Made by a program: the position numbers and the translations under genes. From a virus, in the IMG/VR virus record IMGVR_UViG_3300037321_000128, positions 1-38,213 of that record: a stretch of 38,213 nt of DNA. One strand, written 5' to 3'. This document shows positions 1 through 38,213 of this stretch, one piece after another. A model generated the notes under the pieces. The model was not told the DNA's origin. It saw nothing but the letters and a program-made list of their open reading frames with translations, and made no database searches. Numbering within the stretch: position 1 is the first letter of the stretch; each line of letters opens with the position of its first letter.

Positions 1-148
1 GTTGCTCCAAACGTAGCGCATCCTCACCCATCCTGTCAATGAGGGCTTGCGTGAAGGCTTCCGGGGTGATGGAGCCGATGGAGAAAGAATCCCTTAGCTT
101 GCCGTCTCCTGCTTGTGGAGTTCCTGCAGTTCCCGTATTGCTTGCTTC
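1..148. repeat. Left copy of the terminal direct repeat (circular overlap)
   Basis: Bases 1-148 recur at 38066-38213. Only one base differs: C at 127 against G at 38192. The repeat lies inside the coding frame of the giant internal virion gene, which stays open across the junction in the same frame. I read it as the overlap of a circular or terminally redundant molecule, so the unique genome is about 38,065 bp. The mismatch changes Ala to Pro in the encoded protein and could be strain variation or a read error. Confidence 0.93.
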
Positions 149-3100
149 TTGTCGTTCTGCAAGAATTCTATCCGTTGCTGTCTGGAGCTGGGAATACTTG
201 AGGAGGGCGTTGCCTTCGGAGTTGGTGATGGCTTGCCATTGTCCGCCGTAGAGGTTGGTTTTTGTGGCAAATTCATCGAGGGAATCCTCGCCGAATTTCT
301 CTTCGAGTGCAAGTTTTGTTTTTGGCTGGAGTGCGATGACGGTGCCTCCTTGGGCGGCGGCGAGGGTCATGACGGCAACCACTTTTCCGCCGTTTTCTTC
401 GATGTAGGCGCGGGCTTCGCTGACGGTGCCTCCTTGGGTGGCTACGTCGTCAACAAGGATGTATTCGCGGCCGGTTGAAACCTCGCCAGCGAATTCCGGG
501 CGGGATGCCAGGCGATGAACGGCGGAGGAGCCGGTGCGCTTTGGCTTGTTGACCATTACCAGGGATTCGTCGAGGGCTAGATTTCCGATGGTTGCGAGGC
601 GGGTTGCGAGGGCTGCGGGCAGGCGGTTGAGGCCGGTGGCTTCCTCTCCGTCAAGGGCTGCGACGATGGCTTTCGGATGCTGTTGCGCCAAGGCTTTGAG
701 CCGTTCGGGCTTGGTGGTGTCCCTGACCACTGCAAACGCTCCTGCCGTACTCCCGGCTTTTGCCGCGTCATAGCTTGGATGGGATTTGATTTTGCCGACG
801 GTGGTATGGATGGCGACGTTGGGAAAGCCTGCAGGCCATGCTCTGCCGATGGAGAAAGAGTCGTTGCCTTTGGAATTGGTTCCATAGACCGGCTTGCCGT
901 AGGCGATGGAGGAGTCGAGGGCTTCGAGGAGTTCGGCGGGGGTGTCGAAGTCGAATCCTTTTTCGTTCATCCTGCGGCGGACGAGGTCGATGTCTGCCAT
1001 TTCCCCGAAGGGTAGGAAGTAGGCGTTGGCTTCGTTGGTGCGGTCGATCTGGCGGCCTTGGGAATCGCGGCGGCGGGTTGGCTTCTTGAGGGCGTCGTAG
1101 ATGCGCTGGGCTTCGCCGGTTAGGGGGTGGGAGTTCTTGCGGAGGGTTTCCGGGTGGGGGAGGAGTCCACGCGCTTGCTCCTGGATCTCTGGGAAACCCT
1201 CCATGGCCTCGGCGGCAAGCTGTTCGCGGTGCTTGGTTTCCAGCCGGTGGAAGGTTTCGGCCTCGTTGATTCCGATGGAGTCGGAAATCAGGGACATGAG
1301 GGAGGCGGGGACTTCGCCCTGGGCGATCTGGCTGCGGAGGGTTCCGGCGCGGCGGATGTCTGCGGCGATAACATCGACGCGGTCGGTGTTAAAGGCTGCG
1401 ATGGAAGTATGGAGGTTGATCCATTGGCGGGTGCTTTCGGGCAAAAGTCCGGTATTGGCGGAACCAATGACGGCGGCGCGGGCGAGCTTGGAATACGCTT
1501 CAATGAGTGGAAGTCTGTTTTCCGGGGAATAGGTGTAACCTGTGGGAAGGAGGGTTTCTCCGCTTCGTAACTGGTATCCGAGGATATCCTCGGTGGTTTG
1601 CTGAGGGTTTGCAAAACCACCATCCACAGCTTGCTTGTAGGATGACTCTGCAAAGTCTTCGAAGATGTCCATGGGATCGTGTCCTTGGAATGTGCGGACG
1701 GCGTATATCCTTTGTCCCGCGTAGCCTTCGATCACGTAGGACTGAGCCTTGACGACCAGGCTTTCGGTTTCTTTGACGGCCTGCTCCGGGGTGAGTCCGT
1801 TCTGGAGTATGAACATGCGGATGTTCGCGTCGATCTGCGCCTGGGTGGTGAACCGATTCTTGACCATTGCGGGCAACGTCCCGACCATGTTTTGTTCATC
1901 GAGGTGGATGCTTTCCCCGGCCTTCCCTTCGCTGCGAAGGAAATCAATCGTTTCGGGGTTTGCTCCGCGAAGGATCGTCTCCATTTCGCTTTCCTCGGTG
2001 AGTGCTGCCTGGTCGCGCCAGTGGAAGAGGGCTTCCTCCTCGGTATCAAATGATACCTCCTCGCGGGTGAGGGGATCGGTGTAGGCGTAGGTGGTTTCCC
2101 CGGTGAAGCTGTTTTCCTGCGGGGAGACGGTGGGGACGCCGGCGGCTTCGCGGGCGGTGGCGAGTTCGCGGAGGAAGGTTACGAGTCCGGCTTTCTGCTC
2201 GGTGGTGCGTGCTTCGAGATCCTTGTGGCCTTCCTTGATCGCTGCGTCCATTGCTTCCGGCGTGGAAGACGTAACGATTGCCTTGATATGTTCTTCCTTG
2301 AAGCCATAGGTATGAAGGACATTGGCATTTTGGGCGAGCGCCTGCCCGTATTTGAAATGGGCGATTGATCCGCCTCCGGCTCCGATGACGGCAAAGGTGA
2401 GGATGGTCTGGAGAACCTTTTGTTGCTCCTCGGGCGGAGATTGTCCTCCGGGAAGTATGGATATCCAATCCCCCCAGAATTTGTCCCAATCTGTTTTGGG
2501 ATCAATTTTGGAAAACTCGAGCGCAAGATCCTGTCCGTAGCGGTCTGTGGCTCCCTGGAGAGCTTCCTCGATGTATTCCCCGCCGAGGACTCCGGAACCC
2601 CGGGCAACTCCTCCAATGGCTGCGCGGGTGTATTTCCCGGTAGAGAATTTGTTAAGGATACCGGAAAGGCCTGGCATTTTACGGAAAACCAGCTTGGCTC
2701 CTAATTTGTTGAAAATGGTTTCGGTGGCGGCGTTGGCAATACCGATGGGGAAGGAAGCGAGCATCTGTGCTCCTGAATCCGCCTCCGGATTTCTATCGCG
2801 GGCTTGCTGGTACGAAGAGCCGCTCATAGATGCTGCCATGCTGCCGATTCCGAAGGGGCCTAAGAATGAAGCAGCAAAGTAAGGGACGGATTGAGTTGCG
2901 AGTATGAGTCCACCGGCTATGTAGCCGTCGGCGGCGGATTCGATTGGGTCTTTCTCATTGTAATAAAGATCGCGGAGGCGGCGGGCGTCTTGGAAGTATT
3001 GCTCGGTTTTACGGAATCCTTTCATGGCGCGGTCGGTTCCGGCAATGGAATCGATGGTGGAGTCTCGCAAGCGTGCCCCGGCGAGGAGGGAGGGATTGAT

Positions 3101-4045
3101 TATATCTTCGACATAAGAGGTGAAGCTACGGCCGAGGCCGGTATCAAGGCGGTCAGAGTATTCCTTGTTTGTTGCTGAGTCTTTGAATCGCCGGGCAAGT
3201 AGTCCCAGGGCAAGTTCCCTGTCCTTTGGGTTTTCTGGTAATTCATCGAGGATGTGGGTGATGTCCCCGGCGAGAATGGAGGTGTTTTCGGCGCGGTCTC
3301 CGGTGAGCTCTGCGAAGGCTTTTTCCATTCGGTCCACGATGGGAGTGATATGCCGTTTTGCTCTGCGTGCGCTGCGGACGGTTTCGGAATACTGTGCGGC
3401 TGCATTTTCGCGGAGGCGTTCTGGGAATGCCTGTAGATGTTCTTTGGTGAGGGTGGATGGGATGTTCGACTCCGGCTTGAATATGCCTTGGAAGGCGGAT
3501 GCGGAAAGGCTGCGGAGCTGGGTGGTGGTGGCCTGTTCTTCCTTGAAGCGGCCTTGGATGGCGGAGAATACCGCCTTGTCGCCGGTGTCTGCTTTGAGGC
3601 CTAGGTGCTGGACGGCGTAGATTTGGCGGACCGCATCGTATTGTTCCGGCGGGATGTCCCTGCCGAGGGTGGCGGAGAGGAAAGAGCGGTTGACCGTGCG
3701 CTGGCGGAATTCGTCCGGATCGGCCGTAAATGCGGCGCGGCGTTCGATCTCGGTGAAGTTCGCGGCGGGAAGGGCTTCGGAAAGAGGCTTGGTGTAGAGG
3801 CCTGTGAGGAGGTCGTTGCGCTTGCGGTTGGCGGCTGCGACGACGTTGGGGAAAATGGCGTGGTTGTTTCCGCTGCGCTCGGACAGGTAGGAGCGTAGGG
3901 AATCGCGGGTGCGGGCGAGGTTGGGATCGGTGGCGAAGTCCGGGTTGGTGCGGGCGGCTTTAAGTGTCTGGAATGCGCCCCATGCGGTTTCTTCCGGGAC
4001 GGTGGTGGCATCGCCAAAGGCAATATCGAGGTCTGTGGGTGTCAT
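1..4045 (-). CDS. Giant internal virion / polyvalent protein, N-terminal part (T7 gp16 position), running off the left edge
   Basis: The frame starts at ATG 4045, in a 4-base ATGA overlap with the preceding gene, and is open to base 1. It continues in frame from 38065 to the stop at 33555, giving about 2,851 aa. The position after the gp14- and gp15-like genes and before the tail fibre matches T7 gene 16, whose product is ejected into the host and helps DNA entry. This half has hydrophobic, Gly-rich segments near residues 373-407 and 545-565. A phosphoribosyltransferase-like domain spans about residues 1089-1260, with the PRPP-loop motif VDDVATQGGTV at 1198-1208 (acidic pair D1199 D1200). The hexapeptide DSFSIG occurs shortly before that domain and again near residue 1310, like an interdomain marker. 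No lytic transglycosylase motif is obvious. The PRTase assignment rests on the motif; the ejection role is inferred from synteny. Confidence 0.85.
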   Translation of the reverse strand, partial: MTPTDLDIAFGDATTVPEETAWGAFQTLKAARTNPDFATDPNLARTRDSLRSYLSERSGNNHAIFPNVVAAANRKRNDLLTGLYTKPLSEALPAANFTEIERRAAFTADPDEFRQRTVNRSFLSATLGRDIPPEQYDAVRQIYAVQHLGLKADTGDKAVFSAIQGRFKEEQATTTQLRSLSASAFQGIFKPESNIPSTLTKEHLQAFPERLRENAAAQYSETVRSARRAKRHITPIVDRMEKAFAELTGDRAENTSILAGDITHILDELPENPKDRELALGLLARRFKDSATNKEYSDRLDTGLGRSFTSYVEDIINPSLLAGARLRDSTIDSIAGTDRAMKGFRKTEQYFQDARRLRDLYYNEKDPIESAADGYIAGGLILATQSVPYFAASFLGPFGIGSMAASMSGSSYQQARDRNPEADSGAQMLASFPIGIANAATETIFNKLGAKLVFRKMPGLSGILNKFSTGKYTRAAIGGVARGSGVLGGEYIEEALQGATDRYGQDLALEFSKIDPKTDWDKFWGDWISILPGGQSPPEEQQKVLQTILTFAVIGAGGGSIAHFKYGQALAQNANVLHTYGFKEEHIKAIVTSSTPEAMDAAIKEGHKDLEARTTEQKAGLVTFLRELATAREAAGVPTVSPQENSFTGETTYAYTDPLTREEVSFDTEEEALFHWRDQAALTEESEMETILRGANPETIDFLRSEGKAGESIHLDEQNMVGTLPAMVKNRFTTQAQIDANIRMFILQNGLTPEQAVKETESLVVKAQSYVIEGYAGQRIYAVRTFQGHDPMDIFEDFAESSYKQAVDGGFANPQQTTEDILGYQLRSGETLLPTGYTYSPENRLPLIEAYSKLARAAVIGSANTGLLPESTRQWINLHTSIAAFNTDRVDVIAADIRRAGTLRSQIAQGEVPASLMSLISDSIGINEAETFHRLETKHREQLAAEAMEGFPEIQEQARGLLPHPETLRKNSHPLTGEAQRIYDALKKPTRRRDSQGRQIDRTNEANAYFLPFGEMADIDLVRRRMNEKGFDFDTPAELLEALDSSIAYGKPVYGTNSKGNDSFSIGRAWPAGFPNVAIHTTVGKIKSHPSYDAAKAGSTAGAFAVVRDTTKPERLKALAQQHPKAIVAALDGEEATGLNRLPAALATRLATIGNLALDESLVMVNKPKRTGSSAVHRLASRPEFAGEVSTGREYILVDDVATQGGTVSEARAYIEENGGKVVAVMTLAAAQGGTVIALQPKTKLALEEKFGEDSLDEFATKTNLYGGQWQAITNSEGNALLKYSQLQTATDRILAERQEASNTGTAGTPQAGDGKLRDSFSIGSITPEAFTQALIDRMGEDALRLEQ

Positions 4046-5523
4046 GGTTTGGGCGGGAGGACGAGATCGGAGGCATCGCCAGCTCCGGGAGCGACGTTGT
4101 TTCCCGCACCGGGGATGGCGAGGATGTCGCGGAGTTCCTGCGCATCGATGGCGAAGGGGGCGGGGATGTATGGGACAAGGGGCGTGTCCCCGTCGATGGC
4201 CTGCCCGTTGATGGTGTCAACGTAGGAGCGGACTTCCTGCGCGGTGGGTGGCGGTGATTTGGAGGCGATGAAGCGTTTCACCTGGAGGCGGATGTCTTCG
4301 GCCTTGCGGGCGGCGCGTTCCTTGGATTCGTAGGGGGCATCCTTTGAGGTGTCGCCGTACATCCCGGCATCGTAAGCCCGATTGATCGAACCGCTGCCGA
4401 TTGATTGGAGATCGGATAGATCACCCTTGGTGGAAGGCTCGGAGGTGTCCCGGCCTGCGGGTGAGAGATAGCCGAGCTCCTTTTTCAAATCGCCCTGCCG
4501 TGATGGCGGGATGCGGCTGCGGATCAGTGTTGCTGCCTCCGCGTGCATGACACGGTATTGGTCATCCGACACGCCCGGATCGCTGCGGAAAGTGCGGAGG
4601 TTGTCGGTGATCTTCCAAGCCCCCAGGTAGTCTTGCTGGGAGATGGGGTCTTCCGCCTTGATGATCTCAAGGCTGGAACGGTAGGAAGCGCGATCCTTGG
4701 CGCTGAGGTGCTCGGCGGCTTCGATGTCCACGGGGGAGAGGCGTCCTTGGAGTTCAGCTTCGTCGAGAAGCTCGATTTCCTCGCCGCGTTTTACCTGCTG
4801 CTGCTGCTTGGCGAAGCGTAGGAGGCTGTCCCTGTCCTCCGGGTAGAGGAAGGGGTTGGTGGAGAGGAAACTTTCACTCTCGAGGGATTCGATGGCGTCC
4901 TGTGGGGAGTCCTCCGCCTGGAGACGGGCGGAAAGAAACTGTGTGTTGCGGTCGAAGTCCTGGAGTATGGATTCCTCCTGTTCCGGTAAGAGGACTCCGG
5001 CATCGCGGGCAATGCCGAGGTTGGCTTCGATACCCTGCCGGTCGCCGGTGCGTTTGGCATTTTCAATGCCGTTGTTAAGGGCCATGACAGCGCGTTTGGA
5101 AGAAAGATTGGCAACATCCTCAATGGAAGCGATGCGGGCGCGGGTTGCGAATTCGTCGTAGTGGCCGGTGAGGGAATTGCGGACGTATGGGGAGAATTTT
5201 GGGGAATCCATACCGGCCTTCTGTTTGTTCAGGAAATCCATGGTGTTGGCATGGCGCTTGTCCGGGTCGATTTCCTTCTGGTTTTCAACCTGGAAATTCG
5301 CGTAGGCCTCGGAAAGGGCGTTGCGCGTCTCGGAAATCTGGGTGGCGTTGACCGTTTTCTGAACCTGCTGGGCTTGACCGGCGAAGGCTTCGGAGACTCC
5401 GGCGATGGTGGAGGCGAGGGAGCCGAGGGCTTGCCCTGTGGCACCGGCGGCGGCTCCGGACATGCCGGGGGCGTTGATGGCGGTGTTCTGGAGGCCGGGG
5501 ATTTCTGAGATTCTTACTGGCAT
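4042..5523 (-). CDS. Internal virion protein, T7 gp15 position
   Basis: This is a 493-aa protein, starting at ATG 5523, eight bases after the stop of the gp14-like gene, and overlapping the next start by ATGA. The N-terminus is Ala/Gly-rich and is followed by long charged, helical sequence with many Gln, Glu and Arg residues. No enzymatic motif is visible. Order and size (after the gp14-like gene, before the giant gene) fit the internal core protein gp15 of T7-like phages, which forms part of the ejected channel. The assignment is by position and composition rather than by a recognised signature. A longer frame reaches 5649 but would overlap the upstream gene with unlikely Arg/His-rich sequence. 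Confidence 0.7.
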   Translation of the reverse strand: MPVRISEIPGLQNTAINAPGMSGAAAGATGQALGSLASTIAGVSEAFAGQAQQVQKTVNATQISETRNALSEAYANFQVENQKEIDPDKRHANTMDFLNKQKAGMDSPKFSPYVRNSLTGHYDEFATRARIASIEDVANLSSKRAVMALNNGIENAKRTGDRQGIEANLGIARDAGVLLPEQEESILQDFDRNTQFLSARLQAEDSPQDAIESLESESFLSTNPFLYPEDRDSLLRFAKQQQQVKRGEEIELLDEAELQGRLSPVDIEAAEHLSAKDRASYRSSLEIIKAEDPISQQDYLGAWKITDNLRTFRSDPGVSDDQYRVMHAEAATLIRSRIPPSRQGDLKKELGYLSPAGRDTSEPSTKGDLSDLQSIGSGSINRAYDAGMYGDTSKDAPYESKERAARKAEDIRLQVKRFIASKSPPPTAQEVRSYVDTINGQAIDGDTPLVPYIPAPFAIDAQELRDILAIPGAGNNVAPGAGDASDLVLPPKP

Positions 5524-5531
5524 TAGAGTGA

Positions 5532-6023
5532 TTAGAGTGCTCCGGTGTATTTGAAATCGCGGTATCCGCTGACGGCTTTTGTGGCTCCTGAGAGGGCGGA
5601 GCCGAACATGCCGATGCGGGAGGCGGATTTGTATTGGTTGGCTTCCCAAAGTCCCATCTGGCCGCGAGCGCGGAGGGACGCGGCCTGCATGTCGGTGGCC
5701 CTAGCGGCGTCGGCGATGCCGAGGGAGAGGTTGGCTTGGGAGTCGGAAAGAATGGCGAGGGGTGTGCCGCTGCTGTTGAGGGTTCCCTGTCCGGCGAGGT
5801 TGTTGCGGAGCTGGGCGATCTGGCGGCGGTTGCGCTGGCGTTCGCGGGTCTGCGCTTCGCGGGCGGTGTTCTGGAGGTTGGTGGCCTCTCCCTCGGCGAG
5901 CTGGTTGTTGTATTTTGCGGCCGCAACGGCGGATTTCGCCTGCTGGTTCTGTCCATAGACTGCGACTCCCGTGGAAACGAGGGAGGCGGCGATTGATGCG
6001 AAGGCTAGGATTCCGGCTCCCAT
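5532..6023 (-). CDS. Virion core protein of the T7 gp14 type
   Basis: This 163-aa protein starts at ATG 6023. The N-terminus (MGAGILAFASIAASLVSTG) is a hydrophobic Ala/Gly-rich helix. It is followed by a long Gln/Ala/Arg-rich helical region and a second Gly/Ala-rich segment near the C-terminus. This pattern, in this size class and directly ahead of the gp15- and gp16-like genes, is typical of the gp14 core protein that inserts in the outer membrane during ejection. The start at 6056 offered by the longer frame adds an uncharacteristic leader and was not used. Family assignment is by pattern and synteny. Confidence 0.78.
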   Translation of the reverse strand: MGAGILAFASIAASLVSTGVAVYGQNQQAKSAVAAAKYNNQLAEGEATNLQNTAREAQTRERQRNRRQIAQLRNNLAGQGTLNSSGTPLAILSDSQANLSLGIADAARATDMQAASLRARGQMGLWEANQYKSASRIGMFGSALSGATKAVSGYRDFKYTGAL

Positions 6024-6027
6024 GGGT

Positions 6028-6492
6028 TCAAAGTGTGGGGGTTTCCCCTGGCACATCCTGTTTAAGGGCTGGCAAGGGTTTGAATAGGTGGGTGAGTCCC
6101 GATTCGGCGGATTGGTAGCCGTCGTGTTCGAGGTAGGAGACGAGGGAGGGGTTGGCGATGGTTGACCATGCCAGCCAGTAGTTGAGGCGGGCGCATTCGA
6201 GGTGCAGGAAGTCGATGGATTTTTTGAGGGCGCGGCCTACGCGCTGGGTGTGGGCGTCCGGATCGGTAATCATCCAGGCGAGGAGGGCGACACCGGAGCC
6301 GGTGGCATCGAGGTAGGCGAAGGCGGCGGCGAGCGGTGTGTCCTCATGGGAGGCGATGACGCCGAGGGTTGGGAGGATGTTGCGGGGCGGGGCTTCGGAT
6401 GCGCGGGCTTTCCACCATTTTTCGATGACGGAATAGTCATTTTCAGAAATGCGGCCGTCTTCGGCGATTTCTATGGTGCGGAGGTGGATCAT
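6028..6492 (-). CDS. GNAT-like acetyltransferase-fold protein in the T7 gp13 position
   Basis: This 154-aa protein starts at ATG 6492, in an ATGA overlap with the nozzle gene stop. The sequence has a GNAT layout. A central beta segment with GVALLAWMITDP is followed by RVGRALKKSIDFLHLECAR, resembling the acetyl-CoA loop and helix. A C-terminal N-P-x-x-x-x-x-L segment resembles motif B. T7 gp13 occupies the same slot between gp12 and gp14 and also looks GNAT-like. It could therefore be a structural relic of an acetyltransferase or an active enzyme; the sequence does not decide. Bases 6061-6075 carry a one-mismatch version of the late-region 15-mer. Confidence 0.65.
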   Translation of the reverse strand: MIHLRTIEIAEDGRISENDYSVIEKWWKARASEAPPRNILPTLGVIASHEDTPLAAAFAYLDATGSGVALLAWMITDPDAHTQRVGRALKKSIDFLHLECARLNYWLAWSTIANPSLVSYLEHDGYQSAESGLTHLFKPLPALKQDVPGETPTL

Positions 6493-8774
6493 GGCTCGTG
6501 GAGGGTCCAGGAGAGAATGGCGGCGCGGCAGAGGAAGGGGTAAGGCTCTGTGTGGCGGATGGAGAATGTGAGATCCTCCATGTGGGCGGGCGGGAGTGTC
6601 TGGGGAATCCATCCGGTACGGAGGACGGGCGCGGAGTCGGTGAGATCGCCGGTGTCGGTGTAGGTGATGGCGTCGCTTTGACCATCATAGGAAAACGAGC
6701 CTCCGTAGGTGTGGAAGACGTTCAGTTTCAGTTCTTGGGCGCGTTTGCGGCGGGAATGGGTGGTGCCGTTCTCGACTGTGATGTCCATGGGAAGGGTTTC
6801 CAGAATGGAAACGATGGGAAGGCCGGCGTGGACTGAAGTGGAGGCTTCCGGGAGATTGATTTTTCCGGCGAGGACGTATTCGGAATAGGAGACGCCGTTG
6901 GAGAGCACGGCAAGGAAAGCGCCTTCGAGGTGGGCGGGGATACTGACTTCGTGGTCAAGGCCGGTGGTGGCGGTGGACACGCCGGAATCCACATGGTGGA
7001 TCTGCGAGAGATCGGAATTTTCCTGGAAACGCTGCTGGGAGGGCGAAAACTTTTCGAGGTGAAATTCCGCATCGTCCTCGTCTCCGCCATCTGGGATGCG
7101 GCGGACGACAAGGAAGACGTCGTCGTCGTCGGAATCGTTGCGGAGGACGGCAACGGAAGTGAAAGTTCCGGCCATGGTGGTGTGCCGAGACCATGCGGCG
7201 ATGTCTTCGCGGCGGTCGTAGGCGAATGCGAGGAGCTTCCCGTCTGCGGCGATGCACCAGAGCATGGGTTCGCGGGAGTGCTGGAAAGCCATCTGGGTGA
7301 TGCCGGAGACGGGAAGGTGTTCGGCCAGGCGGGTGAGGTTGGCGGCGTCGAATGTTTCGCGCTCGAGGACGTAGGCGAGTTCCCGGAGGCGGAGTCCCTG
7401 CCTCTCGATGAAGTAGATGGAATCATTTACCGGGATTGCCGGGACTGTGTTGCTTCCGAAGCGGGTGTATTCGCGGGCGAGAAAACTTTCCGGGGAAACA
7501 GTCGAGTCGCTGTCGGCGCCGACCACCCATTCGCCAGTTTCCGTTCCGACGAAAAGCCTTCTCTGGGAGGCAATCCAAAGGATAGGGGACTGGCGGGTGG
7601 CGGCGAGGGTGCGGTAGAATGACTGGTCCGCCTCGGTGCCTTGCTGGAAATTGTTCAAATCGTCGGTGGCGGAGAACCATAGCGACATCGGGCGGTTGGC
7701 TGTTCCCGCGAAAACCCTGCGTCTGTCGTGGATGGCGATGGCGCGGGGGAATCCCTGGAATGCGGAGAAAGCGCCTTCCGCCCAGTATTGGGTGGAGCCG
7801 GTGGGGATGCGGGTGATTGCGATGGCGGAAACGGAGGTGGGCGAGGTGTAGGCGGTGATTTCCGCGATGCCACGGATGAAGGGTGAGGCGGCTGCAAGGA
7901 TGCCACGGGATGCGGCGGCGGTGGTCCCGGCGTATTTGATGCGGAGGAAAACGAAGGAATCCCCGACATCGATCTCGGTGACAGGGACGTTGCGGTCGCC
8001 TGCGGCGGTGAACACGCGCTCGTCGGTCCATGTGCTGCCGTCCGGGGATTTCTGGACGGTGAAGCTGCCGGTCCATCCGCCGGAGGTGGAGGAGGTGGAA
8101 AAATAGGCGACTCCGGTGAGTTCGAGGGCTGCGGAGGTGGTGCCGTTGGTGGCGGTGAGTGACCGCTCGTAATCGTCTGCGGGGCGTTTCCGGGAAACCT
8201 GGAAAAAAGCGCCGACATGGGAGGCACTGAAAAAAGCGGTTGAGGAGGTGAGGGTGAATGTGGAGGCGGGTGCGAGGGAACTTCCGGCGCCGGGGGCGTT
8301 CAGGGTATGGGATTCCACGACGTTCTCATCGAGGAGGGGCGCGGATTTGAAAGGGGTGGAGGCAAGCGTCCATGTCACGCCATCGGAGGAAAGCTGGACG
8401 GGATGGAAGTCCGGGGAAACGATGTCGATCACGTCATTGACCTGGGAGAACTGGAGGAGAAAGGGATCGGGGATGTCCTTGGCGATTGTTTCCACTTCCT
8501 CCCCTTCGGAATCGAAGATGACCATGCCGCCGGCGTGGAAGGCGATGACGTTGGAAAGCCCGTCTGAGAAGGTGAAGGTTTCCAGGCGGCAGTTCCCGGG
8601 AAGGTAGGCGAGGTGGAGGGTGCCAGGGCGTTTGCGGAATCCCCCGAAAGGCATGGGAAGGAAGTTCTCCATGCGTGCGCACGAGCTGGCGTGCTTGGAA
8701 AAGTTGGTGAGGTAGGCGAGGTAGGGGGTGACTTCGCCACCGTTGAAAGCGAGACTTATTGAATGGAGGGGCAT
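6489..8774 (-). CDS. Tail nozzle protein (T7 gp12 / tail tubular protein B-like)
   Basis: The gene encodes 761 aa from ATG 8774. The N-terminus shows the hallmark of podovirus nozzle or stabilisation proteins: an FNGGE motif (residues 10-14), a cysteine/asparagine patch before NFLPMPFGGFRKRPGT (about residues 37-52), and then beta-rich repeats. Length is close to T7 gp12 (794 aa). It lies immediately after the tail adaptor gene with six bases between, and runs into the GNAT-like gene by ATGA overlap. The protein should form the hexameric tip of the short tail. Confidence is high because both motif and synteny agree. Confidence 0.9.
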   Translation of the reverse strand: MPLHSISLAFNGGEVTPYLAYLTNFSKHASSCARMENFLPMPFGGFRKRPGTLHLAYLPGNCRLETFTFSDGLSNVIAFHAGGMVIFDSEGEEVETIAKDIPDPFLLQFSQVNDVIDIVSPDFHPVQLSSDGVTWTLASTPFKSAPLLDENVVESHTLNAPGAGSSLAPASTFTLTSSTAFFSASHVGAFFQVSRKRPADDYERSLTATNGTTSAALELTGVAYFSTSSTSGGWTGSFTVQKSPDGSTWTDERVFTAAGDRNVPVTEIDVGDSFVFLRIKYAGTTAAASRGILAAASPFIRGIAEITAYTSPTSVSAIAITRIPTGSTQYWAEGAFSAFQGFPRAIAIHDRRRVFAGTANRPMSLWFSATDDLNNFQQGTEADQSFYRTLAATRQSPILWIASQRRLFVGTETGEWVVGADSDSTVSPESFLAREYTRFGSNTVPAIPVNDSIYFIERQGLRLRELAYVLERETFDAANLTRLAEHLPVSGITQMAFQHSREPMLWCIAADGKLLAFAYDRREDIAAWSRHTTMAGTFTSVAVLRNDSDDDDVFLVVRRIPDGGDEDDAEFHLEKFSPSQQRFQENSDLSQIHHVDSGVSTATTGLDHEVSIPAHLEGAFLAVLSNGVSYSEYVLAGKINLPEASTSVHAGLPIVSILETLPMDITVENGTTHSRRKRAQELKLNVFHTYGGSFSYDGQSDAITYTDTGDLTDSAPVLRTGWIPQTLPPAHMEDLTFSIRHTEPYPFLCRAAILSWTLHEP

Positions 8775-8780
8775 GGGGGT

Positions 8781-9422
8781 TTACGGGAGGCCGGGGAGGC
8801 GGAGGGGTGAACCTCCGAGGCGGGCTTGGACAAGCGGCGATTGGGCGGACATGTGGCGAGGGCCGAAGTTTTCCCCGGAAAGGGACTGGCGGGCGTCGCT
8901 GGTCTGGGCGTGGGGAAGGGCGAGGGATTCGAGTTTCTGGATCGCATCGTTTGCCAGGGCGGGGTTCTGGGTGACATCCCCGGCGATGCGGGCGGCGAGC
9001 TTGTAGGCGACGGCGTCGATGAACAGGGCGGGCCAGTCAGGGACGGGGGTGGTGTTGCCGACATAGACGACGGGGAGGGTCGCGCTGCCGCCCCGGATGA
9101 GGATTTTCCTGCCTTGGATGGCGAAGTCCTGAACGGGGGTTAGCACGTAGCCGGAAGAGACGCGGATGAGGCGGATGAAATCCCCGGGAAGCTGGTAGGC
9201 TGCGGACCACTCGGGATTTGGGACGGTGGCGAGCGGGGAGAGGGTGGCGTGCTGGGTTGCAAAATCCCACTGGTGCCTTTCCAGGAGGGAGTTGATTACC
9301 TGGTCGAGATGCAGGCGGCAGGCCTTGGCCTCAACGGTGGTGTCGCTCTCGTAGGAGGTGATGCGACGCGCTCCGAGTTCGGCGAGGGCGAGGTTGCAGA
9401 GATCGGTTTTGCTGGAAATCAT
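8781..9422 (-). CDS. Head-to-tail adaptor (T7 gp11 / tail tubular protein A-like)
   Basis: The gene encodes 213 aa from ATG 9422. The N-terminal helix region (NLALAELGARRITSY, then a run with LERHQWDFA near residue 50) is the classic signature of phage adaptor proteins that dock on the portal. T7 gp11 is of similar size. A rho-independent terminator lies just upstream on the same strand, so the tail genes may begin a new transcript or receive read-through. Confidence 0.9.
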   Translation of the reverse strand: MISSKTDLCNLALAELGARRITSYESDTTVEAKACRLHLDQVINSLLERHQWDFATQHATLSPLATVPNPEWSAAYQLPGDFIRLIRVSSGYVLTPVQDFAIQGRKILIRGGSATLPVVYVGNTTPVPDWPALFIDAVAYKLAARIAGDVTQNPALANDAIQKLESLALPHAQTSDARQSLSGENFGPRHMSAQSPLVQARLGGSPLRLPGLP

Positions 9423-9441
9423 TGGGGTAAATGGTGAAAGG

Positions 9442-9474
9442 AAAAAGCCCGCGCCCGTTGTGGCGGACGCGGGC
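9442..9474 (-). terminator. Rho-independent terminator after the 152-aa structural gene
   Basis: On the minus strand the sequence folds as GCCCGCG-loop-CGCGGGC followed directly by five T. It sits between the stop of the 152-aa gene and the adaptor gene, a usual place for attenuation after the highly expressed capsid genes. Confidence 0.85.
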
Positions 9475-9497
9475 GAGCAACCATGCTGAAACAGCGT

Positions 9498-9956
9498 TTA
9501 GCCCTTGATGCGGTAGGCGATGGTGAACACCAGCTTGGTCGTTGCCGTGAGGGCGGCGGCGCTGGCGACGAGTGCGACGACGCGGGTGAGGGTGCTGACG
9601 AGGTATGGGGTGGCAACGGCAGCCGGGACGGTGGCGGATGCGAAGTTGACGATACCGCCGGCGGAAAGGACGATGCCGTCCGCGTAGCGGTCTGCGTCAC
9701 CGGAATCCCCGATGTCGAGGGTGAGGGTGGTTCCCGGATCCGCGCAGGTGACGGTCGAGAGTTGCGGCACAAGCTCGCAACCGATCGGGAGATCGAGGAG
9801 CTGGAGCGTGTCGTTTGCCGCTTCCGTCCCCAGGAGGGTGTAGGTGGCGAGTGCATAGAGGACGGTGGCTCCGGTGCGGATGCCATCGACTCCAGCCTTG
9901 TCGCTGAACTCGGGGAGTTCGCGGGTGGTGATGAGGTCTGATTTGAAATTAGGCAT
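9498..9956 (-). CDS. Small structural protein downstream of the major capsid gene (head decoration candidate)
   Basis: This 152-aa protein starts at ATG 9956. It is rich in Ala, Thr, Val and Leu with alternating beta-type sequence and contains no known catalytic motif. It lies between two hairpins, one after the capsid gene and one strong terminator after its own stop, so it shares the capsid transcript. A head decoration or capsid-stabilising role is inferred from position only. Confidence 0.75.
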   Translation of the reverse strand: MPNFKSDLITTRELPEFSDKAGVDGIRTGATVLYALATYTLLGTEAANDTLQLLDLPIGCELVPQLSTVTCADPGTTLTLDIGDSGDADRYADGIVLSAGGIVNFASATVPAAVATPYLVSTLTRVVALVASAAALTATTKLVFTIAYRIKG

Positions 9957-9985
9957 TGTCGTAGTTGGTAGTAGTTGGTGGGGTT

Positions 9986-10012
9986 GGAGGGGCGGGGTTA
10001 TCCCGCCCCTCC
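9986..10012. terminator. Perfect 11-bp hairpin after the capsid gene
   Basis: An exact inverted repeat (GGAGGGGCGGG / CCCGCCCCTCC) with a five-base loop sits between the capsid stop and the next gene. There is no T run on either side. It may therefore slow transcription, protect the upstream mRNA end or mark a processing point rather than terminate fully. Confidence 0.6.
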
Positions 10013-10021
10013 GGTGGTTGG

Positions 10022-10963
10022 TTATGCTACTTTGGTGGCGATCTTGACGACCTTGACGTCTTCGGAACGGCAGGCGTTGAATGAGTAGTCGGAGTAGAAC
10101 TGCGTGATGTTCTTCAAATCCGCGCGCTTATCGACGCTGGTGTTGATGTCTTTCCAGACGTCCAGGTGAACCGCATCGGATGTCCAGATACCGGCGAAGC
10201 GGATGGTGGCATCTGCCGGGTCGTATGGAAGCTGGGTGGAGCGGATCCAGTTGATTCCGAGGAAGCTGGAGATGTTGCCCGCAGCGTCCAGCGTCGGCGG
10301 CATGAAGTCGCGGCTGAACAGGCGGTTGGCGGCGCTGCCGTTGGAAGCGTTGGCAAGGAAAAGCAAAGCCTCTTCCATGCTCGGGGTCATTGCGCCCCAG
10401 AGTTGGATTCCCCGGGCCATGGCGTCGTCACCGAAAGCCTCGTTATCCTTCAAAATCGTCTTGGCGCGGATGATCTTGTCAACGATGAGCGATGAGCTTG
10501 CAGGGGCACCGCTGGCGACGAAATCGACTTCGATGGTGTTGGCTGCCGGGATATTGGCTGGGGTGACACCCTCCTTGCCGACGTAGTTGACTCCGAACAG
10601 GCCTTTCAGGAAAACCTTGTCCATGCGGCGCTCGTAAGCGGCGCGGTGGGACATGATGTGCTTTCCGCCCGGAAGAATGGTGGGGGCGAGCAGTACTTCA
10701 TCGAAGGGCACGTCGGCAGTTGCGAGGTCAAACTTGCGGACACGGTTCCAACGCTTGTTGGTGTCAATCTCCTGGAGCTTGGTTTTGGCAATGCGCTCGC
10801 CGGTAGTCTCTTCGTCTTCGAGAGGCTCGTCGAGGTTGTGGGTTTTCGCCTCGCCGGTGCAGCCGGTGGTGACGATGGCCGCCTTGCGGAAACGCGAGAC
10901 GGATTGTTGGACGGCAGAAGTGAAGGTCTTGCCGAATTCGATGGTGAAATGATCGGGAATCAT
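10022..10963 (-). CDS. Major capsid protein
   Basis: The gene encodes 313 aa from ATG 10963. The sequence has the layout of the podovirus capsid family: an N-terminal arm (FTSAVQQSVSRFR), a charged extended loop (DEPLEDEETTGERIA), a central domain with RRMDKVFLKGLFG, and a C-terminal segment including HLDVWKDINTSVDKRADLKN. It follows the scaffold gene and carries its own leader with a repeated promoter-like motif, a terminator of the previous transcript and strong stem-loops. That is what one expects of the most highly expressed gene in the genome. Confidence 0.9.
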   Translation of the reverse strand: MIPDHFTIEFGKTFTSAVQQSVSRFRKAAIVTTGCTGEAKTHNLDEPLEDEETTGERIAKTKLQEIDTNKRWNRVRKFDLATADVPFDEVLLAPTILPGGKHIMSHRAAYERRMDKVFLKGLFGVNYVGKEGVTPANIPAANTIEVDFVASGAPASSSLIVDKIIRAKTILKDNEAFGDDAMARGIQLWGAMTPSMEEALLFLANASNGSAANRLFSRDFMPPTLDAAGNISSFLGINWIRSTQLPYDPADATIRFAGIWTSDAVHLDVWKDINTSVDKRADLKNITQFYSDYSFNACRSEDVKVVKIATKVA

Positions 10964-11156
10964 GGAGGTGGTGGTGTGAGGTTGTTGTTGGAATGGAATC
11001 GTATCTGGATTCGGTTCCGGTAGGCCTCACATGAGGGCCGTCTCCTATGGGGTGCGCTCCCGTAAGCGGGCGGGTGGCTTACCGGGCTTCCGTGGAAGTG
11101 AGCCGGGGCTTTCTGCCTGACGCTTGCGAGAATGGATCATTTTGTTTCAAACCGTC
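10964..11156 (-). promoter_or_regulatory. Structured leader of the capsid mRNA
   Basis: This is a noncoding stretch of about 190 bases ahead of the capsid start. On the minus strand it contains a stem GTAAGC...GCTTAC and a tight hairpin GGCC-TCA...TGA-GGCC, together with further GC-rich pairings. Together they form a compact folded region between the promoter-like motif and the ATG. No ORF is convincing. It may stabilise the capsid mRNA or expose the start, since no Shine-Dalgarno motif is visible. Confidence 0.5.
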
Positions 11157-11158
11157 GC

Positions 11159-11173
11159 TTTAAGGGGTGGCAA
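11159..11173 (-). promoter_or_regulatory. Late-region 15-mer motif, copy before the capsid gene
   Basis: Minus-strand TTGCCACCCCTTAAA, identical at 14588-14602 and 33533-33547. It lies just after the scaffold terminator and before the capsid leader. A phage-specific promoter or activator site is the simplest reading. Confidence 0.55.
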
Positions 11174-11176
11174 CAC

Positions 11177-11210
11177 AAAAAGCCCGCGCTCCGGGGATGG
11201 AGGCGGGCTT
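11177..11210 (-). terminator. Rho-independent terminator after the scaffold gene
   Basis: Minus strand AAGCCCGC-loop-GCGGGC followed by five T, about 20 bases after the scaffold stop and immediately before the repeated 15-mer. It separates the portal/scaffold transcript from the capsid transcript. Confidence 0.85.
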
Positions 11211-11229
11211 GCGATTGGGTGTGGGCGGG

Positions 11230-12105
11230 TTACTGCGCGGCTTCCTTATGGAGGCGCACGATTTCATTGTAGGCGGCAAGTTTTTCCTCGTCGGTGCCTT
11301 CGTTGTATTTCTTGCCCCAGACCGGATCCGATCCGTCGCGGATGGAATCCATTTTCTGAACGGCGCTGCGGATGTCTCCAAAGCCAGCCGGGAGACGGGT
11401 GCGATCTTCGCTGGTGAGCTTGCCCATTTCCACGGCGATTTGTGCCAAGGCCGGGTTGCCGAGGACGGCGGCGAGGGCTGGATCGTCGGCGGGAATGCCT
11501 GCGGATGCGGCGAGGGTGCCGAGCATGTGGCGGGCGATGGATTTGTTTTCCTCAAATTTCCCGCCCCACTTGGCGATGAGTGCGTCCTGGGCGGCCTGCT
11601 GCTCCCCGGCGATGCGCTCGCCTTCCTGCTTGAGGACTTCGGTTTGCATGGCCTGGTATTCTGCGACGATGGCTGCGACGGCTGGGGCGCTGCCGTGGTG
11701 CTTGTGGGCAACGGCTGCGATGCGGTCATACATGGCCTTGTCGGAATCTGCTGCACCTTCCGGGATCTGGAAGCCGTACGCGGTCGGGGTGCCTTCGGCT
11801 GGGACTTTGGCGAGGGCATGGTAGCGGCTCACGTCCTCCGGCTGGGATTGCTCGCCGGGATACGCTGGCCCTTGTCCCCGGAAGTGCAGGTAGGACTTGG
11901 CCAGTGCACCGACGTTTTTGAAATCCTTGAGGGATGCCACGTGCGGTGCGAATTCATCGCCGAGCGAGGAATGCCAGTTTTCGCCGAAGCTGCCATCGGG
12001 ATTGAATGAGGCGGGTGGAGTTGCTCCGGCGGCGGCTCCGCCTCCGTTGTCTCCGCCATCGGCGTCTGCCTCGCTGCGGAGGATGTTGTTGTGTCTGTTT
12101 TTCAT
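11230..12105 (-). CDS. Capsid assembly scaffolding protein
   Basis: The gene encodes 291 aa from ATG 12105. The first 40 residues are disordered and Gly/Ala/Asp-rich. A helical, acidic and Gln/Glu/Ala-rich body follows, with a basic, Lys/Glu-rich C-terminus, a common scaffold architecture. It sits between the portal region and the major capsid gene as in T7 (gene 9). The WHSSLGDEFAPH segment near residue 44 resembles the N-terminal conserved block of many podovirus scaffold proteins. Confidence 0.82.
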   Translation of the reverse strand: MKNRHNNILRSEADADGGDNGGGAAAGATPPASFNPDGSFGENWHSSLGDEFAPHVASLKDFKNVGALAKSYLHFRGQGPAYPGEQSQPEDVSRYHALAKVPAEGTPTAYGFQIPEGAADSDKAMYDRIAAVAHKHHGSAPAVAAIVAEYQAMQTEVLKQEGERIAGEQQAAQDALIAKWGGKFEENKSIARHMLGTLAASAGIPADDPALAAVLGNPALAQIAVEMGKLTSEDRTRLPAGFGDIRSAVQKMDSIRDGSDPVWGKKYNEGTDEEKLAAYNEIVRLHKEAAQ

Positions 12106-12119
12106 GGTTGTTTGGAAAT

Positions 12120-12195
12120 GGGTTGCAGGGATTGGAATCGAACCAACGTTTCCGGCGTTATGAGCGCCAGCGGGAAGCCAACATCCCCCCCTGCG
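12120..12195 (-). tRNA. tRNA-Met(CAT), initiator-like; possibly degenerate
   Basis: A full cloverleaf can be drawn on the minus strand: acceptor CGCAGGG / CCCTGCA with a C1-A72 mismatch, anticodon stem TGGCG/CGCCG around the loop CTCATAA, variable GAAAC, T-arm GTTGG-TTCGATT-CCAAT, discriminator A, and 73 nt to the discriminator. The C1-A72 mismatch is a hallmark of bacterial initiator tRNA. Deviations are a D-arm shifted by one base (GGGA/TCCC), no T8, no A14, and CCC in place of an encoded CCA. It lies between a small hypothetical gene and the scaffold gene. It could be a working phage tRNA, a decaying copy or a tRNA-like mRNA element. Confidence 0.65.
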
Positions 12196-12200
12196 GTTTT

Positions 12201-12384
12201 TTATGAGATGAGGGTTTCGAGGCGGGCGAGGGCTTGTTCCGCACCATCGGCCTCGGCATGGAGGACGAGGAGATGGTCGGCGCGGTGGGTGTAATACTCG
12301 GCGAATTTCTCGTCGGAGAATGTTGCCGCGGCAAAAATCAGGTATGCGATACCGCCACAGCCTTGGACAGGATCGCGGGCGGGT
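12201..12384 (-). CDS. Small hypothetical protein with unresolved start
   Basis: From about 12350 to the stop at 12201 the frame encodes convincing helical protein sequence (DEKFAEYYTHRADHLLVL, then AEADGAEQALARLETLIS) with the codon use of its neighbours. No ATG, GTG or TTG in this frame lies close upstream. The same frame runs back through the frameshifted gene and would begin at ATG 12695. It is therefore either a separate gene with an unusual start next to the TGA at 12385, or the C-terminus of the upstream protein after a second shift. Its function is unknown. Confidence 0.55.
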
Positions 12385-12695
12385 TCAACGGATGGCTTCG
12401 GGCGGCTTTGGCTCGGGGGCGTCTTCGGGGGTTTCGAGGCGGGCGATGATGTCGAGGATGACGGATTGCCTGCCGTTGAGGTAGGCGGCGAGGATGGGGT
12501 CTGAGGGGGGGGCGGGGTTGAACTGACTCCCGGCGGGGAATACAAAACAGGGCTGTCCGTGTCTGACGGACTGCTTGAGGAGGTCGAGTTCGCGCTGGCC
12601 GTGCCCGCTGGTGAAGGTGGCGCGGGTGTCGGCGAGGATGTCGGCGAGGCTTCGTTCTGCGGCGGGGTCACTACTTTTTTTTTGTGCGATGGCAT
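12385..12695 (-). CDS. Small conserved-type phage protein requiring a -1 shift at a 9-A tract
   Basis: ATG 12695 opens MPSHKKK and then meets nine consecutive A residues (12675-12683 on the plus strand as T). In the zero frame the following 100 codons give an implausible Ser/Thr/Pro-rich product. After a -1 shift in the tract, the sequence becomes ordinary globular protein, with ERSLADILADTRATFTSGH, then GQPCFVFPAGSQFNPA, ending ...PPEAIR at 12385. There is no start codon in that second frame downstream of the previous gene. So either ribosomes or polymerase slip here, or the assembly lost one A. The product of about 103 aa lies just after the portal gene and has no recognised function. Confidence 0.65.
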
Positions 12696-12717
12696 GGTTT
12701 TGGTTTGGTTGATGAGA

Positions 12718-14364
12718 TTATTGGCCGGCGAGTCCGGCGAGGGATTGGATACCTTCGGCACCGCCAAGGGAGCCTACGGCTTTTGCAGCCTCTGCGGCTT
12801 GCTGGGCTTGCTGTGCTTGGGCGCGGGCTTCGCGCATGGCGGCGATGGCCTCCGGTTCCTTGATGAAGGTTTCCGGGAGTCCCTTGTAGCGCATGAAGGC
12901 GGGGCCGATGGTGTCGGTATCCAGGAAATCAAAGATGCCGGGATCTACCTCGGCGAGTGGCAAGAGGACGTTGATGCAGTCGGCGAAGTTGGCGATTTGG
13001 GATTGCTCTAGCGCTAGTGCCATGGTCGAGGTGTATTCGACGGCAGGCTCGGCGATGAATGCGGACAGCTCGCCTTGCTGGAGGACGGATTGCGGCGGTG
13101 GCGGGAAAGCGCCTTGACGGAGGAGGATGTTGAAGGAGCGCTTGAGAAGGGGCCCTTGGAATTCCCGGATCAGGTTGGCGAAGATGGGGTGGAAGAGTTC
13201 CCGGGATTCGGAGACGATGGCGCGGACTTCGGTGGCGGTGGCGTCGCGGTCGAGCTGCGAGATGGCGTTGAACAGGGGGACGTAGAAGGCCTCCTCGATG
13301 GCGCGGCGCTTGTCCTGCGCCCCGTCCTTGGCGATGTCATAGCGTCCGCCGGTCAGCCATTCCTCGGGTTGTTGGCCGTTTGCAGGATCGTAGCATGTGA
13401 GTCCGAGGGCGCGGAAGTTGACGTCGCCCTTGAGGTTGGCTCCGTAGCGGACACGGGGGAACGCGGATACCTCCAGAAGAGTATCTTTCATCTGTTCGAT
13501 GAAGTTCGCCTGGGCCGCTTCGGGAAGGGCGAGGATGGATGGTGCCCACCCGTAGGGGGAATCGCCCCATGTTTCCCAGCGGGAGACGGCGAGGGGGAAT
13601 TCGTCGAATCCCTCTTCGCGTAGGAGGATCTTTTCCTTGCAGAGGATGTAAGTGGACTCGAAGGGCTTGGATTTTGAATCGGTCTTTCGCGGGTCGCGCA
13701 TCATCCGGGGGCGGATGGTGTGCCGGACTTCCATCGGTTCCAGGGCTTCGCGGGGATCGGTGAGCTTTTTCAAGACACACTCCGGGGTATCGTCCCCGAA
13801 CATTTGTTTGATCTGCTTCGGGGTGAGACGATGCAGGCGGGTGAGGGTGTCGATCTCCGAGAAATCATCCTCGGCAACGGAGTAGGTGCCGATGGGGTAG
13901 CTGCGGAAATGCAGGCCGCGTCCGCCTTTTCCCGAACAAGTCTCGGTGGCGGCGGTGCCGAATGCGCCCCGGTCGAGGTAATGCTCCTTGGCGATGTTGT
14001 AGAAGTTGGATGCTGCCAGGGCGCGGGAGAGGATTTCCCCGCAATACTGATACCATGAGACGGCGGACGGGTTTTCCGCGAGGCCATCCGGTGGGCGTAG
14101 GGCGAACCATCGCGCTCCCATGGGTGTGATCCGGGCTGCTTGGCCGTTGGCGAGGGTGCGGTTGGAACGCTGGGCGGTGCCATCGAAACTCAGGGCGATC
14201 TGGCCGCGCTCCGGGCTGCTTCCGTGCGGTGCGCGGTTCTGGGTGAGGGAGCGGCGGGGGTGGCAAATGTCAGCCTGTTCCTGCCAGAGAGAATCCCATG
14301 GAGCGCGGCGGGCGTCCATGGCGGAGCCGAGTTCAAGGATCTCGTCGATGCGCTCGCTTTCCAT
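12718..14364 (-). CDS. Portal protein (T7 gp8-like head-tail connector)
   Basis: The gene encodes 548 aa, starting at ATG 14364, which overlaps the stop of the 62-aa gene as TAATG. T7 gp8 has 536 aa. The sequence carries the usual features of the podovirus connector family: an N-terminal helix followed by W-x-S-L-W-x-E (residues 23-29), LDRGAFGTAATE in the middle, WGDSPYGWAPS, a helical channel segment with ATATEVRAI, and a Gln/Ala-rich C-terminal tail. The start at 14784 in the longer frame is rejected because it would read through the 62-aa gene with Arg/Pro-rich sequence. It forms the dodecameric DNA channel at the capsid vertex. Confidence 0.9.
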   Translation of the reverse strand: MESERIDEILELGSAMDARRAPWDSLWQEQADICHPRRSLTQNRAPHGSSPERGQIALSFDGTAQRSNRTLANGQAARITPMGARWFALRPPDGLAENPSAVSWYQYCGEILSRALAASNFYNIAKEHYLDRGAFGTAATETCSGKGGRGLHFRSYPIGTYSVAEDDFSEIDTLTRLHRLTPKQIKQMFGDDTPECVLKKLTDPREALEPMEVRHTIRPRMMRDPRKTDSKSKPFESTYILCKEKILLREEGFDEFPLAVSRWETWGDSPYGWAPSILALPEAAQANFIEQMKDTLLEVSAFPRVRYGANLKGDVNFRALGLTCYDPANGQQPEEWLTGGRYDIAKDGAQDKRRAIEEAFYVPLFNAISQLDRDATATEVRAIVSESRELFHPIFANLIREFQGPLLKRSFNILLRQGAFPPPPQSVLQQGELSAFIAEPAVEYTSTMALALEQSQIANFADCINVLLPLAEVDPGIFDFLDTDTIGPAFMRYKGLPETFIKEPEAIAAMREARAQAQQAQQAAEAAKAVGSLGGAEGIQSLAGLAGQ

Positions 14365-14552
14365 TATCCGAGGGTGGATTTCATCCCCTCCGGTAGGGCG
14401 GACGCACCGGGGCGAAGGAGGGTTTTGGAAAAGTCGTAGCGGTCGCGGGTCTTTTTGCGGAGGCCGGCGGCATCCTGGGCGACATCGGCGGAGTTCGCGG
14501 TGGTGGCTGCGGATGGCGCGGGTGGTGCGGGCGGTGCTTTTGGCGACTTCAC
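14364..14552 (-). CDS. 62-aa protein preceding the portal gene
   Basis: A GTG start at 14552 gives 62 aa: an Ala/Pro-rich N-terminus, then a basic DAAGLRKKTRDRYDFSKTLL segment. Its TAA stop overlaps the portal ATG by one base, so the two are translationally coupled. Small proteins with a basic R-rich segment ending near T-x-L are frequent in this position in podoviruses, but their role is not established. The 15-mer motif lies about 35 bases upstream. Confidence 0.7.
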   Translation of the reverse strand: MKSPKAPPAPPAPSAATTANSADVAQDAAGLRKKTRDRYDFSKTLLRPGASALPEGMKSTLG

Positions 14553-14587
14553 CCGGCCAGAATGCGGGTTTTGCTCCAGGGAGAGGG

Positions 14588-14602
14588 TTTAAGGGGTGGC
14601 AA
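14588..14602 (-). promoter_or_regulatory. Late-region 15-mer motif, copy before the portal operon
   Basis: Minus-strand TTGCCACCCCTTAAA overlaps the last codons (L-A-T-P-stop) of the 113-aa gene and precedes the 62-aa and portal genes. The exact identity with two noncoding copies suggests selection on the DNA rather than on the peptide. Confidence 0.55.
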
Positions 14603-14930
14603 GGGGGATGGTCATGCGGCGGAGGCGTTGCTGTCCGCGGCGCTGGAAAGTCACTTCCCGCACGTTGTGGGCGCGGGCGATGGTGAGGAGGGCGTTGACC
14701 GATCCGGCGGCTGCCCATACGTGCCACGTCCCGAGAGTGGGCGGGGATATCTGGAATGGATCGAGGTGCTTTTGATCCTCCCAATGGAAATAGACCGGCC
14801 TTGCCATCACGAATGCGTCAGGGGTGGATACGACTGCTCCAAGCTGGAGATGTATCTCCAGCGCGTCAGACCAGGAGAGTTCCCGGTCTGCGGTGATGTA
14901 ATCGGAGTGGGCGGCGAGGTAGGGGGTCAT
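14589..14930 (-). CDS. 113-aa hypothetical protein between terL and portal
   Basis: ATG 14930 starts a 113-aa protein containing aromatic, well-ordered sequence (HWEDQKHLDPFQ, then TWHVWAAAGSVNALLTIARAH). It lies immediately left of the second attI-like element, whose hairpin would end transcripts coming from the terL side. I do not recognise a family. A small virion or assembly protein is likely from its place in the structural block. Its C-terminal codons contain one copy of the late 15-mer. Confidence 0.7.
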   Translation of the reverse strand: MTPYLAAHSDYITADRELSWSDALEIHLQLGAVVSTPDAFVMARPVYFHWEDQKHLDPFQISPPTLGTWHVWAAAGSVNALLTIARAHNVREVTFQRRGQQRLRRMTIPLATP

Positions 14931-14935
14931 GAGGC

Positions 14936-14970
14936 TTGGAATAAAACCGCGCGTGCGGTTGAATCAGTGG
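14936..14970. mobile_element. Second attI-like site (attI2)
   Basis: Thirty-five bases are identical to the attI next to intI (20298-20332), ending in the G of the G/TT crossover and followed by a cassette. The element contains the inverted repeat AACCGC-GCGT-GCGGTT. On the minus strand this hairpin is followed by TTTATT and could act as a weak terminator. It supplies the TGA that ends the ORF of the adjoining cassette. Confidence 0.8.
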
Positions 14971-15161
14971 TTCTCCTCATAGATTCCACGCTCCGTCGCC
15001 CAATCCACCATGGATGACATCGGGCGTTTCCGTTGGTCTTCGAAGTGCTTGTGGAGCTTTTCCACGCGCTCATTGTGTCGGCGCGTTTCTTCCGCTCGCT
15101 TCCGCATGTCCGCGAAAGTTTCGTTGCCTCTGGCGAGTCCGTATCCGGGGTAGTATCTCAT
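14964..15161 (-). CDS. Cassette ORF, second copy (65 aa, C-terminus set by attI2)
   Basis: Its first 62 or so residues are the same as those of the 79-aa ORF at 22140-22379, because the whole cassette is duplicated. Here the frame meets a TGA inside attI2 after ...EENH, so the product is 65 aa; in the array it continues into the neighbouring attC. It is basic, with MRKRAEETRRHNERVEKLHKHFEDQR forming a predicted coiled coil. Its function is unknown. The comparison shows that the C-terminus of cassette proteins depends on what lies to the left. Confidence 0.65.
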   Translation of the reverse strand: MRYYPGYGLARGNETFADMRKRAEETRRHNERVEKLHKHFEDQRKRPMSSMVDWATERGIYEENH

Positions 15162-15256
15162 AGATTTTTGAAGATGGAGAACAAGGCGGTGGAAGTGACG
15201 GCATACAGCCGTCTGATTAAATTGGAGGCTCTGCGTTGCCGCACTTCACCTCGACG
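14971..15256. mobile_element. Integron cassette, second copy of cassette 6, at attI2
   Basis: The 286 bases appear identical to 22189-22474. Identity starts and ends at G/TT junctions, apart from the TTC that the two following sequences share by chance. This is the footprint of IntI-mediated excision and insertion rather than homologous recombination. The attC of this copy spans about 15176-15262 (R'' GGAGAAC, R' G/TT at 15256). Confidence 0.88.
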
Positions 15257-15328
15257 TTCGCGAGAGTCATTGCCTGCGCCCACAGTCGTTCGGACGTTTG
15301 CCATTCGTGCGTGCCTTCAATCACGGCG
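15217..15328 (-). pseudogene. Truncated cassette ORF or remnant beside terL
   Basis: Between the attC of the inserted cassette and the terL stop are 72 bases that begin TTCGCG after G and end at another GCG/TTAGCG core. The minus strand reads GTG 15324 to 15217, ending in WAQAMTLANVEVKCGNAEPPI-like sequence. Its final residues are encoded by the attC and are shared with the cassette 7 product. No R'' box is present, so this looks like a cassette that lost most of its body, or original phage sequence next to an ancient junction. Confidence 0.4.
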
Positions 15329-16921
15329 TTAGCGGATGGATCGGGGCTTGTGGTTCTGGAGAGAAGGGGCGTTTACCATGTTCCTGCGCCATGCCTCGGC
15401 GAAGGTTCGGAAGGCGTCGGCGGAGTGGGAAAAAATATCGTGCTTGGGCATTTCGCGGAGCTTCTGGACTCCGGCGGCGGAGATGTCTTTCTGGTAGCCT
15501 TCGAGGCAGGCGATGCCAGACGGGAATTCCTCGGCGGTCTGGTCGGGAAGATGGGTGGTGCCGTTGGCGTTGCGGGAGGTATCGCAGTTTTCTTTGTGAA
15601 ACCAGCAATGCGGGAGGATGTCGCGGACGTAGCCGATGCCCAGCCATTTGTCCGGGGTGCGGGGTACAACGATGATGTTGCGCAGTCCGCAGTCCTCGAG
15701 GGTTGACTTGTAGCTTTTCCCGTCGTTGGGGGATCGGGTTTCCGCATCATGCGGCAGGAAGTGGGCTGCGATGGGCTTGTTCCATTTGTTTTCCCAACGC
15801 AGCATCTGGTCTGGCATGGAGGAGGCTGGCATGGATTCCGCCTCGTACCAGTCGAGCACGAGAAACCAGCGTCCTACCGGCTGGATGAGCCATACTGAGG
15901 TGTAATCGGAGAGGCCGATGTCCCAGAATGTGAAGATGGGCAGGGGTTTTTCCAGCCCGAAGGAGGTGATGCGCCCCGCGGCGCGGAGGTTGGCCATCTG
16001 GGTGCCGTAGATCGCGCCATCGAAGACGGCTTCGAAAGCCTCGCCGGGGGTCGAGGGGAATTCCTTTTTCATGCCGTGGCCTTGCTCGATGTGCTTGCGG
16101 TCATACCAGAGCATTTGTTCCGGTGAACAGGTGATGTCGTGTTCCGCTTTGAGGCGGGTGAAATACTTGAGGATTTCCGTCCGGATCTGGTGCCCCCGGG
16201 TGTCGAGCACGTAGCGGGTGTCGCGCCACCATGGGAAGAAATGGAAACGGGAATCGAGCTGGGTGAGGTTGGAATCATCGTTTTTCATGGCGATGTTTAG
16301 GAGGCGGTAGTGATCGCCGATTCGCCCGCCTTCGTGGGTGGATTCGATATTGCGGACGTTGCCCGGGGTCATGGAGTTGAACGCGCCGTTGATGATCTCG
16401 CGCATTTTCTTGGGTGCCCAAATGGCGATTTTCCCCGGTTCGGAAATGTGGATGCGCTGGGGGGTGGTGCCGCGCAGGGAGGTGCTGCAACGGATCGATG
16501 AGCCGTTGGCGAGGGTGAACTTGCGCGCGGCGCGGGAGTGGACTGGGATGGCCTTCTTGATCGCCGCGCCGATGCGCCAGGTTTCCGGGTGGATTTCCCC
16601 ATCATCAAGGTGGTCATAGGCGAGGGCGAACATGGCGAGCTTGGATTCCGCATCGTCGATGGTGTAATCGATGATGCCGGCGGAAAGTCCGACGTGCGAG
16701 AACAGGAGATCGTCGATGTAGAGGATCTGGATGAAGGTGGAGAGGCCGAGCTTGCGGGCTTTGAGGATGTGGTTGCAGAACCACATGCGGTTGTAGAATT
16801 CCCGCTGGGCGTAGTTCGGCTTGAAGGGGATGAGACGGCCTTTGTCATCGGTGATCGTGTAGAGGTTCTGGAGACGCCACTCACGGCTGGCCAGCGGGGT
16901 ATTGGCGAGCTGGGGTAGCAT
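15329..16921 (-). CDS. terL: Terminase large subunit
   Basis: The gene encodes 530 aa from ATG 16921. The ATPase domain has the Walker A variant KARKLGLST (residues 54-62) and a Walker B type strand ending in IHISE with E161. The nuclease domain has FWDIGLSD (D333) and the C-terminal HSADAFRT (D502), as in RNase H-like packaging nucleases. The gene follows terS by six bases. Its TAA stop lies exactly on a GCGTTAGCG sequence identical to cassette cores in the integron, so the last codons border a recombination junction. It powers DNA packaging through the portal. Confidence 0.92.
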   Translation of the reverse strand: MLPQLANTPLASREWRLQNLYTITDDKGRLIPFKPNYAQREFYNRMWFCNHILKARKLGLSTFIQILYIDDLLFSHVGLSAGIIDYTIDDAESKLAMFALAYDHLDDGEIHPETWRIGAAIKKAIPVHSRAARKFTLANGSSIRCSTSLRGTTPQRIHISEPGKIAIWAPKKMREIINGAFNSMTPGNVRNIESTHEGGRIGDHYRLLNIAMKNDDSNLTQLDSRFHFFPWWRDTRYVLDTRGHQIRTEILKYFTRLKAEHDITCSPEQMLWYDRKHIEQGHGMKKEFPSTPGEAFEAVFDGAIYGTQMANLRAAGRITSFGLEKPLPIFTFWDIGLSDYTSVWLIQPVGRWFLVLDWYEAESMPASSMPDQMLRWENKWNKPIAAHFLPHDAETRSPNDGKSYKSTLEDCGLRNIIVVPRTPDKWLGIGYVRDILPHCWFHKENCDTSRNANGTTHLPDQTAEEFPSGIACLEGYQKDISAAGVQKLREMPKHDIFSHSADAFRTFAEAWRRNMVNAPSLQNHKPRSIR

Positions 16922-16927
16922 TGGGGT

Positions 16928-17419
16928 TTACATTTTCCCGGTGGGCAGAACCCCGGCCGGGGCGAGGGACTGGATGGCGGCGGCAAGGTCTGCCAGGGCG
17001 TTGGTTTCCGGATCGTCGCCGGAGAGCTTGTTGTCGATCTCGATGGCCTTGAGCGCACAGTATTTCTCCATTTTGTATCCAAACTCGCTGGATTCGTATT
17101 TCTTGATGAGTTTCCCGTGTTTTCGCCCGGTATCCTCCGGATCGATGTCCATGAGCGGGGTGTCCATGATGAGGAAAAGGAACTCCCGCTTGTATTGGAC
17201 GGAGGCGACGGCTCCCTTCGCCGCCTCTCCCTGGATGGCGCGGATGTAGGCGCGGACATCCTTCCGCTTGGACATGCGCATCCCTGCGGCTTTGGCGGCT
17301 GCCGGGCTGCATTTGTAGCCTGCACCGAGGTAGGCGTCCGAAAGGGAGTCCCCGGCGAGCTGCCGGTCGGCGAAACGCTGGTGCCGGGGATCTTTGGGGA
17401 TGAGGTCGGGAGCGATCAT
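16928..17419 (-). CDS. terS: Terminase small subunit
   Basis: The gene encodes 163 aa from ATG 17419, in ATGA overlap with the preceding HTH gene. The N-terminal half has the helix-turn-helix and conserved pattern of the small terminase family (RFADRQLAGDSLSDAYLGAG, then SPAAAKAAGMRMSKRKDVRAYI). A helical oligomerisation region follows. It recognises phage DNA and stimulates TerL, which is encoded next. Confidence 0.87.
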   Translation of the reverse strand: MIAPDLIPKDPRHQRFADRQLAGDSLSDAYLGAGYKCSPAAAKAAGMRMSKRKDVRAYIRAIQGEAAKGAVASVQYKREFLFLIMDTPLMDIDPEDTGRKHGKLIKKYESSEFGYKMEKYCALKAIEIDNKLSGDDPETNALADLAAAIQSLAPAGVLPTGKM

Positions 17420-17814
17420 TGGGCGAGGCGTTTTTCGATGCGGGCGAGCTTGGTTTCGGCCTCGGAGTTGAGGGCTGCCGATGCGAGGGCGTTGGAGAGG
17501 TGGGATTTCTTGGCCGGGGGAAGAAAGGTGAAGTAGATCGTGTTGAGTATCTGGGAGCGGACGGCGAAGTAGCTTTGGCCGGTGGTCCTAGCGATCCTGG
17601 CGATGGGCATGGGAGCTTTGTTCCGGTGGAGGGCGAGGAGGATGGTGAAGGTGATGAAGCTGATGTTCTCCGCGATCAGGGCGGTGGAGAGGATGACGGG
17701 ATCCGGGTGCGGATGGTGCGGGGGTGGCGGGCGGCGCGGGCTTTTCACGGAAAGTTTCTGGCTGCCGGCGGGGAAGTGCAGTGTGATGAGCGGGAATTCC
17801 AGTTGTGAAATCAT
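17416..17814 (-). CDS. Small HTH-like protein upstream of terS
   Basis: ATG 17814 starts a 132-aa protein (the longer frame to 17862 has an unlikely Pro-rich leader). The C-terminal half contains a winged-helix-like segment with PMPIARIARTTGQSYFAVRSQILN, and a Leu/Ala-rich helix ends the protein. The middle is hydrophobic. It is tightly coupled to terS. A DNA-binding or packaging accessory role is possible; I do not recognise a family. Confidence 0.65.
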   Translation of the reverse strand: MISQLEFPLITLHFPAGSQKLSVKSPRRPPPPHHPHPDPVILSTALIAENISFITFTILLALHRNKAPMPIARIARTTGQSYFAVRSQILNTIYFTFLPPAKKSHLSNALASAALNSEAETKLARIEKRLAQ

Positions 17815-17833
17815 GGTTTTAAACGGTTGTTTA

Positions 17834-18649
17834 TCAGGGTTTGGCGGAACAGAAAGCGGCAATTTGCTCGGGGGTCATGTCGGGTTCGTCGGACGGGGTG
17901 GCGGAGGGCTTTGGCTTAGGCGGGCGGGGCTGCTTTGCCTGCCAGCCGACTGCGTAGGTGACAACGTCCCCGATGCCCTCGATGAAACGCTGGCGGCTCT
18001 GGGGCTGATAGCGCGGGGCACCTTCCGGAATGAAGGCGGTGAGGTAGCGGCGGAGGAGGGGCCACATTTCATCGGGGATGCCCTCCACTGCGGCGCGGTT
18101 CCTCCCAAGGGCAGCGGTTTCCTTTTCCCCGAATGCGGGCGCGGACTCCCAGGCGATGGATGCGGAGTTGATTTTCCCGCAAAGCGGATCAACTGTCGCG
18201 GGCGAGCGCGTTCTCTCTCTCTCTTCATTCTTCTCTTCTCTTCTCTTCTCTGGTAACGGTTTTTGTAACGGTGGGAGCGTTACATTTGTAACGGCAGGAG
18301 CGTTACATGAGCGGCTTTTCGCCACCCTCCGGTTGCTGGCGGCGCGTTGTTTGGCGGTCTGGCCGTTGTGACGGTCAAGGTCGGGGAATGTCAGGGCGCT
18401 GTCGCGGCCTTCGATCCAGCCTACCTTTCGCATCGCGGCGGCAAAGCCCGGGCAAAAGACGAGTCGGTCAAGAAACGAGTTGGTAACGCTCACGGCGTTC
18501 CCATCGACGCTCTGCTGGTCCACCCAGATCCAGAGTCGCAGGAGCTTTCCCGTGACGGCATCCTGGTCGATGCCGATCAGGTCCGCCATGGTCACGACCT
18601 CCGGCTTGTCCGGGGTGGTGTGTTCGATTTTAATCCAGTCTCCGGCCAT
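17834..18649 (-). CDS. Phage replication initiation protein (O/DnaD-like)
   Basis: ATG 18649 gives 271 aa. Residues 1-110 form a conserved phage replication N-terminus: DWIKIEH, DKPEV, GKLLRLWIWVDQQ, then FPDLDRHNGQTAKQRAASNRRVAK. Residues 111-150 are low-complexity and charged, encoded by AGAGA-type repeats, and hold two palindromic iterons in the DNA. The C-terminal 120 residues are helical and may contact helicase or loader. The arrangement resembles lambda O, where the origin lies within the initiator gene. No phage DNA polymerase or helicase is seen elsewhere, so replication must depend on host enzymes. The start overlaps the upstream stop as TGATG. Confidence 0.75.
   Translation of the reverse strand: MAGDWIKIEHTTPDKPEVVTMADLIGIDQDAVTGKLLRLWIWVDQQSVDGNAVSVTNSFLDRLVFCPGFAAAMRKVGWIEGRDSALTFPDLDRHNGQTAKQRAASNRRVAKSRSCNAPAVTNVTLPPLQKPLPEKRREEKNEERERTRSPATVDPLCGKINSASIAWESAPAFGEKETAALGRNRAAVEGIPDEMWPLLRRYLTAFIPEGAPRYQPQSRQRFIEGIGDVVTYAVGWQAKQPRPPKPKPSATPSDEPDMTPEQIAAFCSAKP
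18253..18306. repeat. Palindromic iterons, candidate replication origin
   Basis: Two 19-bp hyphenated palindromes, GTAACG-N7-CGTTAC, lie at 18265-18283 and 18288-18306, 23 bp apart (about two helix turns). A third half-site is at 18253-18259. They sit in the low-complexity middle of the replication initiator gene, next to a polypurine tract at about 18210-18250. That is the same plan as the lambda origin inside gene O. Confidence 0.65.
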
Positions 18650-19311
18650 CAGTCGTCGTCGGGTTCGAGTGGTGGCCAGTTGTCGACGGGCTGTTCGGGG
18701 GGGAGTGGTTTGACCCATGGACTCCTGCCAGTGGGATTGCTGCGGTCCCTGCGCTCCTTGGTGAGGCAATCGTAGGCGGGGGCAAAAATTTCCCGGGAAT
18801 GGGTGGTCAGCTTCCCGTTCGGAGGCATGATTGCGGTGCCTGCGTTGAAGCGGATGAAGAGCGGATCGGGCCGCATGGAGGGACCGGCATAGACCATGCA
18901 GCGGGGCAGGCGGGCGAGGAGCTGGAGATGGGAGAGTCGTACGCGGTGGTGGTGGCCGATGCGCCACACGGGCGAGGGGGAGGGTGTAAAATCCGCTTTC
19001 CAGGGATTGATCGGGGCATGGGCGTAGAGGAGTCCCCGGATGTCATCGAGCGGTCGCCACTCCGGGCCATCGTCCGGGAAGCGGTGCCAGGGCAGGTTCC
19101 CCAGCCTTTCTTTGAATCCATCGGGCGGCGGGGAAAAATCGCATTCCATCCAGCGTCCCCGCCGGGCGCGGATGGCGATGTGATGGTTTCCCGCGGTGAG
19201 ATCCCCGTCGAGAAAATGGGGCAGGTGGAAGGGACTGGCCGCCGAGGGGTGACAGAACAGGGCGATGTCTCCGGCGAGGAGCGGGAAGGTGAAGGGTGCT
19301 TTGCTGGTCAT
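18649..19311 (-). CDS. 220-aa hypothetical protein between intI and the replication gene
   Basis: ATG 19311 overlaps the intI stop as ATGA, and the stop overlaps the replication gene start as TGATG. The protein is rich in Pro, His, Trp and Arg, with globular stretches such as FHLPHFLDGDLTAGNHHIAIR and RPDPLFIRFNAGTAI. I recognise no family. The two overlaps place intI, this gene and the replication gene in one translationally coupled unit. That is strong evidence that the integron is an integral part of the phage. Confidence 0.75.
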   Translation of the reverse strand: MTSKAPFTFPLLAGDIALFCHPSAASPFHLPHFLDGDLTAGNHHIAIRARRGRWMECDFSPPPDGFKERLGNLPWHRFPDDGPEWRPLDDIRGLLYAHAPINPWKADFTPSPSPVWRIGHHHRVRLSHLQLLARLPRCMVYAGPSMRPDPLFIRFNAGTAIMPPNGKLTTHSREIFAPAYDCLTKERRDRSNPTGRSPWVKPLPPEQPVDNWPPLEPDDD

Positions 19312-20285
19312 GCGGTGCGGCGGAGTGGCAGGGATGCGATGGGACTGGGTAGGGAGAGGCATTCTTTCCGCGCGTAGCCCATGGTAGTTCGGATGTCGGC
19401 GTGTCCCATGGCTTCCTGGACGCGGCGGGGGCTGTGGCCTGCATCCATGAGATCACTGCAATAGGAGTGGCGCAGGCAGTGCGGTGTGATCTTGCCCGGG
19501 ATCCCGGCGGCTTTTCCCGCGCTCTTGATTGCCCGCTGGATGACATCCTCCCCGATGCGCCAGCGCACAATTTTGCGGGTGCGCGGATGGGGGCAGGGAT
19601 GCTGCGAGGGAAAAAGGAAGTGCCATCCGACCTCGAACTGCTTTCCGGGGTATTTGATATCAAGACGGCCAGGGAGCTGGACGGGCTGGAGTGCGGCGAT
19701 GTCGATTTCCGCCAAGGCAGTGGCGCGGTGGATCTGGCGTCGGATGGCGGGGAGAAGAATTTCCGGAATGGGAACCTGCCGGTCCTTGTCGCCCTTGTCC
19801 TCGTGAATGGTGAGAACCATCCGCGCGAGGTTAAAGTCCTTGATCCGAAGTTCGCAGCCGGATTTGACGCGAAGTCCACAAGCGTAGAGCAAGGAGGCGA
19901 GAAGGCGGACGTTGTAGGTAGGGGTGTTTTTCAGGTGTGCGAACAAAGCGGAAATTTCCGACTGGGTGGGAACGTAACGTTCTCGGCATCCTCGTTTGCA
20001 GCGGAGGGCGGAGACATCACCGATCTCTACCTTGGCGATGTGGCGGTAGAAAAACAGGATCGCGTTGAAGGCTTGGTTCTGGGTGACCGATGAGTAGTCA
20101 TCGTGCGCCATGGTGCTAAGGAAGGTTTCCATTTTAGCCTCGGATGTGGGGCATTTCCGCGCTTCCGAGGTTGTGAGGAAATCCAAATATTTGACGAGCC
20201 AGGACTGGTAGGAACGCTCGGTGGAGAGAGCCACGCGGCGGCGGGCAACCATCGTGAATCGCTTTAGAATTTCAGCTCGTGTCAT
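19308..20285 (-). CDS. intI: Integron integrase IntI
   Basis: ATG 20285 gives 325 aa, the usual IntI length. It is a tyrosine recombinase with R139 (ACGLR), K164 (HEDKGDKDR), H269 and R272 (PHCLRHS), H295 (MGHAD) and Y304 (TTMGY). The N-terminal STERSYQSWL and TQNQAFNAILFFYRH are typical IntI blocks. Between the patch regions lies the extra segment that separates IntI from XerC/D: the stretch around LDIKYPGKQFEVGWHFLFPS (about residues 208-227), matching the KYP...WGWQYVFPS element of class 1 IntI. The gene points away from attI and its cassettes, the classic integron layout. Its C-terminus ends in ATGA with the next phage gene. Confidence 0.93.
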   Translation of the reverse strand: MTRAEILKRFTMVARRRVALSTERSYQSWLVKYLDFLTTSEARKCPTSEAKMETFLSTMAHDDYSSVTQNQAFNAILFFYRHIAKVEIGDVSALRCKRGCRERYVPTQSEISALFAHLKNTPTYNVRLLASLLYACGLRVKSGCELRIKDFNLARMVLTIHEDKGDKDRQVPIPEILLPAIRRQIHRATALAEIDIAALQPVQLPGRLDIKYPGKQFEVGWHFLFPSQHPCPHPRTRKIVRWRIGEDVIQRAIKSAGKAAGIPGKITPHCLRHSYCSDLMDAGHSPRRVQEAMGHADIRTTMGYARKECLSLPSPIASLPLRRTA

Positions 20286-20297
20286 TGTTTTGATTAG

Positions 20298-20332
20298 TTG
20301 GAATAAAACCGCGCGTGCGGTTGAATCAGTGG
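20298..20332. mobile_element. attI: Primary attI site
   Basis: The element lies 13 bases from the intI start and ends in GTGG/TTCGAC, where cassette 1 begins. It contains the inverted repeat AACCGC-GCGT-GCGGTT. The identical 35 bases precede the lone cassette at 14971. On the minus strand the repeat is a hairpin followed by TTTATT, so it may also damp transcription from the array into intI. Confidence 0.85.
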
Positions 20333-20344
20333 TTCGACAAAGAA

Positions 20345-20674
20345 ATGGAAGAATCCTCACCACCACCCGTTAAGCGAGGCGATTGGATACTGAGAGATGT
20401 GATTCCGTCCATGTGTCCTTGGGCAATTATTTCTGCTGTTTACGATCCATCACTGATTGAAGTGATGTGCTTTTCTGGTGAGAAGGTTATTAAGGTTGAT
20501 TGGAAGTGGACTGGGCACACTTGGGGCATTCTTGCGGACTATGGTATGGAGTTGGATGATCGGAGCGGACAGCTTCGGCAAAGGATCTTAGATTCCCCAC
20601 CTGCTGACCTTCCGGTAATATGTTTTGGAGACACCCGCCCGAATACCATATCAGTCGTTTGGCGCGCCAGATGA
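20345..20674 (+). CDS. Cassette 1 protein (109 aa), the only ORF in the attC direction
   Basis: ATG 20345 lies 12 bases inside cassette 1, and the ORF ends about 105 bases before attC1, the classic cassette layout. The sequence looks globular (RGDWILRDV, then WAIISAVYDPSLIEV, KVDWKWTGHTWGIL). I recognise no family. With no visible plus-strand phage promoter, expression would need an integron promoter near intI or attI, and this cassette is the one next to attI. Confidence 0.6.
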   Translation: MEESSPPPVKRGDWILRDVIPSMCPWAIISAVYDPSLIEVMCFSGEKVIKVDWKWTGHTWGILADYGMELDDRSGQLRQRILDSPPADLPVICFGDTRPNTISVVWRAR

Positions 20675-21128
20675 ACGGCGGATCTTCATGCAGAACCTCC
20701 CACGCCAATGCTAAGTTATTTCCTAGTCGCACAAGATCCCTTTTCCAGCTTTCCTTGTCCTCCAATGAAAAAAAAGAAGTCGAACAAGGCGGAGCATCCG
20801 ACGCCGAGGAAGGCGTCTGATCAATTTCAGCATCTGCGCGGCGCGGATGTCCTCTAACGTTCTCTCCAGGATAGCCCGGTTCCACCAGCGGCATGTTGGC
20901 TTCAAAGTTTCCAGACATTGCGGCATCGATCGCTTCACGGAGACTGCCGATGTTTTCCATCACGGCGCCCACCGGGAGTTGCACGTTTCCGATTTCGTTT
21001 TTTGGATCAGCCAGCCAGTCAATGCGGAGTTTATCGGCCATGAGATTGTCCCAGTCTTCGGACGTTTTGCCTGTGTCGAACGTCTTGCGTCCTACTCGGC
21101 CATATAGTTTTCCTTCGTATTCTAACAT
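20490..21128 (-). CDS. Cassette 2 protein (212 aa frame), reading through attC1 into cassette 1
   Basis: ATG 21128 lies 32 bases inside the right border of cassette 2. The first 90 or so residues (MLEYEGKLYGRVGRKTFDTG, then DWDNLMADKLRIDWLADPKNE) are convincing. The frame then passes without a stop through attC1 (encoding DQTPSSASDAP) and on into cassette 1, where it overlaps the plus-strand ORF in antisense. The part beyond attC1 includes SWKRDLVRLGNNLALAWEVL, which is also protein-like. The real C-terminus is uncertain. Its function is unknown. Confidence 0.55.
   Translation of the reverse strand: MLEYEGKLYGRVGRKTFDTGKTSEDWDNLMADKLRIDWLADPKNEIGNVQLPVGAVMENIGSLREAIDAAMSGNFEANMPLVEPGYPGENVRGHPRRADAEIDQTPSSASDAPPCSTSFFSLEDKESWKRDLVRLGNNLALAWEVLHEDPPFIWRAKRLIWYSGGCLQNILPEGQQVGNLRSFAEAVRSDHPTPYHSPQECPKCAQSTSNQP
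20779..20865 (+). repeat. attC: attC1
   Basis: R'' GTCGAAC followed by AAG; L'' GGA[G]CATCCG pairs with L' CGGATGTCC with one extra G on the L'' side; R' core ACG/TT at 20859. The unpaired base in L'' sets the attC direction as plus. Confidence 0.88.
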
Positions 21129-21159
21129 TGATTTGGAGTTGATTGGTAATTCGGAAGAG

Positions 21160-21248
21160 AGAGAACAAGGCACAGATGGCGACGCCGAGAGGCGTCCCCA
21201 TTGAAGCCGAGTCATTCGCGGCGTCGCGCCATTGTTTGATCGTTAGCG
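21160..21248 (+). repeat. attC: attC2
   Basis: R'' AGAGAAC plus AAG. The arm beginning CA[G]ATGGCG pairs with CGCCATTG, with an extra G in L''. Core TCG/TT at 21242. Confidence 0.88.
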
Positions 21249-21433
21249 AGAATGTCGTGGCGCCGGATTTTTAGTAGGCTCAACGTGTGGGCTTCGATTC
21301 CTCTTTGCGTGGCCAGGTCTTGCGGATCGGCATAGAGTTTCATCGAGGCCGTCAGAGCTTCGATTCTGCATTCCATTTCGATGATGCGAGCCGACAAGGC
21401 GACGATTAGTGCGGTGTTGTTTGGTTTGGACAT
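21212..21433 (-). CDS. Cassette 3 protein (73 aa)
   Basis: ATG 21433 lies 24 bases left of the attC3 R'' box. The protein is helical (SARIIEMECRIEALTASMKLY, then QRGIEAHTLSLLKIRRHD) and may be a short coiled coil. Its last dozen residues (…TMARRRE) are encoded beyond the G/TT junction, inside attC2. No family is recognised. The orientation is opposite to attC3 and the same as phage transcription. Confidence 0.6.
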   Translation of the reverse strand: MSKPNNTALIVALSARIIEMECRIEALTASMKLYADPQDLATQRGIEAHTLSLLKIRRHDILANDQTMARRRE

Positions 21434-21456
21434 AGCTTTTAGGTGATTCTGAAGAT

Positions 21457-21546
21457 CGCTAACAAGTCGTGGGAGAGCGACGCCGATGAGAGCGTCTGAT
21501 CAATTTGGGCACTCATAGCGGCGCGCCTCCACTTTTGACGTTCTGT
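21457..21546 (+). repeat. attC: attC3
   Basis: R'' CGCTAAC plus AAG; L'' GTGG[G]AG pairs with L' CTCCAC; core ACG/TT at 21540. A minus-strand mini-ORF also starts inside it (ATG near 21514) and stops just before the cassette 3 start. Confidence 0.9.
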
Positions 21547-21803
21547 GGAGAATCGATAATGACGGCTTCGTCGGTGTTTCGGATCTTCCCCGATCCACTA
21601 CATTTCTTGCATGATGCCCCGGCTTGGTTTCGACGGGTTCTTCTTTGTACAGTCCATGTTAGTCCCGTTCCCGAGCACTCGCGGCATTTTTTCAGCTCTG
21701 GGAATGCGAGAATAACGGAAGACACAGAACAAGTCGCGGCAGAGGCGACCCCCAGAGGCCTGTCTGATTTGGCGGGAGTTTTTGGGAAAGAGATCGTTTT
21801 CAT
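21513..21803 (-). CDS. Cassette 4 protein (96 aa) with DnaJ-type CxxCxGxG motifs
   Basis: Two zinc-binding repeats are visible: CRECSGTG (residues 40-47) and CKKCSGSG (65-72), as in DnaJ-type zinc fingers. The only ATG in frame (21803) lies inside attC4, so the first 25 or so residues are attC-encoded leader. The C-terminal residues reach into attC3. Many small phage proteins carry one such finger pair; the partner is unknown. Confidence 0.65.
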   Translation of the reverse strand: MKTISFPKTPAKSDRPLGVASAATCSVSSVILAFPELKKCRECSGTGLTWTVQRRTRRNQAGASCKKCSGSGKIRNTDEAVIIDSPQNVKSGGAPL

Positions 21804-21851
21804 TCGTTCGGAATCGTTGGGATTGGGGTCGCCTGCGCTATTGCGTTCTGC
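21724..21851 (+). repeat. attC: attC4
   Basis: R'' ACAGAAC plus AAG; L'' GCG[G]CAG pairs with L' CTGCGC and the stem continues GGCGACCCC / GGGGTCGCC; core GCG/TT at 21845. It is a long form of about 128 bases with a coding-capable loop. Confidence 0.9.
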
Positions 21852-22147
21852 AAATAATGATGAGCGCATTGAAGTTTAGCGTCCTCAATGCTCGGCTCGG
21901 TGTGATGCGGATTATCCCAGACAGAGACTATCCGCTTGTATCTCGTCCCGTAACAGACCCGTGAGAGCCATTCTTTCCGCTGGCGGATAACCATATATTG
22001 CGTGGATTCGTCAGCCTTTACTACCCAGACCTCGCCAGGTTCTTCCCACTTGACCCATTCCCAAAGAGGCAGAACAAGTCGTGGCAGAGGCGACCCCAAG
22101 GAAGCCTTCTGATTTGCGGGAGTTTGATTGGAGTTAGAATCATTCAT
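21800..22147 (-). CDS. Cassette 5 protein (115 aa)
   Basis: The start at ATG 22147 (or ATG 22143, out of frame) is inside attC5. The first 25 or so residues (MNDSNSNQTPANQKASLGSP) are attC-encoded. The body has WVKWEEPGEVWVVKADEST, then YMVIRQRKEWLSRVCYGTRYKR and HYLQNAIAQ, a small SH3- or beta-barrel-like protein. The C-terminus runs into attC4. No family is recognised. Confidence 0.62.
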   Translation of the reverse strand: MNDSNSNQTPANQKASLGSPLPRLVLPLWEWVKWEEPGEVWVVKADESTQYMVIRQRKEWLSRVCYGTRYKRIVSVWDNPHHTEPSIEDAKLQCAHHYLQNAIAQATPIPTIPNE

Positions 22148-22194
22148 GGTTTGCGGAGTCTTGGGATTGGGGCGTCTGCACTATTGCGTTCTCC
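22069..22194 (+). repeat. attC: attC5
   Basis: R'' GCAGAAC plus AAG; stem GCAGAGGCGACCCC with GGGGCGTCTGC-type partner; core GCG/TT at 22188. It closely resembles attC4 in length and arms. Confidence 0.88.
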
Positions 22195-22379
22195 TCATAG
22201 ATTCCACGCTCCGTCGCCCAATCCACCATGGATGACATCGGGCGTTTCCGTTGGTCTTCGAAGTGCTTGTGGAGCTTTTCCACGCGCTCATTGTGTCGGC
22301 GCGTTTCTTCCGCTCGCTTCCGCATGTCCGCGAAAGTTTCGTTGCCTCTGGCGAGTCCGTATCCGGGGTAGTATCTCAT
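22140..22379 (-). CDS. Cassette 6 protein (79 aa), duplicated at 14964-15161
   Basis: ATG 22379 lies just left of the attC6 R'' box. The protein is basic and helical (MRKRAEETRRHNERVEKLHKHFEDQR) with a C-terminal WATERGIYEEN. The last residues (AIVQTPQSQDSANHE) come from attC5, while the copy at attI2 ends after one further residue. This pair shows directly that moving a cassette changes the C-terminus of its product. Its function is unknown. Confidence 0.68.
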   Translation of the reverse strand: MRYYPGYGLARGNETFADMRKRAEETRRHNERVEKLHKHFEDQRKRPMSSMVDWATERGIYEENAIVQTPQSQDSANHE

Positions 22380-22474
22380 AGATTTTTGAAGATGGAGAAC
22401 AAGGCGGTGGAAGTGACGGCATACAGCCGTCTGATTAAATTGGAGGCTCTGCGTTGCCGCACTTCACCTCGACG
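22189..22474. mobile_element. Cassette 6, array copy of the duplicated cassette
   Basis: Its 286 bases match 14971-15256. The left neighbour is attC5 here and attI2 there; the right neighbours differ after the shared TTC. Exact G/TT limits at both ends support site-specific movement by IntI. Confidence 0.88.
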
Positions 22475-22480
22475 TTCTCT
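22394..22480 (+). repeat. attC: attC6
   Basis: R'' GGAGAAC plus AAG; a stem around GCGGTGGAAGTGACGGC pairs with GCCGCACTTCACC; core ACG/TT at 22474. The same site occurs at about 15176-15262. Confidence 0.88.
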
Positions 22481-22782
22481 GGAGAATGAAGAGCGAGGAA
22501 ATCGCGCATCATCGTCTCTGCGGAAGCCTTCAGCCAGTTCAGAAGTCCGGCATTGTATAGCCCCTCTATTTCGAGTTCGTCTGAGATGAAGGCGCCGAAC
22601 ATGTGACCGCGATCATTGCGATGCGGCAGCAGCTCGATCATGAATAGAGTCATTCCCGGAGCGCAGCGGGAAGATCCGATTATTACACGCTCTCGCTGTG
22701 GATGCGGAGTCCACACAAGCAGAGAACAAGTCGGCGTAGGCGACCCCGAGGAAGCCGTCTGTTTAAGTTTTGGGGTATTCAT
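22435..22782 (-). CDS. Cassette 7 protein (115 aa)
   Basis: ATG 22782 lies inside attC7, so the leader MNTPKLKQTASSGSPTP is attC-encoded. The body has GMTLFMIELLPHRNDRGHMFG, then LEIEGLYNAGLLNWLKASAE. The end NVEVKCGNAEPPI is encoded by attC6 and recurs in the remnant at 15217. No family is recognised; the His-rich centre has no clear metal motif. Confidence 0.62.
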   Translation of the reverse strand: MNTPKLKQTASSGSPTPTCSLLVWTPHPQRERVIIGSSRCAPGMTLFMIELLPHRNDRGHMFGAFISDELEIEGLYNAGLLNWLKASAETMMRDFLALHSPENVEVKCGNAEPPI

Positions 22783-22843
22783 AAAGTTTTAGATGTAGCG
22801 GTGTGGCTCTGAGCCTCTGGTCGCCTAGCCTTTGGCGTTCGTC
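22721..22843 (+). repeat. attC: attC7
   Basis: R'' AGAGAAC plus AAG; L'' GGC[G]TAGGCGACC pairs with GGTCGCCTAGCC; core GCG/TT at 22837. Confidence 0.9.
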
Positions 22844-22847
22844 TGAT

Positions 22848-23474
22848 TCATTTGCGCTCCCATGGTTCGGCGTAGGGTAGTCCCACGAAGGCGAAGACTG
22901 ATTCCTCACTGTCCATGGCTGTCACAGTTCCGTCGGCGAGCCGCGTATATCCGATGCCGTAGGGGTTCCATCGATAGCCCCGGCGTTGCGCTTCGGTCGC
23001 GATCCGCGTGTTGCTGTCGGCAGGGCCAGTGCGGCATACCAGATAGTTCCACCACGATTCCGGCACCGTGCGGAAGAGATCGACGGGCATTCCTGACCGA
23101 TGGACGGCGAGTTTGTTTTTGTCGCCCCACGCCGTCCCGCCAGTTTTCGAGGGGCGCTTTGTCAGTGTTCCATCGCTCAGCATCCTGCCGATTTCTTCAT
23201 CGGCCAGACTGACCGCGACGGTTGCGAACATATCGAGCGGCCTATCCTCCATGCGCGACACGTAGAGGATTTCCACGTCCCCCACGTCTTGCTTTCGGCG
23301 TCGTAGGCTTCCGGCCACTATCAGATTTTCGCAGAAGGGTTTGAGTCGGTCGCAGAGTTCACGCGCCACATCGAGCGCCGCGCTTCTCGGATACCGCACT
23401 TTCGCAACAGACGAACAAGAGTCTGATCCCAACGGGGACCGCTCTGTTGTCGAAGTTTGAGGGTGATTTTCCAT
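22848..23474 (-). CDS. Cassette 8: DNA polymerase X-like nucleotidyltransferase (208 aa)
   Basis: ATG 23474 is inside attC8; the first 20 or so residues are attC-encoded. The core has the family X palm pattern: AGSLRRRKQDVGDVEIL with G55 S56 and acidic residues D66 and E68, then D132 in MPVDLF. The C-terminal GYRWNPYGIGY and EESVFAFVGLPYAEPWER match the end of Pol X catalytic domains. The helix-hairpin-helix DNA-binding domain is missing, so it is a minimal palm/thumb protein. It could add nucleotides in gap repair or modify another substrate. Such single-domain forms also occur in other phages. Confidence 0.82.
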   Translation of the reverse strand: MENHPQTSTTERSPLGSDSCSSVAKVRYPRSAALDVARELCDRLKPFCENLIVAGSLRRRKQDVGDVEILYVSRMEDRPLDMFATVAVSLADEEIGRMLSDGTLTKRPSKTGGTAWGDKNKLAVHRSGMPVDLFRTVPESWWNYLVCRTGPADSNTRIATEAQRRGYRWNPYGIGYTRLADGTVTAMDSEESVFAFVGLPYAEPWERK

Positions 23475-23531
23475 AATTATCGTGAGGGCGGGCTGGCGCT
23501 CTCGTCCCCATGGGATAGACAAGCGTTAGCG
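23410..23531 (+). repeat. attC: attC8
   Basis: R'' GACGAAC (nine-base match CAGACGAAC to the cassette start) plus AAG; GTCT[G]ATCCCA pairs with TGGGATAGAC; core GCG/TT at 23525. Confidence 0.9.
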
Positions 23532-23806
23532 AGAGGAATTTCCTCTTCTTCAGGCTCGCCCCTTTCTTCGATGCCGCCTCGGTTCATGCTCCAGTCAGGC
23601 ATCTCCTCGCCCCAACATTTATGCTTGGTGTAGTAGCGTGTGATCGCGGCATTGCATTCTGGATGGTATCTCGCTTGGAAGAAGTCGCCTTCCCACACGC
23701 CAGACGTATAGACGGACGGCGTGCCTGCTTCGATGCTTTCCCCGCACCATCCGCACCATTTTGCGGAGCGAGTTTTTTTTACGGGTGTCTCTCGGTGGAA
23801 GCTCAT
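23477..23806 (-). CDS. Cassette 9: small zinc-binding protein (109 aa)
   Basis: ATG 23806 lies 34 bases left of the attC9 R''. Residues C18 and C21 (KWCGWCG) with H48 and C51 (RYHPEC) form a CxxC...HxxC zinc site, then comes an acidic tail (GEPEEEEIPLAN). Small phage and cassette proteins with this knuckle are common, but their substrates are not known. The last residues lie in attC8. Confidence 0.72.
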   Translation of the reverse strand: MSFHRETPVKKTRSAKWCGWCGESIEAGTPSVYTSGVWEGDFFQARYHPECNAAITRYYTKHKCWGEEMPDWSMNRGGIEERGEPEEEEIPLANACLSHGDESASPPSR

Positions 23807-23839
23807 ATTGATTCGGTGGTTTTAGATTATTCGGAAGAT

Positions 23840-23928
23840 CGCTAACAAGGCGAGGATGGACGACGCCGTTGAAGGCGTCTGATTAAAGTGGAGTTTGATT
23901 GCGGCGCGCCATCTCTTCAGCGTTCATC
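23840..23928 (+). repeat. attC: attC9, last site of the array
   Basis: R'' CGCTAAC plus AAG; GAG[G]ATGG pairs with CCATCTC; core GCG/TT at 23922. To the right no further R'' complementary to the next start (GTTCATCC) is seen before the RusA gene, so the array ends here. Confidence 0.88.
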
Positions 23929-24191
23929 CAAGGAATTTCTGGACTTCCGGCCGCAATGTAGCCTTCTGCGGCTAGTCCGTTTTCGCTGGCCAGCGTCTGC
24001 GCCTCGGTTATCCATTCCTGGAGCGTCATGAGCATTTCAATGTCCCATGAACATCGGTGCCCGTGTTCGTTGAGCGTGTAGGCGCGGTCACTGAGTTGGA
24101 GGATTAAAACTCGCGGGAATGTTAGGCTTGCGACTCGCGCCACCTGGCCAATCCGCCAAGGCCGAATGTGGGTTTCGTTTGGGAGGGTCAT
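23883..24191 (-). CDS. 102-aa protein at the right end of the array
   Basis: ATG 24191 lies 3 bases after the RusA-like gene stop. The sequence has PWRIGQVARVASLTFPRVLILQ, then RCSWDIEMLMTLQEWITEAQTL. The C-terminus (…MARRNQTPL) crosses into attC9. It is either the phage gene that marked the original insertion point or a tenth cassette that lost its attC. No family is recognised. Confidence 0.68.
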   Translation of the reverse strand: MTLPNETHIRPWRIGQVARVASLTFPRVLILQLSDRAYTLNEHGHRCSWDIEMLMTLQEWITEAQTLASENGLAAEGYIAAGSPEIPWMNAEEMARRNQTPL

Positions 24192-24194
24192 AGG

Positions 24195-24542
24195 TCATGG
24201 GTGGAGGTACACTTCGAGGCGTGGATTCTTGGGATCGGCGAGCATCTGCGGTGAGGCCGACATGGTGAGGCGGTGGTCGTCGATGCGGAGGGCGTCGGCG
24301 ATGCCATCGCGGTAGGCTTTGAACGATGCGCCGGCGTTGTCGTCGTCGCGGTGGCGGAGGTCGGGAAAATAGAAGAGCAGGGTGTAGGATCTGATCTGTG
24401 GGGCTGGCTGGCCTCCGAGTGCGGCGAGGGTGATCACTTTGGCGCGGTGGCGGTGTACCTTGGTTTGCTTGGCCTTTGCCCGCCAGTGGCTGCGGGCGTT
24501 TGGGGAAAGGCGCTTGTGCGGCAGGGGCAGGATGATGGTCAT
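24195..24542 (-). CDS. rusA: RusA-type Holliday junction resolvase
   Basis: ATG 24542 gives 115 aa, the normal RusA size. The family pattern is present: PLPHKRLSPNARSHWRAKAKQ at the N-terminus, then the acidic cluster RDDDNAGASFKAYRDGIADAL and IDDHRL carrying the metal-binding aspartates. It resolves branched DNA during phage replication and recombination. It lies directly upstream of the integron in the early operon and starts in ATGA overlap with the 109-aa gene. Confidence 0.86.
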   Translation of the reverse strand: MTIILPLPHKRLSPNARSHWRAKAKQTKVHRHRAKVITLAALGGQPAPQIRSYTLLFYFPDLRHRDDDNAGASFKAYRDGIADALRIDDHRLTMSASPQMLADPKNPRLEVYLHP

Positions 24543-24868
24543 GCGGATCGGCGGATGAGTTCGGGAGCGTGGAGTTTGCGGGCGAGGGCGGCGCGGCGGT
24601 GGCGGATCCAGCGGGATTCCGGATCCTTGCCGGTGGTGTTCCGACGTCCGAGATCGGAGAGGGCGGCGAATGCTGTTTCGCGGGTGTAGTGTCGGACGGC
24701 CTTGTCGTGCTCCTGCTGCATTGCAGCCTCGATGCGGCTCCAGTGGTCGAGGCCGGTGAGAGGTGGGCGGGCTGCCGCCCCTGGTCGCGCCGTGTGGCGC
24801 TCCAGAGGTGGGGTTTCACGCTGCCCGGGCGGGCGGTGGTCGGTGATGCGGACTTTTGGGATTCTCAT
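24539..24868 (-). CDS. 109-aa basic protein of the early operon
   Basis: ATG 24868 and stop 24539 both lie in ATGA overlaps with neighbours. The N-terminal half is Pro/Arg-rich and probably disordered; the C-terminal half is helical (DHWSRIEAAMQQEHDKAVRHYTRE, then RWIRHRRAALARKLH). It could bind nucleic acid. No family is recognised. Confidence 0.68.
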   Translation of the reverse strand: MRIPKVRITDHRPPGQRETPPLERHTARPGAAARPPLTGLDHWSRIEAAMQQEHDKAVRHYTRETAFAALSDLGRRNTTGKDPESRWIRHRRAALARKLHAPELIRRSA

Positions 24869-25203
24869 GGTTTCTGGGATGGTGAGAGGTGTTTTGCCCG
24901 CAACGGCGGGAGGGTGGCGAGGGCGCGGGCGGTATCGAACAGGTCTTTCAGCTTCGGGGTGGGGGCGATGAGGATGTCGTTGGGAGAGCCTTTGGTGTTG
25001 CGGCAGGTGGTGAGGCCGGCGTTACCCGTGATGGAGGCAGCGTAGGCGGCGGATTCCAGCGCCATGCCGGTGGAAATGGCGATGCTGCCGAGGGTGCATT
25101 CCCCGCGGCTGGCGATGTCCGCCGCAACGTGCAGCTCTGCGAGGGTGCGGAGGCCTGCCTTCATTGCGAGCCGTGCGGCGGCGCGGATGTCATGGGGGTT
25201 CAT
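24865..25203 (-). CDS. 112-aa winged-helix-like early protein
   Basis: ATG 25203 is the coupled start; the longer frame to 25683 is not protein-like. Residues 20-80 read as a MarR-type winged helix (TLAELHVAADIASRGECTLGSIAISTG, then ESAAYAASITGNAGLTTC). It may regulate early transcription. It is coupled to both neighbours by four-base overlaps. Confidence 0.65.
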   Translation of the reverse strand: MNPHDIRAAARLAMKAGLRTLAELHVAADIASRGECTLGSIAISTGMALESAAYAASITGNAGLTTCRNTKGSPNDILIAPTPKLKDLFDTARALATLPPLRAKHLSPSQKP

Positions 25204-25484
25204 AGGATGGAGAGGGAAGGGAAATAACGGGAGTGGAGGGCGCGGGCATGGCGGGCCTTCCCGTAGTTCATCACCGCTGCGAGGATGCAGATGGTGAGGA
25301 CGACGAGGCCGATGGGGATGGCCGCCGGCGGGTTGGGGAGGGAGCGGGACAGCAGGGCAAGGATCACGCCGGAGTTGAGCACGGCGAGCAGGAGGCAGAA
25401 TCCAGCGGTGAAACGGTGGAAATGGTAGGCGCTGCGGAGCTGGCGCTCTTTGCTGGGGAACTCGTAGGGAGTGGGATGGGTCAT
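25200..25484 (-). CDS. Small membrane protein (94 aa)
   Basis: ATG 25484. There are two transmembrane helices, about residues 28-47 (GFCLLLAVLNSGVILALLS) and 56-74 (AIPIGLVVLTICILAAVM), with a short loop and basic termini. Early phage membrane proteins of this kind often act in superinfection exclusion, but nothing here proves it. Confidence 0.68.
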   Translation of the reverse strand: MTHPTPYEFPSKERQLRSAYHFHRFTAGFCLLLAVLNSGVILALLSRSLPNPPAAIPIGLVVLTICILAAVMNYGKARHARALHSRYFPSLSIL

Positions 25485-25510
25485 GGTTTCGTGGTGGTGG
25501 GGTTGGTGTT

Positions 25511-25723
25511 TTATGGAGATTTTTCGGAAGGTCCTTCGATCCATGCGTCCAGGTCGGTGCGCTTGATGCGGATGTTGTTCTTCCTGCCCTTGCCGGTGAT
25601 CTCCACCTCGCGGACGGGGAATTTACCGGCCTCGATGGCCTTGCGGATGCTGGTCTGGGAAAATCCGGTGTAGCGGGCGGCATCCGGGATGGAGAACCAG
25701 GCGGGGGTGATGGTGGTGCTCAT
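25511..25723 (-). CDS. xis: Excisionase / MerR-like HTH protein (70 aa)
   Basis: ATG 25723 in ATGA overlap with the upstream gene. The whole protein is a winged HTH of the helix-turn-helix_17 or Xis type: WFSIPDAARYTGFSQTSIRKAIEAG, then NNIRIKRTDLDAWIEG. In a phage with a tRNA-directed integrase this is the best excisionase candidate, though a transcription factor is equally possible by sequence. Confidence 0.72.
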   Translation of the reverse strand: MSTTITPAWFSIPDAARYTGFSQTSIRKAIEAGKFPVREVEITGKGRKNNIRIKRTDLDAWIEGPSEKSP

Positions 25724-26121
25724 CCGATTGTCGTGTGAGGGGACAGGGGGTCGGCCACATGGCGGAGTTCCTCCCACGTTTTCTGAGCGGACCACTCGCT
25801 GCCGCTTTTGAAGATGTGGTGCACTTCCGAGTTATCGGCATTGGTCGTTCCGATGACGAAGCGAGGGAAGGTCTGGAAGGGGGTTTCGATCATGTAGAGG
25901 AATTTCCCGTTCGCCCGCTCTGCGAGATGGACGATGCGGCGGACGTCGAACTCTCCCTGTATGAGCTTGCGGAGGCTTTGGGCGGCGGCGGATTCGCGGA
26001 ATTCGCCGCCGGAGTTGCGGTTTGTTGGATGGGCTGGCATGGTGGCTTTCGGTTGAAAATTGATATCGAGGCTTGGATCGTGGTCGGCGTGGCCGGGATG
26101 GTTGATGTAGTCCGGGTGCAT
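25720..26121 (-). CDS. 133-aa early protein
   Basis: The start may be ATG 26121 or ATG 26040; codon use supports the longer form. The C-terminal half has KFLYMIETPFQTFPRFVIGTT, then WSAQKTWEELRHVADP, an alpha/beta domain without recognised motif. It is the second gene of the leftward early operon and overlaps the excisionase-like gene by ATGA. Confidence 0.62.
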   Translation of the reverse strand: MHPDYINHPGHADHDPSLDINFQPKATMPAHPTNRNSGGEFRESAAAQSLRKLIQGEFDVRRIVHLAERANGKFLYMIETPFQTFPRFVIGTTNADNSEVHHIFKSGSEWSAQKTWEELRHVADPLSPHTTIG

Positions 26122-26193
26122 TTTGGAAAAATTCCCCCCGCCCGCATGGTGTCCCTGCCGTGTCCCAATTCGGCGGCGGGCGGGGGAGAGGGT

Positions 26194-26343
26194 TCAGGCC
26201 TTGGCCTTGGGCGGGGAGGCTTGCTCGGCGAGGTAGATTTCAAGGGCGCGTTTCGGCGTGGTCTTGAGCAGGTCGGCAAGCTGGAGGATGGCGACAAGGA
26301 TCTCGGTTTTCAGCGAGGAATAGGGCAGGGCGAGCGCGTTCAT
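26194..26343 (-). CDS. 49-aa first gene of the leftward operon
   Basis: ATG 26343 faces the repressor gene across a short AT-rich interval. The product is one amphipathic helical domain (SSLKTEILVAILQLADLLKTTPKRALEIYLAE) with a Lys/Pro tail. It occupies the place of cro in lambdoid switches, but no HTH is clear in so short a protein. It could be an anti-repressor or a coupling peptide. Below this, 25 or so bases before the next gene hold no other feature. Confidence 0.6.
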   Translation of the reverse strand: MNALALPYSSLKTEILVAILQLADLLKTTPKRALEIYLAEQASPPKAKA

Positions 26344-26432
26344 GTAGGGAGAAAACAACAAAATGTATTCCTTGTCAACACAGAAAGTATTTTTATGTTG
26401 TTTTTTTTCCTGCCTAGCGATACTTTTAGCCC
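26344..26432. promoter_or_regulatory. Divergent switch region between the repressor and early operon
   Basis: AT-rich in a GC-rich genome. A 9-bp inverted repeat AAAACAACA (26352-26360) / TGTTGTTTT (26396-26404) frames the interval and is a likely operator. Rightward, TTGTCA (26372-26377), 16 bp and TATGTT (26394-26399) make a reasonable sigma-70 promoter. Leftward, TTGACA overlaps the same bases but its -10 is weak. Confidence 0.6.
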
Positions 26433-26822
26433 ATGGAAATCACCCGGGACACCGTAAACGCATGGCTTGACGAGCATCGGAGAGACCGGGAATGGCTTGC
26501 TGCTCAATGCGAAGTGGGAGTGGCCGCAGTAGGGCATTGGCTGAATATGAAGGCGGAAAGCCCTCGTCCTATTCCATCCAAGGCGGTGATCGTGATCGAG
26601 AACCTGATGCGGATGGACGAAGCGCGGGAGACGGTAAGCAAGACGGCGCAAAACCTCGTGCTGGAATTTGAGAAGGAGGATTTCCGCAACATCTGCCAGG
26701 CGGCGGCGTCCGGGGGACAGGCTCCGGACGAATGGGCGGAGGGCAAGCTCGCGGATCTGGCGAGAATGGACGTGGAGGCCATCGCGGCGCGTCTCACGCG
26801 GGGAAACCGCAAATCATCCTAG
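26433..26822 (+). CDS. CI-like HTH repressor (129 aa)
   Basis: The only phage-backbone gene on the plus strand. An N-terminal HTH is visible (TVNAWLDEHRRDREWLAAQCEVG, then VAAVGHWLNM), followed by a segment ending in the family-type IPSKAVIVIENLM. The C-terminal part is a helical domain and carries no LexA/CI autoprotease motif, so induction would need an anti-repressor rather than RecA-stimulated cleavage. It lies opposite the early operon across a short operator-like interval and probably maintains lysogeny. Confidence 0.75.
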   Translation: MEITRDTVNAWLDEHRRDREWLAAQCEVGVAAVGHWLNMKAESPRPIPSKAVIVIENLMRMDEARETVSKTAQNLVLEFEKEDFRNICQAAASGGQAPDEWAEGKLADLARMDVEAIAARLTRGNRKSS

Positions 26823-26843
26823 GGCCATGGAAGGGAAGCGAGA

Positions 26844-27110
26844 TTAAATCTTAAATGGGTGCTTCCTGCGGTGTTCGAGGTAGCGGAACCGGCAAAGGTC
26901 GCTGGAATCAAACTTCCTGTAGATGGAATGGGGTTGGTTCAATGCCATTACGAATCGATCCCAAAGGCTTGGCTTCCAGTTGTCGCGCCAGAGTTGCCAG
27001 GCGATTGCTTCGCAGGCTTCCGCGAAATTTCGCTGCTCTTGTTCATAGTCCGCCTGGATCTCTGCCATGGCGTCTTTCATCAGGTGGATGTTTTGTGAAC
27101 TCATTGCCAT
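26844..27110 (-). CDS. 88-aa protein between integrase and repressor
   Basis: ATG 27110 or ATG 27104. The protein is helical and acidic at the N-terminus (NIHLMKDAMAEIQADYEQEQRNF) with WQLWRDNWKPSLWDRFVMAL in the middle and a basic end. It converges with the repressor gene. No family is recognised; control of integrase or exclusion are possibilities only. Confidence 0.62.
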   Translation of the reverse strand: MAMSSQNIHLMKDAMAEIQADYEQEQRNFAEACEAIAWQLWRDNWKPSLWDRFVMALNQPHSIYRKFDSSDLCRFRYLEHRRKHPFKI

Positions 27111-27128
27111 TGGTTTGGAATTTTAGGA

Positions 27129-28301
27129 TTAGGAAGCGGAGGAATTAAACCCCAGATCGGGGAGGGTGTCGATGGCGCGTTTGAGGGCGGCGTCGTGGTG
27201 GGTGTAGATGGCGTGTGAGGATGCGGTGGAGTGGCCGGAGAGCTTCTGGCGAACATCGGCGTGGATGTCTGCGGCGGCAAGCCATGAGACGAAGCTGTGG
27301 CGGAGGGAGTGGTAGGAGCGGGACGCCTCGATGCCGCCGGGGAGGGTGATGAGCGCGGGAACGCCGGAGCGTTTCATGATAGCCCGGAACTGGGTGGAGA
27401 GTGTGGGCGCGGATTTCCCGGAAAGCTCTGGGAAGAACTCCCCTTTTTTCCCTGAAACGTACGCGAGGAGCGGAGGGGTGAGGGGGATGCGTATCAGCTT
27501 GCGCGAGCGTTTGGTTTTGGTCGGGCGGATAACGATGTCGGTTTCCTCCAGATGGGCGGCGGTGAGGCTGGCAACGTCGCCAAGGCGAAGGCCCGTATGC
27601 GCCCCGAAAAGGATCATCCCCCGCCATTCTGGGATGGTGAGGGGATGGTCGAGCATGGCGCGGACTTCGGCGGTATCGAAGGGGGCACGCTCCTTGCTAT
27701 CGTCTTGGGGGAAGGGTTTGATGGCCGTGGCTGGATTCTTCGGGATCGTGCCGTCCTCCTGGGCTTGTGCGAGGACTCGGCGGAGGGCGCGAAGGTCGAG
27801 GTTGACAGTAGATCCTCGCAGTCCGGCGCCTTTCATCTTGCGCATGGCGTTCTCGATCTGGGTGCGGGTCAGATCGGCCACGCTCGCCTTCATAACTGCG
27901 GGGGAGAGGTATTGGGTAAAATGCCGCATCATGTCGTAGTAACCTCCTGCCGTCGAAGCGCTGACACGGTGGGTCTTTTCCTCGCACCATGTGGTGAGGA
28001 CTTCGGAAAGGGTCAGTATCCGGAAATCCGGATCGGACACGCGGCGCATCTCGTCAAGGAATTCGGAGGCCCGGTCGAGGGAGAGTCGTCCAGTCCGCGC
28101 GTCGGAGCTGACACGGGAGAGAATTTCCTCATACTTCCGCCCGTGATCCGTCTTGGCCTTCCGGTCTTTTGACTCGTAATCTGCTGCTATCCTTTCCGCC
28201 TCGCGGCGTTTCGTCTCCTTTGTCCCCCGCTTTTTCCGGGTTCCGTCGGTGCGATACCACTGGGCAATCCACTGCTTGCCATGCCAAAAAACCGTTGCCA
28301 T
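27129..28301 (-). CDS. int: Phage tyrosine integrase
   Basis: ATG 28301 gives 390 aa. The N-terminal arm-binding domain (residues 1-60) has the FWHGKQWIAQW start seen in many phage integrases; a SAM-like core-binding domain follows; the catalytic domain has HTGLRLGDVASLT (Arg), a Lys in the TKRSRK region, HSLRHSFVS (His, Arg), LSGHST (His) and YTHHD with the Tyr nucleophile. It lies right beside the tRNA-like attP. It differs clearly from IntI: it is longer and has no extra IntI segment. It should integrate the phage at the host tRNA. Confidence 0.93.
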   Translation of the reverse strand: MATVFWHGKQWIAQWYRTDGTRKKRGTKETKRREAERIAADYESKDRKAKTDHGRKYEEILSRVSSDARTGRLSLDRASEFLDEMRRVSDPDFRILTLSEVLTTWCEEKTHRVSASTAGGYYDMMRHFTQYLSPAVMKASVADLTRTQIENAMRKMKGAGLRGSTVNLDLRALRRVLAQAQEDGTIPKNPATAIKPFPQDDSKERAPFDTAEVRAMLDHPLTIPEWRGMILFGAHTGLRLGDVASLTAAHLEETDIVIRPTKTKRSRKLIRIPLTPPLLAYVSGKKGEFFPELSGKSAPTLSTQFRAIMKRSGVPALITLPGGIEASRSYHSLRHSFVSWLAAADIHADVRQKLSGHSTASSHAIYTHHDAALKRAIDTLPDLGFNSSAS

Positions 28302-28389
28302 GGGGGCGATAATGAGGGCGAAGAGAAGCTCCTACAAGCTGTTTTTTCGGAAAGGCTTGTTTGAAAGTCCCTTAAAGCAAGGGATTCAA

Positions 28390-28429
28390 TGGCTCCGGCG
28401 GTAGGGATCGAACCTACGACCTAGTGATT
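28390..28429 (-). other. attP: attP core: 3' end of a tRNA gene (probably tRNA-Asn)
   Basis: On the minus strand the bases form the end of an anticodon arm, variable AGGTC, T-arm GTAGG-TTCGATC-CCTAC, 3' acceptor CGCCGGA, discriminator G and CCA. The 5' half of the tRNA is absent. A U1-A72 type acceptor with discriminator G and AATCACT after the anticodon position fits tRNA-Asn. Phages that use tRNA attB sites carry just such a 3' fragment next to int. No 5' half means it is not itself a tRNA gene. Confidence 0.85.
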
Positions 28430-28482
28430 TGTCTTTTTGGTAAATTCCAAACCCTGAATGGATTTTGGAGGGACTGTCTCTT

Positions 28483-28541
28483 GATTGTGGGCTGCGATTG
28501 TGGGCTGTAAAGTTTTGTGGGATATGTTCACAAATGTTCAC
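28483..28541. repeat. Arm-type direct repeats next to attP
   Basis: GATTGTGGGCTG occurs at 28483-28494 and 28496-28507 (13-bp period). ATGTTCAC occurs at 28524-28531 and 28534-28541 (10-bp period). Tandem short repeats beside attP are typical integrase or excisionase binding sites. The rest of 28302-28537 shows no gene. Confidence 0.6.
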
Positions 28542-28906
28542 TTTTGAAGCGGATCGGCCTGGGCACGCATCCATTTGAGGTCGTTGCGGATCTCGAGGAG
28601 GATTTCGCGGTCGGAGCGGGCGTTTTTCTCCATGGTTTCCAGGCGGGTATGGTGGCGCACGATCTCTTCCTGGTTGCGGAGGATGGAGGGCAGGAGTTTT
28701 GCGTCGATGTCGTAGCGGAGGGCTTGGGCGATGAGTTTGCTTGCTTCCTGTTGAGCCTCCAGCTTTACGAGGTCCAGGGTGTGCCCGTCGAGGGTTTTGC
28801 TTTGGATGGCCCAGCCATACACTCCTCCGGCTGCTACACCTAGGAGGGCGAGGCAGACGGCTACGAGCTCAAATTTTGTTTTCAGGGACTGGATGATGGC
28901 AGGCAT
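28538..28906 (-). CDS. Membrane-anchored coiled-coil protein, end of the lysis block
   Basis: ATG 28906 gives 122 aa. One N-terminal transmembrane helix (about residues 14-34, ELVAVCLALLGVAAGGVYGWAI) is followed by a long charged coiled coil. This layout resembles an inner-membrane spanin or a lysis accessory protein. It comes four bases after the endolysin gene. Since a one-piece spanin candidate lies upstream, its role is open. Confidence 0.65.
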   Translation of the reverse strand: MPAIIQSLKTKFELVAVCLALLGVAAGGVYGWAIQSKTLDGHTLDLVKLEAQQEASKLIAQALRYDIDAKLLPSILRNQEEIVRHHTRLETMEKNARSDREILLEIRNDLKWMRAQADPLQK

Positions 28907-28910
28907 GGTT

Positions 28911-29558
28911 TCAGCGGAGGCGGTGGAAGTTGAGGATGCGGCGGGACTCTAGTTCTTTCCAGATGGCGGCGACGCCGATCTGGCCGCTGATTGCGGTGGA
29001 GGACCATTTTCCGTCAGATACGTATTTTCCACGGAGGTAGATGGAGGTGCCAGCCCATAGGTAGGGGGATGGGACGGTTTTCCGGTAGCGGAGGTAGCCG
29101 GTGCCGTTGTAGCGCTCTGCTGCGTAGAGGGTGTGGGTGAGGTATCTCCAATCGACGGCGGCGAGGTTGTCGTAGCGGAGGGCATCGGTGGCGCTTTCCT
29201 CCCATGTGAAGGGGGGTGCCCCTGTCTTTGGGTGACCCTTCGGAATCCATCGGGTGCGCCCGGAAAGGGGACTGCCTTCGTGGAGGTGGTGGCGGAATGA
29301 TCCGCCGGACTCCATGTTGTGGAGTGCGGCGATCACGTACCAGGGGACGGCGCTGCTGCGGTCAACGGCCTCGTAGCGCGGGCGGTGGAGGAGGATGCGG
29401 TTGACGATTGCGGCAGTCTGGGCGCGGTGGCGGGTGTTGGGGACGGCTTTTTCCCAGCGGTGGCGCTGCACGTCCAGCCATTGCGCCGGCGGCTCGGCGG
29501 CGGGGCATGGGGTGCAGGCGTGGGTTGCGAGGATCAGGATAAAAGCTTGGAGACGCAT
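28911..29558 (-). CDS. Endolysin (secreted muralytic enzyme)
   Basis: ATG 29558 gives 215 aa. An N-terminal signal sequence (MRLQAFILILATHACTPCPA) is followed by a lysozyme-superfamily type core: VPWYVIAALHNMESGGSFRHHL with the probable catalytic Glu in HNMES, GSPLSGRTRWIPKGHP, and PPFTWEESATDALRY. This pattern is shared by a family of phage peptidoglycan hydrolases. The signal suggests Sec export rather than holin-dependent release. It overlaps the holin-like gene by 25 bases. Confidence 0.83.
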   Translation of the reverse strand: MRLQAFILILATHACTPCPAAEPPAQWLDVQRHRWEKAVPNTRHRAQTAAIVNRILLHRPRYEAVDRSSAVPWYVIAALHNMESGGSFRHHLHEGSPLSGRTRWIPKGHPKTGAPPFTWEESATDALRYDNLAAVDWRYLTHTLYAAERYNGTGYLRYRKTVPSPYLWAGTSIYLRGKYVSDGKWSSTAISGQIGVAAIWKELESRRILNFHRLR

Positions 29559-29884
29559 AGGAGGGTCACGGTGTAGGATACGGCGGTGGCGAACCAGTAG
29601 TGGCGGACGGCGAAGGGGTGCATTCCGCTGGACAGGTCTTTGCGGAGGGTGCCGGATTCCGCGTATTCGGCGGCCTCCGGGAACACGAGAAGGCGGACGA
29701 TGGGAGCGCCTACGATGACGGTGGCGGCGAGGATGATGGCGTAGAGAATTTCGGCGAAAGGGGTGGAGCCTTCCAGGGTGGCATAGCGGACCATCAGGAG
29801 GATGAGGAGGACGATGGCGAGTCCTTTGTTCCAAAGGAGGAGGCCGAGGGTGCGGAGGCTGTCGAGGAATGCGGTGTGTTTCAT
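29534..29884 (-). CDS. Holin-like membrane protein (116 aa)
   Basis: ATG 29884. Three hydrophobic segments (about residues 14-34, 43-67 and 97-114) with a charged loop between the second and third. Position just before the endolysin in an overlapping arrangement supports a holin. Two 20-bp tandem repeats lie in its leader. Confidence 0.7.
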   Translation of the reverse strand: MKHTAFLDSLRTLGLLLWNKGLAIVLLILLMVRYATLEGSTPFAEILYAIILAATVIVGAPIVRLLVFPEAAEYAESGTLRKDLSSGMHPFAVRHYWFATAVSYTVTLLCVSKLLS

Positions 29885-29890
29885 TTGTGT

Positions 29891-29930
29891 TCAGTTTTCA
29901 GTTTTTCAATTCAGTTTTCAGTTTTTCAAG
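29891..29930. repeat. Two 20-bp tandem repeats in the holin leader
   Basis: TCAGTTTTCAGTTTTTCAAT and the same with a final G follow each other directly. Each unit itself contains the submotif TCAGTTTT. They are AT-rich and lie between the 41-aa gene and the holin start. Copy number could alter spacing or expression of the lysis genes. Confidence 0.85.
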
Positions 29931-29936
29931 GAAGGC

Positions 29937-30062
29937 TCATGGTCGCGTGGCGTAGATGACGACGGCGAGCATGATGGCGGAGACGATGAGCGAGCCGAGA
30001 AGGCTGGATGTATTGCGGACAGGCGGGCGGTATCCGTAGCTAAGGATCGGTTTGGTTTTCAT
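29937..30062 (-). CDS. 41-aa single-span membrane protein
   Basis: ATG 30062 overlaps the spanin-like gene stop. The product has a basic N-terminus (MKTKPILSYGYRPPVRN) and one membrane helix (SSLLGSLIVSAIMLAVVIYA). Its size and place fit a lysis regulator or a small holin or antiholin. It is too short for strong inference. Confidence 0.6.
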   Translation of the reverse strand: MKTKPILSYGYRPPVRNTSSLLGSLIVSAIMLAVVIYATRP

Positions 30063-30715
30063 GGTTTTAAAAGGAGGTAGGAGGCGATGCCGAGGAGGAT
30101 GGTGAGGGTGCCTGTCGAGAGGGCGAGTAGGAGTCGGTGGCGGGTGAGGCGGTCGATAGATTGCTTGGAGGTGGCTTTGAGCGTGAGGAGATCGTCACGG
30201 GCGGCGTTGCCCTGCTCCGCCTGTGCGCGGAGGGTTTTGTTTTCGGAACGGATCGAATCGGTCGCGGACTTGTTGACGGCGGCGGATGCCTTGAGCGTGG
30301 ATACTTCGGAGGCGAGCGACTTGACGGATTCCCGCAAGCCATCGGTTTCTGTTTGGGATTCGGCAAGGGCGGACTGCGTGGCTATCAATTCGTTGCCGAG
30401 CTGGACTGCGAACCGCTCCGCTTCCTCCCATGCTTGTTTCAAAAGCTCCTGCCCCTCGGTGAGGATGTGGGCGCGTTCCATGGCCGCTCTGAGTTGCACG
30501 GAGGTATCCACTGCCTTGTTGTTCGCCTCACGTGCTTTCCTGTTGGCCTCAATAACCCGCTCGGTGCCGTCTGATACAGCGCGGGCGGACGATTCAACTG
30601 GCGCGGTGTCCACTGCGGAAACAACCGTCTCCGGCGCGATGATCGCACGCGGCGGGACTTTATCCGCGCAGGAGGCGAGGAGGACGGTCAGTAGGATGGT
30701 GAGGAGGGGTTTCAT
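30059..30715 (-). CDS. Predicted unimolecular spanin (218 aa)
   Basis: ATG 30715. The N-terminus is a lipoprotein signal MKPLLTILLTVLLASC with Cys16 in the lipobox LASC and Ala at +2, which favours the outer membrane. A long helical coiled-coil domain covers about residues 40-190. The C-terminus is a transmembrane helix (LLLALSTGTLTILLGIASYLLL, about 194-215). An outer-membrane lipid anchor plus an inner-membrane C-terminal anchor is the u-spanin architecture known from phage T1 gp11, though this one is longer. It leads the lysis block ahead of the holin-like and endolysin genes. Confidence 0.75.
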   Translation of the reverse strand: MKPLLTILLTVLLASCADKVPPRAIIAPETVVSAVDTAPVESSARAVSDGTERVIEANRKAREANNKAVDTSVQLRAAMERAHILTEGQELLKQAWEEAERFAVQLGNELIATQSALAESQTETDGLRESVKSLASEVSTLKASAAVNKSATDSIRSENKTLRAQAEQGNAARDDLLTLKATSKQSIDRLTRHRLLLALSTGTLTILLGIASYLLLKP

Positions 30716-30773
30716 GGTTGTGAGGATATGGCTACGGTCGTTTCATCCAAATCTACAGTCCGCAAAGCAAGCG

Positions 30774-30801
30774 ATAGGCTCACCGGAGTCCGGTAGCCTA
30801 T
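30774..30801. terminator. Hairpin between the LRR gene and the lysis block
   Basis: ATAGGCT...AGCCTAT closes an inner ACCGG...CCGGT stem with a three-base loop and one bulge. No T run follows. It could separate the tail and lysis transcripts or act as an RNA processing site. The rest of 30716-30843 holds nothing else I can support. Confidence 0.5.
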
Positions 30802-30843
30802 GTATATTGACGCAGATGAGTTCTGGATGAGTTTCATTGAGAT

Positions 30844-31413
30844 TTACAGATCCTTGATAACGGTGATCCCGGTTTTGCCTCCGATGGTTAGTCCAGAACC
30901 GGCCGTCCAAGTGCCGTCGCTGGCTAGGGCGTGAATGGTGGTAATGTCGGTGCCGAGCAAACACTCTGTCCCTCCGTTTACTACGGTTAGGGTTGTGCGG
31001 ATGTTGGCGGAAGTAAGTCCGAAGCACTCGAAGAATGCGAAGTTGCCGATGGTCGCGACTGAGTTCGGAATCGTGAGGTTGCCGGTGAAGCCTAAGCAGT
31101 CTGTGAATGCGCCGCTGCCGATGATCGTGACCGAGTCCGGGATGGTGAGCGAGCCGGTGAAGCCGGAGCATTCGGAGAATGCGGTGTCTCCAATACTCGT
31201 AACCCCTTGACCGATATGCAAAGCCTTCAAGGTGTATTGCGCATTTTGCCAATCGTCTGGGATCACTGTAAGGGCATACGCCTTTAGGTTGTCCGAAGCA
31301 TCTGCGATGAGAGTGAGGGATATACCACCTCCTGAATCCCCTATCTGAAGTGGATTCCCCGCACTATCAAACGCGACGAATTTATCTCCTACATTTCCTA
31401 TTTTGATTGCCAT
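30844..31413 (-). CDS. BspA-type leucine-rich repeat protein in the tail region (189 aa)
   Basis: ATG 31413. Residues 65-150 contain three or so 23-residue repeats of the BspA (LRR_5) type: ...LTIPDSVTIIGSGAFTDC, LTIPNSVATIGNFAFFEC. The N-terminus resembles that of other small phage appendage proteins (IKIGNVGDKFVAFDSAGNP). BspA repeats usually bind surface polymers or proteins, so a receptor-contact role is likely, given the neighbouring fibre genes. Confidence 0.75.
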   Translation of the reverse strand: MAIKIGNVGDKFVAFDSAGNPLQIGDSGGGISLTLIADASDNLKAYALTVIPDDWQNAQYTLKALHIGQGVTSIGDTAFSECSGFTGSLTIPDSVTIIGSGAFTDCLGFTGNLTIPNSVATIGNFAFFECFGLTSANIRTTLTVVNGGTECLLGTDITTIHALASDGTWTAGSGLTIGGKTGITVIKDL

Positions 31414-31432
31414 AATTTTGTTGTTTGAGTGG

Positions 31433-32041
31433 TTAAGCTGTGAGGAATTGAACGGTTCCGCCGTCCTCGATTTCTATGAATGCTCCATCCTCGATTTCGA
31501 TAAATCCGAAGACTTTCCAGTTCTCGGCAGCACGGACTTCGGCAGTGTCCCCGGCGCGGATGGTGGTAAAGGGGTTTGTTACGGAGGTCAGCAGTGGCAG
31601 CTCCCGTCCGGGCAGCACGCCGTCGCCTTTGAGCAGTGCTCCGGTTGGTGAAACTATCAGCTCATCCAGCGCGGGGATCTGAGGGATGACCGCATCCCAC
31701 TCCTCCTGAGTTTTACGGAGGAGAGCGATACCGTTCACCACGAAGTTCCCGCTCTCATCCACGATGCCGAGCAGTCCGGATGCTCCTGCTGCGAGGGCGA
31801 TGGCAACCTGGAGGGTAGGGGTGGTGGCTCCGGTTAGGACAAGCTGGATGGTGCCGGAGGGAGCGATTTCGCGGAATTCCCCCGGCGCGGTGAGTGGCGA
31901 GCCGGAGAATGCGGCCGGGACGCCGTTGATGATGTAGTTGATGGCGAGCGATCCTCCGCCGAAGCTCCCGGAAAAGGCGAATGCGTATTCTCTGCCGGGG
32001 AAGGTCTTGAGGGTGGTGGTGCCGTTTGCGGTGAGGGTCAT
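31433..32041 (-). CDS. Tail appendage protein (202 aa)
   Basis: ATG 32041 overlaps the glycosyltransferase stop by ATGA. It is beta-rich and Gly/Thr-rich, with an Ala-rich middle. Its C-terminus holds a short duplication, FIEIEDGAFIEIEDGG. It probably belongs with the fibre proteins. No enzymatic motif is seen. Confidence 0.6.
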   Translation of the reverse strand: MTLTANGTTTLKTFPGREYAFAFSGSFGGGSLAINYIINGVPAAFSGSPLTAPGEFREIAPSGTIQLVLTGATTPTLQVAIALAAGASGLLGIVDESGNFVVNGIALLRKTQEEWDAVIPQIPALDELIVSPTGALLKGDGVLPGRELPLLTSVTNPFTTIRAGDTAEVRAAENWKVFGFIEIEDGAFIEIEDGGTVQFLTA

Positions 32042-32667
32042 AGGAGTGAGTGGGCGCGGGCTGGTTCGTTCCTGCCGGAGCGGGTGGAGGTGTGGGATTG
32101 GAGGGTGGAAAAGAGGTGGTTGCGCGTGGCGAGGAGGTCGAGGCCTACGCTGCGGAGGGATTGCGCAAGCGTGAATTCCCCGTGGATTGCCGCGCCGGTG
32201 CCGCGTGGGCCGAGCTGGTTACTGGCGAGGAAAATGTAGGCGTTCAGCAGGAAGTCGGTGCCTTTGAGAACGGGGAGGTTGTAAACGACGGCGTGAGTTC
32301 CCAGGAACCCCCCTGTGACCTTGGCGAGATTGGGATCGGGCGTTTCCTCATGGCCGTAGATGTCCCCGCCGAGGAGGATGGCTCCGCATTCGACGGGGAT
32401 GTGGCGGAGGTGCCAGGGATTGGTATCGCAAATCGGGTCGGCGTCGTCTTCCAGGACGAGGAGCGGCTGGGTCCAGTCCCCGTGGTGGCGGATGGCGTGG
32501 AACTGGGAGAGGGACGCCCCGCGTATGGAGCGGTTGCGGGGGTCCGTCTCCCATAGCGGCTGGATGGCATCCATGACGATGGTCTCGTCGGGCGCAAGCG
32601 CGACGAGGGAGGCGACGTTGGCTTCTCGCTCGGTGTCCTGTGGGCGGTGGATGATGACGGTTTTCAT
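32038..32667 (-). CDS. Family 25-type glycosyltransferase (209 aa)
   Basis: ATG 32667. The core matches the LPS glycosyltransferase family 25 pattern: an N-terminal strand TVIIHRPQDTERE, an LSQFHAIRHHG segment, and the metal-binding VLEDDADP (about residues 71-78). GGFLGTHAVVYN follows. It lies between the collagen-like fibre and other tail proteins. It could glycosylate the fibre or modify host surface sugar to block further infection. Confidence 0.75.
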   Translation of the reverse strand: MKTVIIHRPQDTEREANVASLVALAPDETIVMDAIQPLWETDPRNRSIRGASLSQFHAIRHHGDWTQPLLVLEDDADPICDTNPWHLRHIPVECGAILLGGDIYGHEETPDPNLAKVTGGFLGTHAVVYNLPVLKGTDFLLNAYIFLASNQLGPRGTGAAIHGEFTLAQSLRSVGLDLLATRNHLFSTLQSHTSTRSGRNEPARAHSLL

Positions 32668-32681
32668 GGCGGCGCTCAGTA

Positions 32682-33497
32682 TTAGTAGAAGTCGTTGTAT
32701 CCCGGCTCGCCCTGCGGACCCATGGGACCTTCCGGGCCGATGGGGCCGATGGGGCCTTCCGGGCCTTCCGGGCCTTCCGGGCCGATGGGGCCTTGGGGAC
32801 CTGGTCCACCCATGAATCCGGCGACGCCCTGTTCGCCTTGAGGCCCGACGATGGAGAATCCCATATCCCCCTTGATCCCTTGGAGTCCCTGGACACCCTG
32901 CTCCCCAGCGGGGCCGATGGCTCCCTGGATGCCCTGGATTCCCTGCGGCCCGATGAGTGCGACGATTGCGGCAATGCGGGTAGCGAGGTCGAGCATGGTG
33001 ATGGTCTCCATGGCTCCGGTATCGGCGCGGAAGTAGAGGAGTGAGTCCTTGCGGAGGTGGGGGGAATCCAGCTCGGTGGGGTGGGCGTCCGGCTCGGAAA
33101 GGGGAAAGGTGAGGGCGCGTGCGAAGGGGTTTCCCCCGCCGGCGTCGCGATCCTGGAGCGCCATGATGATGCGGTCGAGGGCGGCTTCCAGGTCTTTGGC
33201 GGGAAGCGGGGAGTTGGGGATGAGCGAAAGGGTTTGGGCCGCCGGCGTGTAGCGGGAAATGGCCAGGCGCGAGGTGGCGGGGACGGCCAGGGTGGTGGTG
33301 ATTTCCCGGGTGGACGGGGTGGGACTGGCGATTGCGAAGTCCACTCCGAGGATGAGCGGTGCGGTGGAGCCGTCCAGGTCGGTGCGGGTCAGATACAGCC
33401 ATGCCGCATCATCAAACCGGAAGGGGACGGGATACGCAACAACGGTTGAGGCGTTGCCGGTGTATTCGATTCGGTTGACGGCGGATTCAAGTGACAC
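32682..33497 (-). CDS. Tail fibre with T7 gp17-like N-terminus and collagen-like stalk (271 aa)
   Basis: GTG 33497. Residues 1-130 resemble the virion-binding domain of T7 fibres ([20 protein letters not shown], then a VDFAI strand and [10 protein letters not shown]). The C-terminal 90 residues are Gly-x-y repeats ([21 protein letters not shown]) encoded by 9-base repeats around 32716-32800, ending in YNDFY with no receptor-binding head. The head may be supplied by the following genes. The 15-mer motif lies 36-50 bases upstream. Confidence 0.82.
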
Positions 33498-33532
33498 GCC
33501 GCGATGGTGGCGTGGTTTTCCCGGGCGGCGGG

Positions 33533-33547
33533 TTTAAGGGGTGGCAA
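33533..33547 (-). promoter_or_regulatory. Late-region 15-mer motif, copy before the tail fibre gene
   Basis: Minus-strand TTGCCACCCCTTAAA, with extended identity (CCCTTGCCACCCCTTAAACCC) to the copy at 14588. It follows the giant gene stop by about ten bases and precedes the fibre start, as a promoter would. Confidence 0.55.
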
Positions 33548-33554
33548 GGGGGGC

Positions 33555-36500
33555 TTACTCGGTGAGGCCGATGTCTTTAATTCTGTCCTGGAAGGATTGG
33601 CGGCGGTTCTCGGGCAGGGATTCGAGGATGCGGGCGATTGCCTTCTCGCGGGATGCAAGGGACATGGTGGAGAGGCTGCGTTCTTCCGGTGTCATGCTGG
33701 CCTTGCGGACGCGGGGGAGCACGCGGGCGCGGGTTTCCTTGTCGAGGGCTTTGAGGCGGGCGTCGCGCTTGTCCGGGGAGAGCTTGGCGAGGGCTTCGGC
33801 GAGGCTGTCGAGTTCGGCGGTGCGGTCGGTGGATTTCTCGCGGGTGGCGGCCTTTTCCTCGCGGATGATGCGGCGTTGGACTTCCTCTTCTGATTCATCA
33901 AACATTACATCTCCGATGTTTCCTGCCAATCCAGTGGCATCTCTTACGATCCGCATAAACGCTGGAATGATGGCAAGATTTGGGTTGAATGCACCGCCAA
34001 CCTGGGCGGCTGCGGCTGCGGCGCGGTGTGCATCCCGGATAGTCAGTTCGTCCCCATCGAGTAGTCCTGATACGGTTCTGATTGTAGTGGCCATCGATTT
34101 ATCCAGTGGGTTCGCTGAATTTACAAAGCCTCCGGTGCCTACGGTGGATTGGATGGTGGTTTCAATGATGCCGCCGATGAGTCCGAAACCGGATATGGGC
34201 CCGGCGATGGCTCCAGCCAAGAGGTCACGGATTGTCCATTCTTCCGGATCGTCATCGTCATGAAGAACGGCGCGGGCGATGATTGTTAAAACCGATCCTG
34301 TGATGCCGTAAAGATACCATGCAACAAACAAGCGGCGTCCGGCTTCTTTCCAAGACATCTTCCCACGGCTGGCAAGTGCCACCGCGTTTGCTGAGATGGC
34401 CAGCTTTTGGCGAGGATCCGAGCGGAAGATTTTCAAAAGTCCGCCCGCTCCGGTGGCGGTGATTTCGTTGAGGGATTTGTCTTGGGTGGTGGCGGGCTGC
34501 GCGGTGTTGGTAATGACATGATCCATGAAGTCCAACCCTGCTTGGTGGGCTTGGGAATCGCTTAGTCCGGAGGCGATGGCGCGGTCATACTGATACTTGT
34601 AGGCTGCTGCTCCCGTGAGAGTGGTGAATACAGCGTCCCCCCATGCGATGGGCATTCTTCCTTGGTTGATCCGGTACATGGATTCCGCGTTGAACCATTT
34701 GACTATCTCGCTAGTGCTGACTTTTGACCCCGGGAAGCTAGCGGCGTGGGCTGCGGAAAGGAGCCGCTTGTCTTCTGGCGAGATGCCTTCCTCAATACGT
34801 TGCTGCACGGATTCGCTTTCCCAGACAAGTTTGAGGATTTTGGGATCGGCGACGGCTTTGGCGGTGGCCTTAATGCCTGGTCCAAGGGGGATTTCAATGA
34901 GGTGGTTGAACCCTGCTGAGACTTGTTTTAAAACAGACCCGGCGTTGAAGGCAAGGCCGATGGCGGACTGTGATGCAAGGACGTTCTGGGTGGTTTCTGC
35001 CAAGAATTGGGCTTTGAGTGCGCGAACCCGGCCATCGATTTCCAGAACGTCCAGCAATGTGGAAAAGTCGTTGGCGGCTTTGATTCCGTAATTCCCCTCG
35101 ATTGTGCGGCGTACGTCCGGGCTGCGGAATACTTGCCGCATGTCGCGCATGAGTTCTCCATAGGCGATGAAATACTCGGTGGTTTCCATGGAAGTCCAGT
35201 AGTTGAGCAGGGCGTTGGACTGCTTAGGGCGTGCCATGTGGTGCGTCCGGGCTTTGGTGAAGCCTGTGGACATGGCGTTGACGGCGGGGGCGTCGCCTTC
35301 CGGGGAGACGTTGCTGTTTGAGTTCATGGACTCGAACATGCCGGGGGCGTAGTTGCGTATGCGTGGCATGTCCAAGCCGTAGATAGCTTGGTGGACCGGG
35401 TTTAGCCTGCCCCATTGGGCATCGTATTCGGTGCGGAGGTGGATTCCGAAGGTGGTGGCGCGCGGGTCTATTTTTTTGCGGATCTTTTCCAGCACGCTGG
35501 CAGTGAATCCGTAGCGGTCGAGGGCGGGTAGGTATTGCTCCTGGTCCGCGAGCTGTAGGAAATAAAGGGCTTCCATGTCGCTCATTTCTAGGAAGGCGCG
35601 TGCGCCGCGTGCGGTGAGGCGTTGGAAGCGGATGACGGATTTGGTGAAGGCCTTGGCATCGTTCTGGGCGGTGAGGCGCTGCAGGCGGAAGTCTGCGAGC
35701 GACTGGCGGAGGGATTCCATGGCGATGAGGTCGCCTTCCCATCCGGGTTTGAGGGTGCCGTCGAGGATGCTGGCGGCCTGTTCCTCTGACATTTTGACAG
35801 TTTCCCACTTTGTCCCTTCGGCGATCTCGATGTTCCAATCGTCGCGGCGGGTGGAAACAGCGGCGATGATTCCGTTCAATTTCCTGATAGCCCGCTTTCC
35901 TGTGAGGTTGAAAGCGGTTCTTCCGAATTCCTCAAATCGTTTGCGGGCAAGGATGCGCTGGCGGGTTACATCGCGCTCGGCGGTGCGTAGCCTGGCAAGT
36001 ATGACGGGCATGACGGCGGAGTCCGGGAACAAGTAGTTGGCTACCTGGTGAAAAGAGGACATGCCCAAGAGGGCGGATTGTGCCTTGTCCTTGAATCCAA
36101 TATCCTTAGTGCGTCTTGCCCATTTTGGTTGAGAGACGGGGCCGCCAAGAGAGTCGATGAGTTCCCGGCGCATGGAGGCGGTTTCCTGCCGCTTGTATTG
36201 GTCGAGGATCTGGCGGGCGGTGCGTCCGCGCGTGTAGATGCTGAGGAGTTCCTTGTGTGCCTGGGCGATTTCGGATGCTGTGCCGTTGGTTAGGGCTGCG
36301 AAGGTGTTGAGTAGGTCAACTTGCTCTTGGTGTTTGGTAAGCGCCGCCTCCCAAGCGGTCACGGCTTCCTGGTCGGTGGGGTCGGGGTATTGGGCTTCTA
36401 CTGCATCGTAGGCGGCTTGGGCGGCGATGAGTGCGGCGGAGGCTTCGTTGGGAGTGAGGTGGATGAGTGGGATGACGGCGTTGACCAGGCGCTGGGTTTC

Positions 36501-38213
36501 CGGGGTGAGTCGCCCTCTGATCTGGCGATTCTGGCGGAGATCGGGCGCGGCGAGGTCGAGGAGTTTCTCGAAAGCTTGGAGGTATTGGGTTTTCAGGACG
36601 GTTTCGAGGGCGGCGTCGGCGTCGGCGATCAGGCGGAGGAGGGCTTTGATGCGGCCTTTCTCGGTTTCCTTGGAGGTGATGTCGGTGAAGTCGATGGAGA
36701 CGCGGCCACGGGCTTCGATGGGCAGGGAGGAAACGATGGCCTTGGCCTCGGCAATGGCGTCCTGGATGCGCCGGCGTTCGGCTCCGATCTCGTCGGTGGG
36801 CTTGCGGGAGAAGACTCCGATGCCGTTCTCCATGTCCTCAAGCTGCTGGGTGAGGCCTGCGAGGCGGTTGCGGACGCGCTCGTAGAACTGGGCGCGTTCG
36901 ATCGGTGCGGCGGTGAGGCGCTGGGCGATGGCTTTCTCCAGGCGGTTGATGCCTTGGGGGGAGAGGGAGAAAGAGGCGGCATCCTCTTGGACGCGGGAGA
37001 CCTTGAACGCTTCATCCGCTCCAAAGAAGACGGGTGAGGGTTTGAAACTCCCTTGGGACAAAGCGCTCCAGTAGGTCATGCCGGTGGCGGTTCTGGGGAA
37101 TTCGATCACGGCTTCCAATAGCATTCCCAAATCATTCAGTGGCTTGAGCCGGTCAACCAAGTCGGTTGCTTTGCTGTGGTGGTCTTGCTGGCCGTGGACA
37201 ACCAGGTAGATTCCGCCTTGGTCGCGCGCGCCCATGACCATTGCCGCGTAATCGGCTGAAAGGAAGTCCTCTGTGGTGCCTTGGAGGGATTTGACGACCT
37301 GCATTTTTGCGTTGAGGAAGAAGCCGATGAGGAGGTCGGGATTCTTTTTTGCCTCCTCCATGCCTTGGGCGATGGCGACAATCTTTTCAGGGGCGGAGGC
37401 ATCTTGCCGGATCTCTGTTCCTGGGTGCGGCCATGCAAAGGGATCGGGTGCGAATGTGTCGAGAGTCTTTCGGGTGGTGGAGCCGAGGCGGTCGATGGTG
37501 GTGAATTCCTGGTGGTTGATTACGATGTGTTGCATCAATGGTGGGCCACCGGCATTCACCATATCTGTGCCGTGCTTGGCTGTGATGCGGATGTCTGCTC
37601 CGGACGGGGTGCTGTCCCCGCTCGGGTGGTTGTGGATCAGGATGTAAGAATCAGCCTCCGCATCCTTGAGGAACTGAACGTGATTGGGAAAACCTTCGTC
37701 CCATGATTTTCCGTCCTCGAAGATAGGTGCAGAGCTGGGGACGCGGGCGGAAACGGCCATCGCATCCACTACCTTCATCGCTTTCTTTCCAGAAAACTTG
37801 ATGGCGAGGAGATAGAATGTCTCGAACCTTGGATTGCGGAGCGCCTGCGCTTTTACGGCGAGGGCTTCGATGTCGGCGACTTGTTCACCGATGAAGTCGA
37901 TCTTGAGATCGGCGTTGAGTTGGTCGGCGAGCCTTTGGCGGATGACTGATAATCCGCTACGTCTTCCAGAATCACTCCCTGGCTGATTCCCTGCTTGATC
38001 GCTTCCAAGGATGGACTGAGAGAAATCGAGGAGGATCTGGCGCTTGTCGTCATAGGAAACACGGGGTTGCTCCAAACGTAGCGCATCCTCACCCATCCTG
38101 TCAATGAGGGCTTGCGTGAAGGCTTCCGGGGTGATGGAGCCGATGGAGAAAGAATCCCTTAGCTTGCCGTCTCCTGCTTGTGGAGTTCCTGGAGTTCCCG
38201 TATTGCTTGCTTC
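33555..38213 (-). CDS. Giant internal virion / polyvalent protein, C-terminal part, entering from the right edge
   Basis: This is the same gene as 1-4045, continued across the circular junction; the frame is open from 38213 to the stop at 33555. Bases 38066-38213 repeat 1-148. A JAB/RadC-type metalloprotease-like domain lies at about residues 1400-1545 of the full protein. Its HNHPSGD motif at 1493-1499 and D1506 give the H-x-H-x10-D JAMM pattern. A long helical region follows. Near the C-terminus are hydrophobic segments at about 2594-2616 and a Gly-rich one at 2631-2663, suited to membrane insertion after ejection. The last 120 residues are charged and helical. In RadC proteins and phage polyvalent proteins this domain is thought to act on host DNA or ubiquitin-like targets; its substrate here is unknown. 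Confidence 0.87.
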   Translation of the reverse strand, partial: EASNTGTPGTPQAGDGKLRDSFSIGSITPEAFTQALIDRMGEDALRLEQPRVSYDDKRQILLDFSQSILGSDQAGNQPGSDSGRRSGLSVIRQRLADQLNADLKIDFIGEQVADIEALAVKAQALRNPRFETFYLLAIKFSGKKAMKVVDAMAVSARVPSSAPIFEDGKSWDEGFPNHVQFLKDAEADSYILIHNHPSGDSTPSGADIRITAKHGTDMVNAGGPPLMQHIVINHQEFTTIDRLGSTTRKTLDTFAPDPFAWPHPGTEIRQDASAPEKIVAIAQGMEEAKKNPDLLIGFFLNAKMQVVKSLQGTTEDFLSADYAAMVMGARDQGGIYLVVHGQQDHHSKATDLVDRLKPLNDLGMLLEAVIEFPRTATGMTYWSALSQGSFKPSPVFFGADEAFKVSRVQEDAASFSLSPQGINRLEKAIAQRLTAAPIERAQFYERVRNRLAGLTQQLEDMENGIGVFSRKPTDEIGAERRRIQDAIAEAKAIVSSLPIEARGRVSIDFTDITSKETEKGRIKALLRLIADADAALETVLKTQYLQAFEKLLDLAAPDLRQNRQIRGRLTPETQRLVNAVIPLIHLTPNEASAALIAAQAAYDAVEAQYPDPTDQEAVTAWEAALTKHQEQVDLLNTFAALTNGTASEIAQAHKELLSIYTRGRTARQILDQYKRQETASMRRELIDSLGGPVSQPKWARRTKDIGFKDKAQSALLGMSSFHQVANYLFPDSAVMPVILARLRTAERDVTRQRILARKRFEEFGRTAFNLTGKRAIRKLNGIIAAVSTRRDDWNIEIAEGTKWETVKMSEEQAASILDGTLKPGWEGDLIAMESLRQSLADFRLQRLTAQNDAKAFTKSVIRFQRLTARGARAFLEMSDMEALYFLQLADQEQYLPALDRYGFTASVLEKIRKKIDPRATTFGIHLRTEYDAQWGRLNPVHQAIYGLDMPRIRNYAPGMFESMNSNSNVSPEGDAPAVNAMSTGFTKARTHHMARPKQSNALLNYWTSMETTEYFIAYGELMRDMRQVFRSPDVRRTIEGNYGIKAANDFSTLLDVLEIDGRVRALKAQFLAETTQNVLASQSAIGLAFNAGSVLKQVSAGFNHLIEIPLGPGIKATAKAVADPKILKLVWESESVQQRIEEGISPEDKRLLSAAHAASFPGSKVSTSEIVKWFNAESMYRINQGRMPIAWGDAVFTTLTGAAAYKYQYDRAIASGLSDSQAHQAGLDFMDHVITNTAQPATTQDKSLNEITATGAGGLLKIFRSDPRQKLAISANAVALASRGKMSWKEAGRRLFVAWYLYGITGSVLTIIARAVLHDDDDPEEWTIRDLLAGAIAGPISGFGLIGGIIETTIQSTVGTGGFVNSANPLDKSMATTIRTVSGLLDGDELTIRDAHRAAAAAAQVGGAFNPNLAIIPAFMRIVRDATGLAGNIGDVMFDESEEEVQRRIIREEKAATREKSTDRTAELDSLAEALAKLSPDKRDARLKALDKETRARVLPRVRKASMTPEERSLSTMSLASREKAIARILESLPENRRQSFQDRIKDIGLTE
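38066..38213. repeat. Right copy of the terminal direct repeat
   Basis: Matches bases 1-148 except for G at 38192 against C at 127. Closing the circle here restores one continuous giant gene. Confidence 0.93.

Follow-up and report, generated by a model that had tools for sequence, protein, structure and literature searches.

A second attI with a duplicate cassette beside terL in a phage genome, and signs of a recurrent docking site for integron cassettes

Introduction

Integrons are best known as collectors of resistance genes in bacteria, and those of phages have hitherto been treated as captured host pieces. The ORFs of cassettes in bacterial integrons usually read away from attI (Pc promoter), a feature that is common without being strictly defining. 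Phage integrons, and the presence of two attI in one prophage, are already known. The complete integrons and CALINs of phages described by Qi et al. (2023, PMC9892861) comprise intI, attI and attC cassettes, as does the integron analysed here, and phage attC sites were shown in that study to recombine with attI1. The intI genes reported there come from the host or from clinical integrons, whereas that of the present locus belongs to a divergent lineage found mostly in phage records, and its attI class also occurs in phages without intI. A CALIN holds at least two attC without a nearby intI, whereas the site beside terL holds one attC.

The closest described case is the Shewanella prophage vB_SspM_M16-3 (MZ568829), for which two attI copies in one prophage have been published (PMC9892861); we located them at 14594 and 38615. 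Like the window, by which we mean the entire virus record IMGVR_UViG_3300037321_000128 (38,213 nt), M16-3 has one intI and two attI, and its second attI heads cassettes among late structural genes. Unlike the window, it is a cryptic P2-like prophage with an ordinary Shewanella-type attI and no reported duplicated cassette; its second site lies between baseplate and tail genes rather than at terL, and its cassette ORFs are sense by annotation, whereas those of the window are antisense. In the reverse integron of Treponema denticola (as described in PMC7691350), intI and the cassette ORFs are co-directional, as in the window; there the integrase gene is turned, whereas here the usual intI/attI/attC arrangement is kept and it is the cassette ORFs that are turned. 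Delta-attI-type cassettes (PMC12901181) also involve a copied, cassette-associated piece of attI, but in these the attI replaces attC downstream of the ORF, whereas in the window the attI is complete, conserved and upstream, and C6 has retained an attC, which places the locus outside that class. Insertion by IntI1 at off-target or attG sites (PMC10127599; attG named in PMC12901181) likewise yields cassettes or rearrangements outside the array. The attG class is defined by a non-attI target, whereas a complete attI precedes the C6 copy in the window.

Results

Genome and integron of the window

The two ends of the record (1-148 and 38066-38213) share 148 nt with a single mismatch, an overlap suggestive of a complete genome, either circular or terminally redundant. 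The minus strand holds the main genes, namely the portal frame, a small conserved gene, terL, terS, a replication gene and intI (Table 1), and we infer a host within Verrucomicrobiota. Since the second tyrosine recombinase is of the ordinary phage type, IntI is not needed as the phage integrase. A late gene at 32709-32798 contains short GC-rich direct repeats in 9-nt steps, perhaps a collagen-like tail-fibre repeat.

Table 1. Positions of the features discussed in the window.
Feature	Position	Strand	Evidence or remark
Portal / head-to-tail connector frame	12718..14784	-	PF12236, E 6e-91
Small conserved gene between terL and portal	14589..14930	-	Directly after terL in insert-free relatives
attI2, second attI copy	14936..14970	+	35/35 identical to attI1; crossover G/TT after 14970
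C6 ORF, 65 aa, co-stranded with terL	14964..15161	-	Final codons NH-stop come from attI2
C6 duplicate loaded in attI2	14971..15256	+	286/286 identical to 22189-22474
attC of C6 copy	15176..15262	+	R'' core AAC at 15180, R' core G/TT at 15256
72-nt stretch between C6 copy and terL	15257..15328	+	Encodes VIEGTHEWQTSERLWAQAMTLAN on the minus strand
terL, terminase large subunit	15329..16921	-	PHROG terminase match, E 4e-11; tblastn to annotated terminases
terS, terminase small subunit	16928..17419	-	PHROG match
intI, predicted integron integrase	19308..20285	-	TIGR02249 best model; PDB 2a3v IntI4, E 5e-37, IntI insert aligned
attI1, adjoining intI	20298..20332	+	G/TT crossover; kept in other intI-A genomes
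Main array, nine cassettes	20333..23922	+	R''/R' boxes at nine sites
Cassette C6, array copy	22189..22474	+	Identical to the terL-junction copy
Second tyrosine recombinase, ordinary phage type, not IntI	27129..28301	-	Profile matches

The protein encoded by intI is predicted to be a genuine, divergent integron integrase. TIGR02249 was its best curated model, at 236 bits against a cut-off of 265 (relatives, 244-282), and IntI4 (PDB 2a3v) was its closest solved relative, to whose insert the IntI-specific insert LPGRLDIKYPGKQFEVGWHFLFPS aligned. The catalytic residues R-K-H-R-H-Y were conserved in an alignment (A6) of six relatives. In the array, G/TT points follow positions 20859, 21242, 21540, 21845, 22188, 22474, 22837, 23525 and 23922. 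The bottom strand of attC6 folded well (z -3.6, with none of 200 shuffles as good); attC2 and attC6 surpassed all 200 shuffles, while most of the nine attC were not clearly better than theirs. RNAalifold over the nine attC returned neither a consensus nor pairs because the loop lengths vary. These also ruled out a covariance model, and attC were located instead by a small attC scanner, which gives false matches in GC-rich DNA at inner scores of 20-22. With the IntI residues and insert, an attI next to intI and an attC array, the integron of the window looks complete and is predicted to be active. Among the other cassettes, C8 (22848-23522) codes for a DNA polymerase beta-like thumb plus a partial palm domain (PF14791, PF14792), and the C4 ORF (21513-21803) gave weak DnaJ zinc-finger and Anti-TRAP-like matches under the Pfam cut-offs.

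A second attI and a second copy of C6 next to terL

The first-pass annotation had described a 35-base attI copy followed by a 286-base cassette that looked identical to C6, and both identities were found to be complete. The identity of attI2 and attI1 extends rightward to 38 nt because both following cassettes start with TTC, and the next base leftward differs (C versus G). The 35-mer occurs exactly twice in the window, so chance is excluded. Sequence comparison bore out that both C6 copies start and end at G/TT and that the outer flanks differ on both sides. Across the 321 nt of attI2 plus C6, no base differs from the resident attI1 and C6, which fits the earlier view that the movement was recent. 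At the left border the recipient has C/TT, whereas the donor has G/TT (20297/20298). The 14936-14970 element has the sequence of the intI-adjacent site and a cassette starting directly at its G/TT; from these borders and from the relatives below, attI2 would act as a cassette receiver for IntI.

The C6 ORF at attI2 ends in EENH-stop and had no Pfam or PHROG match. Its direction is opposite to that of attC and so the same as that of terS, terL and portal. A promoter-like match was not found in 14500-15500. The 72-nt stretch between the C6 copy and terL comprises 24 codons and keeps to the cassette reading phase at either end. This points to a former occupant that has since broken down, and the stretch is probably the remnant of an antisense cassette that lost its attC. 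This remnant had no match in any relative locus compared. As the annotation had stated, the terL stop codon (TAA, 15329-15331, minus strand) lies on a core motif, within GCGTTAGCG (15326-15334), and this 9-mer recurs at the C8/C9 border (23523). As an attC, the terL end was rejected: no R'' box is present, and 15250-15340 folded worse than shuffles (z +1.8), so the stop position held up and a recombination site there did not.

Cassettes at the terL junction of related phages

Related phages were searched for the same junction, a check already suggested at the first pass. An initial set of six records, with terL identities of 62-69%, was enlarged through alignment. The junction is free of cassettes in L007, L008, L010, L032, L034 and L038, and in all of these except L007 the terL stop was seen to abut or overlap the next gene. 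In L005, L044 and G014, attC cassettes occupy the same terL junction in the same orientation, behind attI-like sequences. An intI-linked array or cassette is also present elsewhere in L005 and G014, and L044 has a partial intI at the contig end.

The sequence left of the first G/TT in these three junctions resembles the intI-linked attI of a second IntI clade. With a matrix trained on intI-linked attI sites of other phages, the junction site ranked third of 501 GTT sites in L005, first of 264 in L044 and first of 859 in G014; scores were 11.6-15.1 at occupied junctions versus at most 9.0 at cassette-less ones. By this weak, 14-nt matrix the three sites resemble attI. Phages with an occupied junction are scattered over the terL tree; four changes are required, so this state was gained or lost more than once. 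The L044 and G014 sites have left-flank sequence in common. The search gave no closer relative in which attI2 was empty or carried another cassette. By eye, the terL-junction ORF of L041 resembles the C6 ORF, and the junction cassette ORF of G014 (L130:8197-8430) resembles window cassette C2.

Divergence of near-identical phages at attI

Two pairs of near-identical phages gave the clearest signs of active attI sites. L018 and L021, recovered from two metagenomes, match at 99.97% across 3705 nt and part at the G/TT of an attI-A upstream of terS, where L021 holds an attC cassette. L008 and L009 match at 100% across 5072 nt, and their sequences part at the G/TT of a clade-B attI (near 1137 and 121, respectively), with different first cassettes. 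On these comparisons, the sites would be in use.

The attI class in phages with and without intI

The block AAACCGCGNNNGCGGTTGAATCAGTSG/TT adjoins intI in all intI-A genomes found, a set of two Verrucomicrobiota genomes (Luteolibacter and Haloferula) and several phage records; the Haloferula stretch is also an IMG/VR virus listing. The attI of G014 has a T in place of one C in the palindrome's second half. attI2 retains the whole block together with further bases leftward. In cells, this attI class was present in 2 of 387 genomes of the order and is thus not a common chromosomal integron.

The same attI-A, its core block included, was found in at least three phage records of 34-60 kb, G003 (34 kb), G412 (50 kb) and G413 (60 kb), in which no intI was matched by sequence or by the integron integrase model; the records may be incomplete. 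Terminase matches were obtained in G003 and G413, a portal match in G413 and tail matches in G412, and attC cassettes follow the attI in G003 and G413. One cassette is common to G003 (second; L131:5842-6143) and G412 (first; L283:1957-2258), with 88.6% identity over the exact cassette length. If the absence of intI is real, the enzyme for these three phages must come from elsewhere in the cell.

In G414 (L217), one intI is accompanied by three attI copies that are nearly identical and of the record's own class (23767, 32852 and 37962), and each heads a long antisense frame (121, 257 and 102 codons versus at most 58 in other phases). Repeats of intI-upstream sequence in other phages were weakly enriched, at 7/102 loci versus 7/283 control stretches, and only individual cases were therefore used. 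Weaker cases of a second intI-upstream copy ending at G/TT elsewhere in the record were seen in L180, L253 and L261, and also in L187.

Antisense cassettes and borrowed stop codons

The cassette ORFs did not generally read away from attI: 30 cassettes were antisense-dominant and two sense-dominant in the window and ten related arrays. The pattern was noted in 20333-23922 of the window and in the arrays of L005, L044, L134, L138, L156, L234 and L236. ORFs exceeding 95% of shuffles were antisense in 29 and sense in 12 of the 42 cassettes. All 27 border-crossing antisense ORFs lay in one reading phase, where about one third would be expected, and take their stop codon from the neighbouring attC or attI. 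In that phase, an attI stop occurred within five codons at 26 of 33 sites, versus 5 and 11 in the other phases. Two control attI sites, one of them of class 1, gave no such stop.

Discussion

These comparisons make it likely that the terL-portal junction is a second, recurrent docking site, loaded with C6 by the phage's own IntI. IntI would excise C6 through attC recombination, and C6 would stay in the array because the donor strand is replicated or because the cell holds a further copy of the genome; that donor-strand replication keeps an excised cassette in the array is established knowledge. The C6 circle would then enter at the G/TT of attI2, ahead of the remnant of the earlier occupant, an event suggested by the borders seen. 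With attI2 supplying an in-frame stop in the sequence, the C6 ORF could be read with the terS-terL-portal operon, an expression predicted from this layout. An attI copy left of the crossover cannot be brought by ordinary cassette insertion, so attI2 itself would have been copied by a separate event. Possible sources are off-target excision by IntI of attI and C6 as one circle, or recombination between phages. The first-pass annotation had taken the duplicate as direct evidence of IntI-driven movement; such movement is the best reading of the G/TT borders, the integrase, the attC6 fold and the relatives, although this evidence is indirect. Its description of two attI with one intI as unusual gives way to the M16-3 precedent and to the recurrence of the pattern in relatives.

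Rather less probable, on present evidence, is that attI2 and C6 came as one unit, with attI2 a passenger and not an established docking site. A circle from the 20297 G/TT to the attC6 G/TT, formed when C6 was first in the array, would have entered the terL junction at a site other than attI, either attG-like or secondary. The left identity border does coincide with the donor G/TTGG, and off-target action of IntI (PMC10127599) and partial attI riding on cassettes (PMC12901181) provide precedents. However, the recipient border is C/TT, the 72-nt remnant by C6 suggests earlier cassette use of the site, and attI-like sites lie at the same junction in relatives. It is improbable that attI2 and its cassette were acquired from another phage by homologous or illegitimate recombination instead of IntI acting here. 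Phage genomes are mosaic, and the left flank common to the L044 and G014 junctions implies a heritable site, but the perfect match to the resident attI1 and C6 (0/321), with borders exactly at G/TT and no common flanks, speaks against such an origin. An assembly chimera within the 38-nt or 289-nt repeats is very improbable: attI and C6 repeats of these lengths are prone to mis-joins by short-read assemblers, but the outer junctions (CATGAGGC-TTGGAAT; C6-remnant-terL) fall outside the repeats, and independent records hold cassettes at the same junction. Slimmer still is the chance that the 35-nt element is a repeated transcription terminator or leader and not a recombination site. Its RNA hairpin fold (z -2.4) and its position immediately 5' of gene starts would suit that reading; against it, a terminator scan made no call on attI2, and the element ends at the G/TT where near-identical phages differ in cassettes and adjoins intI in every intI-A genome examined.

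Returning to a docking site loaded by the phage's own IntI, we give roughly even chances to a broader proposal, that of a phage-specific kind of integron. Its attI would be mobile and shareable, present in several copies that each lie 5' of a gene and are served by one IntI, and phages without intI would borrow the enzyme. Its antisense cassettes, most of them with stop-less genes, would take stop codons in a fixed phase from attI or the adjoining attC, and would move between loci as well as between unrelated phages. If so, cassettes would serve the lytic programme as plug-in genes, aligned with the phage operon, and carriers without intI would depend on the IntI of phages or prophages that share their cell. 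A landing site duplicated into the packaging operon, along with enzyme-less carriers, would make the integron itself a gene-exchange network of phages. The system also offers a natural test of cassette expression without a dedicated promoter and of recombination sites doubling as stop codons.

Attachment sites in intI-less phages, docking at the terL junction and the antisense/stop-codon pattern had no report in the literature searched, which comprised published papers readable without subscription; within it, the recurrence at the junction, the intI-less carriers and the antisense cassettes appear new. As a separate observation, the closest INPHARED match to the window IntI (39%) is a gene annotated xerD in virus Rctr41k (KX853513.1, 4680-5678; L270), which is followed by methyltransferase-like genes and is possibly part of another unannotated phage integron.
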